The notes under the pieces were generated by a model. That model saw nothing but the letters and a program-made list of their open reading frames with translations. It made no database searches and was not told the DNA's origin. A DNA stretch of 64,000 nt from Flavobacterium sp. 270. GTDB lineage: Bacteria > Bacteroidota > Bacteroidia > Flavobacteriales > Flavobacteriaceae. This document shows, one piece after another, positions 1-64,000 of this stretch (position 1 is its first letter; every line of letters begins with the position of its first letter). A program made the position numbers and the translations under genes. The DNA lies in assembly GCF_004368785.1 (NCBI RefSeq), contig NZ_SODM01000001.1:310001-374000 (forward strand), given 5' to 3'.

Positions 1-1
1 T

Positions 2-1417
2 AAAAAAACGGGGCGAACATTATCTCTTAATTTAAGCCAATCCAGTACAGACAGCAAAAGTGATGGTTATTTAAATTCCAGAGCTGAATTTTTTACACCA
101 TCCGTAATTAGTCCTGACAGCACCAAAGTAGTCGATCAAAATAAGGTCAACACTATTAGCAATACAACTTTTAAATCAAATTTAATCTATACCGAACCGT
201 TATCCAAAAGTATATCTTTAATTCTTAATTATGGATTCAACATTAGTAACGGAAAAGCTGATCGTAAATCTTTTAATCAATCTTCAACTGGCGATTATAC
301 TGTTTTGGATTCTATCTTTAGTAATAATTATGAATTAGACCAAACGATAAACCAACTTGGAGCGATTTTTAATTACAAAAAAAATAAAACTGTTTTATCT
401 TTTGGTTCTAAATTTAGCGGTGTAAACTTTAAACAATATGATGTTTATAAAGAGAGTTCTTTTAAGCAAAAATTTGTTAACTACATGCCTCAGATCAACT
501 ATCAATATAATTTTAAACAAAGAGAATCACTGCGTTTTTCGTATAACGGAAACACCGATCAGCCGACATTAGAACAAATACAGCCGATACGAAATAATCA
601 AAACCAGTTAAATACGATTTTGGGTAATCCGAATTTAGATCCTTCTTTTAGAAATAATTTTAGAGGAAGTTATTATTCGTATAAAGTACTTAGCAATCAA
701 TATTTTTCGGTTAATGGATCGTACAATTTTACGTTAGATCCAATAGTAAGTAATGTGATTACAAATGATAGAGGAGAAAGTATTTCTCAATTTGTAAACC
801 TAAAAAACAAAGCTACAACAAGTTATTATTTGAACGGTAATTTTGGCAGAACAATCAAAGCCATAGACATGTCAGCAGGAATTGGTTTAAGTGCCAACAA
901 AAATGTTAACTATAATTACATCAATACACAACTGAATCAAACTAAAAATTCAAGTTATTCCTTTAATTTAAACTTATCAAAGTATAAAGAAAAAAAATAT
1001 AATTTTAATACCAGCTTCGGACCTACTTACAACGTTGCTGATGCAAGCATCAACAAAAATAGTGACAGCAATGGCTGGGGTTTTAATGGAAATTTCTGGA
1101 CCAGTGTAGAATTACCTTTCAAACTAGAAATTAGCACAGATGGTAATTATCAATATAATGGAAAAACGCAAGTGATTCAGGAAACTTTTGAGCGTTTTAT
1201 TTGGAATGCATCTATCACCAAAAAATTCTTTAAATCAGATAATTTAAGAGTTTCTATAACGGGAAGAGATCTTTTGAACCAAAATGTAGGATTTAATCGT
1301 TCTGCATTCAATGGAAATATCAACCAAAGTACTTATACCACTATCCAAAGATACTTTATGTTCTCTGTAAGCTGGGACTTCAGCAAAATGGGCGGAGGAG
1401 AAATTAAACAAAACTAA
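2..1417 (+). CDS. Outer-membrane beta-barrel protein, 3' part (TonB-receptor-like)
   Basis: The reading frame is already open at base 2, so the start lies outside the window; about 471 residues are present. The sequence alternates short polar and aromatic strands and is rich in Asn, Tyr, Phe and Ser, as in the outer-membrane beta-barrel family (PF14905-like) that resembles TonB-dependent receptors. The last strand (FMFSVSWDFSKMGGG) looks like a barrel end. A GLPGLI protein follows after 4 bases, a common pairing in Bacteroidota. The plug and carboxypeptidase-like N-terminal domains expected upstream cannot be seen. The substrate is unknown. Confidence 0.85.
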   Translation, partial: KKTGRTLSLNLSQSSTDSKSDGYLNSRAEFFTPSVISPDSTKVVDQNKVNTISNTTFKSNLIYTEPLSKSISLILNYGFNISNGKADRKSFNQSSTGDYTVLDSIFSNNYELDQTINQLGAIFNYKKNKTVLSFGSKFSGVNFKQYDVYKESSFKQKFVNYMPQINYQYNFKQRESLRFSYNGNTDQPTLEQIQPIRNNQNQLNTILGNPNLDPSFRNNFRGSYYSYKVLSNQYFSVNGSYNFTLDPIVSNVITNDRGESISQFVNLKNKATTSYYLNGNFGRTIKAIDMSAGIGLSANKNVNYNYINTQLNQTKNSSYSFNLNLSKYKEKKYNFNTSFGPTYNVADASINKNSDSNGWGFNGNFWTSVELPFKLEISTDGNYQYNGKTQVIQETFERFIWNASITKKFFKSDNLRVSITGRDLLNQNVGFNRSAFNGNINQSTYTTIQRYFMFSVSWDFSKMGGGEIKQN

Positions 1418-1421
1418 AACC

Positions 1422-2207
1422 ATGAAAACAATAATAAATCGCATCTTAATTTTAATAATTGTATTGACATGCTGCAATACTTTTGCACAAAATGACCACT
1501 TTGTACAAAATGGCGTAATCGAATTTGAGAAAAAATCGAATATGTATGCTTTGATTACAAAAAAAATAAAAGGAGAAACTGATAGTTATTATCAAGCCGC
1601 TTTTGAAAGTTATAAAAAAACCAATCCACAATTTAAAACTACAAAAAGCATTCTCAGTTTTTCAAAAAACAAGAGTTTATACAAATGGGACGAAACCAAA
1701 GAATCAGCAAGCAACAACAGTTGGATTGGAGATGATGCAATGGCTAATTTAAAAAATGTTATCGCTACAGATCTAGATACCCAAACCAGCATTACCCAAA
1801 AAAACGTTTACGATGATTTATATTTAGTTAAAGATAGTTTACGCAAAATTGACTGGAAAATTACCGATGAAACCAGAGAAATCGCGGGTTATGAATGCCG
1901 CAGAGCAAATGCTATAGTGCTTGATTCTGTTTATGTTGTTGCTTATTACACTATTCAAATTCCATTTGCTGGCGGCCCTGAATCTTTTACAGGATTACCC
2001 GGAACAATTTTGGGATTGGCCCTGCCACATGAAAATATGACATGGTTTGCTACAAAAGTTACAGAAATTCCAGTTTCTGACAAAGATTTAGCTCCACCAA
2101 TTAAAGGTAAACCAACTGACAATAAAGGATTAAACAAAATACTTTTGGATGCTTTGAAGGGCTGGGGAAAATGGGCAAAAAAAACATTACAAGCCTACTC
2201 TTTATAA
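1422..2207 (+). CDS. GLPGLI family protein
   Basis: 261 residues with an N-terminal signal peptide (hydrophobic to about residue 22, ending TFAQN). The defining motif is read as FTGLPGTILGLALP around residues 189-202, close to the family consensus GLPGLI. The middle part (KIDWKITDETREIAGYECRRA) matches the conserved region before the motif. The family is periplasmic or outer-membrane associated and of unknown biochemical role. It starts 4 bases after the upstream barrel gene, so the two are very likely co-transcribed and may work together. Confidence 0.9.
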   Translation: MKTIINRILILIIVLTCCNTFAQNDHFVQNGVIEFEKKSNMYALITKKIKGETDSYYQAAFESYKKTNPQFKTTKSILSFSKNKSLYKWDETKESASNNSWIGDDAMANLKNVIATDLDTQTSITQKNVYDDLYLVKDSLRKIDWKITDETREIAGYECRRANAIVLDSVYVVAYYTIQIPFAGGPESFTGLPGTILGLALPHENMTWFATKVTEIPVSDKDLAPPIKGKPTDNKGLNKILLDALKGWGKWAKKTLQAYSL

Positions 2208-2374
2208 CCATAACCAGCTATTGCTCTTCTAAGGGTAATAGCTGCATCTCATTTAGAAAATTATTTAACACTTCATCATTAATTAAATCTTCATCTCTAA
2301 TGGGTTACCTCATGATACGATTTTAGTGTAAAAACTTTATAAAAACTAAAAGCAATGTAATATTCTCGTTTACA

Positions 2375-3193
2375 CTAATACATCATATATTCGCTCTTAT
2401 CCTTAAAAAGGATTCTAACAGCTGTAATAAATATCAATGGTACTGCAATACCCAATATCAAAAGACCAAAATACTGATAATAGTCTTTGATGAAATCATT
2501 TTGATGTGCTAAAAAAATATATGAAGTTTTCATTTCATTTTGTGTAATCAAATAGGAATTTGCAAAATTGTTTCCCCAATGCAGGCCTATAGGCAGTAAT
2601 ATACTTCCAGATCGATTAAGTGCAGTGGAAAACATGAGTATTGCAAAAAAATAATTTGATAACTGAAAAGGGAGGTTCCACATATTACCCGAAATATCAT
2701 GCATACTTATAAAAACAATTGATGTCACAAAAACTGCAAAGGTATTCCCTCCTATTTGTTTAGCTTTATAAAAACCATAGCCCAGAATGTAAAACTGTTG
2801 TACAATCACAGTAGGAAACACAACAATCAGTGCAATTAATAAAGCTTTTATATCCGGAGAATGGTTTATTTGAAAGTTTCCGCCTTTAACAACAATCTGG
2901 ATGCAGAGGTTCAAGAAAACAAAACAAAGTCCTAAAAGAAACCCAATCAGAATTTTATTGATTGGCTTATGACTTTTATCTATTCCAAGATAATTGAGAG
3001 ATAAACCTTCCTGTTTAAACATAATCCAATTCGAAAGAATAACTAATATACATCCTAAAGGTAAAAATGAAAATAATCGGTTTTCCACCAAGCCACTTAG
3101 AAAAAGTGACAAAGCAATTAAGCATGCAAAAATTAGGAGCTGTTTTAGTTTTATTGATAATGTTGCTTTCATAATTATAGTTTTTTTCTTCAA
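2375..3193 (-). CDS. CPBP (Abi/CAAX-like) membrane protein, degenerate active site
   Basis: 272 residues with about eight hydrophobic segments. Two of the three CPBP motifs are present: FxxxH (F161, H165) and HxxxN (H205, N209). The first motif, normally EExxxR, reads QQFYIL at residues 132-137, so both metal-binding or catalytic glutamates and the arginine are replaced. It may therefore be a non-proteolytic relative, or the alignment is shifted. An internal ATG at codon 8 would also give a good membrane start. It is divergent from an XRE regulator gene 40 bases away, a plausible regulator/target pair. Confidence 0.7.
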   Translation of the reverse strand: MKKKTIIMKATLSIKLKQLLIFACLIALSLFLSGLVENRLFSFLPLGCILVILSNWIMFKQEGLSLNYLGIDKSHKPINKILIGFLLGLCFVFLNLCIQIVVKGGNFQINHSPDIKALLIALIVVFPTVIVQQFYILGYGFYKAKQIGGNTFAVFVTSIVFISMHDISGNMWNLPFQLSNYFFAILMFSTALNRSGSILLPIGLHWGNNFANSYLITQNEMKTSYIFLAHQNDFIKDYYQYFGLLILGIAVPLIFITAVRILFKDKSEYMMY

Positions 3194-3233
3194 AACTATT
3201 AATTTTAGCCTCGCTCTATTAGTTATAATTAAA

Positions 3234-3701
3234 ATGTCATCTCAAATGTCGTCAAATGCCGTTAAAGAATTTATAGATGTTGCTGCTTATAATAAGCAGG
3301 ATATTGCTGAGATTATAAAGCGTGAAAGGTTAAAAAGAAAATTGACACAAAAAGAACTCGCAGAACTTTCGGGTATAACTATTCGTGCCGTTCAGCGAAT
3401 AGAAAATGCAATCGTTATGCCACGAAAATATACATTAAATGCTTTATTTGAGCATATAGATGTTCCATTAGAATTTGTTAAAAAGCAAGAACTTTCTTTT
3501 GGTGAAAAAGAAGTAATTGTAAAACCCTCAAGAATTTCAAAATTGATCCTAACTTTTGGCAGTCCTTTTTTACTTATAATTGGCTGCTATGCCTATATTC
3601 TTCAATCACCGACATTTCCGGAAAATGCATTTGAAATGTGCGTATTGATTTTCTGTATGAGTTTTATTTATTTCATTTTATTATTAAAAATTTGGAAATA
3701 A
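3234..3701 (+). CDS. XRE-family regulator with C-terminal membrane segments
   Basis: 155 residues from ATG 3234. The N-terminal helix-turn-helix is clear (KRKLTQKELAELSGITIRAV, then QRIEN), about residues 29-65. The C-terminal third holds two hydrophobic stretches (LILTFGSPFLLIIGCYAYIL and VLIFCMSFIYFILLL) that look like membrane helices, so this is probably a membrane-anchored DNA-binding protein. The frame is open further upstream, but that extension overlaps the divergent gene and has no family resemblance, so ATG 3234 was chosen. It may control itself and the CPBP-like gene. Confidence 0.8.
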   Translation: MSSQMSSNAVKEFIDVAAYNKQDIAEIIKRERLKRKLTQKELAELSGITIRAVQRIENAIVMPRKYTLNALFEHIDVPLEFVKKQELSFGEKEVIVKPSRISKLILTFGSPFLLIIGCYAYILQSPTFPENAFEMCVLIFCMSFIYFILLLKIWK

Positions 3702-3882
3702 AAAAATCACTTAAAATAAGTCGTTGCACTGCTATTTTAATTGGATGATTTAGATTGAGATAAGCATCTTAATTCATAATAGTAAAAACAGCCCTGATAA
3801 TAAAGCCATCACCATGTAAAATGTGTTTCGGAGCCGATGTGTTTTCTCTTAAAAATAAATCCGTAACTTCAATTAAAAGTCA

Positions 3883-4560
3883 TTATTCTTTGATCATAAT
3901 ATTTCGATACCAAACTTTATCACCATGATCCTGTAATGCTATTTTTCCTTTTTTAAAGGTTCCGAATCCTGACCAGCCTGCAAATTTACTTCCTTCAATC
4001 AATTTTTTGAAATTATCATCCCAAAGTACCGTTTTCACTACCACTACTCCGTTCAAAATAAGGGTTAAGTTTCCATTTTTACTGATAATTTCAGCTTTAT
4101 TCCATTCTCCAACTTTTTTAACAGGCTCTGATTTGCTTTGAATTAAATCGTATAAATCTCCTGCTCGGTGTTTGGTTATTTTTCCGTCGGGATGGCCGTC
4201 ATTATCTAAAACCTGCATTTCTAAACCTGTACTGTATGTATTTGGGTATTTTGCAGGGGCTTCATTAACATAAAAAATAATACCACTATTGGCATTTGGA
4301 GCAATTTTCCATTCTAATTTTAAATGAAAATTTTCAAATGCTGCATCAGTTACTAAATCGCCGCCTTGTCCATTTTTGGCAGCTTCAGGATCAAAATGAA
4401 GTGTTCCATCTTCCACTTTCCATCCAGCGCCGGCAGTATTTTTGCCATAAGAATGCCAGCCTTTTGTGGTCTTGCCGTCAAAAAGTGGCTTAAAACCTTT
4501 CTGTGGGTATATCGTTTGTACAAAACATAAAATCAATGTTATAATGATCAATTTTTTCAT
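3883..4560 (-). CDS. DUF1080 (3-keto-disaccharide hydrolase-like) exported protein
   Basis: 225 residues with a signal peptide ending near residue 19. The start of the mature part (KPLFDGKTTKGWHSYG) and the pattern W-KVEDGTL followed by GGDLVTDAAFENFHLKLEWK are typical of DUF1080, a concanavalin-like beta-sandwich. Some members hydrolyse 3-keto-glycosides produced by Gfo/Idh-type dehydrogenases. Here it stands alone between an XRE gene and a monooxygenase gene, so the substrate cannot be told. The length is normal for a single-domain member. Confidence 0.85.
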   Translation of the reverse strand: MKKLIIITLILCFVQTIYPQKGFKPLFDGKTTKGWHSYGKNTAGAGWKVEDGTLHFDPEAAKNGQGGDLVTDAAFENFHLKLEWKIAPNANSGIIFYVNEAPAKYPNTYSTGLEMQVLDNDGHPDGKITKHRAGDLYDLIQSKSEPVKKVGEWNKAEIISKNGNLTLILNGVVVVKTVLWDDNFKKLIEGSKFAGWSGFGTFKKGKIALQDHGDKVWYRNIMIKE

Positions 4561-4787
4561 TTGTTTTATTATTAAATGATTACTAATGAGAATGTTTTTT
4601 CTGTATTAATAGTTACTGAGTTTCTAATGATTTTTCGTTTTCTGAATGATAAAAATCAGAAAAAGTAATTGAAACAGTTCAGCAGAATTTTCATAAGAGT
4701 TTTTCGATGTATCCGTCGGAATTTGTTAATAATGAAAAATCTGGGAATTCATAAAATTTAGTCAAGAAAAAAATATTCTTGCATAAA

Positions 4788-4814
4788 AAGCCCTCTTATT
4801 AAAATAGAGGGCTT
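4788..4814 (-). terminator. Intrinsic terminator after the monooxygenase gene
   Basis: A 9-bp stem AAGCCCTCT/AGAGGGCTT (4788-4796 with 4806-4814). On the minus strand it is followed by TTTTATGC. It lies 22 bases beyond the stop codon of the minus-strand gene at 4837. Confidence 0.7.
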
Positions 4815-4836
4815 CTGTGTATTTTGTCTGAAAAAT

Positions 4837-5859
4837 TTAACGCCAGCCCAGTTCCGGGGCTACGTGTTCTAAAATAGCCGACAGTACATGAACATTGTAA
4901 TCAACACCCAGCGTGTTGGGTATAGTCAGCAGCAGCGTATCGGCTTCCTGAATAGCTTCATCCTGAGCCAGTTCTGCAATCAGCTTATCGGGTTCCGCAG
5001 CATAACTTTTTCCAAAGATAGCGCGTTTATCAGCTTCGATATTACCAAAACTATCTGTGCCCCTGCCTTGATTACCAAAATAATATCTGTCCTGATCGTT
5101 GACCAGTGCAAAAATAGAACGGCTGACTGAGACACGCGGTTCCCGTTGATGCCCCGCATTTTTCCAGGCTTCTTTGTATAACCTGATTTGTTCTGCCTGC
5201 TGGATATGGAAAGGTTTGCCGTTTTCGTCATATTTCAACGTGGAACTCTGCAGGTGCATGCCGTTTTCAGCTGCCCAAACAGCGGTTGCATTTGATGCCG
5301 CTCCCCACCAGATGCGTTCCCTAAGCCCTTCAGAATAAGGTTCCAAACGTAATAGTCCCGGTGGATTTGGAAACATAGGGTTCGGGTTCGGCTCGGCAAA
5401 TCCCTCTCCGTTAAGCCGCTGTAAAAATTCCAACACTTTTCTGCGTCCCATTTCGGCATCCGTTTCACCATCCATTGGTTCATAACCAAAAGAGCGCCAG
5501 CCGTCAATGACCTGTTCCGGCGATCCCCTGCTGATTCCTAATTGTAAACGGCCTTCCGAAATTAAGTCGGCTGCTCCGGCATCTTCTACCATATACAAAG
5601 GGTTCTCATAACGCATATCGATTACCCCTGTTCCAATTTCTATCTGACTCGTCTTAGCACCAATGGCTGAAAGTAAAGGAAAAGGTGATGCCAGCTGTTT
5701 AGCAAAGTGATGCACCCTGAAATAAGCACCATCAATTCCAATTGCTTCCGCAGCAACAGCCAGATCAATGGACTGAAGCAGTGTATCGGATGCTGTACGA
5801 GCCTTATAGGAAGGATGATCGGCCCAATGCCCAAAAGATAAAAATCCTATTTTTTTCAT
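4837..5859 (-). CDS. LLM-class flavin-dependent oxidoreductase (luciferase-like)
   Basis: 340 residues from ATG 5859; a longer frame would need a TTG start and adds only eight residues. MKKIGFLSFGHW at the start and the run RLQLGISRGSPEQVIDGWRS are typical of luciferase-like FMN/F420 monooxygenases. The fold is a single TIM barrel and the expected cofactor is reduced FMN; the substrate is unknown. Base composition is richer in GC than neighbours (31 of 60 bases in 5461-5520), which suggests transfer. It is transcribed alone and ends in a hairpin. Confidence 0.85.
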   Translation of the reverse strand: MKKIGFLSFGHWADHPSYKARTASDTLLQSIDLAVAAEAIGIDGAYFRVHHFAKQLASPFPLLSAIGAKTSQIEIGTGVIDMRYENPLYMVEDAGAADLISEGRLQLGISRGSPEQVIDGWRSFGYEPMDGETDAEMGRRKVLEFLQRLNGEGFAEPNPNPMFPNPPGLLRLEPYSEGLRERIWWGAASNATAVWAAENGMHLQSSTLKYDENGKPFHIQQAEQIRLYKEAWKNAGHQREPRVSVSRSIFALVNDQDRYYFGNQGRGTDSFGNIEADKRAIFGKSYAAEPDKLIAELAQDEAIQEADTLLLTIPNTLGVDYNVHVLSAILEHVAPELGWR

Positions 5860-6087
5860 AGACAGCAATGTTATTGTTCGCAATTGTAAATATACACATC
5901 ATTTATCTGAAAGCCTGCATATGAATATTTATTCTGACAACATCTACTTTTTGGATTGTATAACAAAAATGTTAATACTTCTTAACTAATTTATGAAGGT
6001 ACACTTTACAAACAAGTAATATTGAAAAACAATTCTTTCCTGTTTCGTTTCAATTCGTATATTCGGCCTTTATTTTGAAAAAAGAGA

Positions 6088-7356
6088 ATGATTGCAAAAT
6101 TGAATGAAAAAAAATCCTACCCATGGATTGTTGTTGGCTTGCTATGGTTTGTTGCTTTATTAAATTATTTAGACCGACAAATGCTGTCCACTATGAAATC
6201 AGCTATGATGGATGACATTCCTGAATTGGCTAAAGCTGAAAATTTCGGTCTTTTGATGGCTATTTTCCTTTGGATATATGCGCTTATGAGCCCTGTTTCC
6301 GGAATTATAGCAGATCGTTTTAACCGAAAAAGAATAATTATAGGAAGTCTTTTTATTTGGTCAGGAGTGACTATGACGATGGGTTATGCCACAACTTTCA
6401 ATCAGATTTATATTTTGCGTGGGATTATGGGTTTTAGCGAAGCTTTTTATATTCCGGCAGCATTATCCTTAATTACAGATTACCATCAGGAAAAAACACG
6501 CTCCTTTGCAATTGCGATTCATACTACCGGAATTTATTTAGGACAAGCACTTGGTGGTTTTGGAGCCACTATTTCTAAGCATTTTTCCTGGCATTTCAGC
6601 TTTCACTCTGTAGGTTTACTCGGTGTAGTTTATAGTTTAGTGCTCCTATTTTTTTTACAGGAAAAGAAAGCCTACTTTTTTGATCCTTCAAAAAAGTCAT
6701 CTGTCCGCTATGAATTCAGGGAAATGTTCAAAGGATTGGGAATATTATTCGGCAATATCTCCTTTTGGGTTTTACTCTTTTATTTCGCTGCACCAAGTTT
6801 ACCGGGCTGGGCTGCCAAAAACTGGTTACCCACCTTATTTACCGAAACTTTAAATTTAGACATGTCTCTCGCGGGACCAATGGCAACGGTAACCATTTCG
6901 ATGTCTTCTTTTTTTGGTGTTTTAATTGGCGGTGCCATTTCAGACAGATGGGTGATGCAACATCTTAAAGGACGAATTTACACCAGTGCTATTGGATTAT
7001 TTCTTACCATACCGGCATTGTTTTTATTTGGCTACTGCTGTAATATAGAGGCTATTATTTTTGGCGCTATCCTTTTTGGACTTGGATTTGGAATATACGA
7101 CACGAACAATATGCCGATTCTTAGCCAGTTTGTTTCGCCTCGCTACAGGGCTACCGGATATGGAATTATGAATTTTGTAGGTATTTCGGCCGGAGCTGTT
7201 ATCACCGAGTTTTTAGGAAAAGCTGCTGATAATGGAGGAATGAGACATGTTTTTTTACTACTCTTATTTTTAGTGGTTACTGCCATCGTTTTACAACTAA
7301 TGACTCTGCATCCAAAAACTATAGATATGGCTGAAAGAAATGACGTTAAGTTGTAA
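6088..7356 (+). CDS. MFS transporter (ACS/hexuronate-like)
   Basis: 422 residues with about twelve membrane helices. The start (WIVVGLLWFVALLNYLDRQ) and the loop 2-3 motif GIIADRFNRKR (the MFS A-motif) mark a major facilitator of the anion/cation symporter type that moves sugar acids or phosphorylated sugars. A second A-like motif (GGAISDRWVMQHLKGR) sits in the second half. It is not in an operon with the flanking genes, which face the other way. The substrate is inferred only as an organic anion or sugar acid. Confidence 0.85.
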   Translation: MIAKLNEKKSYPWIVVGLLWFVALLNYLDRQMLSTMKSAMMDDIPELAKAENFGLLMAIFLWIYALMSPVSGIIADRFNRKRIIIGSLFIWSGVTMTMGYATTFNQIYILRGIMGFSEAFYIPAALSLITDYHQEKTRSFAIAIHTTGIYLGQALGGFGATISKHFSWHFSFHSVGLLGVVYSLVLLFFLQEKKAYFFDPSKKSSVRYEFREMFKGLGILFGNISFWVLLFYFAAPSLPGWAAKNWLPTLFTETLNLDMSLAGPMATVTISMSSFFGVLIGGAISDRWVMQHLKGRIYTSAIGLFLTIPALFLFGYCCNIEAIIFGAILFGLGFGIYDTNNMPILSQFVSPRYRATGYGIMNFVGISAGAVITEFLGKAADNGGMRHVFLLLLFLVVTAIVLQLMTLHPKTIDMAERNDVKL

Positions 7357-7496
7357 AAAGATTAAATCCTGAAAAATTCGTGACTGGTTGAATTCATGAT
7401 TGATACTCTCAAGCTGGGAATTTTGAATATAGAAGCTTTTTTGAGTTTATAGAACTAAGCAACAAATCTTAACGAAGGAACTCAGACTTGAAGGTT

Positions 7497-9227
7497 TTAT
7501 TTAGGCTGGGTATCATTAGCTGCTGTAGCATATAAACCTACTAAAGCTCCGGTAAATCCTCCAGCAACATTTGTTGAGAGAATATCTCCTGAAACTTCAC
7601 TGCCTAGATTTTCAAAATCTACACCATTAAGTGCATAACTAAACTGGTAATTGTCTCCCGTCGCTTTTACCTGCAGACGCAATGGTTTCTTAATTTCAAT
7701 TTTTGAACTTGCAATGATTTCCGACTTTCCGTTTTCTGTTCTTTCAAGCAGTATATAAGTATCTTTTCCATTTTTTGTTATTCCAAAAACATAATTAAAT
7801 CGCTCGTTTTGTAAACAGACTATTCCAGCCAGATCTTTTTCTGATTCTGGTTTGTAATCTAATGTTGTCGAAAATGAAAATGCGTTATGCTGCTGTCTGT
7901 AGAAAAGTGTAGAGGTAGGTTTTAATTCTTTTATATTTACCTGAAATGGATTGATTTGCAAGCCTTTTTTTGTAACCGAAATAAAATTCTCACGCGGTCC
8001 TCTTAGTCCAATCCATCTGTAATCTAACTTATCTGAGGTAAAATTTTCGGTAAACGTAAAGTTACCGTTTGGAAAAAAACCTTCGTTTCCTGTTTTATTT
8101 TCCACCCCTTTTGGCATTTTTAATTTTGGTTCCATAGGAATTAAACCATTTTCGAAAACAGGAAAAGTTCCTGACCAGTCTACTGGCAGCATAAATGTTT
8201 CACGTCCTGTATTTACCCTGTCTTTTTCGTTCGGACGTATCCCTAAAAACACTCCATAATATTTATCGTCCGGCCCTTTTACTAAATCGGCATGTCCTGC
8301 CCAATCTACTTTATCGGTTCTGTCTTTTGGAAAATATCTTTGGGTTAAGATTGGATTGTTTGAGGATGGCTTAAATGGCCCTTTTGGACTGTCACTAATA
8401 AAAATAACTTCGCTGTGATTGTCTCCTGTACCCCCTTCTGCACACATTAAATAATAATGTCCGTCTTTTTTATACAAATGAGGAGCTTCTATCCATATTG
8501 GTTTTTTAGAAAGATCGACACCTCCGTCCACTATAATTTTATCCGTTCCCGGAATTACCTGATCTTTTTGAATATCGTATTCCCAAACTTTAATTACGCG
8601 ATGCCCAGTATATAATTCTTTTCCTTTATTGGGAGCATCATTGTGCACAATATAGCCCTTCCCGTTGTCATCAAAGAAAATACACGGATCAATTCCGTTA
8701 AAATCTAATTTAATAGGACTTCCCCATCCTTTCATCGGGTCTTTTGTTTTTACTATAATATTTCCCATATTACCTGTAAATGCGGTTACGATCATGTAGA
8801 AAGTATCGTTATGCGGATTATAGGTAATTCCCGGCGCATATACACCCTGGCTAATTCCGGTGTCATGAGGGTTAAATTCGGAAACATTATTTAGGACGCC
8901 TCCCAAGTCTGTCCAATTTACCAAATCCTTGGAATGAAAAATTGGAACTCCGGGAAACATTGCAAATGATGAACATACCATATAATAATCTTCTCCTTTT
9001 CTGGTAATTGCCGGATCTGGATAACATCCCTGCAAAACAGGAGAATAAAATTCATCTGCTTTTAAGGGATTTCTTTTATAAATTTGATCATCTCCCTGAT
9101 ACACTACATTCGAAAATACAGGAGATTTTTGAGTTTGTTTTTTTGCAGTAGGATTTTGAGATGTTATCTCATTAAAGGAAAAAAGAAATAGTATTGTAAT
9201 CAAAAAATATAAGTGTGGTTTTTTCAT
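7497..9227 (-). CDS. Glycoside hydrolase family 43, secreted
   Basis: 576 residues with a signal peptide ending near residue 24. The catalytic triad of GH43 is readable: general base Asp71 (GCYPDPAI), the pKa-modulating Asp180 (NGIDPCIFFDD) and general acid Glu247 (PIWIEAPHLYKKDG). The five-bladed propeller covers about residues 60-370 and a C-terminal beta-sandwich (about 390-570, GH43_C2-like) follows. Such enzymes are beta-xylosidases or alpha-L-arabinofuranosidases, but specificity cannot be read here. It has its own promoter at 9329-9358 with a palindrome over the -33 box. It ends 140 bases from the convergent MFS gene. Confidence 0.9.
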   Translation of the reverse strand: MKKPHLYFLITILFLFSFNEITSQNPTAKKQTQKSPVFSNVVYQGDDQIYKRNPLKADEFYSPVLQGCYPDPAITRKGEDYYMVCSSFAMFPGVPIFHSKDLVNWTDLGGVLNNVSEFNPHDTGISQGVYAPGITYNPHNDTFYMIVTAFTGNMGNIIVKTKDPMKGWGSPIKLDFNGIDPCIFFDDNGKGYIVHNDAPNKGKELYTGHRVIKVWEYDIQKDQVIPGTDKIIVDGGVDLSKKPIWIEAPHLYKKDGHYYLMCAEGGTGDNHSEVIFISDSPKGPFKPSSNNPILTQRYFPKDRTDKVDWAGHADLVKGPDDKYYGVFLGIRPNEKDRVNTGRETFMLPVDWSGTFPVFENGLIPMEPKLKMPKGVENKTGNEGFFPNGNFTFTENFTSDKLDYRWIGLRGPRENFISVTKKGLQINPFQVNIKELKPTSTLFYRQQHNAFSFSTTLDYKPESEKDLAGIVCLQNERFNYVFGITKNGKDTYILLERTENGKSEIIASSKIEIKKPLRLQVKATGDNYQFSYALNGVDFENLGSEVSGDILSTNVAGGFTGALVGLYATAANDTQPK

Positions 9228-9328
9228 TGTTATTGTTTGGTTGTTAATTGTTTTTTCCTAACTAATTATTCATGCATATTAATGTGAAAAAGTCTTTCCC
9301 TTTAATAAAACAATAAGTGTGTTTATTA

Positions 9329-9358
9329 CAAATATAAAAAACATTTCATCATACACAA
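9329..9358 (-). promoter_or_regulatory. Promoter of the GH43 gene
   Basis: Read on the minus strand: TTG (9358-9356), 19 bases, TATATTTG (9336-9329). This matches the Bacteroidota consensus TTG-N19-TAnnTTTG. The predicted transcript starts near 9322, giving a leader of about 95 bases. The rest of the gene-free stretch 9228-9627 shows nothing else convincing. Confidence 0.65.
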
Positions 9359-9368
9359 TCGGTTGTGT
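9353..9368. promoter_or_regulatory. Palindrome over the GH43 -33 box (operator-like)
   Basis: ACACAATCGGTTGTGT has 6-bp arms (ACACAA/TTGTGT) around TCGG. It covers the -33 TTG of the GH43 promoter, so a protein bound here would block or replace RNA polymerase contact. It differs from the LacI-type palindromes found elsewhere in this window, and the cognate regulator is not identifiable. Confidence 0.4.
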
Positions 9369-9627
9369 AATATATTTTCACACAAAATAGTAAACAATTC
9401 TCAACAAATACATAACCTCTACAATATTGCATAAGATTAAAGCGATAATTATAGCAGATAAAAAATTTGATATTGCGCAGCTACAGAAAATATGCAATTC
9501 GAAGAAAAAGCTTTGCAAAACTATCAACAATATAGATAACCCAAAAAGTAAAAGAGGCAACCTAAATGATTACCTCTTTAACATAACTAATACTTATTAA
9601 AACACATTATTAAAATTTCAATTTTTA

Positions 9628-11004
9628 TTATTTTGAAAACTCTACAGTATTTAGTTTTTTCCAGCCGCCACGGGTAAAGTCAGGAATTTCTACCGGAGCT
9701 GAATTATGATCTAATGAAATTTCTGTTAATGGACTCAAACAAGACCATTCGGCCAAATCGTAAACATCCATATCTAATGGAAGCCCTTGCTGCAGACAGT
9801 GAAACAAACGATAATCCATAATAAAATCCATACCGCCATGTCCACCTACTTTTTTGGCCATTTCTTCGATATCTTTTACTATTGGGTTTTTATATTTTTC
9901 CATCAATGCTTTTTTCACATCTTCAGAAACATATTCTTCTGCGTTTAGGTTTTGGTAATTTTTAGAAATTTCTGTTCCAACTTCTTTAGAATCGACTGCA
10001 TAGCCTTCGTTTGGATATTTATTGGCAAAACCTTTTGTTCCAGATAACTGATACATTCTGCTGTAAGGTCTCGGACTTGTTACATCATGCTGAATCTGAA
10101 TGGTTTTACCCATTTCTGTACGTATCATTGTCATGGTGTGATCTCCGTTTCTAAAATCTTTTACATCTTCTCCGGTTTTTGCTTTAATAAAAGCCGGATT
10201 TCCAACTGCTTTTGTATCCATAGAAACCAGAAAATTCATTTTATCTCCTCTATGTATATTTAGCGCCAGACAGGCTGGCCCCATTCCGTGTGTTGGGTAA
10301 ATATCTCCTCTGTGTGTTTTGTTGTACTCCATGCGCCAGTTGTTCCAGTATTCGTTCCAATACGGCTGTAATCCATGAATATACGATCCTTCAGCATGCA
10401 GGATTTCTCCAAAAACACCTTGCTGTGCCATATTTAAAGTTGTTAATTCGAAGAAATCATACACACAATTTTCCAGCATCATGCAGTGCTTGCGTGTTTT
10501 TTCAGAAGTATCAATGATATCCCAGATTTCTTTCATGGTTAATGCTCCTGGCACTTCAACAGCCACGTGTTTTCCGTCTTTCATAGCTTGTACTGCAATG
10601 CTCGCATGATGTTTCCAGTCGGTTACAATGTAAACAAGATCTACGTTTTTAAGCGCTGTTACTTTTTTCCAGGCATCTGCTCCAAAAAAGGCTTCTGCTT
10701 TTGGTTTTCCGTTTTTTACCAAAGTATCATTTGCAGCTTTTGTTCTTTCCTCGAGCATATCACAAATTGCAACAATTTCAACTCCTGGCACATGTGTTAT
10801 ACGAGCTACTGCACCTGTACCACGCATTCCTAAACCAATAATGGCTACATGGACAACCGGAATTGCGGGTGTTGCCAGACGTAAAACATCTGTCTGCCCT
10901 TTTGCTCTTTTTGGAGTTTCGGTTTTTATTATTTGTGCTGTTATACCGCAAACTCGCAATAGCAGAACCGCTATTAGTAAAAATTTTAAACTGGAACTTT
11001 TCAT
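9628..11004 (-). CDS. GH109-type alpha-N-acetylgalactosaminidase (Gfo/Idh/MocA fold)
   Basis: 458 residues with a signal peptide (about 1-24). A Rossmann NAD-binding motif GLGMRG is at residues 57-62. Long stretches match the GH109 pattern: KHCMMLENCVYDFFELTTLN, HRGDIYPTHGMGP and GGHGGMDFIMDYRL, then LDMDVYDLAEW and IPDFTRGGW near the end. GH109 enzymes remove terminal alpha-GalNAc through NAD+-dependent redox chemistry. The export signal fits action in the periplasm. It lies 37 bases downstream of a heparan-acetyltransferase-like gene on the same strand, so the two probably share a transcript. Close relatives with other specificity exist, so the substrate is a family-based inference. Confidence 0.85.
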   Translation of the reverse strand: MKSSSLKFLLIAVLLLRVCGITAQIIKTETPKRAKGQTDVLRLATPAIPVVHVAIIGLGMRGTGAVARITHVPGVEIVAICDMLEERTKAANDTLVKNGKPKAEAFFGADAWKKVTALKNVDLVYIVTDWKHHASIAVQAMKDGKHVAVEVPGALTMKEIWDIIDTSEKTRKHCMMLENCVYDFFELTTLNMAQQGVFGEILHAEGSYIHGLQPYWNEYWNNWRMEYNKTHRGDIYPTHGMGPACLALNIHRGDKMNFLVSMDTKAVGNPAFIKAKTGEDVKDFRNGDHTMTMIRTEMGKTIQIQHDVTSPRPYSRMYQLSGTKGFANKYPNEGYAVDSKEVGTEISKNYQNLNAEEYVSEDVKKALMEKYKNPIVKDIEEMAKKVGGHGGMDFIMDYRLFHCLQQGLPLDMDVYDLAEWSCLSPLTEISLDHNSAPVEIPDFTRGGWKKLNTVEFSK

Positions 11005-11041
11005 TTCTTTTTATTTAGTGATATAATTATTTTTTTTGAAA

Positions 11042-12139
11042 TTACACTTTGATATACGTTTTGTTTTTATGCATATACCAAAGAATCAGATATAGGATTC
11101 CGAAACCTGCCACATCGCAAAACGCATCGTAATACGCTCCGGTAAATTGTTCGAAACCATAAAAAACCTGCTTTGCAATTAAGCTGAAATTCAACACATG
11201 CGACCCTACATACGCTGCGATTGCGTTGAGTCCAATTATTCTAAAGGGATATGCCCATTTCTGATATCTTTTTACGTCTACAATCCAATAAAATAAAGCT
11301 AGTAAAATAAAGCTTATTCCAGACGAAAATAGTACGAAGGAACTTGTCCATATTTTTTTGATAATGGGATGCCAAACTCCAATTATTAACGATACAATTA
11401 TTGCTGTTAAACCAATCAAAACTAAATAATTGGCAATTTTTTGTCTTGGTAATTTTGACAAAAGCAATTCTCCTGCAAACAATCCGGACATGGTGGTGGC
11501 AATAAACCCAAATCCTGTTAAGAGCCATGAATATTGTGTCTGGTCGTAAAAGCGTCCAAAAACATGCTGATCGATATAGATTGGGAGGTTTTTATTGGGC
11601 AGTAATTCAAAGTCAATACCAAAAACATTGGGCAGGGAAAGCAATACGGCATATACAACAAGGCAGAAAACAAACATAATGTATCTTCCTTTTTTTGATA
11701 AATGAATGTAGGCCAGACTTGAAAACAAATACCCTACGGCAATGGCCTGAAGTGTATTACTAAAGACCTGAAATTTTGTAATATCCAGAAATAATAAGTT
11801 GCCCTGTACAATCCATCCTAAAATAAAAAGAATTACAAACCGTCTTATAATATGGTAATATAATTGTGTTTTAGATTTTGATTCTATTGTTCTTTTTCCA
11901 AGTGAGAAAGGAATAACAACTCCAACTACAAACAGAAATAAAGGCATTATAATATCATAGAAATGCGAACCTAACCATTCAGGATGTTCAAACTGCGCAG
12001 CAAGATTACTAGTAAAGTTCGTTTTGGCAGCTGTATTTAAGTTATAGAAAAAACGGTCTGCAAAAATGATCATTAATAAGTCGAATCCCCGCAGTACATC
12101 TACTGACATCAATCGGCTGTTTTCTATGTTTTTTTCCAT
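11042..12139 (-). CDS. DUF5009/HGSNAT-like membrane acyltransferase
   Basis: 365 residues from ATG 12139; the longer frame begins with TTG and lacks family resemblance. The N-terminus SRLMSVDVLRGFDLLMIIF and the segment DIIMPLFLFVVGVVIPFSLG are typical of the family related to human heparan-alpha-glucosaminide N-acetyltransferase. About ten hydrophobic helices follow. Homologues pass acetyl groups from cytosolic acetyl-CoA to an amino sugar on the other side of the membrane. It sits in one transcription unit with the GH109 gene, so a role in acetylating hexosamines before cleavage is plausible but unproven. Confidence 0.8.
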   Translation of the reverse strand: MEKNIENSRLMSVDVLRGFDLLMIIFADRFFYNLNTAAKTNFTSNLAAQFEHPEWLGSHFYDIIMPLFLFVVGVVIPFSLGKRTIESKSKTQLYYHIIRRFVILFILGWIVQGNLLFLDITKFQVFSNTLQAIAVGYLFSSLAYIHLSKKGRYIMFVFCLVVYAVLLSLPNVFGIDFELLPNKNLPIYIDQHVFGRFYDQTQYSWLLTGFGFIATTMSGLFAGELLLSKLPRQKIANYLVLIGLTAIIVSLIIGVWHPIIKKIWTSSFVLFSSGISFILLALFYWIVDVKRYQKWAYPFRIIGLNAIAAYVGSHVLNFSLIAKQVFYGFEQFTGAYYDAFCDVAGFGILYLILWYMHKNKTYIKV

Positions 12140-12204
12140 TCTCAGTATTGTTTTTATGATCAAGTTAAATTGCTTCTTCTCTGTATTTTTAAATTTTGAA
12201 AAAT

Positions 12205-12239
12205 AATCCCCGACTCGTTTTTATAAAATATCGGGGATT
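12205..12239. terminator. Hairpin between the PKD and acyltransferase genes
   Basis: A 9-bp stem AATCCCCGA (12205-12213) pairs with TCGGGGATT (12231-12239) around a 17-base loop. T-rich DNA follows on the plus strand and ATTTTTC on the minus strand. It probably ends transcription coming from the SusC operon. Confidence 0.5.
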
Positions 12240-12257
12240 GTTTTTACCTTTTTTTCG

Positions 12258-12368
12258 CGACAGTTAAAATGTCATTAAACCAGAAACAAATTATAGATAT
12301 ATAAATTTTCACAAAACAATTGCAATAGTTTAAAGGTCTTATTTAATGACATTGCTTTATAACTGTCG
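12258..12368. repeat. 111-bp imperfect inverted repeat just after the SusC operon
   Basis: The outer arms are CGACAGTT (12258-12265) and AACTGTCG (12361-12368). The inner arms AATGTCATTAAA (12268-12279) and TTTAATGACATT (12342-12353) are also perfect, with a 2-base versus 7-base bulge between them. It starts 8 bases after the stop of the last operon gene. It could fold into a long 3'-end stem or be a small non-autonomous element. Confidence 0.6.
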
Positions 12369-12376
12369 ACGGCAAA

Positions 12377-13246
12377 CTAAAGCTGCAGTGTAGAAAATTT
12401 ATCCGCTTCCGGGAAATTAGCTACGGCTGCCCATCCAGAAGTCATTTCTGTAATGGCAATACCTATCGAACTTCCTAATGTTCCTAACTGTGATTTTGGA
12501 ATACTAAACTCAATTGCGTTTGTTGTATCAGAAAGACTTACAATTCCAGAAGAGGTTAAATTAGCACCAGATCCTGCAATAGCAGCCCAGCCCCAGCCTC
12601 CGTTTGGATCTATATGATTATAAAAAGCGCCCCATCCGTTGGTAACCATTGGACCTTCAAATAAAAATTCTGCTCCAGAACCTCCTGGCCAGCTGCCATG
12701 CAAGAAACCTGTTTTTGTATTTCCGTCTGTATTGATAAACATATCTACCAATTCCATCTGCATTTTTTTGTTTCCCTCTAAATATACATTTACGTTGGCT
12801 CCTTTTGCCCAAATTTTAATTTTCTGGATGGATCCATTTCCAGAAGTATTTTGATCTGTTATGGCAACATCATCCCAATCTTTAAACTTGCCATCTACTT
12901 TAATATCAATAATAATGATTTTTGGAGCGGTAATAGTTTTGGCGATATAAGCTTCTTCTCCAGCCTCGTTTGTAACTGTGAGCGAGACTGTAATTTCTCC
13001 TCCAATTGCGTATGTATACACAGGATCTTTTTTGTCTGAGGTATAATATAGATCTCCGAAATCCCATCTGTATTTACTTCCGTTTGTAGAAAGATTGGTA
13101 AAGGTAAAAGTGCTTCCGTCATTGGTAAAAGAAAAATCTGCTGTGGGTTTATCTGCCGAATCAGAAGACGCATTGTCGCTGGAGCACGATACCAGCAGGA
13201 ATACTGCCAAAAGTGCTGTTACCCATTTGAATATTATTTTTTTCAT
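12377..13246 (-). CDS. PKD-domain lipoprotein with CBM9-like domain
   Basis: 289 residues. The signal peptide ends in the lipobox LLVSCSSD (lipid-linked Cys about residue 21). A PKD domain follows (PTADFSFTNDG to about residue 105, with YRWDFGD as the hallmark). The C-terminal half starts IDIKVDGKFKDWDDV and resembles CBM9 or DOMON-type sugar-binding modules. It is the last gene of the SusC operon, 26 bases after the DUF4874 gene, in the place where SusE/F-like surface glycan-binding proteins occur. A surface glycan-binding role is inferred. Confidence 0.75.
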   Translation of the reverse strand: MKKIIFKWVTALLAVFLLVSCSSDNASSDSADKPTADFSFTNDGSTFTFTNLSTNGSKYRWDFGDLYYTSDKKDPVYTYAIGGEITVSLTVTNEAGEEAYIAKTITAPKIIIIDIKVDGKFKDWDDVAITDQNTSGNGSIQKIKIWAKGANVNVYLEGNKKMQMELVDMFINTDGNTKTGFLHGSWPGGSGAEFLFEGPMVTNGWGAFYNHIDPNGGWGWAAIAGSGANLTSSGIVSLSDTTNAIEFSIPKSQLGTLGSSIGIAITEMTSGWAAVANFPEADKFSTLQL

Positions 13247-13272
13247 GGTTTTTGGTTTAAATATTTTAGTAA

Positions 13273-14634
13273 CTATTTAATGGTAACCGTTTGTGATAAT
13301 TTGTTAAATCCTGTAGCCGCTTCCCATACTCCTGTATTAGCAAGACGAATAGCATAATCAGCTCTTTCACTCAATTTTGAAGAACTGTCTTCGATCTTTA
13401 AAAGCAATTCGTAAGTGCCTGCAGGAATTTCTGAAGTGCTTACAGATTCTTTCAATTCATAGTTTAAATTTGGTGTAACCAATCTTACATCAAAAGCTAA
13501 TTTTTTCTTGTAAACTGTTCCGTTTGCCGTTGATCTAAATATTAAAAAGGCATTTTTTGGATTGTAAACCGGAGCAAATCCGCCGTTTTTGATTACTGCA
13601 TTTAATGCTAAAGCGTCGTTTAATGCAATTGTTGTTTTGAGGTCTGAAGTTACTAACGAAAGTCTGTAACCCAGTTTTCTTTCAAAATCTGCAAAACAAT
13701 TATTGTTTCTCCATTCTTGTAATACAGGTCCGTAATAATCAAGATTTAAGTACGTCCATTTTAAAAGTGACATTTCCTTTTCTGCAATACTGCAGCTGGC
13801 TACAGGAACGTCTGTCGGCGGGCATGTTTCTCCTCCTGTTGGGACAAAAAGGGCTTCATTGCTTATATAGGTTTTATCGGCAGTTACGTTTATGTAGGTA
13901 CCATAATCGTCTACACTTGCCATAAAACAGTCATTATGAAATCCTACTCTCGCTGTATTTTCTGTACCATAACCCACACTTGCATTCATTGCAGTTGTAG
14001 TATTAAAAAAGTCCTGTTTGATTTTTGGCGTTCTTACCTGAATTTTAATTTCTTTCGGAAAAACTTCCAAAAGTTTGTTTAATATCAGCGTTTTATTGGC
14101 TGGCGTAGTAAGATTGTTTGTGGTATAATACCATTCTCCCCAAGCTCCGATAAATCCGGCCTGAACAAATGCAATCACATCTTTGTTTGCTGCAACAATT
14201 GGTTTTAACTGATCTAAATGTCCGGAAATTATAGCAGCAGAAGCATCACTTCCGTCTTGTGCGTCTGTATATGCAAAACGCAAAACACATTTTAAACCCG
14301 CTTCTCTAAGTCTGGTAAAATCGGTGGTAATAAGATCCAGCTGTGTCTGGCTTAAAGGCGTTGTTTTAAATTTTTCGAGATAATACAAACGCAGAATAAT
14401 GCTTACATTTTCTTTCTTTAGGTTTGTTAAAGAAGCCGTTGTCATGGCTGCACCTTCAGAATTAACCTGCCAGCTGTGCATAAAACCACGTTCAGGATTC
14501 GAAAACACTTCGTTAGAAGCCTGATACGTGACTTTGTTCGTACCTGCAGTTTCTTCATTTTTATCACCGCCGTCGCTTTGACAACTCAATGTAAGGGTTG
14601 TAAAAATGCTAAATAATATTAATAAATGTTTCAT
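13273..14634 (-). CDS. DUF4874/DUF4832 lipoprotein
   Basis: 453 residues from ATG 14634, chosen because it gives a lipoprotein signal (MKHLLILFSIFTTLTLSCQS); a longer frame only adds 13 residues. The N-terminal part NEVFSNPERGFMH and VSIILRLYYLEKF match DUF4874. The C-terminal part (VIKNGGFAPVYNPKNAFLIF) matches DUF4832. The DUF4874 part resembles a glycoside-hydrolase TIM barrel (FVQAGFIGAWGEWYY, with a possible catalytic Glu), but no activity is established to my knowledge. It is third in the operon after susC and susD, so a role at the cell surface in glycan handling is likely. Confidence 0.8.
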   Translation of the reverse strand: MKHLLILFSIFTTLTLSCQSDGGDKNEETAGTNKVTYQASNEVFSNPERGFMHSWQVNSEGAAMTTASLTNLKKENVSIILRLYYLEKFKTTPLSQTQLDLITTDFTRLREAGLKCVLRFAYTDAQDGSDASAAIISGHLDQLKPIVAANKDVIAFVQAGFIGAWGEWYYTTNNLTTPANKTLILNKLLEVFPKEIKIQVRTPKIKQDFFNTTTAMNASVGYGTENTARVGFHNDCFMASVDDYGTYINVTADKTYISNEALFVPTGGETCPPTDVPVASCSIAEKEMSLLKWTYLNLDYYGPVLQEWRNNNCFADFERKLGYRLSLVTSDLKTTIALNDALALNAVIKNGGFAPVYNPKNAFLIFRSTANGTVYKKKLAFDVRLVTPNLNYELKESVSTSEIPAGTYELLLKIEDSSSKLSERADYAIRLANTGVWEAATGFNKLSQTVTIK

Positions 14635-14699
14635 TTTTTTAAGGATTAAATTAGGGGACAATTCTATATTCATAAAGTGTTTTTGTTCCTTATTGAATA

Positions 14700-16172
14700 T
14701 TAATTGTAACCAGGGTTTTGTAAAAACTTTCCTTTACCTTCACTAATTCTTTCCAGAGAAAAAGGAAACAACGCTTTGTACGGAGCACTTTGGCTTGCAG
14801 CTCCATTTAGATCAATGGCATGTTGTGTATATTTTCCGTGTCTGATTAAGTCAGAACGATACTGCCCGTTTTCACACCAATATTCGTGTGATCTTTCTAA
14901 AAGAATCATATCATTAAAACTGGCAAGTGTTGTATAGTTCGCCAATAAAATCTCACTGATTTTAGCTCTTCTTCTCACAATGTTTACTAGATCAATAGCT
15001 TCCTGCGTTGGCGCACCAAGTCTGTTGGCAATCGCTTCTGCTTTTGATAGTAATACATCCGGATAGCGATATTCAATTATATCAACTGTTGTCAATGCTG
15101 TAGTTCTTGCCGCATCTGCATCTATTTTTAGCGGTATAGGCCCTAGCTGCATGTAGTTTGCAGGATTTTGTCTGTTGTAAGTTACACCATCTGTACCGGT
15201 GTATTCTGCAATAAGTGCTTCTTTACGAATGTCTGTTGCTTCAAAGGAATCATAAAATTTCCATGAACTTTGTATGGTACCGTAACCTCCTCTTCCAGGA
15301 AAGTTAGCTGGAAGACACATTAACTGCCATTGGTTTTCACTCGTTCCTGCATAATCTGCCGGAACTGCCCAAATAACTTCTTTACTGTCTACAGGTGCTT
15401 TTACATCCCATAAACCAACATAATCACTTTCAAGTCCGTAATAATTCATTCCTATAATTGCTGAAGACTGCTCTTCTACATCTGCCCATCTTTTTTCATG
15501 CAGGTACAATCTAATCAAAATCATTCTGGCTAATCCCTGGCTGAATCTTCCGTAAACGGCATCTTTAGGAGCTGGCAAATCTGCTGCAGCAAGCTTAAGA
15601 TCGTTTTCTATAAAACTTACCATTTCAGCATTAGAAAGTCTAGCCAAAGGCTGTTCCTTCAAAGGATTCTGGAGTACTTCCAGCGGCGCAATAACAAGCG
15701 GTCCGTACAAGTCAAAAAGTTCGTATGTTAATAATCCTCTTGCGCATCTGATTTCTGCAATCGCTTGTTTCTTTACCAGATCGTTTACTTTAGACTTTTC
15801 TATTCTGTCGATACTCAAAGTCATCCCGCTTATCTTGTTGTAAAAAACATCATAAAAACGTGTAAAAGCAGTAGATGTGGCTTTGTAACTATGTAACGAT
15901 GCTTCTTGCTGCACACCGTAAGGTCCCTGAAGAATTTCTGTTGTGGCATCCAGAATAAACATTAATCCGTTTTCTGAAGTCGAGTGAATTCCGTTTCCGT
16001 ATGAACCTCTTAATGGATAATATGCTGATGCCACTATAGCCTGTACATCTGCTTCTGAACTAGGAAATATACTTGGGTTGATCTCATCGTAATTAATAGA
16101 CTCTAAATCATCATTACATCCTGAGAATACCAGCAATAGCAGTACTATTGTATAATTTTTTAAATTTTTCAT
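14700..16172 (-). CDS. SusD/RagB family outer-membrane lipoprotein
   Basis: 490 residues with a lipoprotein signal (LLLLVFSGCNDDLES; Cys at residue 19). The family pattern is clear: an N-terminal TPR-like region, RLYLHEKRWADVEEQS in the middle, and a C-terminal YRYPDVLLSKAEAIAN with LERSHEYWCENGQYRSDLIR. SusD proteins cap the SusC barrel and bind the glycan. The gene starts 10 bases after the susC stop, so the two are co-transcribed. The length is normal. The ligand cannot be read from sequence; the amino-sugar genes nearby suggest a HexNAc glycan. Confidence 0.95.
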   Translation of the reverse strand: MKNLKNYTIVLLLLVFSGCNDDLESINYDEINPSIFPSSEADVQAIVASAYYPLRGSYGNGIHSTSENGLMFILDATTEILQGPYGVQQEASLHSYKATSTAFTRFYDVFYNKISGMTLSIDRIEKSKVNDLVKKQAIAEIRCARGLLTYELFDLYGPLVIAPLEVLQNPLKEQPLARLSNAEMVSFIENDLKLAAADLPAPKDAVYGRFSQGLARMILIRLYLHEKRWADVEEQSSAIIGMNYYGLESDYVGLWDVKAPVDSKEVIWAVPADYAGTSENQWQLMCLPANFPGRGGYGTIQSSWKFYDSFEATDIRKEALIAEYTGTDGVTYNRQNPANYMQLGPIPLKIDADAARTTALTTVDIIEYRYPDVLLSKAEAIANRLGAPTQEAIDLVNIVRRRAKISEILLANYTTLASFNDMILLERSHEYWCENGQYRSDLIRHGKYTQHAIDLNGAASQSAPYKALFPFSLERISEGKGKFLQNPGYN

Positions 16173-16182
16173 GTCTTTTTAA

Positions 16183-19100
16183 TTAAAATTTAAGATCAAT
16201 TCCTACTGTGTATGTTTTTACATTTGGATAAGCAGCTGCAACAGCATCTGTTTCAGGATCTATACCATTGTATTTGGTAATCGTAAATAGATTCTGTCCA
16301 TCCAGTCTAATAGCTGCACCCTGCATGTATTTGCCAAACCATTTTTTTGGTAAATTATAGCTAAGCGATACACTTTGCAAACGAACAAATGAAGCATTTT
16401 GCAAAAAGAAATCTCCAGAAGAATATTGTGAATATCCAAAATTTGATCCCGGACGTGTATTCGTCGGATTATCTGGCGTCCATCTGTCATAGATGCTTCT
16501 TAAAGCATTTCTTCCGTTTTGGGCAACTCCTACCGCAGTTACACCATAAGCAAAATCAGTCTGATCGATAATTTTTCTACCAAACATTCCGTTAAACTGA
16601 AAATTCAATTGAAAGTTTTTGTACGTAATCGTATTCGATAAACCAGCAACAAAATCAGGATCAGAAGAACCTAGTAAAACCGTATCGGCTTCGTCAATTT
16701 TTCCGTCAGCAGCACCCGTTCTTAAAAACACACCATTTGCATCTGTTACAGGATTTCCTGCATTGTCTCTCACAAAACCGTTAACATCTTTAATTTTAAT
16801 TTGCCCCGGATATAAATCTGGCTGTGCCGGAACTACTTCTCCAATCTGCATTACACCATCAGAAATTTGATAATATTGCGCACGAACAGGATCGTTATAA
16901 CTTTCGTAAACAGAAGGTTTCCAGTCTGGAGCTCTTTCTTTCCAGTTGGTTTTAAATTGAGAATAGGTAAATGTACTTCTCCATTTAAAATCTGGACGGT
17001 CAATATTTACAGTACTTACTGTAACCTCTACACCTTTACTTTGTGTTTTACCAATATTGGCCCAAACCATATTGATTTCGTTATAACTATTAATTGGTTT
17101 TAATGTCAATAAATTAGAAACCACTCTGTCATAAACCTCTACAGATCCAGAAACTTTTCTATTAAATAATTCAAAATCAAGACCTATATTTTTTTCTGTA
17201 GTTGTTTCCCATTTCAAATCAGGGTTTTCTAATCTTGACGGGAATACTCCAATTACCGGAGATTCATCAGGATTTAAATACGCTGGCTGTGCATAATAAG
17301 CTCCAAAAGCATTTCCTCCAATTTCTGCATTACCTGTTTGTCCGTAACCAAATCTTAGTTTAAGCTGTGATACATAACCTGTTAATGATTTCATGAAAGA
17401 TTCCTGAGAAACATCCCATCCAACTGCTACAGAAGGAAACAAACCGTATTTATTGTTTTGAGCAAATACACTGGCTCCGTCACGACGAATTGTTGAGGTT
17501 AAAATATATTTGTCTTTATATGAATAATTAAATCTGGTAAAATAAGAGATAAAATTATTTTGAGATTTAGAAGATCCCACCACTTTTGTTCCTCCTCCTG
17601 CGTTTATGTTATTCCATAAAAAAGAATCGGTAATAAAGTCACTGTTTCCTACTGAATTTCCTTCAGATCTGTATTTTTGCTGTGAATAACCAACCATTAA
17701 ACTGAAGGTATTATCTTCTAATAATTTTCTGGTGTAATTTAAAGTAAAGTCAAACAAATCGTCGTTTTTCTTTTGAGTCGAGATAGAAGCTTTACCATTT
17801 TCTAATGCTCCATAAAGCGTAGTTCTTGGCAAGTAAGTACTTCTGCTGCTGTTTCCGCCGTCAAAACCTGCCTGAAATCTTGCAGTCAAGCCTTCAATTG
17901 GTTTAATCTCAGCATAAAAATTGGTCAGTGTTCTTTCTACAACACCTTCATCAGAAATAGTAAGTAATGAATATGGATTTGGTTCTAAGGCATTATCCGG
18001 ATTTATAGGATAATTTCCAAATTCATCTATTGCCTGAATATTTGGTCCCTGCTGAATTGCCGATCTGATAATTCCTGAATTTTCAAATTGATCTCCTCCT
18101 AATTGAGAGTTTTGATTTTTGATTTTACTTTTGGTCAAATTCATTCCAAAAGTAATATAATCGTTTATCTTTTGGTCGATGCTAAAGTGTAATGTATTTC
18201 TTTTTAAACCAGAGTTTTTAATTACACCTTCCTGATTAAACATATTTCCGGATAAGAAATATTTAGTTGATTTAGTACCGCCTCGAAGCGAAACGTTGTT
18301 CTGCTCTACCATTCCGTCTCTTGTCACCAAACCTAACCAGTCTGTTCCTTTTCCTGCGTTTCTTATCTGATCATCAGAATAATATCTTTTGAACGGAATC
18401 CCGTTAACCGGTGCCGCATTTGCTTCTTCTAGTGTTTTTGGAGAATATGGATATACTTTGTTTATAAATTCCCAGTTTTCTTTTGCAGCGTCATTACGCA
18501 GCTGCATCCATTCCTGTAAATTCAAAACATCATAATTGTCATTGTATTTCTGATAGGAATACGATCCGGAATAATCTACTCTTACATCGCCTTCTTTTCC
18601 TTTTTTGGTTGTAATTAAAATAACACCATTTGCTGCTCTTGCTCCATAAATTGCTGTAGAACTGGCATCTTTAAGAACCTCAATAGATTCGATATCATTT
18701 GGGTTAAAAGAGTTTAAAATTCCCTGCGTACCGCCATCGTAGCGGTTTCCTGTTCCTGGCTGGCCAAGATCTGTAATCGGAAATCCATCTACAACAATCA
18801 AAGGCTGGTTGCTGGCATTTATAGAACCTGCACCACGAATCTGGATGTTAAATCCTCCTCCTGGCTGTGCACTATTCTGAACAATCTGCAAACCTGCAAC
18901 TTTACCTTCTAAAGCCGTAAGAACCGAAGGCGCAGAAGACAACGTAAGATTATCTCCTTTTATAGAAGAAATAGCGCCTAATAAGTTTTTCTTTTTCTGA
19001 GTTCCGTATCCTACAATGACAACTTCATTCAGTGATTTTGATGCAGGCATCATTTTTACTGTATAATTGGCCTTATTATCTATTGCAACTTCTATTGGGT

Positions 19101-19437
19101 CGTAGCCTACGTAAGAAAATACTAAGGCTTGTGTATTTGAAGAAACGGTAATCGAAAATGTTCCGTCAAAATCTGTAGTTGTTCCTCTTGCAGATCCTTT
19201 AGGCAGAACGGTTACACCAATCATTGGCTGGCCTAATTCGTCAAGAACAACCCCTTTTATGGTAATATCTGCTTCCGGATCGTTTTTTAAAACTACTTCC
19301 TTACTTTCATTTCCTGAAGTTGTTGCTGCACCTGCTTCAAAAACAGTTACCGAAAGAAACAGTAAGGTAATTATCGTTTTAAAATTAAGTTTTAATTCGG
19401 GATAGCTACCGTGGAGTAACTTGTTACTTTTTTTCAT
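16183..19437 (-). CDS. SusC/RagA family TonB-linked outer-membrane transporter
   Basis: 1084 residues. After a signal region (about 1-38) comes a carboxypeptidase-D-like domain (TIKGVVLDELGQPMIGVTVL). The TonB box/plug region carries VVIVGYGTQKKKNLLGAIS, and the plug motif IESIEVLKDASSTAIYGARA follows with GVILITTKKGK. The rest is a 22-strand barrel with a normal C-terminus. It imports oligosaccharides bound by SusD. It is the first gene of the four-gene operon running to 12377. A long upstream region carries LacI-type operators at 19811-19847. The domain order is complete, so this should be functional. Confidence 0.95.
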   Translation of the reverse strand: MKKSNKLLHGSYPELKLNFKTIITLLFLSVTVFEAGAATTSGNESKEVVLKNDPEADITIKGVVLDELGQPMIGVTVLPKGSARGTTTDFDGTFSITVSSNTQALVFSYVGYDPIEVAIDNKANYTVKMMPASKSLNEVVIVGYGTQKKKNLLGAISSIKGDNLTLSSAPSVLTALEGKVAGLQIVQNSAQPGGGFNIQIRGAGSINASNQPLIVVDGFPITDLGQPGTGNRYDGGTQGILNSFNPNDIESIEVLKDASSTAIYGARAANGVILITTKKGKEGDVRVDYSGSYSYQKYNDNYDVLNLQEWMQLRNDAAKENWEFINKVYPYSPKTLEEANAAPVNGIPFKRYYSDDQIRNAGKGTDWLGLVTRDGMVEQNNVSLRGGTKSTKYFLSGNMFNQEGVIKNSGLKRNTLHFSIDQKINDYITFGMNLTKSKIKNQNSQLGGDQFENSGIIRSAIQQGPNIQAIDEFGNYPINPDNALEPNPYSLLTISDEGVVERTLTNFYAEIKPIEGLTARFQAGFDGGNSSRSTYLPRTTLYGALENGKASISTQKKNDDLFDFTLNYTRKLLEDNTFSLMVGYSQQKYRSEGNSVGNSDFITDSFLWNNINAGGGTKVVGSSKSQNNFISYFTRFNYSYKDKYILTSTIRRDGASVFAQNNKYGLFPSVAVGWDVSQESFMKSLTGYVSQLKLRFGYGQTGNAEIGGNAFGAYYAQPAYLNPDESPVIGVFPSRLENPDLKWETTTEKNIGLDFELFNRKVSGSVEVYDRVVSNLLTLKPINSYNEINMVWANIGKTQSKGVEVTVSTVNIDRPDFKWRSTFTYSQFKTNWKERAPDWKPSVYESYNDPVRAQYYQISDGVMQIGEVVPAQPDLYPGQIKIKDVNGFVRDNAGNPVTDANGVFLRTGAADGKIDEADTVLLGSSDPDFVAGLSNTITYKNFQLNFQFNGMFGRKIIDQTDFAYGVTAVGVAQNGRNALRSIYDRWTPDNPTNTRPGSNFGYSQYSSGDFFLQNASFVRLQSVSLSYNLPKKWFGKYMQGAAIRLDGQNLFTITKYNGIDPETDAVAAAYPNVKTYTVGIDLKF

Positions 19438-20064
19438 ATTATTTTGGTTTGGTTATTTTGGTTAATGTGAAAAGCAAGCTTTTTTGTTTAATAAAATCAG
19501 TTACAATTCATCAAACATAAAAGCGTAAAATCAATCAAATTTTATGTTCCATTTTTAATCATAATTGTCATGTTTTTTTGTTAGTTGTTTTTTGTTTTTT
19601 TTATTCTGTTTTTCGGGTTTCGTTTTTCTGGATTCTTCTGTGGATTATCGAATTTTGAATCCACTCTTTTTGGTATTGTATTTTATTAATTTTCAACAAG
19701 ATCATTCTTTTTTTTCTTTGAAAACTGTAATCAAAAATGAATGCTTTTATACCTTCTTTTCAGCTAAACTAAATAATATTTTTTAATAAACAAGCTTAAA
19801 ATCGAAAAAATGTGTTCGTGCACATAAAAAAAGTGTTTTCGAACACATTTTCTACTAAAAGTATTATTAAATTCTTACTTTTTTATGAATTACCACTAAT
19901 GAATATTCAATAAAAATTTAATTATGACTCATTAAATATCAAAGAATAGCGCTAAAATTTTTACTATTCATTTAAATCAAATCTGCAATGAAAATTGCGT
20001 AAATTCTCCTTTAAAAAAACAATTCTAAAACACAGTTAATCTGTTGTTTTTAAAGCAGATAATC
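19438..20064. other. Gene-free upstream region of susC
   Basis: 627 bases between glmM and susC. A candidate susC promoter lies at 19512-19538 on the minus strand: TATGTTTG with a TTG 16 bases upstream, 3 bases shorter than the usual spacing. Two operator-like palindromes lie about 300 bases further upstream. A Phe-rich frame at 19565-19786 is a by-product of T-rich DNA. No other gene is visible. Confidence 0.5.
19811..19847. promoter_or_regulatory. Pair of LacI-type operators upstream of susC
   Basis: TGTGTTCGTGCACA (19811-19824) and TGTTTTCGAACACA (19834-19847) differ from the perfect palindrome TGTGTTCGAACACA at two and one positions. Their starts are 23 bp apart. The same paired layout occurs beside the lacI gene at 28513-28547, so the LacI regulator at 28598 is the likely binder. 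Confidence 0.7.
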
Positions 20065-21468
20065 TTATACTGCCTGCTTGATTTCTTCAATAAATCTTAC
20101 TGCCAGTTTATCTGCATTTTCCTGAGAATTACTCTCGGTATAAATCCTGATAATAGGTTCTGTATTTGATTTTCTAAGATGCACCCATTCCGTTTCAAAA
20201 TCAATCTTTACACCGTCAATTGTGCTGTGATTTTCGTGCTTGTATTTTTGGGCCATTTTATCCAAAATCAAATCAACATTAATCTCTGGTGTTAACTCAA
20301 TTTTACTCTTACTCATATAGTATGATGGATAGCTTTCGCGAAGGTTTTTGCACGATATTTTTGCGTGTGCCAAATGAGATAAAAACAAACCTACGCCTAC
20401 CAGCGAATCTCTGCCGTAATGTGATTCCGGATAGATGATTCCTCCATTTCCTTCACCGCCAATAATCGCATTTGTTTCCTTCATTAATTCAACAACATTT
20501 ACTTCACCCACAGCACTTGCGTAATACTGGCCGCCATGTTTTAAAGTAATGTCTCGTAATGCTCTTGATGATGATAAATTGGAAACAGTGTTAATTGTTT
20601 TTTCTGCTGATTTCCCAGTCGTTTTTCCTAATACATAATCTGCACAGGCAACCAGTGTATATTCTTCGCCAAACATAGAACCGTCTTCGCAGATAATCGC
20701 CAGGCGATCTACATCTGGATCAACTACAATTCCAAAATCAGCCTTTTCTTTTACAACCAATTCTGAAATATCGGTTAGATGCTCCTTTAAAGGTTCGGGA
20801 TTATGCGGAAAATGTCCGTTTGGGTCACAATATAATGCAACACATTCTACTCCCAGTTTCTTTAATAAACTTGGAATTGCAATTCCTCCCGTAGAATTTA
20901 CGGCATCAACTACTACTTTAAAATTGGCATTTTTAATGGCTTCAACATCAATTAAATCTAATTTTAAAACCTCGCTAATATGTCTTTCTATATAATCATC
21001 TTTCTTTTGATATTGTCCTAAATCATCTACTTCTGCAAATAGAAAATCCTCTTCTTCGGCAATTTTTAAGATTTTTTCACCATTTACAGCATTTAGAAAT
21101 TCGCCTTTATGATTCAATAATTTTAAAGCATTCCATTGCTTCGGATTATGACTTGCAGTAATGATAATACCGCCGTCTGCATGATCTAATGTTACTGCAA
21201 TTTCAACCGTTGGTGTTGTAGACAAACCAAGATCTATTACATTAATCCCTAAGCCAATAAGCGTGTTTGCAACTAAATTGCTGATCATTTCTCCCGAAAT
21301 TCTAGCATCTCTGCCTAAAATTACGTTTAGTGTTTTTGCTTTATTCTGCTGTTTAAGCCATATTCCGTATGCGGCTGCAAATTTTACAGCATTTACCGGA
21401 GTCAGATTTTCATCTACAACACCGCCAATAGTGCCTCTTATTCCTGATATTGATTTTATTAATGCCAT
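20065..21468 (-). CDS. glmM: Phosphoglucosamine mutase
   Basis: 467 residues, a normal length for Bacteroidota GlmM. The phosphoserine loop is TASHNP with Ser106; the metal-binding loop is VVDPDVDRLAI. The sugar-binding loop GGEGNGG and the phosphate-binding loop VHLRKSNTEPIIRIY follow in the expected order. It interconverts glucosamine-6-phosphate and glucosamine-1-phosphate in the cytoplasm; some members also use the N-acetylated or plain hexose phosphates. It is followed on the same strand by the susC operon and preceded by nagB, so it may serve both cell-wall synthesis and HexNAc breakdown. Confidence 0.9.
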   Translation of the reverse strand: MALIKSISGIRGTIGGVVDENLTPVNAVKFAAAYGIWLKQQNKAKTLNVILGRDARISGEMISNLVANTLIGLGINVIDLGLSTTPTVEIAVTLDHADGGIIITASHNPKQWNALKLLNHKGEFLNAVNGEKILKIAEEEDFLFAEVDDLGQYQKKDDYIERHISEVLKLDLIDVEAIKNANFKVVVDAVNSTGGIAIPSLLKKLGVECVALYCDPNGHFPHNPEPLKEHLTDISELVVKEKADFGIVVDPDVDRLAIICEDGSMFGEEYTLVACADYVLGKTTGKSAEKTINTVSNLSSSRALRDITLKHGGQYYASAVGEVNVVELMKETNAIIGGEGNGGIIYPESHYGRDSLVGVGLFLSHLAHAKISCKNLRESYPSYYMSKSKIELTPEINVDLILDKMAQKYKHENHSTIDGVKIDFETEWVHLRKSNTEPIIRIYTESNSQENADKLAVRFIEEIKQAV

Positions 21469-21557
21469 GTTTTATTTATTCTTATTTTATTTTTTTTGCT
21501 ACTCCCGATAATTATCAGGATAAAAGATTAACACAGATTTATTTAAAGAATTATTTT

Positions 21558-21670
21558 AAACCATATAAGTAATTTAAGTTCATATTAATAGGGTTTTCTT
21601 AAATGCACTTTGCTTTTTAAGTTCTTATCAATTCTCAAACTTAAATTTACTTACATAACTTATATGGTTT
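21558..21670. repeat. 113-bp inverted repeat between nagB and glmM
   Basis: The left arm (21558-21580) starts AAACCATATAAGT and continues AATTTAAGTT. The right arm (21638-21670) is its reverse complement with a 10-base insertion, ending ACTTATATGGTTT. Such AT-rich inverted repeats in gaps look like small non-autonomous elements or long 3' stems. A weaker palindrome, GATAATTATC, is at about 21506-21515. Confidence 0.6.
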
Positions 21671-21734
21671 AAAAACTACTATTTAACTCAATCCAAAATC
21701 TTAGTCCCTCAGAACCTTTGAACCTTTGCAACTT

Positions 21735-23663
21735 TTAAAAAACCCATCTCACAAAAGCCTCCATCGCAGCATAACTTGCCAGACCTAACTCATTGTAAAC
21801 ATTGGCCGTTTCTCTGTTTCTGTCTTCGGCTCTCTGCCAAAATTCTCTGGCATCAGTTCCTTGAAAAACAACTCCGTCTTTTTGAGATTGGTGTTTGAAG
21901 ATTCCATGACGTTTTGCCAAAACCTGATCCGGGCTCATTGGCACCGCCATTTCGACTTCGTCAATTCCCCATTCCTGCCAAGCACCGCGGTATAACCATA
22001 ACCAGCAATCGTCCATAAAAGGTTTTGGTTTTAAAGCTTTTACAGCTTCAAAAATTGCATCCAAACAAACTTTATGCGTTCCGTGCGGATCTGCTAAATC
22101 TCCGGCTGCATATATTTGGTGCGGTTTAATTTTTTCGATTAAATCCATCGTCAATTGAATATCTTCTTTTCCAATTGGCTTTTTCTCGATTGTTCCTGTT
22201 TCGTAAAACGGAAGTTCCATAAAATGAATCTGATCGTCGGTTAAACCAACAAAATGACTGGTTGCTCTCGCCTCTCCTTTTCTAATTAATCCTTTTATAT
22301 AGCGTACTTCTGGAATGTCGATTTCGCTGTTCTTCTTATTCTTTAAAAAAGTAACCGCTTTTTCGTAAATCGCATCAGCCTCAGGGCTTTTGATTCCGAA
22401 TTTTTCGTTGTAATCAATTACGAAACTTGCAAAACGCAGCGCTTCGTCATCCGCGACAGCGATATTTCCAGACGTTTGGTAGGCAACGTGTACTTCATGT
22501 CCCTGCTCCTGCAGACGCATAAAAGTTCCTCCCATACTAATAATATCATCATCTGGATGCGGACTGAAAAGCAAAACGCGTTTTCTTGCCGGCTCTGCTC
22601 TTTCCGGACGATTAGCATCGTCTGCATTTGGTTTACCGCCTGGCCAGCCTGTAATGGTATTTTGTAATTTATTGAAAATCTTAATATTAATATCGTAAGC
22701 CGGACCAGAATCTGCCAGTAAATCACTCATTCCGTTTTCGATATAATCGGCATCGGTAAGCATTAAAATTGGTTTTTTAAGTTTTAAAGCCAAACCTAAA
22801 ACCGCTTTTCTAGTCAGTTTATCTGTCCAGACTACTTTTTCTACCAGCCACGGGCTGTTGATTCTCGTTAGTTTTGAAGAAGCTTCTTTATCTAAAATAA
22901 AAACTGCATTATCGTGTTCCTGCAAAAATGAAGCTGGAACTCGATTTGTTACTTCATCTTCTACTGATTTTTTTACAATATTTGCTTTTCCTTCACCCCA
23001 AGCCATCAAAATAACTTGTTTGACTTCCATGATTTTTTTTACTCCAAGCGTGATTGCTGTTCTTGGTGTATTGCTTAATCCAGAAAAATCTTTACTTGCA
23101 GCAACTCTCGTAATATGATCTAAAGCAACCAAACGGGTTTTAGAGTTTTGAAGCGAACCCGATTCGTTAAAACCAATATGTCCGTTACCTCCAATACCCA
23201 AAATCTGCAAATCGATACCGCCCAAAGCTTCAATTTTAGCTTCATAATTGTGGCAGTAACCTGCAATTTGTTCTTTGGTCAAAAGTCCGTCTGGAACGTG
23301 GTAATTTTCAGGTAAAATATCAACATGATCAAACAGTAATTCTTTCATAAAACGAACATAACTGTTGATAGAGTTAGGCTCCATTGGATAATATTCATCC
23401 AGATTGAAACTAATTACGTTTTTAAAACTCAATCCTTCTTCTTTATGAAGACGCACCAGTTCTGCATATAGTCCTTTTGGAGAAGAACCTGTTGCAAGAC
23501 CTAAAATACAAGGTTTATTTTCTTTTTGTTTGGATTGAATTAATGTTGCAATTTCCTGAGCTACTGATTTTGAAGCATCAGTTGAATTTTCGAAAACAAT
23601 GGTATTGATGTTTTCAAATCGCTTTTCAAATCCTGTTGCTTTGTCTATTGTACTTTTTAACAT
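21735..23663 (-). CDS. nagB: Glucosamine-6-phosphate deaminase fused to PIG-L domain
   Basis: 642 residues, two domains. Residues about 20-275 are NagB: ILGLATGSSPKGLYAELVR, then NLDEYYPMEP and GIGGNGHIGFNESGS carry the active-site Asp, Glu and His. It turns glucosamine-6-phosphate into fructose-6-phosphate and ammonia. From about residue 365 a PIG-L/LmbE domain begins (LLFSPHPDDDIISMGG, the zinc-binding HPDD motif) with a later DPHGTHK motif. The same fusion is known in other Bacteroidota. PIG-L enzymes remove N-acetyl groups, so this half might supply the deacetylase step; no separate nagA lies in the window. Confidence 0.9.
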   Translation of the reverse strand: MLKSTIDKATGFEKRFENINTIVFENSTDASKSVAQEIATLIQSKQKENKPCILGLATGSSPKGLYAELVRLHKEEGLSFKNVISFNLDEYYPMEPNSINSYVRFMKELLFDHVDILPENYHVPDGLLTKEQIAGYCHNYEAKIEALGGIDLQILGIGGNGHIGFNESGSLQNSKTRLVALDHITRVAASKDFSGLSNTPRTAITLGVKKIMEVKQVILMAWGEGKANIVKKSVEDEVTNRVPASFLQEHDNAVFILDKEASSKLTRINSPWLVEKVVWTDKLTRKAVLGLALKLKKPILMLTDADYIENGMSDLLADSGPAYDINIKIFNKLQNTITGWPGGKPNADDANRPERAEPARKRVLLFSPHPDDDIISMGGTFMRLQEQGHEVHVAYQTSGNIAVADDEALRFASFVIDYNEKFGIKSPEADAIYEKAVTFLKNKKNSEIDIPEVRYIKGLIRKGEARATSHFVGLTDDQIHFMELPFYETGTIEKKPIGKEDIQLTMDLIEKIKPHQIYAAGDLADPHGTHKVCLDAIFEAVKALKPKPFMDDCWLWLYRGAWQEWGIDEVEMAVPMSPDQVLAKRHGIFKHQSQKDGVVFQGTDAREFWQRAEDRNRETANVYNELGLASYAAMEAFVRWVF

Positions 23664-23823
23664 TGTGAATATTTTTAAACTGTTTTTTCTTTTTAGATGG
23701 AATGTTTTTATTTCAAAAAAGACATGATTCGAGTAATAGCTCCTTCAAATTGTAATTTGAGTGCTTTACGTAATCCGCTTTTGGATTGAAATAAAATGTT
23801 TTTTTTAAGCTGTTGAACTTATT

Positions 23824-23919
23824 TTTTAACACATAGAAACATAGATTTTATTTTGACAAAAAGGCTATAAAAAGAAACTAGTTTAATGCTACAATAAACT
23901 GTTTCTCTATGTGTTAAAA
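23824..23919. repeat. 96-bp inverted repeat upstream of nagB
   Basis: The left arm TTTTAACACATAGAAAC (23824-23840) is the reverse complement of the right arm GTTTCTCTATGTGTTAAAA (23901-23919) apart from two extra bases. It lies between the transporter and nagB and could be a transcript end or a small mobile-element remnant. Confidence 0.6.
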
Positions 23920-23932
23920 GTTCACCTTACGT

Positions 23933-25306
23933 CTACCAACTTCTATATTTGTGCCCCTTATAAGCAAAGAACAAAATCATACTGTAAGCCGGTAATAAAA
24001 TCAGGTATGCAATTTGATTCCCGCTTTTGGCTGTTTCATGAAGACCCGAAGCTGCATTTGAAACATTAATGGCATCGGCAACAAAACCGTATAATAGCGG
24101 AAATACTGCGCCTCCAATAATTCCCATAATCAATATAGCGCCTCCTATTTTTGTAAAACCTCCCAAATCCTGAAGTGCCATTGGCCAAATTGCCGGCCAG
24201 CAAAGTGAATTGGCTAATCCTAAAAGGGCAACTAAAATAATAACTACGGGTAATTGCGGAATTCCCGGTAACTGAACCATCATTTTAGGGGAAATCAAAA
24301 CTATTAGCAGTACCAAAATAAACCCTAGAAAACCTGAAGCTTTTAAAGCAAAAACCTGGGAAACATATTTTGGAATCAGCGTTATTCCTAAAACGTAGCC
24401 CAAAACCATTGCAGTCATGGTAAACGATGTTAGTTTGAGATAAAAATCACCAGTTTCTCCGTAAACTCCTAATTGTTTTCCAAAACCTCCAATTGAATCT
24501 CCAGCCAATACTTCGGCTGCGATATAAACCATAAGTGTGATTACTCCAAAAACTAATTGCGGATGTTGGAAAGCTTCTTTTATTTGTTTGAAAATGCTAA
24601 GATGCATTACCTGCCCGTCTTCGTCTAAATTGATTTCCGGCAATGGAGAAAATTTCACCAAAATGGCTAAAACAAACATAATTATAGCCATATACAAATA
24701 AGGACTCTGCAATTGTAAAGCCAATAAATCTAATGCCTTTTCTTTATCTGCTGCACTTAAAACTGCTATTTTTTCGGCTGTATAGTCGCCAATATTAGAC
24801 AATACCAAAGAAGTTAAGGCTAAAGGTGCCAGAAAACCTGCCAATTTATTTGCAATACCCAATACGCTGATTCTTGCGGCGGCACTTTCGCGCGGGCCAA
24901 TAACGACAACATACGGATTTGCTGCAGTTTGCAAAACAGCCAAACCGGTTCCCATGACAAATAAAGCGATTAAAAAGAGCCCAAAAGTCCTTGCTTCTGC
25001 TGCAGGATAAAACAAAATCGCTCCAATAGCAATAACAAGTAATCCCAGCGAAATTCCGTTTTTGTAACCTACTTTTTCTATTAGAAAAGACGACGGAATT
25101 GCCATTACAAAATAAGCTATATAGAACGCAAAGGTTACAAAATACGCTTGTGATTCAGTCAATTCGCACGCTAATTTAAAAAACGGAATCAGAGGCCCGT
25201 TTAACCAGGTTACAAATCCAAAAATAAAGAATAAGGAAGTTAAAATAACCATCGGGATTAACGTGGTATTTTGTTTTTTTTCTAAAGTAATACTGACTTC
25301 TGACAT
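23933..25306 (-). CDS. nagP: Sugar MFS transporter, FucP/GluP family (NagP-like)
   Basis: 457 residues with twelve predicted membrane helices. The start (LTSLFFIFGFVTWLNGPLIP) is the signature of the FucP/GluP/NagP family of proton-sugar symporters, and LQTAANPYVVVIGP follows in the usual place. Members in Bacteroidota and related bacteria carry N-acetylglucosamine, glucose/galactose or fucose across the inner membrane. Its place between nagB and the epimerase, kinase and nucleotidyltransferase genes favours an N-acetylhexosamine. The gene symbol rests on this context, not on specific residues. Confidence 0.8.
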   Translation of the reverse strand: MSEVSITLEKKQNTTLIPMVILTSLFFIFGFVTWLNGPLIPFFKLACELTESQAYFVTFAFYIAYFVMAIPSSFLIEKVGYKNGISLGLLVIAIGAILFYPAAEARTFGLFLIALFVMGTGLAVLQTAANPYVVVIGPRESAAARISVLGIANKLAGFLAPLALTSLVLSNIGDYTAEKIAVLSAADKEKALDLLALQLQSPYLYMAIIMFVLAILVKFSPLPEINLDEDGQVMHLSIFKQIKEAFQHPQLVFGVITLMVYIAAEVLAGDSIGGFGKQLGVYGETGDFYLKLTSFTMTAMVLGYVLGITLIPKYVSQVFALKASGFLGFILVLLIVLISPKMMVQLPGIPQLPVVIILVALLGLANSLCWPAIWPMALQDLGGFTKIGGAILIMGIIGGAVFPLLYGFVADAINVSNAASGLHETAKSGNQIAYLILLPAYSMILFFAYKGHKYRSW

Positions 25307-25332
25307 ATTTAAGCTTTATTTAAATTGTGAAA

Positions 25333-26259
25333 TTATTTACTGACCAATTCCTGATGGTAAAAAAGTATGGTTTCTTCTAATGCCTGATCTATTGTATAGG
25401 AAGGCTTAAAACCTAATTGATTGAATTTTGACGGATCTGCTTTTGAATGTTTGATATCGCCGGGTCTTTCGTCTAAAAATTTTATCTGCGATTTTGAATT
25501 AGTGATTTTTATGATTTTCTCAGCCAATTCTAAAACTGATGTACTGTGCCCTAACGCGACATTGTAAGTTTCGTTACCCACTTGAGATGCCAGAATATTT
25601 GCTTTAACAACGTCTTTTACATAAATAAAATCACGTGTCTGTAATCCGTCTCCATAAATGGTAATGGGTTCGTTTTGAAGTGCTTTATTTATAAAAATTG
25701 GCACCGCAGCGGCGTAGGCAGATTCTGGATTTTGTCTTGGACCAAATACATTAAAATATCTTAAAGATGCTGTAGGAACCTGATATTGATCTAAATACAT
25801 TTTTAGATAATATTCTCCATCTAGTTTTGTAATCGCATACGGCGTCATGGGTTCTGGAAACATGGTTTCTACTTTTGGCAGAACGGGATTGTTACCGTAA
25901 TTGGCGGCCGAGGTAGAAAGCACGACTTTACAATTTGAAGTGTTTTTTGCTGCTTCTAAAATATTGATTGTTCCTATTGTATTAATTTCGATGCACTCTT
26001 TAATTTTCAGCAACGATTCCGGCACACTAACTAAAGCCGCTAAATGAAAAACTCCACTGGCTCCGTCTATTATTTCATTAACTAAATTTTCATCACGAAT
26101 ATCTCCTTTAACGAATTGAACATTCAATCCTTTTAAGTTTTCCTGAAACCCCGTTCTAAGGCTATCATATATTAAAACCTCATGTCCTTCATTCGATAAA
26201 TGTTCTGCGATATGACTTCCTATAAAACCAGCGCCACCGGTAATTACGTATTTTTTCAT
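25333..26259 (-). CDS. NAD-dependent epimerase (UDP-hexose/UDP-HexNAc 4-epimerase-like)
   Basis: 308 residues of the extended SDR family. The NAD loop is ITGGAGFIGSH at about residues 6-16. The catalytic triad is STSAANYGN with the YxxxK motif in YAITK (about 146-150). RPGDIKHSKAD near the C-terminus is typical of UDP-sugar 4-epimerases. The gene abuts the sugar kinase gene (2-base gap), and kinase and nucleotidyltransferase are also tightly joined. I infer it interconverts UDP-GalNAc and UDP-GlcNAc in a Leloir-like route. UDP-galactose/glucose epimerisation is the main alternative. Confidence 0.8.
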   Translation of the reverse strand: MKKYVITGGAGFIGSHIAEHLSNEGHEVLIYDSLRTGFQENLKGLNVQFVKGDIRDENLVNEIIDGASGVFHLAALVSVPESLLKIKECIEINTIGTINILEAAKNTSNCKVVLSTSAANYGNNPVLPKVETMFPEPMTPYAITKLDGEYYLKMYLDQYQVPTASLRYFNVFGPRQNPESAYAAAVPIFINKALQNEPITIYGDGLQTRDFIYVKDVVKANILASQVGNETYNVALGHSTSVLELAEKIIKITNSKSQIKFLDERPGDIKHSKADPSKFNQLGFKPSYTIDQALEETILFYHQELVSK

Positions 26260-26261
26260 TT

Positions 26262-27368
26262 TTATTGTTTTAATGATGCAACAAACTCCAAATTGTAATC
26301 TTCCAATTCTTTGAAATGTTCAGACATGCTTTCTATGAGCTTAAACTGATTTTTAGAACGGTCAAAATTATGCTCCGGATATTCTGTTTTGTAATACACA
26401 TCGTCGTTTAAAAAATCGGTCAAAAAACGAAGCGCCATAATAAAAATCATCGATTTGGCTCCCAAAGGCAGATATTTGATTTCTAAAACCGAAAGTGACG
26501 TTTTTGTTTTTTCTAAAAATCCTTTTACATACGCTTTATAAAAATCTACATTGAAGTTGACAAGATTTAAATCTCTTTCGTCTTCGGCTGCAGTATTGCA
26601 GATTGTTCTTATCGCATCTCCAAAATCATAATGTACAATGCCGGGCATAACGGTATCGGTATCAATTACACAAAGACCTTTTTTATTCAAATCAAAAAGT
26701 GCATTTGATATTTTAGTGTCGTTATGGGTAACTCTGAGTTTTATTTTTCCAGCTTCTTTCAGCTTTTGCAAAACATGCATTTCTTCTTTCAGCTCTTCTA
26801 CCAGTTCAATATATTCTTTTGCCAATTCTAATCTTTGCTGCGAAGCTTCTTTTAAAGCGGTATCAAACTGACTGTAACGGAAAGACATATTATGAAAATC
26901 GGGAATTACTTCTATCAGTTTTACGGCATTAAAATCACTCGTAAGATTTAAGAATTCTCCAAAAAGCTTTCCTCCTTCATAGGCAATTTCTACATTATTT
27001 ACGGTTTCAAAAGTGATTCCTCCTTCTATATAAACCATCATATTCCAAAAATTCCCATCTATGTCCTGATAATAAGAAGCACCTTTTTTTGTATCAATAA
27101 AAGTTAAAACACGGCGCTTTAATTCCTCTTCTGATAAATGTTTTAATTTTTTCTGCAAATGCCTGCTTACCATTACTTTGTTGGCAATAAGACCGGGAAC
27201 ATCTTTAAAAACACCGCTGTTTATACGTTGTAAAACAAAATGCTGGTTATTTTGGCTTGTGATTAAATAAGTATCATTGATATGGCCGGAGGCTAGTTCT
27301 GTATATTCTTTAAACACTTCGATATGATCGAACTGTTCGAATATAAATTTTAAATGTTCGATTATCAT
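26262..27368 (-). CDS. Sugar 1-kinase-like phosphotransferase (NahK/APH family)
   Basis: 368 residues of the aminoglycoside-phosphotransferase/choline-kinase fold. The catalytic loop is VTHNDTKISNALFD (Brenner motif HxDxxxxN) and the metal motif is CVIDTDTVMPG. N-terminal ASGHINDTYLIT is typical of NahK-type kinases. N-acetylhexosamine 1-kinase phosphorylates GlcNAc or GalNAc at C1. The neighbours are a sugar-phosphate nucleotidyltransferase (1-base gap) and an epimerase (2-base gap), the same trio as in the bifidobacterial lacto-N-biose/galacto-N-biose route. Substrate specificity is inferred from this context. Confidence 0.75.
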   Translation of the reverse strand: MIIEHLKFIFEQFDHIEVFKEYTELASGHINDTYLITSQNNQHFVLQRINSGVFKDVPGLIANKVMVSRHLQKKLKHLSEEELKRRVLTFIDTKKGASYYQDIDGNFWNMMVYIEGGITFETVNNVEIAYEGGKLFGEFLNLTSDFNAVKLIEVIPDFHNMSFRYSQFDTALKEASQQRLELAKEYIELVEELKEEMHVLQKLKEAGKIKLRVTHNDTKISNALFDLNKKGLCVIDTDTVMPGIVHYDFGDAIRTICNTAAEDERDLNLVNFNVDFYKAYVKGFLEKTKTSLSVLEIKYLPLGAKSMIFIMALRFLTDFLNDDVYYKTEYPEHNFDRSKNQFKLIESMSEHFKELEDYNLEFVASLKQ

Positions 27369-27369
27369 A

Positions 27370-28278
27370 TTACCAGAGATTAGTGGGATAAACGTTTTGG
27401 CTTCTTAATTTTTCTATTTCTTTTTTTACGATTTCTTTATCTTCTTTATACGTGACCCCAAACCATTTTGCATTTGACTGTAATACTTCCAGCGATGCGT
27501 TTTCTGATTTTAATATTTCGTTGACAACCGATGTTATAAAAAATTCTGCTTTTAGATCGTGTTCATTTTCTTGTAGAAATTCTTCAAAAAGAGTACCTCC
27601 AAATTCAAAACATTTTGGCGTAAAGCCCCAGAAATTCATCGAAACAATGGTATTTTCATCAATCGGAATAAAATCTCCGTTATCATCTTTACGCATCAAT
27701 TTGCCGTTTATTTTTTCGATGTGCGTGCGTTCTGTAACATCCGTAAGGAAATTATTTTCGTCTACCTGACATTCGCCTCTGGAAACAAATCCGTGATCGG
27801 ATACTGTATTTTTCAGTAAATAAGCCATCATATTAAAATGATAGGATTCTTTGTCCATTTCTGTCAATGCTTTTGCCATGATTTCAAACGCTTCTCTTCC
27901 ATAAAAATCATCTGCGTTTATAATGGCGAAATTTTCTGTTACTTCGTCTTTTGCCATTAATAAGGCGTGGCCGGTTCCCCAGGGTTTTGTTCTTGCGGGA
28001 TTTTGGTATTTTGCGGGAACATTATTAATTTCCTGAAAAACATATCCTACTTCTGCTTTGCCTTCTAATTTTTTGTTGAAGATTTCTTTGCATTCTTCTT
28101 CTATATTTTTACTGATAATAAACACGAATTTTCCAAAGCCTGCCTGAAGCGCATCATAAATCGAAAAATCCATAATTGTATCGCCTTCCGGAGTAAAAGT
28201 ATCCAACTGTTTTAATCCTCCATATCTGCTTCCAATACCTGCCGCCAAAATCACGAGAGTAGGTTTACTTTTATTCAT
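27370..28278 (-). CDS. Sugar-1-phosphate nucleotidyltransferase
   Basis: 302 residues from ATG 28278; the frame is open for another 34 codons but that part is not protein-like. The nucleotide-binding signature ILAAGIGSRYGGLKQLDTF is at residues about 9-27, followed by the metal site AIINADDFYG. This is a GT-A-fold NTP-transferase. With the kinase and epimerase downstream it would make UDP-HexNAc from HexNAc-1-phosphate. It is the first gene of the minus-strand operon and faces lacI across a 319-base gap that holds two operators, so LacI control is likely. Confidence 0.8.
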   Translation of the reverse strand: MNKSKPTLVILAAGIGSRYGGLKQLDTFTPEGDTIMDFSIYDALQAGFGKFVFIISKNIEEECKEIFNKKLEGKAEVGYVFQEINNVPAKYQNPARTKPWGTGHALLMAKDEVTENFAIINADDFYGREAFEIMAKALTEMDKESYHFNMMAYLLKNTVSDHGFVSRGECQVDENNFLTDVTERTHIEKINGKLMRKDDNGDFIPIDENTIVSMNFWGFTPKCFEFGGTLFEEFLQENEHDLKAEFFITSVVNEILKSENASLEVLQSNAKWFGVTYKEDKEIVKKEIEKLRSQNVYPTNLW

Positions 28279-28512
28279 TTTTAATATTATATTAATTGGT
28301 TTATTATTTTTGGTTTTGTGCGATAATTTCCTTTTAAACTTCCCCCGAAAAATCAAAAAAAACTGCGCATTCTCTATCACTAATAATTCTACCCGAAAAA
28401 GAAATAAAATATATTAATATGATAAATTTTAAGTTAATAAGATTCATTATCTTAATATTATTTGGCTAAAGTATATATTAATATCTGATATAAAAAGAAA
28501 AAAGTGTTAAAA

Positions 28513-28547
28513 TGTGTTCGAACACATTGAAAATGTTTTCGAGCACA
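28513..28547. promoter_or_regulatory. Paired LacI operators between lacI and the sugar-nucleotide operon
   Basis: TGTGTTCGAACACA (28513-28526) is a perfect 14-bp palindrome. TGTTTTCGAGCACA (28534-28547) is a two-mismatch copy 21 bp, two helix turns, further on. The central CG is typical of LacI-family operators. The pair precedes lacI by about 50 bases. A possible lacI -7 box (TATATTTG, 28583-28590) lacks a clear -33 TTG and lies unusually close to the start codon. Confidence 0.75.
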
Positions 28548-28597
28548 TATATTTTAATATTTTCTTATATCTGTTTTTTATATATATTTGTTTCTAT

Positions 28598-29638
28598 ATG
28601 GATAAAATCTACACTATAAAGGATATAGCAGAACTTGCAGGCGTCTCTAAGGGCACTGTAGACAGGGTTTTGCATAAAAGAGGAAAAGTCTCGCAAACGG
28701 CTCTTGAAAAAGTAAATGAAGTATTAGATCAGATCGATTATCAGCCTAATTTGATGGCCAGAAGTCTGAAAAATACCAAGATATATTCTATCTCTGTTTT
28801 ACTTCCGGATCCTAAAAACGACTCGTACTGGCAGCCTTGTATTGATGGTATTCATGAAGCGAGAAAAGAATTTAAATCGTTTAATGTAAAAATTGAGATC
28901 TTTTTATTTGATCCTACAAGCACTGCTTCTTTTGTTGAAACCAACAAAATGCTCCTGCAGACTTCTCCAGATGCTGTTTTATTAGTGCCTTTGTTTTATA
29001 AAGAAGCTATTGAAGCTATAGAAAATTACAATTCTCTGGGTATTATCTCGAGCATTTTTAATAACCAGCTTAAATCCAGTTCTATAAAAGGTTTTGTTGG
29101 TCAGGATTTATTCCAGAGCGGCAGAATCGCGGCGAGGCTTCTTGATTTATTATTGAAGAAAGGATTAATCGGAATTATTCATATTGATGAGGATTATGAA
29201 AATGCGATTCACATGCAGGAAAAAGAAAAAGGTTTTAGAAATTACTTTGAAAGTCTGCCAACAGATACCTTTGAAATTGTAACCTTTAAGGTAAAACATC
29301 CACAATTTAAAAGTTCGCTAAAAGAGTTTTTATTAGCCAATCCTAAAATTGCGGGGCTTTTTGTAACGACTTCAAAAGCGTATCAGGTTGCAGAAGTTAC
29401 TTCAAAAAATATAGCGCACAAAGTAGCACTTGTGGGTTATGATTTATTAGAAAATAATATTGAATATCTAAACAATAAAGTAATCGATTTTCTAATTCAC
29501 CAAAACCCAAAAAGACAAGCTTATCTGGGTGCTGCGAGTTTGATCGAATATTTTATTTTCGAAAAAGAAATAAGCCCGGAAAAACTTTTACCAATTGATA
29601 TTGTAAATACTGAAAATGCTAAAGATTACTTTTCGTAA
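28598..29638 (+). CDS. LacI-family transcriptional regulator
   Basis: 346 residues from ATG 28598, which places the DNA-binding domain at the very N-terminus (YTIKDIAELAGVSKGTVDRV, then LHKRGKVS). The hinge region YQPNLMARSLK and a periplasmic-binding-protein-like sensor domain (about 60-340) follow. An upstream in-frame ATG at 28514 lies inside an operator palindrome and gives a non-family extension, so it was rejected. It is divergent from the nucleotidyltransferase-kinase-epimerase operon. Five matching operators in the window suggest it also controls the susC operon and the beta-helix gene. The inducer is probably an amino sugar or its phosphate. Confidence 0.9.
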   Translation: MDKIYTIKDIAELAGVSKGTVDRVLHKRGKVSQTALEKVNEVLDQIDYQPNLMARSLKNTKIYSISVLLPDPKNDSYWQPCIDGIHEARKEFKSFNVKIEIFLFDPTSTASFVETNKMLLQTSPDAVLLVPLFYKEAIEAIENYNSLGIISSIFNNQLKSSSIKGFVGQDLFQSGRIAARLLDLLLKKGLIGIIHIDEDYENAIHMQEKEKGFRNYFESLPTDTFEIVTFKVKHPQFKSSLKEFLLANPKIAGLFVTTSKAYQVAEVTSKNIAHKVALVGYDLLENNIEYLNNKVIDFLIHQNPKRQAYLGAASLIEYFIFEKEISPEKLLPIDIVNTENAKDYFS

Positions 29639-29653
29639 ATAATTATACAATTT

Positions 29654-30301
29654 CTATATATTTTGAGGTGAAGCCAGATTTAAAACACCAAAAGAGCTTG
29701 CAATGTGAAAGTTTGGCGTTTCTGTTTCCGGATTTACCCACGTAATCCATGTTGGCTCAAATGCTTCATTTCCTTTTTGGGTATATTTTGCCCTAAAAAT
29801 TCCTGCTTCGATTGTATTGTCTTTTATTAAATTGAATGCTTTAAGTGATACAATACTAATGGCTATTTCAACTTCAAAATAATCTTTATTTATTGTTGAT
29901 TTTACTTTTAAATCTTTATTAGGCCAATTCCAGTTATAATCAAATACTTTATGTGGTTTTGCGATAAAATCCATTATTCTTGGCGTTGGATCAATTTCCA
30001 GACAATAATACGGATCTAAAGAGGCATCGCTTCTCATAAATATTTCTACACGATCTGAGTTTGCAATACTGGCTTTTGTATGATCTGTTTTGTCAATATG
30101 AATTTGGTCGTCAAAAACTCTAAACGAAAAATAAATAGTATCCAGATCCCATAAAGCTCTAAATTCTATTTTATTAATTTCCACGTCTTCCCAAGGCGAG
30201 CAAAAATCGGTAAGAACAATGGCATTTTCCCATATTGCGTTATTAGCTAAACCTAGGGTTAATGTATTTTTCCCGATGCAATTTACTGTATATGTTTTCA
30301 T
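29654..30301 (-). CDS. CBM9-like carbohydrate-binding protein, no signal peptide
   Basis: 215 residues that look like one complete CBM9-like beta-sandwich: FRALWDLDTIYFSFRVFDDQ, then SDRVEIFMRSD and YYCLEIDPTPRI are typical. No signal peptide or lipobox is visible, so the protein appears cytoplasmic unless a longer start exists. It lies 81 bases downstream of the beta-helix gene on the same strand and convergent with lacI (15-base gap). Role unknown. In related proteins this domain is attached to secreted glycosidases, so a lone cytoplasmic copy is unusual. Confidence 0.75.
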   Translation of the reverse strand: MKTYTVNCIGKNTLTLGLANNAIWENAIVLTDFCSPWEDVEINKIEFRALWDLDTIYFSFRVFDDQIHIDKTDHTKASIANSDRVEIFMRSDASLDPYYCLEIDPTPRIMDFIAKPHKVFDYNWNWPNKDLKVKSTINKDYFEVEIAISIVSLKAFNLIKDNTIEAGIFRAKYTQKGNEAFEPTWITWVNPETETPNFHIASSFGVLNLASPQNI

Positions 30302-30382
30302 TCTGTATTTTATTAAAAAAACTTTAATGCACTAATAGCAATCAGTGCATTAAAGTAAGTGTTATTTATGGGCTCGTAAAAA

Positions 30383-32254
30383 TTATTTCACATATATTTT
30401 ATGACTCGATATTTTATTATCTGCAGTAATCTGAACTATAATAATCTGCGGATTAATCTTTAAATCTGATATCTGAATTTGTGCCGCATTTACATTGTAA
30501 AATTCTTTTTTGAGCAATGCTCTATTATTCAAATCAAATAAAGAAACGGCTGCCGTTTTTACTTCTTCGCCAAAATTGATATTTAATTGTTCTGAAACAG
30601 GGTTCGGAAATACCGAAAAAGTTGTTACTGGTTCTTCTTGTATTTCTTCTACAACTTCAACTTTTGCAGCTTTGGCTGTAGAACCGGTTTGCAATTCAGA
30701 GCAACCAATATCTACACGGCCATTTCGCTTGCGGGTATCTTCATCAAAATCTAAAATTCCAGAATACGTACTGTTGTAAGTTGGATCTCCTTTGTCTGTG
30801 GCAAATGCGCCGCTAGCTAACGTAAAGTTGAATGCTGCTGCGTTGACAAATCCGGGAACACCTACTACAGCATTTACATCCTGACCTGTTGCTGTTGCAA
30901 ATTGCGCAGCATTATAAGATCCTGTTGCAGTGCTTCCGTTAAAACTTACGCCTGTTAAATCAATTATAAAATCGGTTCCTCCTTCTCTGTAATAAAGATT
31001 GTAATTGGATACAAAACTAGAAACGGTATAACCATAAGAAGCTAAAAGTGCTTTTTTGCCTGTTGTAGCATACAAAATATTATTTTTGAAAGTAATTCCG
31101 GAACTGTTTTGCAGATGTACTTCGCCGCCATAAATATCTGCAATTGTTCCTACAGCAACGCCGCCAACAGTTGTAACTCCATTAATTACTGCTCCGGTTC
31201 TGTTTTTATAAAAGGTATTGTTGAAAATCTTTGTATTACCTACACTTGTAGTGTAACCGCTGCCAACAACACCTCCAAAAATAGCTCCTGTAATCACATT
31301 GCTGTAAACAGAATTATTGTTTACATAATGTCCTGTAGATTGTCCACCATTTCCTGTAGCCGTATTTTGTTCTGAACCAACAGAAATACCAACACCACAA
31401 TTATAGACTTCATTTCTCTGGACCGTACAATTTAAAGCTCCGTCTATATAAATACCCGCGCTGTTTGCTACGGCACTCATACAATTAAAAACTTCGTTGC
31501 CAGAAATCACTCCGTTTCTTGCCTGATTATTGCTTGTTGCACCTGTAGAAGTGTAATTTCCGGCAGCTACAATTCCGATATTGGCAATATTATAAACTGT
31601 GTTTCCAGAAACAGTAAATCCGTTTACGTTTCCTGTTAAGGTTACAGCTTCTCCCCAACCCGTTGCGCAATTAGTTACTTCATTATTTTCCAGTTTTACA
31701 TTGGTAATAGCGTAAGTGCCGCTTCCTCCGTCTACTTTTATTGCGTTGGCAACAATACCGCTGTTTGCGGGAATAGACGACAGATTGTTACTAATCCAGC
31801 CTATGTTTTTGACAATGCAGTTTTTGATCGTAATGTTATTAAGATTTGCCGTTGCTCCTGAATTTGCCAAAATCCAGATTCCTTTACTTCCGTTACTAAT
31901 TTTATTAGAAATCGTTAAACCGTCGATTGTTACACTACTTGTATTTACAATTCCTAATACATAAGTGTCTGTGCTTGTCCAGCCAGAAGCATTGATGATC
32001 ACTGCTGCTGAACCATTTTTTTGAATGGTCAATGGCTTTCCGATATAAATTGGACCTGTTGCAGGATAAGTTCCCGAAGCAACCAAAACCGTTCCGCCCG
32101 ATGGCGCTGCCTGTACTCCTTTTACAATGGTTTTATAGGGCAAGGCCGCCGTTCCTGTACCTGTGGCATCATTTCCTGTAGTCGAAACATAAGTCTGGCA
32201 AAAGCCTTGTACAAAACAAAATAAAATTAAAAAAGTAATTTTTTTGATTTTCAT
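30383..32254 (-). CDS. Secreted right-handed beta-helix protein with T9SS sorting tail
   Basis: 623 residues from ATG 32254 (signal peptide ITFLILFCFVQGFCQ); a longer frame has no support. The mature start TYVSTTGNDATGTGTAALPY followed by KTIVKGVQ is the DUF1565-type opening of parallel beta-helix proteins. Many Asn-rich coils with repeated N-x-V/I patterns follow to about residue 520. The last 75 residues (FSVFPNPVSEQLNINF to KISSHKIYVK) form a type A type IX secretion sorting domain. Beta-helix proteins of this type are often polysaccharide lyases or hydrolases, but I cannot identify catalytic residues. A LacI-type operator lies 243 bases upstream. Confidence 0.85.
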   Translation of the reverse strand: MKIKKITFLILFCFVQGFCQTYVSTTGNDATGTGTAALPYKTIVKGVQAAPSGGTVLVASGTYPATGPIYIGKPLTIQKNGSAAVIINASGWTSTDTYVLGIVNTSSVTIDGLTISNKISNGSKGIWILANSGATANLNNITIKNCIVKNIGWISNNLSSIPANSGIVANAIKVDGGSGTYAITNVKLENNEVTNCATGWGEAVTLTGNVNGFTVSGNTVYNIANIGIVAAGNYTSTGATSNNQARNGVISGNEVFNCMSAVANSAGIYIDGALNCTVQRNEVYNCGVGISVGSEQNTATGNGGQSTGHYVNNNSVYSNVITGAIFGGVVGSGYTTSVGNTKIFNNTFYKNRTGAVINGVTTVGGVAVGTIADIYGGEVHLQNSSGITFKNNILYATTGKKALLASYGYTVSSFVSNYNLYYREGGTDFIIDLTGVSFNGSTATGSYNAAQFATATGQDVNAVVGVPGFVNAAAFNFTLASGAFATDKGDPTYNSTYSGILDFDEDTRKRNGRVDIGCSELQTGSTAKAAKVEVVEEIQEEPVTTFSVFPNPVSEQLNINFGEEVKTAAVSLFDLNNRALLKKEFYNVNAAQIQISDLKINPQIIIVQITADNKISSHKIYVK

Positions 32255-32863
32255 AATCTTTAAAAATTTTGGGTTAATAATTAAACACATTACTAGGATT
32301 CTTATAAAATATAATTTCGAAATTTATCATGTGCAACAGGGTTTTAAACCCTAAAAATTAGACATAAACAGGTCATAGTCGATTGGTTAACTTTTTTGTT
32401 TTTAACCTATTAACTTCTTTAAAAAAAACTTTTATATCGTATTTTGAACTAAAGTAAATAATGTCTTTTAATTAACAATAAAAAACATCGAAAAAATGTG
32501 CTCGAACACATAAATACGTCAAAAAATCAATATTTGTAATATTTTTCAAACAAAACAATAGTCAGATAGAAAGTAAAAATCATATTTATAAAATAAAAAA
32601 TTACAATTGGGTAAGAATGGTAATATACAATTAAAAAAATGGGATAGATTTAGAGTACAAATTATTTGGAGTTTTACTACAGCAACAGCAGATTATATTC
32701 TTGAATATAAAAAAAGAAAGCCCGGTTAAATAAACAACGAAATAAAGTCCTATCGTTTTATAATTATATAACACCTCAACAAAATTCTATAATTTAAAGC
32801 CTCTTCATTACTTGTACTTTTGGTTAAAGATTAGTTCTATAACAAACAGCAATCAAGCACCTT
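32255..32863. other. Gene-free region upstream of the beta-helix gene
   Basis: 609 AT-rich bases between two divergent genes. It contains one LacI-type operator (32497-32510) and a TACTTTTG box at 32815-32822 that could serve the plus-strand gene at 32864, although no -33 TTG is visible. Nothing else is recognised. Confidence 0.5.
32497..32510. promoter_or_regulatory. Single LacI-type operator upstream of the beta-helix gene
   Basis: TGTGCTCGAACACA differs at one position from the palindrome TGTGTTCGAACACA found beside lacI. It lies 243 bases upstream of the beta-helix start codon. Confidence 0.65.
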
Positions 32864-33178
32864 ATGAAACATCCTCAATTTAATACCAAATCCTTTTCAA
32901 GCCAGAATAATAAATTCCATACACAATCCGATACCCATTTTATCGATGCAGAATTTATTTTTGAAACCCAAAGCAGCACTGAGCTGATTGACCTGCATTA
33001 TAAATACGAAGACGAACCTGACTTTGACTGCGAATTCCTAAACACTGCCGTTTATGACTATAACGAAAACGAAAGCATGATCGATCCGGAACCGGAAGAA
33101 GACCTGACAGACCATTATAATGATCATAACTGGGATATGAATATCTACGACCCTTATCAGGAATCCTTTAATTACTAA
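32864..33178 (+). CDS. Hypothetical acidic protein
   Basis: 104 residues, not recognised. It is strongly acidic and rich in Asp, Glu, Asn and Tyr, with no signal peptide or membrane segment. The middle reads HYKYEDEPDFDCEF and the end DHNWDMNIYDPYQES. Codon use looks normal for a coding sequence and it ends 43 bases before the PPC gene on the same strand. A possible -7 box TACTTTTG is at 32815. It could be a small soluble protein from the GC-richer block that starts here. Confidence 0.5.
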   Translation: MKHPQFNTKSFSSQNNKFHTQSDTHFIDAEFIFETQSSTELIDLHYKYEDEPDFDCEFLNTAVYDYNENESMIDPEPEEDLTDHYNDHNWDMNIYDPYQESFNY

Positions 33179-33221
33179 GACAGCGAAAGGACTCCAAATT
33201 GTAATTCAATAAATATTTCCT

Positions 33222-33743
33222 ATGAACCCGATACTAAAGAAAATCTCCGGTGTACTGTTATGCTGCCTGGCCTTCGGATCAGCTCAGGCGCAGCAGAAAG
33301 ACAACGGTAAATGCCGTTACACTAAAACCCCCGAGGGCTGGCTGATGGTGCTTCGCGAAGGCGACAATGTCATCGCCCTGCTGGAAAACCTTGCCAGAGA
33401 ACAGCAGATTCCTTCGGCGCATTTCACTGGTATCGGTTTTGCACAGCAGGCCGTATTTGGCTTTTATGATTTTGAGAAAAAGAAATTCAAACCCAAAACG
33501 TTTTATAAAGTAGAAATGAGCAACCTTACCGGATCTATTGCCTGGAGTGGTAATAATCCTTCTATTCACATGCACGGGACAGCCACAGATAAGACGTTCA
33601 AAGCTTACGGCGGGCACATCTTATCCCTTGCGGTGGGCACCGGTTCCATGGAAATCTATATCACAGTATATACCGAAAAACTCGAAAGAAAAAAAGAACA
33701 ACCTCTAGATGCCAACGTGTTACAGTTGCCGTGCATCGAGTAA
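33222..33743 (+). CDS. Exported PPC (DUF296) domain protein
   Basis: 173 residues. The signal peptide (about 1-23, ending SAQAQ) is followed by one PPC/DUF296 domain: VLREGDNVIALLENLAREQQ and FTGIGFAQQAVFGFYDF, then the metal-ligand region IHMHGTATDKTFKAYGGHIL. In plants and archaea this domain is DNA-associated, but export makes that unlikely here. The conserved HxH and GGH residues suggest a metal site. GC content is high for the region (34 of 60 bases in 33361-33420). Function unknown. Confidence 0.8.
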   Translation: MNPILKKISGVLLCCLAFGSAQAQQKDNGKCRYTKTPEGWLMVLREGDNVIALLENLAREQQIPSAHFTGIGFAQQAVFGFYDFEKKKFKPKTFYKVEMSNLTGSIAWSGNNPSIHMHGTATDKTFKAYGGHILSLAVGTGSMEIYITVYTEKLERKKEQPLDANVLQLPCIE

Positions 33744-33806
33744 AACAGTATGATAAGCACAAAGAAATATAGCTTTTGGTTACATTTCGCGTATGTTGAA
33801 ACAAAA

Positions 33807-33831
33807 AAAGCTCCAGATTTTCTGAAGCTTT
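33807..33831. terminator. Hairpin between convergent PPC and msrA genes
   Basis: AAAGCTCCAGA pairs with TCTGAAGCTTT, 10 of 11 positions, around a 3-base loop, flanked by A-rich and T-rich DNA. It can end transcription from both sides. Confidence 0.55.
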
Positions 33832-33841
33832 GTCTTAACTG

Positions 33842-34333
33842 TTACAAAAAAGTACCGAACCTTTCAAAATGGCAGGTATACCCGTTTGGATTCTTCACCA
33901 GATAATCTTGATGATAACCTTCCGCAGGCCAGAATTTTGTAAAAGACTCTAGCTGCGTCACAACAGGCCCGTTCCACCTGTCTGAAACGTTTACAATCCC
34001 GATGACTGCTTCAGCTATTTCCCTTTCGGTTTCACTCTGAACAAAAATAGCCGACCTGTAACTTGATCCTCTGTCATTTCCCTGTCTGTCGACTGTTGTG
34101 GGATCATGCACACGGAAAAAATAATCAAGTATCTCTTTATATGAAGTCTGCCGGGTATCATAAGTAATTTCAATACCTTCTGCATGGCCGGGATGATTTT
34201 CATAAACCGGGTTTTCATTCTCCCCGCCGATGTACCCCACTTCTGTATCCACAACTCCCTTTCGTGCACGAAAAAGATCTTCCATTCCCCAAAAGCAGCC
34301 GCCTGCTATGTACGCTTTTTTAATATGTTCCAT
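33842..34333 (-). CDS. msrA: Peptide-methionine (S)-S-oxide reductase
   Basis: 163 residues, typical for a single-domain MsrA. The active-site motif GGCFWG is at residues 12-17 with the catalytic Cys. GVVDTEVGYIGG and HPGHAEGIEITYD, then YHQDYLVKNP and the end YTCHFERFG complete the family pattern. It repairs oxidised methionine in the cytoplasm with thioredoxin. No msrB domain is fused. It lies on the same strand as the upstream response regulator but is separated from it by 120 bases. Confidence 0.95.
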   Translation of the reverse strand: MEHIKKAYIAGGCFWGMEDLFRARKGVVDTEVGYIGGENENPVYENHPGHAEGIEITYDTRQTSYKEILDYFFRVHDPTTVDRQGNDRGSSYRSAIFVQSETEREIAEAVIGIVNVSDRWNGPVVTQLESFTKFWPAEGYHQDYLVKNPNGYTCHFERFGTFL

Positions 34334-34453
34334 AATCCGTATTTTAAGTAAAAATGACTTCTAAAATAAAGTGTAAGATAATAAAATTACCCCATCTTAC
34401 AGCACAGAAAGGCTGAACAAGTTTTAAATAATTGAGAAAAAAATAATTTAAGA

Positions 34454-34855
34454 TTATTTTAAAGCAGGCAGCAGCGAATTAAGGATTTCCTGCAGGGATT
34501 TTATCAAATCAGTCAAATTACCCTGCTTTTTTAGAAAGCCTGCAGTTTTATGCTTTGCAGCCAGCTCATTTAAGGTATCATTGGAATGTCCTGAATAAAA
34601 TACAACAGGAATATCCCTGAGGCCTTTAATGCTGCGAAGCAGTTCCAAAAATTCACTGCCGTCCAGATAAGGCATATAATAATCCAGAAAAATAATATGA
34701 GGAAACTTTTTAGCTTCCTTCAATTTCTTAAGAGCATCTAGTGCATTATTTTCCACAACGGTATTGATTGTATCATCAACAGCCTTAACAGCTGTGCTGA
34801 ATATTTCTGCATCATCGGTATCGTCGTCAACCAGTAAAATGTAATGATATTTCAT
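34454..34855 (-). CDS. Single-domain response regulator (CheY/Rcp-like)
   Basis: 133 residues consisting only of a receiver domain. Acidic pocket LLVDDDTDDAE at residues about 6-16, phospho-acceptor Asp in IIFLDYYMPYLDG (about residue 59), Thr/Ser switch in VVFYSGHS and Lys in AGFLKKQG. No output domain is present. Stand-alone regulators of this Rcp type are common in Bacteroidota and usually pair with histidine kinases; the hybrid kinase at 35569 is the nearest candidate but faces the other way. Confidence 0.9.
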   Translation of the reverse strand: MKYHYILLVDDDTDDAEIFSTAVKAVDDTINTVVENNALDALKKLKEAKKFPHIIFLDYYMPYLDGSEFLELLRSIKGLRDIPVVFYSGHSNDTLNELAAKHKTAGFLKKQGNLTDLIKSLQEILNSLLPALK

Positions 34856-35062
34856 ACTTCTAAATTAAAAAGACCGCTGATCGTATTCCTTATTAAATTT
34901 TACGCAGATGTTATGCAATTCCCAGCAACCTTTTAAAGATCACAATAAACATACATCAGATAAGTAACTCGTTCAAAAGAGATTATCTTTTAAAATAGAT
35001 TATCGTTTTAATGTATAAAACCGACACGGGATTAACTGCGTATATTCATATAAACCTGTATT

Positions 35063-35326
35063 ATGACTGTCAATTCCTATCGTTTACCTGCAAAGATCTA
35101 CAGCTACCTTTCTGGAAATCAGGACCGGCTTGTACCTTTTGAAGAGCTGTGTATCTTTGTATATCCTTCCAGCAACGAAGCACAGCGTACAAATGAAAAT
35201 TTTTCTACCGAAGCCGAATACCAGACACGGGTAATGGACATCTTAATCTTCCTTTCTGATCTTAATCTGATTACCTTAAATCAGCTTACAGACGAAAGCA
35301 GCATTAATCTGTCTGGCAGGAATTAA
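35063..35326 (+). CDS. Hypothetical small protein
   Basis: 87 residues, not recognised. No signal peptide or membrane helix. The reading frame is short but codon use is protein-like, and the C-terminal half has a helix-rich pattern (YQTRVMDILIFLSDLNLITL). It lies between a response regulator and the hybrid kinase, 242 bases before the kinase start, so a shared transcript is uncertain. Confidence 0.45.
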   Translation: MTVNSYRLPAKIYSYLSGNQDRLVPFEELCIFVYPSSNEAQRTNENFSTEAEYQTRVMDILIFLSDLNLITLNQLTDESSINLSGRN

Positions 35327-35568
35327 ATATAAAAATCAGACATATTCTGGCTATTATAAAGAAAAAGAAGAAACACAGCAACGACAGCATTATAGCACTC
35401 TACCAGTTCACAAAAATTATATAATGTAATGTTGACGTTCTCAAATTACAACCAAATCAAAATTAAAAAAATACAATCCATTCCTGCTGAAAATTATATA
35501 AGGAGTCCCTTACAAAGTGTAAAAGTAATACCCTTTCTTTTTCGTAACTTGAGGTTTAATTTCTCACT

Positions 35569-37548
35569 ATGGAAGCTGCAGGCCTTTCCCAAAATGAATC
35601 CGAACGTCTTGATGCCTTAAAACGGTATAATATTCTGGAAACCCTTCCAGATCATGCTTTTGATGATGCCACTGCTCTTGTCTCCTATATCTGCGGGGTA
35701 CCGATCGCTTATATTTCCTTTGTGGACCATAACAGACAGCTATTCAAATCAGAGATTGGCCTTGGCGTTTCAGACAAACCCCGGCAGATCACTTTCTCCC
35801 GCTATACTATCATGGATTCCAAGCTGATTGAAATTCCCGATACAATGCTTAATGAAAAATTCAAAGACGACCCTGATGTCCAAGGCGGGCTTAAAATAAG
35901 ATTCTATGCTGGAGTGCCCCTGAGAACTCCCGACGGATACAATATCGGGGTTTTATGCGCTGCTGACCGTGTACCGCGGAAGCTCAACGAAGGGCAGCGT
36001 ACTGCGCTTTTAATTGTTGCCCGCCACGTGATCAACACTCTGGAGCTCGGCATAAAAAACAGCGAGCTTGCCGGACAGAAGAAAATAGCAGAACGAGCCG
36101 TAACAGCCAAAGACAGTTTTCTAGCTAACATGAGCCATGAAATCAGGACACCGCTCAATGCCATAATAGGCTTTACCGAACTGTTGGCGGGAACCAAACT
36201 CAATGAACAGCAACGAGGCTTTGTACAAGATGTGCAGACAGCTGGCGACAACCTGCTTTTAATCGTCAATGATATATTGGACCTTTCTAAAATTGAATCG
36301 GGTGGACTTACCCTCGACCTGCAGCCCTTTGAGCTGAAAAAAGCGCTGCGTCATGTATACGACCTGCTTAAGGTAAAAGTTCCCGAGGCTGTGGAGTTCA
36401 ATCTTTATCTGGATGCAGAACTCCCTGAAATGATATCCGGTGATCAGGGAAGGCTTAATCAGATCCTTATGAACCTGGCCGGTAATGCGCTTAAATTTAC
36501 CAGTGAAGGCGAAGTGACAATCGCCGTAAAAAAAATCGCCGAGACAGATGAAAACTGTGTGATCCGCTTCTCAGTAAAAGACACTGGTATCGGCATACCC
36601 AAGGAGCAGCTTGACAACATTTTTGAGCGTTTTACCCAAGCGGAGGAAAGCACAACCAGAAAATTCGGAGGTACCGGACTCGGCCTCAGCATCGTAAAAA
36701 AACTTGCCGAAATGCATGGTTCCGATATACAGGTCAGAAGCCGCGAAGGCAGAGGATCGGAATTTTTCTTTACTGTTGCCTATCAGAAAACAGACCAGCA
36801 GACAAAGCAACGTGAACAGCCTAAAAACAACTTGGGTAAGCTCAACATACTGCTGTGCGAGGACAATCGTTTAAACCAGAAACTGGCACAGAATGTCATT
36901 GAGGGTTTCGGTTTTACAATTGACATCGCCGAAAACGGCGACCAGGGCATTGAATTGCTTTCGAAGCATCGTTATGATCTGGTATTAATGGATCTGCAGA
37001 TGCCGCTTCGTGACGGTTACGAGACTACACAGTACATACGCGAGGAATTAAAAAGTGCTGTTCCTATCATAGCCATGACTGCTCACTCCCTTGCTGGAGA
37101 ACAAGACCGCTGTTACGATGCGGGCATGGACGGTTACGTTCCCAAACCCTTCAAGCAGTACGAACTCCTGGAAGCCATTACAGCCGTCCTGAAAAAGGAA
37201 CCACGTTCAATGAAACGCCATAAGGCAGATCTGTCCCGCATTGAAGAAACAGACCGTATAAAACCGGGCTGGAAAAAAGAAGTAACTTCTCAATTTATCG
37301 AAAAAGCACCTCTTGAACTTGAAGAATTTAAAAGCGCTGTTCAGCGCGCCGACTTCCAGACGGTGTTACACAATTCAGAACAGCTCCAAATCTGGATGCA
37401 CCTTTTTGTTCTTGATGGGCTGAGCATGCATCTGTCGAACATTGAGCGTGAAGCGCACCAGAAGAAATTCACAGCTCAAACTGCAGACAGCATCGAAATA
37501 CTGAGCTGCAGCATCCAAGACATAGTAAAGAATCTCCAGCAGCAATAG
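35569..37548 (+). CDS. Hybrid histidine kinase: GAF, HisKA, HATPase, REC, HPt-like
   Basis: 659 residues. An N-terminal GAF-type sensor (about 20-160; IRFYAGVPLRTPDG) is followed by HisKA with phospho-acceptor His190 in NMSHEIRTPLNAIIGF. HATPase motifs are MNLAGNALKFT and GGTGLGLSIVKKLAEMHG. A receiver domain follows with Asp475 in LVLMDLQMPLRDGYE. The last 100 residues look like an HPt four-helix bundle, but the AHxLKG signature reads SEQLQI, so the phosphorelay His seems replaced by Glu. No membrane segment, so it is cytosolic. GC content is well above neighbours (27 of 60 bases in 36121-36180). Confidence 0.9.
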   Translation: MEAAGLSQNESERLDALKRYNILETLPDHAFDDATALVSYICGVPIAYISFVDHNRQLFKSEIGLGVSDKPRQITFSRYTIMDSKLIEIPDTMLNEKFKDDPDVQGGLKIRFYAGVPLRTPDGYNIGVLCAADRVPRKLNEGQRTALLIVARHVINTLELGIKNSELAGQKKIAERAVTAKDSFLANMSHEIRTPLNAIIGFTELLAGTKLNEQQRGFVQDVQTAGDNLLLIVNDILDLSKIESGGLTLDLQPFELKKALRHVYDLLKVKVPEAVEFNLYLDAELPEMISGDQGRLNQILMNLAGNALKFTSEGEVTIAVKKIAETDENCVIRFSVKDTGIGIPKEQLDNIFERFTQAEESTTRKFGGTGLGLSIVKKLAEMHGSDIQVRSREGRGSEFFFTVAYQKTDQQTKQREQPKNNLGKLNILLCEDNRLNQKLAQNVIEGFGFTIDIAENGDQGIELLSKHRYDLVLMDLQMPLRDGYETTQYIREELKSAVPIIAMTAHSLAGEQDRCYDAGMDGYVPKPFKQYELLEAITAVLKKEPRSMKRHKADLSRIEETDRIKPGWKKEVTSQFIEKAPLELEEFKSAVQRADFQTVLHNSEQLQIWMHLFVLDGLSMHLSNIEREAHQKKFTAQTADSIEILSCSIQDIVKNLQQQ

Positions 37549-37660
37549 TCTGACTCATTATCTAAATCTGTGTTTTATTGCCACATACTATTTTAAATCT
37601 GTTAATTCAAAATCAGCAGATTATTAATTATTAATAAATTATCAACTAAAACTGTATCTC

Positions 37661-38011
37661 ATGTCTGATCAAAATAAACAAACCCTGCTTAAAGCAAACG
37701 CAGCTGTAACTGCTGGAGATCATGGAGGATTTCTAAAATACTGCACCGAAGACGTTGTATGGAACTTTGTTGGGGACCGGATTTTAAAAGGAAAAGAAGC
37801 CGTCCAAAATTACATGCAGGAAACTTATATCCAGCCGCCTGAATTTAATATCGAAACAATCACTGCAGATGGCGATTTTGTTACAGCTGTCGGCAGTATC
37901 AGCCTGAAAGAAAAAGAAGGGAAAACAAACCGTTACGAATACTGTGATGTATGGAAATTCAGGGACGGACTGATGGCAGAACTCAAAGCTTTCGTTATAG
38001 AAATCAAGTAA
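37661..38011 (+). CDS. SnoaL/NTF2-like protein
   Basis: 116 residues of the SnoaL-like (nuclear transport factor 2) cone fold. The pattern KANAAVTAGDHGGFLKYCTE then VVWNFVGDRILKGKEAVQNY is typical: helix, acidic strand, then the WxF strand. The C-terminus EYCDVWKFRDGLMAELKAFV closes the fold. Such proteins bind or isomerise small molecules; no substrate can be inferred. It is 112 bases after the hybrid kinase and probably separate. Confidence 0.8.
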   Translation: MSDQNKQTLLKANAAVTAGDHGGFLKYCTEDVVWNFVGDRILKGKEAVQNYMQETYIQPPEFNIETITADGDFVTAVGSISLKEKEGKTNRYEYCDVWKFRDGLMAELKAFVIEIK

Positions 38012-38137
38012 AAAAATATACTGCTTGAAAACAAACTGAAGCAAAAAAACTTCCCTTTTTTGTTATGAGTCAAATTTGAAAAATTTAGATTTTAAATCTC
38101 TATTTTTACAACAATTATAAATGTTGTTATAGCAATT

Positions 38138-38998
38138 TTGAAAAATCATAGCCAAAATATTCAACAATTCGAACTTCCCTCTTCTGCAAAAGCAGGAATA
38201 ATCATTGTTAATATGGAGGATAAAGACGCAGAAAATCATGACGTTTCCAAACCACATCGTGATGATCATTGTCAGTTAATGTTTGCCTTAAACGGAAAAT
38301 TTAAACTAAATATTGATTTTGAAATTATAGAATTTACCAGACCTTCCTTACTTTGTATTTTTCCCGAACAAGTACATCATATTATAGCGGTAAATGATCC
38401 AAAAGGATGGATGATTAGTTTTGATCCGTCATTGGTTAATAAGGAAGTGCTGGGGGTTTTAGAAAGTAAAATAAATAATCCATTTTTATTTCAGGAAAAT
38501 TCGCCTTTTTTTGAACAGCTTAGAATCCTGATGGATTTAATTGAAAAAGTCCAGTCTGAAAATACAAATAACTACATTCAAAAAAGCATTCATTCTTTAT
38601 TAAATGCGCTTTTAAGCCTGATTGCCGGAGAGCTCGTTTCTACTATATCTCTTGATAAATCCAAAGAAAACCGCAGTATCATAATTAAAGAATCTTTTAT
38701 AAAACTAACAAAAGAACATTATAAAACATGGAAACAGCCAGCACAATACGCCTCGGCTCTCTCGATTTCTACTGCACATTTAAATGATATTGTAAAATCA
38801 TTAACAGGAAGTCCTGTCTCGATTCATATCCAGGAAACATCAATAACGGAAGCTAAAAGACTGCTGTACTTTACAGACAGCAGCGTAAAAGAGATTGCTT
38901 ATCAGGTGGGTTATGATGAACCTGTCTATTTTGGAAAACTTTTTAAAAAAGTAACCAGCCTTACTCCACTTAAATTTCGGGAAAAATTCCGTGATTAG
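38138..38998 (+). CDS. AraC-family transcriptional regulator
   Basis: 286 residues from a TTG codon at 38138; the first ATG in frame is at 38213 and would remove part of the sensor domain. An N-terminal cupin-like ligand domain (HRDDHCQLMFALNGKFKLNI) precedes two helix-turn-helices: YASALSISTAHLNDIVKSLT and SVKEIAYQVGYDEPVYFGKL, ending in the AraC signature SLTPLKFRE. It lies upstream of an inositol-phosphatase-like gene and an NAD(P)-binding protein gene on the same strand. Targets are unknown. Confidence 0.85.
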   Translation: MKNHSQNIQQFELPSSAKAGIIIVNMEDKDAENHDVSKPHRDDHCQLMFALNGKFKLNIDFEIIEFTRPSLLCIFPEQVHHIIAVNDPKGWMISFDPSLVNKEVLGVLESKINNPFLFQENSPFFEQLRILMDLIEKVQSENTNNYIQKSIHSLLNALLSLIAGELVSTISLDKSKENRSIIIKESFIKLTKEHYKTWKQPAQYASALSISTAHLNDIVKSLTGSPVSIHIQETSITEAKRLLYFTDSSVKEIAYQVGYDEPVYFGKLFKKVTSLTPLKFREKFRD

Positions 38999-39176
38999 GA
39001 CTATACTTCCCTTCATTCAAACTATATAAAAAGATCATCCTCTAATTAATTTTGCATTGTAATTAATATATAATCATATGCAAAACTAAATCAATATCCC
39101 AATCATTCTTGATGCTGTACGAAAAGTCGGCAATGTCTTTTTAAAAGACTATAAGCAAAATAATATTCCACAAACT

Positions 39177-39884
39177 ATGGATGATCTTTTAAAACAATTA
39201 GAAGATATCGATACTTTGTGTCTGAGTTCTTTAAAAAAAGATTTAGCATTGCAATATCCAAATATTCCATGGCATATTGGCGATGAATTTGATACAGATG
39301 CACAAAGAAATCCGGCAGATAAAGAACAATACTGGCTTTGCGATGCCATGGATGGCGCAATACAATATCTTCAGCATATTGCTGGCTGGACTATAAATCT
39401 GGCGCTTATTCGTGATGGAAAACCTTTGTTTTCTGTGATTTTTGATCCGTTGTCCAACGAAATGTTTTGGGCAAAAGATGGTGAGGGCGCTTTTATAAAT
39501 GACAAATTACTTGAACTCAGCAACAAAACAGATCAGTCAATTATGCTTGCTGTTTTTGAGTACGGACATCAGGATAAATCAAAAACTGATTTAAATGAAA
39601 AAATTGGTACTACGGTTACGAGATTGATTCAGAATTTTGGAATTGTTAGAAATTACGGACCACACGGACTGCAATTGGCTTATGTTGGTGCAGGAAGAAT
39701 CGATTTATTTGTTCAGCAAGATCTCGATACCTATAATTGGATTGCGGGATTACTTATTGCTAAGGAAGCAGGTGCCGAAATCCTGACTACAGCTGGAGAT
39801 TCATGGAAATGGGGAAGCGAAAGTCTGCTCGTGGCACAAAAAAGCATTACTGAAAAATATCTAAAAATTAAATCCATAATTTAA
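39177..39884 (+). CDS. Inositol monophosphatase-family protein, probably 5'-damaged
   Basis: 235 residues from ATG 39177. Family motifs are present but altered: the metal motif reads LCDAMDGAIQYL where WxxDPxDGTxxF is usual, and GDEFD stands for GEE. C-terminal DTYNWIAGLLIAKEAGAEIL is typical. The same frame continues upstream with family-like sequence (IILDAVRKVGNVFLKDYKQ) as far as a TAA at 39087. An ATG at 39078 gives only M-Q-N before that stop. The natural start therefore seems to be lost to a nonsense codon, and the product made from 39177 would lack the first helix. Confidence 0.7.
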   Translation: MDDLLKQLEDIDTLCLSSLKKDLALQYPNIPWHIGDEFDTDAQRNPADKEQYWLCDAMDGAIQYLQHIAGWTINLALIRDGKPLFSVIFDPLSNEMFWAKDGEGAFINDKLLELSNKTDQSIMLAVFEYGHQDKSKTDLNEKIGTTVTRLIQNFGIVRNYGPHGLQLAYVGAGRIDLFVQQDLDTYNWIAGLLIAKEAGAEILTTAGDSWKWGSESLLVAQKSITEKYLKIKSII

Positions 39885-39885
39885 A

Positions 39886-40512
39886 ATGAATATAGCAATT
39901 ATAGGAGCCGGAGCAGGTATTGGCCTAGAATCTGTTTTATTGGCACTCAAAAAAGGCCACATTGTAACGGCATTATCAACAAATACAGATCAGATTCTAA
40001 ATCATCCCAATCTTATTAAAATAAATGGCAGTGCGACATCACCAAAAGACTTAAAAAATGCTATCAAAAATGCTGATGCTGTCCTTATAACCGTTGGAAC
40101 AAAAAATAAAAAAGCAACTACACTTTTTTCTGATATTGCCAAAACACTGACAGAAGTTACCGATGAGTTAAATTTTACTTCACCAGTTTTAGTGATTACT
40201 GGTTTTGGTGCAGGAGACAGTAAAAGGTATCTAAGCTTTTTTATGAAAACTGTGATTTCATTATTCCTGAAAGACCAATACATTAATAAAACCATAATGG
40301 AAGAAACCATTACAAAAAGTAATATGAAATGGGAAATCATAAGGCCTGGAATGCTTACTAACGGAGGTTCAAACTCGAATTACAAAGTTATATCGGAACT
40401 TCAAAAAGGAATGAAAGTTGGAAAGATTTCAAGAGCAGATGTTGCAGAGTTCTTAATTACCGAAGCAGAAAATCCACTAAATCTTTATAAATATGTTGCG
40501 CTGACAAATTAA
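39886..40512 (+). CDS. NAD(P)-binding SDR-like oxidoreductase (NmrA/YwnB type)
   Basis: 208 residues. The Rossmann motif is IIGAGAGIGLESVLLALKKG at about residues 4-23. The rest resembles atypical SDR proteins of the NAD(P)H-binding group (TKSNMKWEIIRPGMLTNGGS and RADVAEFLITEAENPLN). No catalytic YxxxK is visible, so it may sense or shuttle NADPH rather than act as a dehydrogenase. It starts 1 base after the phosphatase-like gene and is surely co-transcribed with it. A terminator follows at 40519. Confidence 0.8.
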   Translation: MNIAIIGAGAGIGLESVLLALKKGHIVTALSTNTDQILNHPNLIKINGSATSPKDLKNAIKNADAVLITVGTKNKKATTLFSDIAKTLTEVTDELNFTSPVLVITGFGAGDSKRYLSFFMKTVISLFLKDQYINKTIMEETITKSNMKWEIIRPGMLTNGGSNSNYKVISELQKGMKVGKISRADVAEFLITEAENPLNLYKYVALTN

Positions 40513-40518
40513 TAGATA

Positions 40519-40544
40519 AAAACACTTCGTTAATGAAGTGTTTT
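40519..40544 (+). terminator. Intrinsic terminator after the SDR-like gene
   Basis: Perfect 10-bp stem AAAACACTTC/GAAGTGTTTT with a 6-base loop and a T run, 7 bases after the stop codon. Confidence 0.85.
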
Positions 40545-40677
40545 TTCTTTATATTAAAATTCAATAAACAACTAAATAATAATATTAAAAGCTTTTTAGT
40601 ATTTCATTTTTTGACGTTTTAAATTTAGCGGCAGAATCTTAGCAACAACCGTTTTCTAAAACTAATTCCTAAAATTT

Positions 40678-41292
40678 TTATTTGCCTAATAACTTCAATT
40701 CAAGTTCTTTTACTTTATTTTCCAAATCAGCAATATACTTTTTCTGAGGTTGTAATACCTGCTCAATTTCGTCAACTGTGTAACGCGGAGTAATATGCTG
40801 GGGACAATTCCAATCGTAAGCCTGAATGTCAAAAATCAACATTTGTTCGGGACGAAACTTATAATCTTCAGGTTTTAAAAGATCATACAATTCTTTGTTT
40901 TCTTCTAAGTTAACAACCTTCGCATTTGCATAAAGTTTTAACCTGGCTCTTTGCGGATACGAAATCATAATTAGAGCTACTTTCTCATTTTTAGAAATAT
41001 TACCCGTAGAAATATATTGTCGGTTACCTGCAAAATCAACAATTCCAATTGTTTTATTATCGATCACTTTAATAAATCCTGCAGGTCCGCCACGATGCTG
41101 AATGTACGGATATTCATTTTCTCCAAAACTGGCCATATAAAAACTATCTCTGTCACCTATAAAGTTAATTTCGTTTTCTGTCAATCCATCTACAACCGAC
41201 ATTTTTTCCATGCGGTCATAAGCACTTCTGCTTCCCGCTTCTTCCTGCATTTTTTTTATTGTTTCCGTAAAAGCTAATTTCCCGTAGTTCAT
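40678..41292 (-). CDS. Pyridoxamine 5'-phosphate oxidase-fold flavoprotein
   Basis: 204 residues from ATG 41292 (MNYGKLAFTETIKKMQEEAG); the frame is open upstream but runs into the old yellow enzyme gene. FYMASFGENEYPYIQHRGGP and the strand GFIKVIDNKTIGIVDFAGNR are typical of the PNPOx-like split-barrel that binds FMN, and ISTGNISKNEKVALIMISYP completes the pattern. The C-terminus is a coiled coil (YIADLENKVKELELKLLGK). It lies downstream of the old yellow enzyme gene on the same strand with an 79-base gap, so both may answer to the same promoter. Likely a flavin-dependent reductase; substrate unknown. Confidence 0.85.
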   Translation of the reverse strand: MNYGKLAFTETIKKMQEEAGSRSAYDRMEKMSVVDGLTENEINFIGDRDSFYMASFGENEYPYIQHRGGPAGFIKVIDNKTIGIVDFAGNRQYISTGNISKNEKVALIMISYPQRARLKLYANAKVVNLEENKELYDLLKPEDYKFRPEQMLIFDIQAYDWNCPQHITPRYTVDEIEQVLQPQKKYIADLENKVKELELKLLGK

Positions 41293-41371
41293 AATAACTA
41301 ATTTTAAATTGTTCTTATTTCTCTGGTTGAATTTAAATTCTGTTGAATCTTTAATGAGTAAAAAAATACTT

Positions 41372-42460
41372 TTACAATGAACCCGGATAAACAAAGGTCT
41401 GCCATCCTCTCATTGTTTCAATAAAACGTTCGCTCAATCCTCCCTGACGAAGATAATCTGCCATAACAGGCATCTTAGGACTGTCATAATTAGGATTAGC
41501 TTCTACCTGAATAGGAAAGTCTCGTTGTAAAATTGCTGCACGTGCAATAAGTACAAAATCACAACCTTCATCCAAAAGTTGTCCGGCACGCTGTGCACTC
41601 ATAATCTTTCCGGCTGCACCTAAACGTACACCTTTGCGAGGAATCTCGGTAAAAACACTAAGCATCGTTTTTCCCTGAAAAGTTCCTTCACGAACAATTT
41701 GAGCAGAATCCCACAATGCCAAATCCAAATAATCAATCAGTTCACGATCAAAGATATCCGCCGTAACTTCTCGAAGCTCTTCCAAAAGTAATCCATAACG
41801 TTCAATTGACAAGCGCCAGCCTATCTGAAAATTAGGACCACAGGCTTTGCGAATTCCTTCAATAACTTCAATCGTAAAACGTGCACGGTTTTCCAAGCTT
41901 CCTCCATATTTATCTGTACGGTCGTTTAAATTTGGTGACATGAATTCTGAAAGAATCCAACCGAAAGCACCATGAACTGAGATACCGTCAAATCCTGCAA
42001 GCTGTGCTCTTTTTGCTGCTGAGATAAAACTGTCCCGAATTCGCTCTACCTCTTCTGTTGTAATTGCTTTGATTCCTTTTAATGTTTTGCCGGAAGCCGG
42101 AGCTGGTATTCCTCCTATTTCGGGTTTAGCACGATGCCCAGCATGATGTAATTGTACGGCAGATAATGCCCCGCCCTTACGCATGACATTTGCCATTTGA
42201 GTCAGTCCCGGCAAATGGTCATCACTGTGAATGCCTAATTGGCGCTCAAATGCAATTCCTCCGGCTTCTACTGTTGAAGCACTTGTTTGGATTAATCCAT
42301 AATTGCTTTGAGCAAGCTGCTCCATCCAGGATTGGTCGTAAATAGATGCTCTACCATCATGATGACTTTGCTGGCTTGTTAATGGTGCCAGCATAAAACG
42401 ATTTCTCATTGCCGGACCATGCAGCAATGTAAGTGGTTTGAATAAATCAGAAACAGACAT
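41372..42460 (-). CDS. Old yellow enzyme-family NADH:flavin oxidoreductase
   Basis: 362 residues of a single TIM barrel. Start FKPLTLLHGPAMRNRFMLAP is the OYE signature; VQLHHAGHRAKP, DGISVHGAFGWILSEFMSP and the run NDRTDKYGGSLENRARFTIE follow in order. It uses FMN and NAD(P)H to reduce activated C=C bonds such as those of alpha,beta-unsaturated carbonyls. A promoter with the box CAACTTTG (42512-42505) and a 29-bp inverted repeat arm 21 bases upstream control it. It is divergent from the DsrE gene, which has the mirror arrangement. Confidence 0.9.
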   Translation of the reverse strand: MSVSDLFKPLTLLHGPAMRNRFMLAPLTSQQSHHDGRASIYDQSWMEQLAQSNYGLIQTSASTVEAGGIAFERQLGIHSDDHLPGLTQMANVMRKGGALSAVQLHHAGHRAKPEIGGIPAPASGKTLKGIKAITTEEVERIRDSFISAAKRAQLAGFDGISVHGAFGWILSEFMSPNLNDRTDKYGGSLENRARFTIEVIEGIRKACGPNFQIGWRLSIERYGLLLEELREVTADIFDRELIDYLDLALWDSAQIVREGTFQGKTMLSVFTEIPRKGVRLGAAGKIMSAQRAGQLLDEGCDFVLIARAAILQRDFPIQVEANPNYDSPKMPVMADYLRQGGLSERFIETMRGWQTFVYPGSL

Positions 42461-42504
42461 ATTTTTAATTTTTTAGGTTCTATTTATGTAAATAATTATC
42501 GGTA

Positions 42505-42680
42505 CAAAGTTGCCCTGATTATCACTCCTAAAAAATGGATAATTTTTACTTTATAATGGATGTTTTGAATCTATTATTCTATAGCTGGTTAAAAATTGCC
42601 AAAAAATGGAGGGCTGAAAAATCATCCATTATAAAGTAAAAATCATCCATTAATTACAATTCAAGCCTGCCTGATCTTTG
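42505..42680. promoter_or_regulatory. Symmetric divergent promoter region with 29-bp inverted repeat
   Basis: Left arm 42534-42562 and right arm 42623-42651 are reverse complements at 28 of 29 positions. Each arm carries AATGGAT twice as a direct repeat 21 bp apart. From each arm it is exactly 21 bases outward to a -7-like box: CAACTTTG for the OYE gene (minus strand, 42512-42505) and GATCTTTG for the DsrE gene (42673-42680). Both boxes miss the TAnnTTTG consensus by one base, as expected at activator-dependent promoters. The layout suggests an AraC-type activator. Confidence 0.75.
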
Positions 42681-42706
42681 CAGTATTAATTTAATATTTA
42701 TTTAAA

Positions 42707-43072
42707 ATGAAAAAAACAGCAATTATTATTCTTTCTGACCCAAAAGCTGGTTCAGAAGAAGCTCTAGGACGCATATTTAATGCCTTAGCATCTGCATACG
42801 AATTTAAACATGCAGGTGAAGACGTAAAAATTATTTTTCAGGGTACAGGTATCAGATGGCCGGAACAACTAGACAAACCAGAACATCCTGTTCATGCACT
42901 TTACACAGAAGTAAAAGCTCATGTTCATGGTCTTTCTAAAGGCTGCGTAGCTGTATTTGGTACAGAAGTATCTGGTTATGATCTGTTAAACGACAATGAA
43001 GTTCCGGGAACTCCTGGTCTGCCAAGTTTCATTAATCTAAGAGACGAAGGTTACGACATTTTAATTTTCTAA
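42707..43072 (+). CDS. DsrE-family protein
   Basis: 121 residues of the DsrE/DsrF-like fold: KTAIIILSDPKAGSEEALGR and IFNALASAYEFKHAGEDVKI, then IFQGTGIRWPEQL. The C-terminal half has a single conserved-position cysteine (SKGCVAVFG). Relatives carry sulfur or are of unknown use. It is expressed from the symmetric divergent promoter shared with the old yellow enzyme gene and ends at a hairpin, so it is monocistronic. Confidence 0.8.
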   Translation: MKKTAIIILSDPKAGSEEALGRIFNALASAYEFKHAGEDVKIIFQGTGIRWPEQLDKPEHPVHALYTEVKAHVHGLSKGCVAVFGTEVSGYDLLNDNEVPGTPGLPSFINLRDEGYDILIF

Positions 43073-43083
43073 CCCCGTTTTCA

Positions 43084-43122
43084 AAAAAACTGTCCCACTT
43101 TTTCAGTGAGGGCAGTTTTTTT
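43084..43122 (+). terminator. Intrinsic terminator after the DsrE gene
   Basis: An imperfect stem (AAAAACTG...CAGTTTTT with CCC/GGG inside) is followed by a T run 10-50 bases after the stop codon. Confidence 0.7.
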
Positions 43123-43269
43123 ATTTGTTATCAAGGCTGAAGTTTCGTCATTAAAATCACTTTCCATTTAATTTTACTATAAAATGATTGGATATTTTTT
43201 TAGTATTTTTAGTGCATTCCTTAAAGAAAAAATTTCTGCTAAAAACGATCAATATAAAGAGTTTAAATT

Positions 43270-43737
43270 ATGAAAGAAGATTTCCAGTATTACATGAACC
43301 AATGTCTTGACCTTGCCAAAACCGCATTAGATACTGGCAACCCGCCCGTAGGAGCCTTAATCGTTTTGGATGGAGAAGTAATAGGGACAGGAATTGAATC
43401 GGGAAAATCGACAGGAGATATTACAAATCATGCTGAAATACTAGCAATAAGAAATGCGTTGAAAAACGGATATTCTGACAAATTATATCTGGCCAAAATG
43501 TACAGTACTCATGAACCTTGTATTATGTGTTCTTATATGATACGGCATCATAAAATACATGAAATTGTTTATGGATCAGATGTACCACTGCTTGGTGGAT
43601 TGACATCAAAATTTAATATTCTTGAAACTGAAGATGTCCCAAAATGGGGAAATAAACCAAAAATTGTCAGCGGTATATGCCTTGACGAATGTAATGCACT
43701 TACGACACAATTTTTGGAATCTTTAAATAAATTATAA
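43270..43737 (+). CDS. Nucleoside deaminase (CMP/dCMP and guanine deaminase fold)
   Basis: 155 residues. Zinc motifs are complete: HAE (THAE-like NHAEILAIRNAL, His and catalytic Glu) and PCxMC in HEPCIMCSYMIRHHKI. GNPPVGALIVLDGEVIGTG is the typical N-terminal strand pair. Families with this pattern include guanine deaminase and TadA-like enzymes. The AraC gene starts 4 bases downstream, so they form an operon. The substrate cannot be decided from sequence. Confidence 0.85.
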   Translation: MKEDFQYYMNQCLDLAKTALDTGNPPVGALIVLDGEVIGTGIESGKSTGDITNHAEILAIRNALKNGYSDKLYLAKMYSTHEPCIMCSYMIRHHKIHEIVYGSDVPLLGGLTSKFNILETEDVPKWGNKPKIVSGICLDECNALTTQFLESLNKL

Positions 43738-43741
43738 GTAT

Positions 43742-44620
43742 ATGTTAGCACAATCTGTTTACACATTAATAAATCAGCAGACGGGGAACTTGTCTTTTAA
43801 AGTTTTTGAGTTTGATAACAGCAGCTATTTTGACCATATTCAGCGTAATAATTACTTCACTATAATTATTATTACCTCTGGTCAGGGTTTAGCCAAAGTT
43901 GATCTTTCTGAATATTTGTTTAAAGAAAATACAATGTTTGCCTTTTATCCGTATCAGCCTTTTATGTTGGCTTCAGAAGGTGCACTTGTAGGGGTTTGTA
44001 TTCAGTTTCATCATGATTTCTTCTGCATTTACAGACATCATAAAGAAATAGCTGCAAATGGCATTTTATTCAACAATATTTATCAGCAGCCTTTTATTTT
44101 GCTTGATCAAAACAATAAAAACACACTGCTTAACATTGTCGGAGAGATCGTTAATGAATTAAAAATGGATGCTTTAAGAAAAGACGAGGTTCTTATTTCT
44201 TATTTAAAGATATTTTTGGTCCTGGCTACCAGAATTAAACTTGAGCAGCAGTCTGTAGAAGACACAAAATTAATCGACAATAAACAATTGAGAATTGTAC
44301 AAAATCTTAGAAACGCAATTGAGGAAAATTTTAGAATTAAGCATTCTGCAAGTGATTATGCAGAAATACTGCATCTAACTCCAATTGCTTTGGGACGTGT
44401 TTCAAAAAATCATTTTAATATGACACTGTCAGATCTGATTTCTGAGCGAATTATTGTTGAAGCAAAACGAGAATTATATCTTACCAACAAAACAATTAAA
44501 GAGATTGCATATGAACTTGGTTATGATGACGAGTATTATTTTAGCAGGGTTTTTAAAGGTAAAACAGATATTTCACCTCAGCTTTACAGAGAAACTATCG
44601 GGTTTAACAGAGGCGCGTAA
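43742..44620 (+). CDS. AraC-family transcriptional regulator
   Basis: 292 residues with an N-terminal cupin-like sensor (IIIITSGQGLAKVDLSEYLF) and a C-terminal double helix-turn-helix: DYAEILHLTPIALGRVSKNH and TIKEIAYELGYDDEYYFSRV. It starts 4 bases after the deaminase gene. It is the closest AraC regulator to the OYE/DsrE promoter (about 1 kb away), whose repeated 21-bp-spaced half-sites suit this family, so it is a candidate activator there. Convergent with the HxlR gene (23-base gap). Confidence 0.85.
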   Translation: MLAQSVYTLINQQTGNLSFKVFEFDNSSYFDHIQRNNYFTIIIITSGQGLAKVDLSEYLFKENTMFAFYPYQPFMLASEGALVGVCIQFHHDFFCIYRHHKEIAANGILFNNIYQQPFILLDQNNKNTLLNIVGEIVNELKMDALRKDEVLISYLKIFLVLATRIKLEQQSVEDTKLIDNKQLRIVQNLRNAIEENFRIKHSASDYAEILHLTPIALGRVSKNHFNMTLSDLISERIIVEAKRELYLTNKTIKEIAYELGYDDEYYFSRVFKGKTDISPQLYRETIGFNRGA

Positions 44621-44643
44621 ACGAAAAGAACCAACGAGTTATA

Positions 44644-45015
44644 CTATTCTCCTGAATTTAAATCTAAACGTTTTAAAATAAGCGACCGCAAACGTTCCTG
44701 ATGCTCATCTCCCCAATTTCCAATAGAGGAAATTACCGGAATTAGTGTTTTCCCAAAATCAGTGAGACTATACTCTACTTTTGGAGGTACAACGGGATAT
44801 ATGATCTTTGTTATTAATTCATGTTCCTCCAGTTCTTTCAACTGAATATTCAAAACCCTTCGTGAAGCATCCGGTATTTTACGTTGCAACTCGCTCGGTC
44901 TTTTATGTCCCTCATTAATAAACCAAAGTAAACGTATTTTCCATTTACCGTAAAGTACTTCACCAATCAGGTCAAGTCCACAATTAAGGCTCGGAATTAT
45001 TTTTCTCTCATACAT
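44644..45015 (-). CDS. HxlR-family winged-helix regulator
   Basis: 123 residues with the HxlR pattern: a conserved N-terminal Cys (SLNCGLDLIGEVLYGKWKIR) and LLWFINEGHKRPSELQRKIP, then SRRVLNIQLKELEEHELI and VEYSLTDFGKTLIPVIS. Such dimers often sense electrophiles or redox state through the cysteine. It is divergent from the SDR gene at 45144 with a 128-base gap and is the likely regulator of the SDR/SnoaL pair. Confidence 0.9.
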   Translation of the reverse strand: MYERKIIPSLNCGLDLIGEVLYGKWKIRLLWFINEGHKRPSELQRKIPDASRRVLNIQLKELEEHELITKIIYPVVPPKVEYSLTDFGKTLIPVISSIGNWGDEHQERLRSLILKRLDLNSGE

Positions 45016-45143
45016 ATTACAAAATTAAACGTATATCTCAAATTATGCAATAGGGGATAAATTTATCCCTATGTGAATCGTAATTCCGTACTTGTGCAAA
45101 CTGTTTTTATATACCAATTTTGCCCTATAAACAATTCTTAAAA

Positions 45144-45932
45144 ATGGGACAATTTAATTTTAACAATGAGTTATCGGGCAAGATTGCCTTGGTAACAGGA
45201 GGCACAAAAGGAGCCGGAAGAGCAATTGCCGAAAGACTTTCACAAGCTGGAGCAATAGTTATTATTACCGCAAGAAATGCGCCGGAGAAACAAAATAACA
45301 TGCATTTCATTCCTTCGGATCTAACTAAAGCAGAAGAAGCAAAAAAAGTAGTGCACGAAGTGTTATCGACTTATGGGAGACTCGACATTCTTATAAACAA
45401 CCTCGGTTCTTCTGAAACGCCAGCTGGTGGTTTTGCCGTATTAACTGATGAAGATTGGGAATCAACTCTACAGGCTAATCTACTTGCTCCTATTCGACTG
45501 GATAGAGCATTTTTACCCCAGATGATAGCGCAAAAAAGCGGTGTCATCATTCACATCGCTTCTATTCAAGGAAAATTACCGTTGTATGATTCTACTTTAC
45601 CTTATGCCGCTGCAAAAGCTGGATTGATAAATTATAGCAAAAGTTTATCCAATGAAGTTACACCAAAAGGTGTTCGAGTGCTAACGGTTTCTCCAGGCTG
45701 GATCAGAACAGAAAATGTCAAAGTATGGTTGGAAAGGATCGCTCAGAGTTCAAATATTTCTGTTGAGCAGGCAGAGAAAAGTGTTATGGATGCCTTGGGA
45801 GGAATACCTTTCGGAAGACCGGCAGAGCCCGAAGAGGTTGCAGAATTGGTCGGATTTTTGGTTTCGCCAAGAGCAAACTATCTCACAGGAACAGAATATG
45901 TAATTGACGGTGGAACTGTACCCACCATTTAA
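45144..45932 (+). CDS. Short-chain dehydrogenase/reductase
   Basis: 262 residues from ATG 45144; a TTG eight codons upstream is less likely. Cofactor loop ALVTGGTKGAGRAIAERL, NNLG strand and catalytic YAAAKAGLINYSKSL (Tyr, Lys), preceded by the Ser in HIASIQGKLP. Ends TGTEYVIDGGTVPTI as usual for classical SDRs. It is the first gene of an operon with the SnoaL-like gene 19 bases downstream and is divergent from hxlR, which probably represses it. Confidence 0.9.
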   Translation: MGQFNFNNELSGKIALVTGGTKGAGRAIAERLSQAGAIVIITARNAPEKQNNMHFIPSDLTKAEEAKKVVHEVLSTYGRLDILINNLGSSETPAGGFAVLTDEDWESTLQANLLAPIRLDRAFLPQMIAQKSGVIIHIASIQGKLPLYDSTLPYAAAKAGLINYSKSLSNEVTPKGVRVLTVSPGWIRTENVKVWLERIAQSSNISVEQAEKSVMDALGGIPFGRPAEPEEVAELVGFLVSPRANYLTGTEYVIDGGTVPTI

Positions 45933-45951
45933 TAACCTTAAAAATAACAAA

Positions 45952-46275
45952 ATGAACTTACCGAAAGTACTATCAGATTTAGTAAAAACACAAAATAACT
46001 TTGACAGTGTTGCTTATGCAAATTGTTTTTCTGAAACTGCCGTAGTTTTTGATGAAGGCAAAACACACATAGGAAGAAAAGAAATTGAACATTGGATTGC
46101 CGATGCCAACGAGCGATACGAAGCTGTAATGAAGCCCATTGACTTTGAAGAAAAAGAATCTGAAAGCATTTTAAAAGCAGAAGTTTCTGGAAACTTTGAA
46201 GGAAGTCCTATCGTATTGAATTATCATTTAGAGATAACTGATGGATTGATAAAATCATTGAAAATTACAGGATAA
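45952..46275 (+). CDS. SnoaL-like (NTF2 fold) protein
   Basis: 107 residues from ATG 45952; a longer frame overlaps the SDR stop and has no support. NFDSVAYANCFSETAVVFDE and HIGRKEIEHWIADANERYEA show the helix-strand-helix start of the SnoaL-like fold. It ends in a strong hairpin terminator. Together with the SDR and HxlR it matches a widespread redox-responsive trio in Bacteroidota. Function not known. Confidence 0.85.
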   Translation: MNLPKVLSDLVKTQNNFDSVAYANCFSETAVVFDEGKTHIGRKEIEHWIADANERYEAVMKPIDFEEKESESILKAEVSGNFEGSPIVLNYHLEITDGLIKSLKITG

Positions 46276-46278
46276 ATG

Positions 46279-46309
46279 AGAATGGCTAAAATTAGCCATT
46301 CTTTTTTTA
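46279..46309 (+). terminator. Intrinsic terminator after the SDR/SnoaL operon
   Basis: Perfect 11-bp stem AGAATGGCTAA/TTAGCCATTCT with a two-base loop and seven Ts, directly after the stop codon. Confidence 0.9.
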
Positions 46310-46374
46310 TAAAATCATAGCAATACTATTTAGACAACGAACTAACAATCAGAAAAAAAACAAAAGTTTTCAAC

Positions 46375-47199
46375 ATGAAAACTACAACCAACAGAAATAT
46401 TTTTTTTTATCTTTCCAAAATAAAATTTTTCAAAATGAACCATCTGTTTTCAATAAAAAAGTCATTTTTATACAGCTTCATTATACTGACAAGCTATTTT
46501 CTAGTTTCTTTTCATTTAAAAAACACAGAACAAACCGCAGCTGATAAAATCAAAAAAGTGCTGATTTTTTCTAAAACTAACGGCTTCAGACATGAAAGCA
46601 TTCCTGCCGGAATTGCGGCGATAAAAAAACTAGGACAGGAAAATCATTTTTTAGTAGATGCTACTGAAGACTCTCTGGCAATAAATTCAAAAAACTTAAA
46701 GCAATACCAAGCCATTATTTTTTTAAGTGCGTCTGGCCATGTGTTAGGTGAAAATCAAAAAATGGCTTTACAGAAATTCATACAAAATGGGAATGGTTTT
46801 GTCGGCATTCATTCGGCCACAAACTGCGAACCAAACTGGTCTTGGTACACACAAATGATCGGCGGCATTTTTGACGGGCATCCTGAGCCTCAGAATGCTA
46901 AACTTATAATTGTAAATCATGAACATCTGTCTACAAAACATCTTCCGGCAATTTGGGAACGAAAAGACGAATGGTACAATTTTAAATATTTAAATCCGAA
47001 AGTAAATGTGCTTATAAAAATTGATGAAACTTCGTATAAAGGCGGTAAACATGGCGATAATCATCCTCTGGTCTGGTATCACGAATATGATGGCGGCAGA
47101 GCGTTTTACACAGCTTTAGGACACAGTCCCGAAAGTTACAGTGATCCTCTTTTTGTACAGCATTTACTTGGAGGAATCACTTATGCTATGAGCAAATAA
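46375..47199 (+). CDS. ThuA-domain exported protein
   Basis: 274 residues, or 254 from the internal ATG at 46435, which begins a clean signal sequence (FLYSFIILTSYFLVSFHL) and may be the true start. The ThuA (trehalose-utilisation, glutamine-amidotransferase-like) fold is clear: VLIFSKTNGFRHESIPAGIA at the start, FIQNGNGFVGIHSATNCEPN, and PLVWYHEYDGGRAFYTALGH near the end. Typical Bacteroidota ThuA proteins lie in glycan-use loci but lack a known reaction. A second ThuA protein is at 61708. Confidence 0.85.
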   Translation: MKTTTNRNIFFYLSKIKFFKMNHLFSIKKSFLYSFIILTSYFLVSFHLKNTEQTAADKIKKVLIFSKTNGFRHESIPAGIAAIKKLGQENHFLVDATEDSLAINSKNLKQYQAIIFLSASGHVLGENQKMALQKFIQNGNGFVGIHSATNCEPNWSWYTQMIGGIFDGHPEPQNAKLIIVNHEHLSTKHLPAIWERKDEWYNFKYLNPKVNVLIKIDETSYKGGKHGDNHPLVWYHEYDGGRAFYTALGHSPESYSDPLFVQHLLGGITYAMSK

Positions 47200-47219
47200 A
47201 ATTCCCGAAATTTTATTTT

Positions 47220-47771
47220 TTACGCCAAAATCCGATCCTTTTTCTTGATTTTCTCTACTCCTCTTTCTCTTATTAGTTCTGCTGCATCGAGCATTTTAAT
47301 TAAATGAATATAAAGCATTATCAAATGAGAGTCGGGATCTTCATCATAAGGAGACAAGGAAAGCTCCAGGACTTGACATAGAAATAATTCAAATTCTTTA
47401 AGAGTCCTTACTTCAAATGCTTTTTGAAATACAATAAACGGATTATCGTATTCTTCTTTTGTCAGCGTAGAAAGATGAAAAACCGTTTCGCAGCTTAAAG
47501 AATCTGCCACTTTCCATTTTTTGCTTTTCTTGTTCAGGCAGTAACAAACTTTAATAAAAGATTTGACAACATTATACAAAACAAAAACATCAGAAGGATT
47601 GTCTTGTCTGTAGACTTTTGTTATATAGCAATACATTACCGCTTCGTTTAAATTCTGTTTGTAATAATCAAGATCTCCAAAATCAGAAAAGGCATCAATT
47701 GCCTTAAATGGATTTCCTGCTATATTTCCTGCTCTAAAGCTGGTTTCGAAGGATATTTTATTCTTTTTCAT
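47220..47771 (-). CDS. Hypothetical protein
   Basis: 183 residues, not recognised. No signal peptide or membrane helix; helix-rich with aromatic and charged residues (YKQNLNEAVMYCYITKVYRQ; FVLYNVVKSFIKVCYCLNKK). Ends 21 bases from the convergent ThuA gene and is divergent from the XRE gene at 47952. No paralogue in the window. Confidence 0.65.
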   Translation of the reverse strand: MKKNKISFETSFRAGNIAGNPFKAIDAFSDFGDLDYYKQNLNEAVMYCYITKVYRQDNPSDVFVLYNVVKSFIKVCYCLNKKSKKWKVADSLSCETVFHLSTLTKEEYDNPFIVFQKAFEVRTLKEFELFLCQVLELSLSPYDEDPDSHLIMLYIHLIKMLDAAELIRERGVEKIKKKDRILA

Positions 47772-47858
47772 AGTTAATAAATTTAAAAATAATCCTACAA
47801 AATTGTATAATTTTAAAAGGATAATATATTCAAAACGCGGATATAATATCTGACAAAA

Positions 47859-47889
47859 GGGATATTTTACGGATATTTTTCTATCTTTG
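47859..47889 (+). promoter_or_regulatory. Possible promoter and direct repeat before the XRE gene
   Basis: A -7 box TATCTTTG (47882-47889) matches TAnnTTTG. Just upstream GGATATTTT occurs twice, 11 bp apart (47860-47868 and 47871-47879), where the -33 box would be; no TTG is present. This could be an autoregulatory site. Confidence 0.45.
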
Positions 47890-47951
47890 AAACTCAGGAT
47901 TTTTAGCCCAAATGGCTTTACATTTGAGCCTTCAGAAAACTAATATTCGTT

Positions 47952-48365
47952 ATGGAACAAAAAATACATCAGGGAAGAAACGTAAAACGTTTTAGAGAAA
48001 TGCTTAACATAAAGCAGGAAGCATTAGCATATAATCTGGGCGAAGAATGGAACCAAAAGAAAATTTCTATGCTGGAGCAGAAAGATGTAATTGAAGACAG
48101 TTTGCTGAAACAAATTTCAGCTGTATTAAAAATTCCTGTTGAAGCTTTTCAGAATTTTGATGAAGAGCAAGCTATAAATATTATTTCTAATACTTTTCAT
48201 GAAGGAGCTGTTGCGGTTGGTAACAATTCTGGACATGTCAATACAACTGTTAATCCAATTGATAAAATTGTACAAATACATGAAGAGAAAATCGCTTTAT
48301 ACGAGCGTATGTTGAAAGAGAAAGATGAGATGATGGTTAGGCTTGAGAAATTGATTCGTAAATAA
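47952..48365 (+). CDS. XRE-family regulator with C-terminal coiled coil
   Basis: 137 residues. The helix-turn-helix spans about residues 5-60 (HQGRNVKRFREMLNIKQEAL). The C-terminal 30 residues are a coiled coil (IVQIHEEKIALYERMLKEKD), giving a dimerisation tail. Between them lies a linker with INIISNTFHEGAVAVGNNSG. It is followed by a terminator at 48398. It is divergent from a hypothetical gene. Target unknown; the repeat at 47860 is a candidate site. Confidence 0.85.
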   Translation: MEQKIHQGRNVKRFREMLNIKQEALAYNLGEEWNQKKISMLEQKDVIEDSLLKQISAVLKIPVEAFQNFDEEQAINIISNTFHEGAVAVGNNSGHVNTTVNPIDKIVQIHEEKIALYERMLKEKDEMMVRLEKLIRK

Positions 48366-48397
48366 TTGTTTTTAAAGATATATTAATTTCTAAAAAG

Positions 48398-48420
48398 AGA
48401 GACTTTTAAGTCTCTTTTTG
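48398..48420 (+). terminator. Intrinsic terminator after the XRE gene
   Basis: AGAGACTT/AAGTCTCT stem (48398-48405 with 48408-48415) followed by TTTTTG. Confidence 0.8.
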
Positions 48421-48724
48421 TTTTTCATTGTTTATTCTACTTACGAAGTAAGCAAATAGTTGTTCTTACGCTTAAAAATATTGTTGCGCAATAAATGCGC
48501 ACAACTTTTTTTGTAAAATGTATCTTAGAAATGTTTGCGAGCGAGGGTAAATGGTGCAAAAGCTCGCGTTTTTCGCGAAAAAATGCGTATGAAAAGAGCA
48601 AAAAATGCGCAAAAAACGCGATAAAACTGTGCGTTTTTGCGTAAAAATCAAGCAAAAAATGCTTTGCGAACACTTGTATTTACTGACTTCCGAAAAAAAA
48701 ACATACAATTTGTATATGTATTTT

Positions 48725-48754
48725 TTGTACACATTGCTTACTTTTGTATATTTG
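48725..48754 (+). promoter_or_regulatory. Strong-looking promoter with no obvious ORF
   Basis: TTG (48725-48727), 19 bases, TATATTTG (48747-48754): a full match to the Bacteroidota consensus. The predicted transcript starts near 48761. The preceding 350 bases (from 48420) are low-complexity, rich in GCG, AAAA and TTTT, and hold only short frames that do not look coding. Confidence 0.7.
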
Positions 48755-48760
48755 TACACA

Positions 48761-48845
48761 TCAAGTATAAACAAGAAAACCTCAAATGTGCCTAGGAACA
48801 CAAATGAGGCTTCAAGTCTGATTAGTTAACGACTATCAGCAAAGT
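48761..48845 (+). ncRNA. Candidate small structured RNA
   Basis: Downstream of the 48725 promoter two hairpins lie in a row: CCTCAAATGTG with CACAAATGAGG (48780-48809, 9 of 11 paired, 8-base loop) and CTGATTAGT with ACTATCAG (48818-48839, one bulge, 5-base loop). No convincing ORF or T-rich terminator follows. The transcript would approach the 3' end of the minus-strand ORF at 48849. Extent of the RNA is a guess. Confidence 0.4.
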
Positions 48846-48848
48846 CAA

Positions 48849-49058
48849 TTAGAAAGTATGACGTAGAAAATCCAAAAATGTGTTTGCAGCACTATAAACG
48901 GATTCTTTCGGTATAAATCTAATTAATGAACTAAAGAGATTTAGAATTGTGTTCATTGACACTGAATTTGATACTGCCTTAACCTCAGTATTAACATTTT
49001 TTTTACTCTTAATTTTAACGACCCCTCTGGCGGACTTCTTTTTTTTGTTTTTACCCAT
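48849..49058 (-). CDS. Hypothetical 69-residue basic/amphipathic protein
   Basis: 69 residues: a Lys-rich N-terminus (KNKKKKSARGVVKIKSKK) and a C-terminal hydrophobic helical part (NTILNLFSSLIRFIP, then AANTFLDFLRHTF). A full promoter lies upstream on the minus strand (49247-49218), giving a leader of about 150 bases. An alternative 59-codon frame (48953-49132) overlaps it. Not recognised; not certain to be a gene. Confidence 0.4.
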   Translation of the reverse strand: MGKNKKKKSARGVVKIKSKKNVNTEVKAVSNSVSMNTILNLFSSLIRFIPKESVYSAANTFLDFLRHTF

Positions 49059-49217
49059 GATATAAAATTTATTAAATTATTTCGACATTTAACGCTGTCT
49101 CTACGTTTCTGAATTAGTGTTTTAGTTGACATAACTTTTTGATTAAAAATTAACAATATTAATGTTTGTTGTGTGGTCGAAACCTTATACCTAGTTTTAA
49201 GGGAATTCAACGTGATG

Positions 49218-49247
49218 CAAATGTACGCTTATATTTTAACATTTCAA
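49218..49247 (-). promoter_or_regulatory. Promoter facing the 69-residue ORF
   Basis: Minus strand: TTG (49247-49245), 19 bases, TACATTTG (49225-49218), a full match to the Bacteroidota consensus. It faces the plus-strand promoter at 48725. Confidence 0.6.
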
Positions 49248-49340
49248 AGTTGAATTTTAGTAAATATTTTATTATTATTTAATATTTTTTCACTATATCA
49301 ACCTAAGGGTTTGATTAGTAATTATTTATTAATAAAAAAA

Positions 49341-49378
49341 AGGTCTAAATTATTTTTAAATAATTTAGACCTTTTTTT
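49341..49378. terminator. Perfect bidirectional hairpin terminator
   Basis: AGGTCTAAATTATT (49341-49354) and AATAATTTAGACCT (49359-49372) form a perfect 14-bp stem with a 4-base loop. T runs flank it on both strands. It closes the region 49059-49681, which otherwise contains only the promoter at 49218 and the palindromic repeat at 49444. Confidence 0.85.
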
Positions 49379-49443
49379 TATTTTGAGGGAATCACTTACC
49401 CCGTGCTAGCAAAGATTATCAATTTCTAAAACAGTTTGATCAC

Positions 49444-49554
49444 CGCTGTGCGAAGTCTCCGACTTCGTACCCGCTACTATATTCCGTTTCGATTGTATGA
49501 ATTTTTCTTTGTGTCTAATTGAACCGGGTACGAAGTCGGAGACTTCGCACAGCG
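49444..49554. repeat. Palindromic repeat element, copy 1
   Basis: Two perfect 29-bp inverted arms (49444-49472 and 49526-49554), beginning CGCTGTGCGAAGTCTCCGAC, enclose a 53-base centre. Each arm holds a smaller palindrome GAAGTC-tcc-GACTTC. A second copy lies at 50215. It is preceded by a sequence (GATTATCAATTTCTAAAACA) that recurs near 50382. Not a CRISPR: only two copies and long symmetric arms. Confidence 0.85.
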
Positions 49555-49681
49555 ATGTTTTCCCATAATGATCTTATAAATCAAATATTATTTTCATAAA
49601 ATCATTATAATACATAACTTAGTGTATAAGCAAATTGTACAATTCAATACAATTCTTTTCTATCCTAAAATTATAATGATT

Positions 49682-50198
49682 ATGAGGTTCAGTATTTTTA
49701 TAACAGCATTTCTATTTATAACTATTAGTTCTTGTGTATCGTCAAAAGCATCTGATTTTAAGGAATCGCTCGCTAAGTCAGAACGACAAGCATTTGATAT
49801 TATTCTTGGAAAAGAAGGTTTTGGCGAAAAAAAACTCAAATATCTCATCAACAACGATTATAAAGGTGCTTTAGTTGCTGTGGAGCAACAAGCCAAGGAA
49901 TTTGATAAAATTATAAATGATATTAATATGCTTTCGACTGACGGCAGAAGGTGAACCGCTTAAAAAGGCTTCTGTTGCGTATTATCAAGCTTTGAAAGAA
50001 CTACATGGCTTCGATCGCAAAGAAATAGAACAGCAAGCACTTCTTCAAACACTAAAAAACAACGAATTAAATACTGCCACCGATGATCTTATGACACTTG
50101 CCAAACATAAAAAATCCTTATATACGGCAGTATATAAAAAGGAGGCTCTTCTTCATAAGGCTAATGAGAAGTTTAATGTAGCAAATGGTTTTAAATAA
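49682..50198 (+). pseudogene. Frameshifted lipoprotein gene
   Basis: The first part, from ATG 49682, encodes a lipoprotein signal (MRFSIFITAFLFITISSC) and a helical domain ending DINMLSTDG, then stops at 49952. The protein continues one base out of frame from about 49941 (LTAEGEPLKKASVAYYQALK) to 50198. A single extra base between about 49935 and 49943 restores one frame of about 170 residues, rich in Lys, Glu and Leu. Not recognised. It is flanked by the two palindromic repeat copies. Confidence 0.7.
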
Positions 50199-50214
50199 CC
50201 AAATATCACCCCCC

Positions 50215-50314
50215 CGCTGTGCGAAGTCTCCGACTTCGTACCCGCTACTATATTTCTTTTCGATTGTATGAATTTTTCTTTGTGTCTAATTGAACTCGAG
50301 GACTTCGCACAGCG
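50215..50314. repeat. Palindromic repeat element, copy 2 (deleted)
   Basis: The left arm (50215-50243) and centre match copy 1 at 49444 with two or three substitutions. About 11 bases of the right arm are missing, leaving GACTTCGCACAGCG. Both copies are followed by ATGTTTTCCC. Confidence 0.85.
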
Positions 50315-50476
50315 ATGTTTTCCCCCCCGCTAGCGCGAGCATCTCGCTCGTGCCCACAACGATTATCAATTAATATCAATTTCTAAAACAGTTTGGTCAT
50401 TATCTCCATAATCCTTGCTAAACATTATTTCCAATCTACAGGATTAGTAACAAAAAATAGTAGTTTCTTGACAAAA

Positions 50477-50548
50477 CTACTTTTGAAAACCTTTAATAAT
50501 TCTATCTAATTCTTCTTTCTCTTTTGTATCTCCATTTACACTGTCCAT
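50477..50548 (-). pseudogene. Duplicated 3' remnant of the 50641 gene
   Basis: On the minus strand 23 codons plus stop read MDSVNGDTKEKEELDRIIKG followed by FQK. The C-terminus of the intact gene at 50641 is MDSANGDTKEKEELDRIIKG followed by FKQK. The similarity stops upstream of the ATG. So only the tail of an earlier copy survives. Confidence 0.8.
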
Positions 50549-50599
50549 ACCCGATAGCGCGGATTTGTAATCCCGCAAAGTATATCAAATTAAAAAAGA

Positions 50600-50627
50600 A
50601 AATCCCATTTCTAACGAAATGGGATTT
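50600..50627. terminator. Bidirectional terminator after the 50641 gene
   Basis: AAATCCCATTTC/GAAATGGGATTT, 12-bp perfect stem, 4-base loop, T runs on both sides. A near-copy is at 52021. Confidence 0.85.
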
Positions 50628-50640
50628 TTTAAATTACCTA

Positions 50641-51069
50641 TTATTTTTGTTTAAACCCTTTTATAATTCTGTCTAATTCTTCCTTTTCTTTTGTATCTCC
50701 GTTAGCACTATCCATATCTCTTTGTGATTTAAACCAGTCTAAATTGCTTGTCTTGGTTGTGTGATTCCATATCATTTCCATATCATTCATATATTTATAT
50801 TTAATGTAAATCACTCCATTTTTTACGATATAATCCTGACATTGCCTTTTTAAAACGTACTGTATATTTTTATAATAATATCGAGGAATTTCACTTGAAT
50901 CAGCAATCTTAAATAGTTGATTGTGAAATGTCTCATAGAAAAAAATGGATCTATGTAAATCCTGTCTTGGAACTACAGGACGAAGTTCAACATATCTGTT
51001 TTGCCAATAATAGTAAACTGAAAACAGAAAAGCCAAACTTGCTAAGGCTAAAATTATCTTTTTTTTCAT
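50641..51069 (-). CDS. Hypothetical membrane-anchored protein (possible immunity partner)
   Basis: 142 residues, not recognised. An N-terminal hydrophobic helix (IILALASLAFLFSVYYYW) anchors it; the rest is soluble with many Tyr, Lys and Arg. It begins 3 bases after the stop of the 244-residue gene, so it is co-transcribed. A degraded 3' copy lies downstream at 50477. Small anchored proteins translated right after a toxin-like gene are often immunity proteins, which is the best guess here. Confidence 0.6.
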   Translation of the reverse strand: MKKKIILALASLAFLFSVYYYWQNRYVELRPVVPRQDLHRSIFFYETFHNQLFKIADSSEIPRYYYKNIQYVLKRQCQDYIVKNGVIYIKYKYMNDMEMIWNHTTKTSNLDWFKSQRDMDSANGDTKEKEELDRIIKGFKQK

Positions 51070-51072
51070 TAT

Positions 51073-51807
51073 TTATCTTAATTCAAAATTTATTCCTCCA
51101 AAAAAACCAATTTCAAATGTTTTATTGAAATTCTGTTGCCACTCTCCCCTCATCTCATAAGGTCTTGCCCCGCAATATTTCTCTACTAATAAAGCATCTG
51201 AGTCTTTAACATATCCAAAACTAGGTATGTAAGCATTTGCTCCTTTATGCCAATCATATCTATCCCACCATTTATGTATTATTGAACCGGATAAAACGAA
51301 TTTATCTTTTACGCGAGTAATTACAAAATTAGCTTTTGATGTTATTGTACTTGTTCCACACACATAATATAATTCACGAAAAATCCCTCCTATAAATGTA
51401 CGTTGTAATTCATTCGTGTACTCTTTAAAATCTCCATCTTTAGTTAGAATTTTATCAAAGTTTTGACTTTTAAGTCTGTCTTCAAAACGTTCAACATTCA
51501 CCCTTTCAGCCTCAAGAACTTCATTATTGCCTCTAAGCCAATGAAAATCTATATTTTTTGTAAAGCCACTGCCGTCTAGCCACCATTGAAGGCAATCTGC
51601 TGCCATATTAAAATTTCTTTGCCTAGCTTTCTCAATCATTTCGAGATAGTTCATTTTTAACATCAAAGCTTTATCTCTATCACTTAATTGAAGGTAAAAA
51701 GCTTTTGCTTTTGAACTTCCTTGTTCATTCCAAAAAGGATCTCCAAATAATTTTTTATATTCCGAATACTCTAAATTGCTTTTTGCATTAAATAATTTGT
51801 TCTCCAT
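51073..51807 (-). CDS. DUF6402-like protein (possible toxin/effector)
   Basis: 244 residues without a signal peptide. The C-terminal half reads SGSIIHKWWDRYDWHKGANA, then YIPSFGYVKDSDALLVEKYC, then ARPYEMRGEWQ, which by eye recalls DUF6402, a domain seen at the end of type VI or polymorphic-toxin effectors. The N-terminal half (about 1-110) is helix-rich and not recognised. Together with the anchored protein 3 bases downstream it forms a two-gene cassette. Toxicity is inferred, not shown. Confidence 0.5.
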   Translation of the reverse strand: MENKLFNAKSNLEYSEYKKLFGDPFWNEQGSSKAKAFYLQLSDRDKALMLKMNYLEMIEKARQRNFNMAADCLQWWLDGSGFTKNIDFHWLRGNNEVLEAERVNVERFEDRLKSQNFDKILTKDGDFKEYTNELQRTFIGGIFRELYYVCGTSTITSKANFVITRVKDKFVLSGSIIHKWWDRYDWHKGANAYIPSFGYVKDSDALLVEKYCGARPYEMRGEWQQNFNKTFEIGFFGGINFELR

Positions 51808-52181
51808 AATTTATCTTAATCTATTATAATACCAAGATAAACATAATAATAAAAAAATAAGAATAAAATTACAAAAATATTTAAATTTATAAAATTAAAT
51901 CAGATTTTTACATCACTATCTTAAATTTTTATCCGTACCTACAAGTATATTTTAACAGATTAAAAAGAAAATTCAGTTATTTAGCTATAAGATTCTAAGG
52001 ATCAAGGCTGGCAAAAATCAAAATCCCATTTTGAACGAAATGGGATTTTTTAAGTTCTAATTATTCATTTAAAAAAACCTATAAAAACAAAAAGAATCCC
52101 CAACCAAATAGGAATCAACTCCACAGAAATCTTCGCATTAATAATTGATCTATTGTCAAAATACGCTCCATTATTTTGTTT
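51808..52181. other. Gap upstream of the cassette
   Basis: 374 AT-rich bases between the cassette and the DUF1826 gene. It contains the terminator at 52021 and no further gene or recognisable promoter. Confidence 0.5.
52021..52048. terminator. Hairpin terminator near-identical to that at 50600
   Basis: AAATCCCATTT pairs with AAATGGGATTT; the sequence is nearly the same as the hairpin at 50600, including the trailing TTTTTTAA. The two copies bracket the 50641-51807 cassette. Confidence 0.8.
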
Positions 52182-52880
52182 TTAACAAATCAACAACAAC
52201 CGATACTCCCCTTCATTTTCTATTGGCGCTCTATGAATACAAGGTAGCACTTCTTGTTTTGGATGATCTACGGCAAGTCGCCAAAGATGTCCTAATCCTA
52301 AATTAATAGGTTTTGCGTCTGCGTGTAACTGATAATGCAAATCAAAATAATTTTCTTTCAAAAAACTTTCAAATTCTTCTTCTGGGCCATCATGCAACTC
52401 TTTTAGTTTTGTTCGAATTTCTGGAATCAGAATTTTTTGTTTAGCTTGCGAATTAGAAACAATATCACTTGGTGCTCCGTGATAAGTGCATAAAAAAGTA
52501 TCTGTGGCAATGGGCGAACGATCCACATGAAACGAATACACATCTGTGGATATGAAATCAAATTCATCATCACGTTCATAACATTTCAGTAAATTTAGAG
52601 AAGGCGAAGCACCGAAATCAGTTAATAATTGTAAATCATTTAAAATTATTTCCCTTGCGATATTTCCTTTTTCTGATAGTTGCAGTGCGATTAAATCTTC
52701 GGGAAAAACTTCTGTTATATTTTCTTCTAAAGATAATTGGGCAACAATATCTTTAAAATCGCCATCCAAATTTCTGTGCCAACATAATGCATTCATTTCT
52801 CCCTTAAAATCGGTATTTATAAGTTCAGAAAAAGTAGAAACAATTCCAATTTGCGGGTTGTCAGAAAATGTAGTGTTCAT
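52182..52880 (-). CDS. DUF1826-like protein
   Basis: 232 residues. The pattern YSFHVDRSPIATDTFLCTYHG and the C-terminal CIHRAPIENEGEYRLLLIC match what is usual for DUF1826, a cytoplasmic family of unknown role. No signal peptide or membrane segment. It is monocistronic, with its start 208 bases from the divergent CheB/CheR gene. Confidence 0.65.
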   Translation of the reverse strand: MNTTFSDNPQIGIVSTFSELINTDFKGEMNALCWHRNLDGDFKDIVAQLSLEENITEVFPEDLIALQLSEKGNIAREIILNDLQLLTDFGASPSLNLLKCYERDDEFDFISTDVYSFHVDRSPIATDTFLCTYHGAPSDIVSNSQAKQKILIPEIRTKLKELHDGPEEEFESFLKENYFDLHYQLHADAKPINLGLGHLWRLAVDHPKQEVLPCIHRAPIENEGEYRLLLIC

Positions 52881-53055
52881 AGTATAATAGTAAGAGGCCA
52901 GTACTTCTTGTATTACAAAACTATGTAATTTATTTGCATTTTAATAACCGCTTTTTATCCCATTCTATACATTTAATATATATAACTGCTCTTTTTCTAA
53001 TAAATCTGGATGTCATCAAATTATAAAATATTACTTATTTTATTTTATAAATACT

Positions 53056-53085
53056 TTGATGCTCTATGGTCATTAGCTATCTTTG
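53056..53085 (+). promoter_or_regulatory. Promoter of the CheB/CheR-kinase gene
   Basis: TTG (53056-53058), 19 bases, TATCTTTG (53078-53085). The box ends only 3 bases before ATG 53089, so the transcript either starts at that codon or translation begins at ATG 53098. Confidence 0.7.
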
Positions 53086-53088
53086 AGT

Positions 53089-56000
53089 ATGGACAATATG
53101 AGTGATAAAATTTTTGACATCAGAAAACAGAGTTTTCCAATAGTAGGAATTGCCACAACTCTGGAAAGCTTTGAGGAAGTTAAGGTATTTGTAAAAAATC
53201 TCCCGATTGAAAGCAATATGTCTTTTATTCTTTACTTAGAAGACCAAAAAGAATCGGAAACTGAGTTGTTTAAACAAATTTCTGATAACACAAATTTAAA
53301 GGTATCGACTATCGAGCCAGGAAATTTTTTAGAGCCTGATAAACTTTATATCTTAAAATCAGATCAAACATTATCACACAGCAGCGGTACATTATCTATA
53401 TCCAACAGACGACACGGAGTTGATTCACTATCTGCTATAGACCATTTTTTTGTATCTCTTGCGTTGGCCTGCAAGGAGTTTTCTCGTGCAATTTTACTTT
53501 CAGAAAACTCTACGGACGGTTTAATGGGCCTCAATTATATTAAAGAACAAGGTGGAACTGCCTTTGCACGAATGCCTGAAACCATACAGGAAAACGGCAG
53601 ACAATATCAGGATTCATTATCTGAAGCTGCTGACTTTGTTTTAAAGACTAGAGATATTCCTTCGCAGTTGCAACTTTTAGAAGCTGTTTATGATTCTAAC
53701 TATTCATTGAGCACAGAAAAAGATAAACATATACTGGAAGGCGACGATGAAACTTATATTTCTATACTTAATCTGCTGCGACTAACAACCGGAAATGATT
53801 TTTCTAATTACAAAGAGCCGACAATTCGAAGGAGAATAGCCCGAAGAATGGTTATCGCAAAGATAAATACGTCGAAGTTATATCTTGGTTTCCTTAAAGA
53901 TAACCCGGTAGAAGTCGACTTGCTTTTTAATGATCTTCTAATTCCCGTAACCGACTTTTTTAGGGATTCTCAGGTCTTTAAAATGCTTCCGGAAATTGTA
54001 TTTCCTAAAATAATAGAAAACAAAAAAAATAACGACCGAATTAGAATATGGGTTGCAGGATGTTCGACCGGAGAAGAAGCGTATTCGATTGCAATTGCGC
54101 TGCATGAATTTCTAGCATCAAAAAAAATAGCTATAAAAGTCCAGATTTTTGCCTCTGACATTTCTGAAAGAGCAATCTCTAAAGCGCGTGCCGGAATTTA
54201 TTCGCGTCAGGACGTTCGCCGAATATCAGAAAACAGGCTTTCGAGGTATTTTACAAAAATTGAAAGCTCTTACCATATCAATAAAGAAATCCGTGATTTC
54301 TGTATTTTTGCATCACATAATTTTATAAAAGATCCGCCTTTTGCAAAACTAGACCTTGTGTCTTGTAGAAATGCATTGATTTATTTGGACTCTTATCTGC
54401 AGAAAAAAGCATTTAAAACTTTCCACTACGGTTTGTTGCCAACAGGAATGCTTTTGCTGGGCAAATCAGAATCAACAAGTTATACTCCGGGATTATTTGA
54501 GCCTTTGGTTAAAAACCTTAAAATTTTCAGCCGACAAAATAGTGTTCACGCCAAAATTCCGATCTCAAGAGAAAGCCTTGACACGGTTGCTGTTGCAAAA
54601 GCAAAAACAGCCAAAAAGGAACTTTCGCAGCCTCACTTTCAAGAAGCAGCGCAAAATATTCTTTACAACAATTATACTCCGGCAGGAGTAATTGTTAATG
54701 AGAAAAAAGAAATCATTCACTTTCATGGTGACACTGGTGCTTTTTTGCTTTCTCCACAGGGTAAACCTAATTTTAATATCTTAGAAATGGTTCGGGAAGG
54801 ACTTGCTTTTGAAGTTCGTTCTGCGCTTTTAGACGCTCGCAAAACTGGGCAGAAAGCAGTAAAAACTGCCATACCGGTAAAAGACAGGAAATACATGGCA
54901 GATATTGAAGTTGTTCCGCTAAGCGAAAGCTTTGAAGAAAAACATTATCTGATCCTTTTCCGAAAAAGCGTTAAAATAGTGGGAGAGCTTTTAGATGCTG
55001 ACGGAGTACAAGGCAGTGCAGAGAAAAGAATCAAAACGCTGGAAAAAGAAATTGAACAGCTTCGCGAAGATATCAAAAAAGTAACTGAGGATCAGGAATT
55101 AGCCAATGAAGAACTGCAAAGTACCAACGAGGAACTTTTAAGTACGAGTGAAGAATTGCAGACTTTAAATGAAGAATTAGAAACTTCTGCCGAACAGCTT
55201 CAGTCAAACAATGAAGAGCTAATAGCGATGAACGAAGAGCTGGTAGACAGACAAGAGCAACTTGTTTTATCCCGTCTTTATGCGGAAGCTATTACGGAGA
55301 ATATTAGAGAACCTTTGCTGATTATCAATAATGAAATGCGGGTTAAAAGTGCAAATGCTTCATTTTACAGTCAATTCTCTGTTAGCGAAGACGCTATTGA
55401 AAGCCGAATTATTTTTGATACGATTCTGGCTTCGGGAAATCTTGTCGATCTGCGTCCTCAAATTGAACATTCAATTTCTAAAGGCATTAAATTGGACAAT
55501 GCTGAAGTGAAAATTATAATGGGCAACGGTCATGAAAAAACAATGATCATGAATGTTAGGCCAATTAGCAATAATAAATTGGGAGAGCCTCTGGCGCTGC
55601 TTGCTTTTGAAGATATTACAGATCTGCTGCGTACTAATAAAATGCTTGCATCTACTAATAATAATCTGGAAGATAAGAACAAACAACTGGCCTCTTTTAC
55701 TGCTGTTGCCAGTCATGACTTGCAGGAGCCTTTAAGAAAGATCAGTCTTTTTTCTGGTATGATAACCAATAATCCCGACAATGTTCTTTCAGAGGAATCA
55801 ACTTTACATCTTAACCGTATACTTGTAAGTGCCGGAAGAATGCAGCATCTTATTGATGATTTACTTATGTATTCTAAAGTTACCAGTGTCAATCAGGGAG
55901 ATTTTATTGAGACCGATATAGCACAGCTTATTCAGGACGCGTGTGATGAGATTGATGATATGATACTTAGTAAAAAAGCTGTAATTACCATTGGAGAAAT

Positions 56001-56406
56001 ACCCGCTATAAAAACTATACCCGCTTTAATGCGTCAGGTTTTCATCAATTTAATATCAAATTCGCTGAAATATAGTAAAGAGCAAGAATCACCAATTATA
56101 AAAATTACTGCATCGGCAGGCAATATAGCTGATTCGGCACTTATTGATTCTGATAAAACTTTTATTTGTATATCTGTTAATGATAATGGTATTGGATTTC
56201 CAGAAACTGCCCGATTACGACTCTTCGATCCTTTTTTCAGACTGCACAGCAAAGAAGAGTATGAAGGTACGGGAATTGGTTTGGCGCTCTGCAAAAAAAT
56301 AATGGATCTTCATTCTGGTTATATCACCTGCACGGGAGAAACTGGAAAGGGTTCTGAATTCAATCTATATTTTCCTATTTTTACATTAACCACAGAAACA
56401 AACTAA
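53089..56406 (+). CDS. CheB/CheR methyltransferase-PAS-histidine kinase fusion
   Basis: 1105 residues from ATG 53089 (or 1102 from ATG 53098). Domains in order: a CheB-like part (about 15-200), CheR (about 215-480; RRIARRM and the SAM motif IWVAGCSTGEEAYSIAIAL), a long coiled coil of EELQSTNEELL type (about 645-720), a PAS domain, HisKA with His876 in ASHDLQEPLRKI, and HATPase (GTGIGLALCKKIMDLHSG). In the CheB part the catalytic Ser and His are not seen (GIATTLES; FILYLED), while LSENSTDGLMG may keep the Asp, so methylesterase activity is probably lost. A response regulator follows after 4 bases. Confidence 0.9.
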   Translation: MDNMSDKIFDIRKQSFPIVGIATTLESFEEVKVFVKNLPIESNMSFILYLEDQKESETELFKQISDNTNLKVSTIEPGNFLEPDKLYILKSDQTLSHSSGTLSISNRRHGVDSLSAIDHFFVSLALACKEFSRAILLSENSTDGLMGLNYIKEQGGTAFARMPETIQENGRQYQDSLSEAADFVLKTRDIPSQLQLLEAVYDSNYSLSTEKDKHILEGDDETYISILNLLRLTTGNDFSNYKEPTIRRRIARRMVIAKINTSKLYLGFLKDNPVEVDLLFNDLLIPVTDFFRDSQVFKMLPEIVFPKIIENKKNNDRIRIWVAGCSTGEEAYSIAIALHEFLASKKIAIKVQIFASDISERAISKARAGIYSRQDVRRISENRLSRYFTKIESSYHINKEIRDFCIFASHNFIKDPPFAKLDLVSCRNALIYLDSYLQKKAFKTFHYGLLPTGMLLLGKSESTSYTPGLFEPLVKNLKIFSRQNSVHAKIPISRESLDTVAVAKAKTAKKELSQPHFQEAAQNILYNNYTPAGVIVNEKKEIIHFHGDTGAFLLSPQGKPNFNILEMVREGLAFEVRSALLDARKTGQKAVKTAIPVKDRKYMADIEVVPLSESFEEKHYLILFRKSVKIVGELLDADGVQGSAEKRIKTLEKEIEQLREDIKKVTEDQELANEELQSTNEELLSTSEELQTLNEELETSAEQLQSNNEELIAMNEELVDRQEQLVLSRLYAEAITENIREPLLIINNEMRVKSANASFYSQFSVSEDAIESRIIFDTILASGNLVDLRPQIEHSISKGIKLDNAEVKIIMGNGHEKTMIMNVRPISNNKLGEPLALLAFEDITDLLRTNKMLASTNNNLEDKNKQLASFTAVASHDLQEPLRKISLFSGMITNNPDNVLSEESTLHLNRILVSAGRMQHLIDDLLMYSKVTSVNQGDFIETDIAQLIQDACDEIDDMILSKKAVITIGEIPAIKTIPALMRQVFINLISNSLKYSKEQESPIIKITASAGNIADSALIDSDKTFICISVNDNGIGFPETARLRLFDPFFRLHSKEEYEGTGIGLALCKKIMDLHSGYITCTGETGKGSEFNLYFPIFTLTTETN

Positions 56407-56410
56407 CATT

Positions 56411-56833
56411 ATGTCAAAATCAGGACCAATAGTTCTACTTGAAGACGATCACGATGACAGAATCTTCATGGAAACCATTTTTTCCGAACTCGGAATTGAA
56501 AATGAGCGTGTTTATCTAAAAAATTCAGACGAAGCATTAGAGTTTCTTCATAATACATCAAAATCACTTTTTCTTATTTTCTGCGATGTAAATCTGCGGG
56601 GAAAAAATGGTCTGGAACTTAAAAGAGAAATAGACAACCATAAACAGTTAAGACTAAAAAGTATTCCTTTTGTTTTCTATTCGACTTCTATTCGACAAGA
56701 ACAGGTAATTGAAGCGTATACTGAACTTACAGTACAAGGTTTTTTTAAAAAAGAAAATGATTTATCAGAAGCTAAAACTTCTATAGCTACTATAATTGCT
56801 TATTGGAAACTTTGCAGGCATCCGAATATGTAA
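56411..56833 (+). CDS. Single-domain response regulator (Rcp-like)
   Basis: 140 residues, one receiver domain: VLLEDDHDDRIFMETIFSEL, phospho-acceptor Asp in LIFCDVNLRGKNGLEL, VFYSTS switch and FFKKEN Lys. It begins 4 bases after the CheB/CheR-kinase stop, so it is almost certainly the phosphorylation target of that kinase. No output domain. Confidence 0.9.
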   Translation: MSKSGPIVLLEDDHDDRIFMETIFSELGIENERVYLKNSDEALEFLHNTSKSLFLIFCDVNLRGKNGLELKREIDNHKQLRLKSIPFVFYSTSIRQEQVIEAYTELTVQGFFKKENDLSEAKTSIATIIAYWKLCRHPNM

Positions 56834-56880
56834 TTTTAGTTACTTAGCTGTTTTGTTTTATATGCATTGTACAATTAAAT

Positions 56881-57504
56881 ATGGATAACACTATTTTAGA
56901 AGATTGCCTGCCAAGTTTAGGTGCTGAACTTATTACCGAAATTAAAAAATTCGGAACTGTTAAAACCTATTCCAAGAATGATTTTATTGTCAAACAAGGT
57001 CAGTTTGTTCGCAATTTGCCCATTGTTCTAACGGGCAGCGTAAAAGTCTACAGCAACGAAGAAGACTTACAATTTCTATTGTATTATATCCAGCAAGGCG
57101 AATCTTGTATTTTTAGTTTTGCTCATTTATTTAGTCAGGATGCTATAAATTTTTCAGCAATTCCAGAAAAAAAAGCAGACATTTTATTACTGCCTATAGA
57201 GAAAGTAAAAGAATGGATATTGAGATATCCAACATTTAACAAGCTGGTTATTGGAGAGTTTCAAAAACATTACAATGAACTTTTAGAAGCCACAAAACAA
57301 ATTATCTGTTACAAACTTGAAGACAGACTTCTTACTTATTTGAAAAATAAAAGCACTGTTTCTAACTCCAAAGAACTGCCTGTTTCTCATAAAGATATTG
57401 CCGATGATTTAGGAACTTCACGGGTAGTTATTTCCAGATTAATGAAAAAGCTGGAACTTGATGGAAAAGTTTTTCAGGATGGACGAAAAATAAAAATGCT
57501 CTAG
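56881..57504 (+). CDS. Crp/Fnr-family regulator
   Basis: 207 residues: a cyclic-nucleotide-binding-like domain (FIVKQGQFVRNLPIVLTGSV, about 35-120) and a C-terminal winged helix (PVSHKDIADDLGTSRVVISR, then LMKKLELDGKV). The Cys residues of Fnr [4Fe-4S] clusters are absent at the N-terminus. It lies between the kinase/regulator pair and the catalase-like gene. A palindrome at 57505 and one at 60317 are candidate targets. Confidence 0.9.
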   Translation: MDNTILEDCLPSLGAELITEIKKFGTVKTYSKNDFIVKQGQFVRNLPIVLTGSVKVYSNEEDLQFLLYYIQQGESCIFSFAHLFSQDAINFSAIPEKKADILLLPIEKVKEWILRYPTFNKLVIGEFQKHYNELLEATKQIICYKLEDRLLTYLKNKSTVSNSKELPVSHKDIADDLGTSRVVISRLMKKLELDGKVFQDGRKIKML

Positions 57505-57520
57505 TGTAACAAATGTAACC
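57505..57520. promoter_or_regulatory. Possible Crp/Fnr-type site upstream of the catalase-like gene
   Basis: TGTAACAAATGTAACC can be read as TGTAAC-aaat-GTTACA with two mismatches, or as a direct repeat TGTAAC. It follows the regulator's stop codon and precedes the catalase-like start by about 55 bases. Confidence 0.3.
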
Positions 57521-57574
57521 AATATTCTTTTTTGGGTTTTCTAATATTGCATAACCAATTTTAAAAATAAGGTT

Positions 57575-58558
57575 ATGAAAATCTCAAAAAAAATTATCGT
57601 TTTTAGCATTATGACAGCATCGTTTGTTAGTAATGCACAAACTACTGAAACCAAATCAACTCCAAATGAAATGGTAGATGCTCTTCATGGCACATTCGGA
57701 AAACATCCACATGCAAGAGCGGTACATGCTAAAGGCATTATTACAGAAGGTTATTTTGAAGCTGCCAAAGAAGCCAAAAAAATTACTAAGGCCGTTCAGT
57801 TTCAAAACAAAAAAACACCAATTACTGTTCGTTTCTCTGATTTTACAGGGATTCCGACGATTCCAGATACGGTTGGAGTATCCAATCCAAGAGGATTGGC
57901 TATAAAATTTCATTTGCCAAATGGAACAAGTTCAGACATCGTAACGCATAGTTTTAATGGTTTCCCAACCGCTAATACAGATGAATTTATAAAGCTTTTG
58001 GGCGCTATTGCACAAAGTGGCGCAAACGCACCAAAACCAACAGCATTAGAAAAGTTTTTTGAAACACATCCAATTGCTAAAACGTTCTTAACAACTCAAA
58101 AACCACCATCAACAAGTTTTGGTACGCTTTCTTATTTTGGCGTAAACTCGTATAAATTTACTAACGCAAAGGACGAATCAAAATTTATCCGATATCAATT
58201 TATTCCAGAAGATGGTGAAAAATTTTTAAGTAAAGAACAGCTTTCAAAATCGGGTCCTGATTATTTGTATGAAGAAATAAAAGCTCATTTAGTCGCCAAA
58301 CCTATTAAATTTAAGCTGTATGCGCAAATTGCAGTTTCAGGAGATGCAATAGCAGATCCGTCTATTGTCTGGCCTGATTCAAGAGAGCGCGTTTTGTTGG
58401 GTACAATTACCATAACTAAAATTGGAAACAATGATTTGGAAGCAGATAAACAATTGCGTTTTATTCCAAATAACCTAACCGATGGCATAGGAACTGCTGA
58501 TCCAATGCTGGAAGATCGTTCTAAAGCGTATCCGGTTTCACAAAAAGAACGTCAATAA
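57575..58558 (+). CDS. Exported catalase-family (SrpA-like) peroxidase
   Basis: 327 residues with a signal peptide (about 1-21, ending SNAQ). The haem-enzyme core is that of the short catalase family: the distal His in HPHARAVHAKGIITEGYFEA, the FSDFTGIPTIPDT strand, VSNPRGLAIKFHLPNGT, and the proximal Tyr region EDRSKAYPVS. Periplasmic location suggests peroxide defence outside the cytoplasm. It follows the Crp/Fnr gene by 70 bases. A small 79-residue gene lies 22 bases downstream and is probably co-transcribed. Confidence 0.85.
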   Translation: MKISKKIIVFSIMTASFVSNAQTTETKSTPNEMVDALHGTFGKHPHARAVHAKGIITEGYFEAAKEAKKITKAVQFQNKKTPITVRFSDFTGIPTIPDTVGVSNPRGLAIKFHLPNGTSSDIVTHSFNGFPTANTDEFIKLLGAIAQSGANAPKPTALEKFFETHPIAKTFLTTQKPPSTSFGTLSYFGVNSYKFTNAKDESKFIRYQFIPEDGEKFLSKEQLSKSGPDYLYEEIKAHLVAKPIKFKLYAQIAVSGDAIADPSIVWPDSRERVLLGTITITKIGNNDLEADKQLRFIPNNLTDGIGTADPMLEDRSKAYPVSQKERQ

Positions 58559-58580
58559 TATAACATAAAATAGAAACGAT

Positions 58581-58820
58581 ATGTCTGAAACAATTCAATT
58601 AATCCCAAACAATTCCTTAATTACAGCAACTCCCGAAGAAGGAAGACAGTTAGCTGTAAAAATGGCAAGGCTGATTATTAAATATACACAGCCAGATGCT
58701 GCAATACGAGAAAATCTACGCCCAATTTATGCCGAAAACGCAGCAATGCTTATTGCCATTGGTCAAACCGTAGCAACCGAATTTGCAACAATTGCTGCTG
58801 CGAATAATTATTGGAAATAA
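58581..58820 (+). CDS. Small helical protein of unknown function
   Basis: 79 residues: ATPEEGRQLAVKMARLIIKY and AAMLIAIGQTVATEFATIAA are amphipathic helices. No signal peptide. The 22-base gap to the catalase-like gene and a strong terminator downstream indicate one operon. Not recognised. Confidence 0.6.
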   Translation: MSETIQLIPNNSLITATPEEGRQLAVKMARLIIKYTQPDAAIRENLRPIYAENAAMLIAIGQTVATEFATIAAANNYWK

Positions 58821-58853
58821 GCTCCAAAATATGCAGATTAGCTTAATTTGATT

Positions 58854-58893
58854 AAAACAAAACCCAAGTCGAAATTGACTTGGGTTTTGTTTT
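58854..58893. terminator. Perfect bidirectional terminator
   Basis: A 17-bp perfect stem (58854-58870 with 58877-58893, AAAACAAAACCCAAGTC arm) and 6-base loop, between convergent operons. Confidence 0.9.
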
Positions 58894-58910
58894 AAAGAAT
58901 GCAATATTAT

Positions 58911-59387
58911 CTAGTTTTTTAATCTGGGATCATATTGTTTATCCAGATAATCTAAGCCGAGAGGACCAATGGCATATACTTGAGTAACATATTCACCCGA
59001 TTTGGCCAGATGAAAATGAGGAGTATTTCCTGGTAATACGACCACAGCACCTACCGGATAGGCTTGTAATTTACTTTCATCATACTTCTCTCCTATTCCA
59101 ATGTAAAATACACCTGAAATTACAGTATAAATTCTGTCTTCGGGATGTACATGAGGCATTATTTTTTCACCATTTGGCACCTTTACCCTCACAATAAATG
59201 GTTCGGGTTTAGCAGGATTACCAACTAAAACAGCAAGTTTTACATTTTGAGGAAATGCAGGGAAAGATTTCCAGGTTATGTTTTCAGAATTTATTGAGTT
59301 AAACTCTTTCGGACTTATACCTTGACCTGAAATCAGTTCTGAAGCCATAAGAATAAGGCTCAGTACTAGGAATTTATTAGATTTCAT
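58911..59387 (-). CDS. Exported cupin-domain protein
   Basis: 158 residues from ATG 59387, which gives a clean signal peptide (KFLVLSLILMASELISGQG); nine extra codons upstream have no support. Cupin motifs GEKIMPHVHPEDRIYTVISG and GNTPHFHLAKSGEYV hold the metal-binding His residues. A small beta-barrel, possibly binding a metal or sugar in the periplasm. It lies 66 bases after the DJ-1 gene on the same strand. Confidence 0.85.
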   Translation of the reverse strand: MKSNKFLVLSLILMASELISGQGISPKEFNSINSENITWKSFPAFPQNVKLAVLVGNPAKPEPFIVRVKVPNGEKIMPHVHPEDRIYTVISGVFYIGIGEKYDESKLQAYPVGAVVVLPGNTPHFHLAKSGEYVTQVYAIGPLGLDYLDKQYDPRLKN

Positions 59388-59453
59388 AATAATTATTTTT
59401 AAAAGATTTGGCACAGCTTTTTAAAGTGTGCCAAATTCTTAATTAAATGAAGT

Positions 59454-60260
59454 TTAATTTATTTTTGATAATAATTTGGAAGCAACTTCTTCTGCCGATT
59501 GAGGATTTTGACCCGATAATAATAAACCGTCTTCTACTACATAAGAATTCCAATCAGGACCTTTAGTATAATTTCCCCCATGTTCTTTTAATTTATCTTC
59601 TAGTAAAAAGGGTACCACTTTAGTCAAACCAACAGCTGCTTCTTCTGTGTTAGTAAAACCAGTCACTTTTTTTCCGGCAATCAGATAGTTTCCGTCTTTG
59701 CTTTTAACATTTACTAAAGCCGCTGGCGCATGACATACAAAAGCAATTGGTTTGCTGTTATTGTAAAAATCCTGAATTAGTTTTATCGAATTTTTATCAG
59801 TTGCAAGATCCCACATTGGTCCATGTCCTCCAGGATAGAAAACTGCCTTAAAATCTTTTTGCTTAACGCTTGTAATCTTCACTGTAGTGCTTAATGCGGT
59901 TTGCGCATTTTTATCAGCATAAAAACGTTTAGTCGAAGCTGTCTGAAAAGATGCATCTGTACTTTTTGGATCTATTGGAGCTTGCCCTCCTTTTGGTGTA
60001 GCAATTACTACTTCAATTCCTTTGTCTAAAAAGTAATAATAAGGTGTTGCAAATTCTTCAATCCATGAACCTGTTGGTTTACCCGTATCTCCTAATTTGT
60101 CATGAGAAGTTAAAACAAAAAGTATTTTTGTTTTTTTGTTTTCCTGTGCAATTGTAGCAAAACTTGCTATCAATAAAAGAGCAATAAATAATGATTTAAC
60201 TATGCTGCTCCAATCTATAGGGTTTAGCGCCAATACGATTTCTTTTTCTTGTGTTTTCAT
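59454..60260 (-). CDS. DJ-1/PfpI (HSP31-like) glutamine-amidotransferase-fold protein
   Basis: 268 residues. The N-terminus is about 38 residues longer than the core and contains a hydrophobic segment (SLFIALLLIASFATIAQ), so export is likely. The nucleophile elbow is FVCHAPAALV with the catalytic Cys; FYPGGHGPMWDLA and GNYTKGPDWNSYVVEDGLLL are typical of HSP31-like glyoxalase III/deglycase relatives. It begins 24 bases from a -7-like box (TTACTTTG) with a CRP-type palindrome upstream, so it is probably activated by a Crp/Fnr regulator. Confidence 0.85.
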   Translation of the reverse strand: MKTQEKEIVLALNPIDWSSIVKSLFIALLLIASFATIAQENKKTKILFVLTSHDKLGDTGKPTGSWIEEFATPYYYFLDKGIEVVIATPKGGQAPIDPKSTDASFQTASTKRFYADKNAQTALSTTVKITSVKQKDFKAVFYPGGHGPMWDLATDKNSIKLIQDFYNNSKPIAFVCHAPAALVNVKSKDGNYLIAGKKVTGFTNTEEAAVGLTKVVPFLLEDKLKEHGGNYTKGPDWNSYVVEDGLLLSGQNPQSAEEVASKLLSKIN

Positions 60261-60799
60261 TTTGTTATGTGTTTAAAATTATAGTACAAAGTAAAAACAC
60301 AAACAGAAGATGGTTACGTGATGTACATCACATTGTTTAATAAGCAGTCAGATCACGTTGATCTTTAATGAGTTTAAAAGACTTATTGAAGAGTATCACA
60401 TTAAATTATTGATGATTTGAATTCTCTTCATTTTTTTATATTTTTTTTTAATAATACCATTTTTAATATCGAAAAAAATTGCACAAAATACATATTCTGG
60501 ATTTTTGTGTACGTAAAAACGTACTTTATTACCCCATCTGCAAATTATTATTAATCAACTTTGTATCAGTTAATTAACAATTACTTAACGATCGTAAAAT
60601 GTGATTTTTAATTAACAGTAATGTCAAGTTCCGGACAATTGTATGAAACATAATACAATAAAGACGTTGTTTTTATTTACCGATTCATTGATGCGGATTT
60701 CGAGAATTGGAAAAATTCTCTGTTTCAGTATCAAATGATTTTAACCACTTTTTATTATTTACTAACTATTAATTATTTACTAACCTTTAATTTTTTAAA
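60261..60799. other. Gene-free region between the DJ-1 and PL14-like genes
   Basis: 539 bases between divergent genes. It contains the CRP-like palindrome at 60317 and, just before the PL14-like start, ATTATTTACTAAC repeated 18 bases apart (60754-60766 and 60772-60784). No coding frame looks real. Confidence 0.55.
60317..60332 (-). promoter_or_regulatory. CRP-type palindrome in class II position for the DJ-1 gene
   Basis: CGTGATGTACATCACA contains the perfect 14-bp palindrome GTGATGTACATCAC (GTGA-N6-TCAC core of CRP/FNR sites). A -7-like box TTACTTTG is read on the minus strand at 60296-60289. The palindrome is centred about 40 bases upstream of the expected start, the usual place for a class II activator. 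Confidence 0.55.
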
Positions 60800-61591
60800 A
60801 TGAAAAAAGCCTTAAAATTAACAAGTTTACTATTTATTACTGCATTAGTGTTTAATTCCTGCGAAAAGGAACAAGATTTGAATGAGCAGCCACAAGCCGT
60901 TAACAAAGAAACATCACAAAGTGCTCAAAAAGATGCGTCGCAAAACACGAACAAAGAAGCTGCTGTAGCTGCAGCACTAGGTAGTGCGGGTGCCAGAACA
61001 ATCACATTGCAAACTAATACACTATCATGTCCAGGTGGCTTGTGTACATCGTACGGTGTTTGGTCAACGGGCGTTTATACTGTTTGGTTCCAGATGAAAT
61101 TTAATAACGGATTTTATTGGAGCCGAGGCGGTAAATGCGGATATGGTATCTTAATTGGTGATCAGAATACTGGCGGTGATCCAGGATGGGACGGAAATGG
61201 AGGAAGTGCCAGATTTATGTGGTATTGCCCAAATGGATCTAACTCTGCCAAAGGAAGCGGAGCTTACCTTCAACCTTATGTATATTATAAAGATCAGCCA
61301 GGACAATTTGGTAATGATTTCGGAAAAAAATATTACATACAAGAAGGAGTTACCTATAACTGTCAGATATCTGTTAAGTTAAATACTGGATCAAGTACTA
61401 ATGGATACGTTAAATATTATGTAAATGGAACGGAGATATTGAATCAAACAATTCGTTGGGTTACTAATGATTCTAAACGAAATGTAAATGCAGTAAGTCT
61501 TCATACTTTCCGTGGTGGTAGTCAAGAATACTGGAAAGCTCCGGTAACAAGTTCTATTTATTATCCTAGTGCATCTTGGGATGCTCTATAA
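60800..61591 (+). CDS. Lipoprotein resembling polysaccharide lyase family 14
   Basis: 263 residues. Lipoprotein signal (LLFITALVFNSCEKEQ), then a Gln/Lys/Ala-rich linker (about 25-65). The mature domain has YTVWFQMKFNNGFYWSRGGK, NGGSARFMWYCPNG, VYYKDQPGQFGNDFGKKYY and ISVKLNTGSSTNGYVKYYVN, which is the jelly-roll pattern of PL14 alginate/glucuronan lyases and relatives. Catalytic residues were not confirmed. It is probably outer-membrane anchored. A terminator follows. Confidence 0.6.
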   Translation: MKKALKLTSLLFITALVFNSCEKEQDLNEQPQAVNKETSQSAQKDASQNTNKEAAVAAALGSAGARTITLQTNTLSCPGGLCTSYGVWSTGVYTVWFQMKFNNGFYWSRGGKCGYGILIGDQNTGGDPGWDGNGGSARFMWYCPNGSNSAKGSGAYLQPYVYYKDQPGQFGNDFGKKYYIQEGVTYNCQISVKLNTGSSTNGYVKYYVNGTEILNQTIRWVTNDSKRNVNAVSLHTFRGGSQEYWKAPVTSSIYYPSASWDAL

Positions 61592-61628
61592 TAATTTATA
61601 GTTTTTAAACATTTGCCCGGAATAAATA

Positions 61629-61660
61629 AAAAGCCTGAGAATCTATATTCTCAGGCTTTT
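61629..61660. terminator. Bidirectional terminator
   Basis: AAAAGCCTGAGAAT/ATTCTCAGGCTTTT, 14-bp perfect stem, 4-base loop, between the convergent PL14-like and ThuA genes. Confidence 0.9.
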
Positions 61661-61707
61661 CTTTTTATAATGACTTTGACTTTTAAATTTTAATTTATCA
61701 AAGAAAC

Positions 61708-62484
61708 TTATCTTTTGCTAGCTGCCCAAAAAATAGAATTCCTAAGAAGAGTGGTGTAAACTTCATTATCAAACAAATCAGGAGAATGCCCCATAAAAAT
61801 ATAAATGTTTCGAGAAGCAAAATGATCATTTGTCCAAACTACAGGATGATCGCCCATTTTTACTTTTGCGTCCGGCTCATAAGTAGATTCATCTACGGAG
61901 GCTAATACATGAACATTTTCTCTTGGGCTTTTATTATAAGTATACCATTCTTCATTTTTTACCATAAAATTGGATGGAATTCCTTTTGTAACCGCATGCT
62001 TTTTATCTTCGATATTTACTTTGGCAGTAGCAAATTTTGGAATATAATCGACAAATTTTATTCCTCCCATAAAATCAGAAAACCATTTCCACATTGGATA
62101 TCCATCAAATTCACCCAACAAAGTAGCATGGTGCAAACCTACCCATCCGCCTTTGCCATCGTTCATGTATTTTTGAAATGCTTTCATAGATTCATCACTC
62201 CATGTATAAGGAGGATAATCGAGTTGTATAAAAACTTTATATTGTTTTAATAGAGTTTCGTTAATGGTCTTAGTATTTTCAATGTAATCAATAGTAAAAC
62301 TACTGTCAATTGCTAATTTGTTCAGCCAAGGTTTAGCAGCCAAAGTAAAAGGCAAATGATGTCCGCCATTTTCATATAAAACTAAAACCTTAAATTTTGC
62401 TTTTTTTGATTGCTGACCAAAACATTCTCCTTGAAATAAGCAGCTTGTTATTAATAAAGAAATTGCTATTATTACATTTTTCAT
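61708..62484 (-). CDS. ThuA-domain exported protein
   Basis: 258 residues with a signal peptide (MKNVIIAISLLITSCLFQGE; a Cys inside may make it a lipoprotein). Fold pattern KVLVLYENGGHHLPFTLAAK, NDGKGGWVGLHHATLLGEFD and MGDHPVVWTNDHFASRNIYI matches ThuA. It lies 47 bases downstream of the GH9 gene on the same strand, so the two may act on one substrate. Paralogous to 46375. Confidence 0.85.
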   Translation of the reverse strand: MKNVIIAISLLITSCLFQGECFGQQSKKAKFKVLVLYENGGHHLPFTLAAKPWLNKLAIDSSFTIDYIENTKTINETLLKQYKVFIQLDYPPYTWSDESMKAFQKYMNDGKGGWVGLHHATLLGEFDGYPMWKWFSDFMGGIKFVDYIPKFATAKVNIEDKKHAVTKGIPSNFMVKNEEWYTYNKSPRENVHVLASVDESTYEPDAKVKMGDHPVVWTNDHFASRNIYIFMGHSPDLFDNEVYTTLLRNSIFWAASKR

Positions 62485-62531
62485 TTAAAGTTATGATTAT
62501 TTGAATTTCAATTTTATATTTCGTTAAATAT

Positions 62532-64000
62532 TTAATTTTCAACCAAAGCAGTTATTGCTTGTAAAAACCATGCTGAATGCGGAATCCATTGTTCTGTCCA
62601 ACGCCATTCGTCATTCCCGTCAACATCCATTTTAAAATCTATTCCTGAGCCGTCTCCATTTCCATCTTTACCTGTAATTCCGTTTGAGATACCGCCTCTT
62701 TCTGAACCATGTCCATAATTAGAATGCATGTAAGGAACATTATTTTGTCCAAACTGATATAAAAAACATATATCATAAGGGTTACAGCCCAATATCCACG
62801 ATAATTGTTGTGAAGCATATAAATTGGATGCTTTTTTTGAACTGTCATTTTCATTATAAGAAGTGACTTTTGCACCTTCAATAACTGCTGTAGCCAATGA
62901 TGCTAATCTTGCATTTTCGCCCTGCCACCACCAGCCGGTTTCATTATCATGTGGAATAAAAAAGCCGTCTTTTATTTTATCATTAAACAAAAAACTTTGT
63001 CTGGCATAACCAAACGGATTGCTTACGTTATTTGTAACAGCTATATTATAATCTAATGCTTTTTTTATGACTTTTGTAGCGGCAATTCTTTCGTTGCTGT
63101 CATTTTCTTTTTTCAAATATCGTGTCAATGCTACTACAGGCAGACCTGCATCTGCTGCATGCCAAAAAGGTCGATTTCCATCATTACTTCTAAACCAGCC
63201 TTTATCTGTCATTCGGTTTTCAAGATTATGACCCCATCTTCTGGCTTCATCTTTATAGAAACTGTCGTCTGTTGCAATCCATAATTCTGTAGCGGCCATT
63301 ACAGCGCAATAATCATCAATGATGTTTTCTTTTCCGTCATCATCGTATTTTGTGTTATTTATCAATAAGTGTGCATAAGCTCTTTTGGCGCCTTCTAAAT
63401 ATTGTTTTGATGTAAAATCTCCATTTTTTTTCCATTGAGAAATTCGAGCAAGTGCAGCAATTGCCATTCCGCCGCCTTCTCTAAATGCACTTTGATATTC
63501 GTCTGTGGTTACACTATTGGCTTTGAGGCCTACAATTCTTCTGGATGCAGGATTTTTATCAAAATAACTAAAAACAATCATGTAAAAATAATCCTGATCA
63601 GATAGACAACGCATTAAATAATCGGCACCCCAAATGGCTTCATTATCTAATGAATCTTTTATTTTCCATTCCTTAAGCTGTTTTGGAATTTTTTCTGATG
63701 TATTAATAAGCGACCACGTTACCAACGGCGTCTGTTGAGGCGATACAAAATTAGCATAAGCCAAATGCGAAAAATATTTGCTGACATCTCCAGATGCATC
63801 ACACCAACCGCCATGCACGTCTACTTTTTTTGTACTGCCAAATAACAGCATGTTTTTATCTGCTTCCAGTTCTTCTGGCGTATTAGCCCTTTGTTTATTA
63901 TAATAATGTACAATTGAAGAAATGGTGCGTTTTGCCAATATGTTTTCTTCAATTGCAAAACTTGCAGAAGTATAGATTTGATCGGCTATTTTTAAAGTTA
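62532..64000 (-). CDS. Glycoside hydrolase family 9 protein, 5' end outside the window
   Basis: The frame stays open to the last base (about 489 residues seen), so the start is beyond 64000; a TTG at 63938 is not the real start. GH9 hallmarks: VDVHGGWCDASGDVSKYFSH holds the catalytic Asp pair, and the C-terminal SWILGCNPYDICFLYQFGQN, then SNYGHGSERGGISNG and DEWRWTEQW (candidate acid Glu) are in order. The family includes endoglucanases and exo-acting beta-glycosidases; DEGGM-like changes in the active-site loop mean cellulose is not assured. No C-terminal sorting tail is visible. A ThuA gene follows. Confidence 0.85.
   Translation of the reverse strand, partial: TLKIADQIYTSASFAIEENILAKRTISSIVHYYNKQRANTPEELEADKNMLLFGSTKKVDVHGGWCDASGDVSKYFSHLAYANFVSPQQTPLVTWSLINTSEKIPKQLKEWKIKDSLDNEAIWGADYLMRCLSDQDYFYMIVFSYFDKNPASRRIVGLKANSVTTDEYQSAFREGGGMAIAALARISQWKKNGDFTSKQYLEGAKRAYAHLLINNTKYDDDGKENIIDDYCAVMAATELWIATDDSFYKDEARRWGHNLENRMTDKGWFRSNDGNRPFWHAADAGLPVVALTRYLKKENDSNERIAATKVIKKALDYNIAVTNNVSNPFGYARQSFLFNDKIKDGFFIPHDNETGWWWQGENARLASLATAVIEGAKVTSYNENDSSKKASNLYASQQLSWILGCNPYDICFLYQFGQNNVPYMHSNYGHGSERGGISNGITGKDGNGDGSGIDFKMDVDGNDEWRWTEQWIPHSAWFLQAITALVEN

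Follow-up and report, generated by a model that had tools for sequence, protein, structure and literature searches.

The regulators usually cited in Bacteroidota are SusR, ECF and hybrid two-component systems, and the usual logic of LacI-family proteins that act on sugar genes is repression. Operators with a central CG and a leucine in the hinge are typical of the LacI/GalR family. In Bifidobacterium, the LNB/GNB pathway follows a logic of NahK plus a 4-epimerase, with a uridylyltransferase step. Among the closest described systems, the LacI-family regulons KdgR, UxaR, UxuR and UxmR of Bacteroides control uronate use (PMC3878776, PMC4052901); in the excerpts of both papers considered here no fixed promoter spacing was noticed, and GalNAc or acetylgalactosamine is not mentioned in the main text of PMC3878776. 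In E. coli, GalR bound at gal OE, at -60.5, represses P1 by contact and activates P2 (PMC4693257, in excerpt), and for PckR, a LacI-type protein of alpha-proteobacteria, the sign of regulation was predicted from site position, with some targets activated (PMC4052901, in excerpt). A further paper, PMC12125979, concerns an AraC-type protein in Vibrio, judging from its excerpt, and was set aside as a parallel. No prior account of a Flavobacterium LacI/GalNAc regulon was found in the literature searched, most subscription papers lying outside its scope. What is new here is a palindrome at a fixed distance from target promoters. We propose, with moderate confidence, that the LacI protein encoded at 28598-29638 binds TGTGYTCGARCACA and governs GalNAc use by contact with RNA polymerase, most likely as an activator. 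The sites, their co-occurrence with the regulator, their spacing and the gene content are read directly from the sequence.

The window, which is the whole 64,000-nucleotide stretch of DNA analysed, holds five palindromes with a central CG (Table 1), all where the initial annotation had placed them; the pair spacings of 23 bp (susC) and 21 bp (lacI/nucleotidyltransferase) and the gene contexts it gave (before susC, between lacI and the amino-sugar operon, and before the T9SS beta-helix gene) are likewise correct. Could these be chance palindromes in AT-rich DNA? With up to three mismatches their number lies within expectation and is unremarkable by itself (5 sites vs 2.55 expected; 15 of 100 shuffles get to 5), but with up to two it exceeds anything seen in 200 simulated windows (mean 0.145, maximum 2), and for a two-fold degenerate pattern the five sites compare with a mean of 0.44, none of 100 shuffles reaching five. 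The genome scan that had been called for gave exact matches to the joint pattern TGTKYTCGWRCACA, which was built from the five sites themselves, only at these five places in the 5.73-Mb genome. Chance is already refuted by the cross-genome co-occurrence described below, and we give it practically no weight. Eight further genomic places match TGTKYTCGWRCACA with one mismatch; six of them fall within a stop-to-stop frame of at least 120 aa, and none has a TAnnTTnG box at 38-40 bp on either side.

Table 1. Genes, putative operators and promoter elements of the locus, in window coordinates.
Feature	Position	Strand	Remarks
GH109 alpha-N-acetylgalactosaminidase	9628..11004	-	
NagX/HGSNAT-like transmembrane N-acetyltransferase	11042..12163	-	373 aa
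PKD-domain protein	12377..13246	-	last gene before gap of about 210-240 bp
DUF4874+DUF4832 protein	13273..14673	-	
SusD-like lipoprotein	14700..16172	-	
SusC-like TonB-dependent transporter	16183..19437	-	
-7-like box TAGTTTAG of susC	19764..19771	-	TTG (-33-like) 19791-19793, 19-bp spacer
Putative operator TGTGTTCGTGCACA	19811..19824	strandless	susC-proximal; 39 bp to -7-like box
Putative operator TGTTTTCGAACACA	19834..19847	strandless	second susC site, 23 bp further upstream
Phosphohexosamine mutase (GlmM-like)	20065..21468	-	TIGR03990 above cut-off
NagB/PIG-L fusion	21735..23663	-	NF002557 above cut-off
NagP-like MFS sugar transporter	23933..25306	-	NF046060 E 2e-131, under curated cut-off
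UDP-sugar 4-epimerase-like	25333..26259	-	WbgU/WbpP among best matches
N-acetylhexosamine 1-kinase (NahK-like)	26262..27368	-	PDB 4ocu, 4wh1, 4ocj, E about 1e-64
Sugar-1-phosphate nucleotidyltransferase-like (GlmU/GalU-like)	27370..28278	-	likely ATG 28278; PDB 3pnn E 6e-93
-7-like box TACTTTAG of nucleotidyltransferase operon	28466..28473	-	39 bp from site
Putative operator TGTGTTCGAACACA	28513..28526	strandless	nucleotidyltransferase-operon-proximal; 39 bp to -7-like box; estimated centre -58.5
Putative operator TGTTTTCGAGCACA	28534..28547	strandless	21 bp further upstream seen from nucleotidyltransferase operon; nearer lacI
lacI -7 box, consensus TATATTTG	28583..28590	+	7 bases before ATG; offset 35 (L004)
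LacI-family regulator, 346 aa	28598..29638	+	HTH PF00356 + Peripla_BP_4
CBM9-like protein	29654..30301	-	downstream gene of beta-helix operon; signal peptide not evident by eye
T9SS beta-helix protein	30383..32290	-	TIGR04183 + TIGR03804, each just above cut-off
-7-like box TACTTTAG of beta-helix operon	32449..32456	-	TTG 32476-32478, 19-bp spacer
Putative operator TGTGCTCGAACACA	32497..32510	strandless	beta-helix/CBM9 operon; 40 bp to -7-like box

The regulator joins a LacI-type HTH (PF00356, E 1e-15) to a periplasmic-binding-like effector domain (PF13407, E 2.5e-27), and 3gbv, itself a putative regulator of the LacI family, is its sole PDB match at E <=1e-10. The mechanical start of its reading frame, a GTG at 28514, overlaps a palindrome; the likely start is the ATG at 28598. 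Among 103 orthologs the DNA-reading helix V16-R23 is identical in at least 102, hinge L57 is conserved in all, and median identity is 0.80 in the HTH vs 0.54 in the effector domain. Both LacI/GalR marks, central-CG palindromes and the hinge leucine, are present here. Exact TGTGYTCGARCACA and a LacI ortholog occur together in 67 of 299 genus genomes, with LacI only in 1, the site only in 1 and neither in 230, under ortholog cut-offs chosen after the hits were seen and with G074, G090, G105 and G135 (35-39% match only) scored as lacking the ortholog. For 299 family genomes the corresponding counts, under cut-offs likewise chosen after the hits and with G547 and G553 (37-38% matches) scored as lacking it, are 43, 1, 3 and 252, the exact site being found in 42 of 236 genera sampled. 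This near-perfect co-occurrence bears out the earlier proposal that a single LacI-family regulator is tied to the palindromes. In 33 of 34 named contigs (32 of 33 scored together, plus L196 scored separately) lacI is preceded within 500 bp by a site carrying no more than one mismatch, and so are 62 of 69 lacI copies in the fetched genus loci; the copies without such a site are those of L097, L110, L128, L134, L141 and L153 and the second copy of L099, and G104 (L134) has no such site across the 12.5 kb fetched. These seven copies, together with one genome of the genus and three of the family that carry exact sites but no close LacI, would suit palindromes that are operators of another regulator, LacI merely travelling with the locus. 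We regard that as very improbable, given that co-occurrence is near-perfect in two draws of 299 genomes, that lacI is usually flanked by sites, and that the central CG and invariant hinge leucine are LacI-typical.

At all three target promoters of the window the distance from site to -7-like box falls in a narrow range (39, 39 and 40 bp), a regularity that the initial annotation had not noticed. In a first set of loci, whose counts include related promoters of one genus and are not independent, a -7-like TAnnTTnG box follows 38-40 bp downstream of a site in 196 of 282 orientations, against a shuffle mean of 2.7 (maximum 8) and 9 matches for the best other 3-bp distance window. The box is missing in 86 orientations, 52 of which look away from a site that has a match or lacI on its opposite side, and on the lacI-facing side it is found at 38-40 bp in 0 of 87. 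A later set, made up of genomes from other genera, was fetched once the spacing rule was set. Exact sites occur in 45 further genomes of the family, and the analysis covered 40 of these (all but G430, G514, G525, G533 and G537), with part of their sites taken. Excluding L240 and L241, which are the same contigs as first-set L192 and L193, leaves 36 genomes from 33 genera, some of which may not be new, since 8 of 12 orientations from non-Flavobacterium loci were already first-set matches; the spacing had also been noticed by eye in such loci before the fetch. In this set the strict box occurs in 21 of 67 orientations from 15 genera (shuffle mean 0.5, maximum 3), mainly at kinase operons, and a relaxed box, TAnnTT, in 46 of 67 from 28 genera (shuffle mean 4.5, maximum 10); at susC-like genes the figures are 2/19 strict and 15/19 relaxed, and on the lacI-facing side 0/17. 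A second site 21-24 bp upstream accompanies 148 of 201 first-set promoters and only 12 of 47 in the later set. The spacing might have been inherited with copied promoter cassettes, the sites being LacI's and the geometry saying nothing about mechanism; the stretch between site and box is indeed similar among first-set promoters by column conservation. We consider this improbable, because the relaxed-box spacing recurs in those 28 other genera with a differing stretch, at kinase, susC-like and other genes, and is missing towards lacI beside the same sites.

With start sites that are themselves estimated, a spacing of 38-40 bp would put the site centre at about -58.5. The site stands upstream of -33 at one fixed distance in unrelated promoters, a class-I-type layout with exceptions. 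At six loci (L151, L184, L187, L204, L244 and L249) 17-19 bp separate the site from a -7 box of consensus sequence, and the site, centred at about -37.5, covers the -33 region; at the CBM9-like genes of seven (L114, L116, L123, L128, L133, L146 and L194) it is one base from TATATTTG, L126 being a near case, and the CBM9-like gene of the window clade lies within a -58.5-type operon instead. Since the site keeps a constant distance to the core promoter, the LacI protein most likely touches RNA polymerase. Binding, the effector and the sign of regulation are what we infer: a dimer would sit at about -58.5 of target operons, within the genus mostly accompanied by another dimer 21-24 bp further upstream, and a GalNAc-derived signal would most likely bring about activation. 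The LacI protein would in this way control GalNAc acquisition and catabolism here and in many family members, and at lacI and some relatives' CBM9-like gene, where sites crowd or overlap the promoter, it would probably repress.

The same regulon could also be repressed everywhere, by contact inhibition at -58.5 and by occlusion at -37.5, at -20.5 and at lacI, with a GalNAc-derived inducer giving release. Such a scheme matches the usual logic of sugar LacI proteins, and the CBM9-like sites one base from TATATTTG, which resemble repression, tell against activation. CBM9 and nucleotidyltransferase promoters come in more than one layout, and a single sign for the CBM9-like gene would argue for repression throughout. 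Contact inhibition has a precedent in GalR at OE, -60.5 (PMC4693257, in excerpt), and as GalR there both represses and activates, a fixed site near -60 leaves the sign unsettled. Against repression everywhere, a repressor does not need the fixed distance that recurs in both sets, and target -7 boxes of the first set are mostly non-consensus (188 of 196). Of lacI promoters, 63 of 87 carry TATATTTG, and a perfect -7 box is found in 11 of 47 later-set promoters. We judge uniform repression to be rather unlikely and prefer activation at -58.5. A weak core promoter was dropped as proof of activation, because the test for TTG depletion failed: 187 of 248 promoters retain TTG in the -33 position, and it is commoner, not rarer, in site promoters whose -7 box is perfect (7/19) than in controls (29/200).

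Regulon targets include enzymes predicted to be GalNAc-specific. The theme is carried by the kinase, the nucleotidyltransferase, the WbgU/WbpP-type epimerase, GH109, GH101, GH123 and SusC/D, and loci with sites in relatives contain GH101, GH123_N and one PL8. The suggestion that cytosolic amino-sugar metabolism lies under the sites thus stands, and "amino-sugar" can be narrowed to GalNAc. The three NahK-type structures in Table 1 are the kinase's only PDB matches at E <=0.001, PF00483 was matched on a longer listed ORF of the nucleotidyltransferase, and the NagB/PIG-L fusion pairs a glucosamine-6-phosphate deaminase-like with a deacetylase-like domain. By the route these genes suggest, the kinase would convert GalNAc to GalNAc-1-P, the nucleotidyltransferase would form UDP-GalNAc and the epimerase UDP-GlcNAc; GlcNAc-1-P from the latter would become GlcNAc-6-P via the GlmM-like mutase, and the fusion protein would lead through GlcN-6-P to fructose-6-P.

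One regulator had been proposed for three functions, and the LacI link and the sites before susC, the amino-sugar genes and the beta-helix operon are supported; a depolymerase-like role of the beta-helix protein is not supported, its predicted structure being poor (mean pLDDT 50) with weak, mostly generic beta-helix fold matches (VexL, E 1.9e-3, among them), and no catalytic Pfam family is matched. The DUF4832/DUF4874 protein is a better depolymerase candidate. Its own predicted structure is likewise of poor quality (mean pLDDT 52) and it has no PDB match by sequence, and DUF4832 also occurs in the Pel-dispersing hydrolase SIR_1591 (PMC12345266, in excerpt). With susC beside susD and glycan-active enzymes, the region is a polysaccharide utilization locus. 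Its NagX-like protein falls under the NF046061 cut-off (179.7 bits vs 480; E 8.5e-53) and matches HGSNAT structures in PDB at E 5e-7; it has no Pfam match at E <=0.001, weak chance-level names alone appearing at E <=10, and an operator of the gene's own was not found within the window. Polymers of alpha-1,4-galactosamine that are partly deacetylated may be what the susC operon targets, and the combination of NagX-like, GH109 and DUF4832 proteins suggests a way in which bacteria could consume Pel-like biofilm polymers. Only tentatively do we extend this to a family-wide LacI activator of whole GalNAc programmes, which would make a fixed contact with RNA polymerase at about -58.5 and in many cases be joined by another dimer near -81.5; in the window clade the programme would include the SusC/D operon for Pel/galactosaminogalactan-type polymers. 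On these polymers, of biofilm or fungal origin, the DUF4832 hydrolase would cut, the NagX-like enzyme would re-acetylate free amines and GH109 would free GalNAc.

If the proposal is true, many Flavobacteriaceae own a simple cytosolic GalNAc switch instead of SusR, ECF or hybrid two-component systems, and the 14-bp operator could be used to locate GalNAc genes in family genomes. The fixed spacing also bears on a wider question, whether a LacI protein of the Bacteroidota may be a genuine activator. The locus shares an N-acetylhexosamine 1-kinase and a 4-epimerase with the Bifidobacterium LNB/GNB pathway, whose NahK structures match the window kinase, but has a GlmU/GalU-like nucleotidyltransferase where that pathway has a uridylyltransferase step. 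With B. thetaiotaomicron BT4240-50 (PMC11992087, in excerpt) it has in common a NahK-like GalNAc kinase, GH109, SusC/D-like proteins and an inner-membrane transporter; the main text of that paper contains neither "epimerase" nor "nucleotidyl", and the likely regulator there is an ECF sigma/anti-sigma pair, unlike the LacI-type protein here. DUF4832 is common to Streptococcus intermedius SIR_1591 and the window, but there it belongs to a Pel synthesis operon and here to a SusC/D uptake operon (PMC12345266, in excerpt). The Bacteroides KdgR, UxaR, UxuR and UxmR systems, as far as the excerpts go, likewise pair a LacI-family regulator with genes of sugar catabolism, and belong to this phylum too, but serve uronate rather than GalNAc use. 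PckR, again from its excerpt, offers a precedent for reading the sign from operator position and differs in acting on central metabolism in another phylum. GalR, from the excerpt used, is alike in placing a LacI-family dimer near -60 in contact with RNA polymerase, as proposed here, but works through an external and an internal operator and a DNA loop, whereas the sites of this regulon are mostly in tandem, upstream, and spread over many operons.

The initial annotation had taken five palindromes with a central CG as marks of a LacI regulon. All five 14-bp sites are present (19811, 19834, 28513, 28534 and 32497), and a scan of the 5.73-Mb genome with their joint pattern returned exact matches at these five places only. 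At three mismatches the window's palindrome count is unremarkable (2.55 expected); at two mismatches five are seen against 0.145 in 200 simulated windows (maximum 2) and a mean of 0.44 in shuffles, 0 of 100 of which reached five. Eight further places in the genome match with one mismatch, six of them inside long frames, and all eight lack a -7-like box at 38-40 bp, the diagnostic spacing. The regulon to which the window's palindromes belong is real, well supported and of a known kind; no description of it was found in the literature searched.

Features of the regulon region and its surroundings, in window coordinates
Feature	Position	Remarks
GH43 and MFS transporter	6088-9227	adjoin the regulon, without any site
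NagX/HGSNAT-like membrane acetyltransferase	11042-12163	adjoins GH109
lacI	28598-29638	LacI HTH and Peripla_BP_4 effector domain
CheB-CheR-histidine kinase fusion	53083-56406	large protein

Site and regulator travel together. The closest relatives of the window's LacI are from Flavobacterium (82-85%), and with orthologs defined as matches of at least 55% identity, 67 of 299 genomes of the genus hold both LacI and site, one LacI only (G104), one the site only (G224) and 230 neither; in a family sample of 299 genomes from 236 genera the counts are 43, 1, 3 and 252. The Fisher values of 7e-65 (genus) and 3e-47 (family) overstate independence, because the genomes are related. G104 has no site with up to one mismatch in the 12.5-kb stretch retrieved with its lacI. 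Exact sites lacking a close LacI ortholog occur in G224 and in G318, G378 and G581 of the family, possibly through loss of the regulator or from some other origin. Among 34 named contigs with lacI orthologs (including Maribacter, Flavivirga, Polaribacter, Confluentibacter, Sinomicrobium and Aquimarina), 33 carry a site of no more than one mismatch in the 500 bp preceding the gene, the remaining one (L192) having it 1.7 kb away; in the fetched genus loci the fraction is 62/69. The seven genus copies that lack one are in L097, L099, L110, L128, L134, L141 and L153, and some represent a second lacI in the same genome. At each position of the DNA-reading helix, V16 to R23, no more than one of 103 orthologs differs. 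The consensus -7 box TATATTTG of the window's lacI ends 7 bases before the ATG (28583-28600), and as the same box occurs in 63/87 lacI promoters, the transcript may have little or no leader.

In the window's three promoters a TAnTTTAG box follows the site at 39, 39 and 40 bp. The fetched loci gave 399 orientations (one site viewed towards one flanking gene), 95 towards lacI and 304 elsewhere, and a TAnnTTnG box begins at a distance of 38-40 bp in 212/304 of the latter and 0/95 of the former. With identical promoters removed the counts are 196/282 (shuffle mean 2.7, maximum 8) and 0/87; the 196 fall at 39 bp (134), 38 bp (40) and 40 bp (22). Of the 86 misses, 44 face CBM9 genes, 20 are distant second sites belonging to the beta-helix gene, 5 are at susC, 3 at NTase (nucleotidyltransferase-kinase-epimerase operon), 1 at glmM and 13 elsewhere; in 52 of them the site serves the opposite direction and is viewed from behind. 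Most first-set promoters also have TTG 19 or 20 bp ahead of the box. A second site 21-24 bp upstream accompanies 148/201 first-set promoters versus 12/47 in a later set from other family genomes, and paired sites are thus typical of the genus.

The later set drew on 40 of the 45 remaining family genomes that have exact sites; after removal of two contigs already in the first set, 36 genomes, 33 genera and 67 non-lacI orientations were left. The strict box lies at 38-40 bp in 21/67 (shuffle mean 0.5, maximum 3), 15 of the 21 being NTase operons. A relaxed box, TAnnTT, chosen after many later-set promoters were seen to end in TTCA or TTAA, does so in 46/67 (shuffle mean 4.5, maximum 10): NTase 16/19, susC-like 15/19, epimerase 1/2, CBM9 1/1, nagB 0/2, nagP 0/1 and other genes 13/23. 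The strict box was the one fixed beforehand, and its result is carried by kinase operons; outside the genus, the spacing at other genes depends on the relaxed form.

Since the distance is held within 3 bp at many operons, the regulator would contact RNA polymerase at a fixed distance from the core promoter. We somewhat favor class I activation of the CRP-like type, dual action included. Taking -12 to -5 as the span of the -7 box in flavobacteria (PMC9723704) would place the site centre at about -58.5. The rival is contact inhibition of the GalR type, for which a site at -60.5 is documented (PMC4693257), and repression gains from CBM9-like genes in 7 loci, where the site touches a consensus -7 box, and from NTase or nagP promoters in 6 loci, where it lies over the -33 region. 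These six (L151, L184, L187, L204, L244 and L249) form a second promoter class with the site 17-19 bp from a consensus -7 box, nearer than in the main layout by roughly two turns of the helix, an offset that would suit either sign. A weak-core test of site promoters failed. The promoter layout turns the regulon's sign into a sharp test.

On the minus strand after lacI lie genes for a nucleotidyltransferase, a NahK-like kinase, an epimerase, a NagP-like transporter, a NagB/PIG-L fusion and a GlmM-like mutase. At E <= 0.001 the kinase matches nothing in the PDB but N-acetylhexosamine kinases (E about 1e-64), and WbgU and WbpP rank among the best matches of the epimerase. The opposite flank has a CBM9-like gene, preceded in the same operon by a T9SS beta-helix gene. 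Operons with the fixed layout in relatives encode a GHMP-type or NahK-like kinase with the nucleotidyltransferase, nagP, the NagB/PIG-L fusion, several SusC/D pairs, GH109 (18 loci), GH123 N-terminal matches (18 loci, a count in which first gene copies are often cut off at the locus end) and DUF3472. GalNAc appears from these predicted functions to be the common thread; GH101, PL8, GH35 and GH95, in one or two loci each, are compatible with GalNAc-bearing glycans but carry little weight as proof. Two unrelated kinase families occupy the same slot in different species, GHMP-type in many genus loci and NahK-like in the window's clade and other genera (operons in L083-L162). Same-site SusC/D operons in L124:16476-20000 and relatives include arylsulfotransferase-like and cytochrome c-like proteins and a GH123-type match.

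Further on in the window come susC, susD and genes for a DUF4874/DUF4832 and a PKD protein. The NagX-like and GH109 genes, separated from these by some 210-240 bp, have no site of their own in the window. Most fetched clade loci end before the DUF4832 position. In L193 (Sinomicrobium) the site and lacI adjoin susC, susD, DUF4832, PKD and NagX-like genes in the window's order, which supports the view that these genes belong together. GH109 would free alpha-GalNAc. HGSNAT acetylates terminal alpha-linked glucosamine, and the NagX/HGSNAT-like protein may re-acetylate galactosamine ends ahead of cleavage. Together with the DUF4832 domain of a Pel hydrolase, these activities suggest that the operon may serve the use of partly deacetylated galactosamine polymers. 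The domain is common to the window's susC-operon protein and SIR_1591 of Streptococcus intermedius, a hydrolase reported to disperse that species' Pel aggregates, whose polymer is described as rich in alpha-1,4-GalNAc (PMC12345266).
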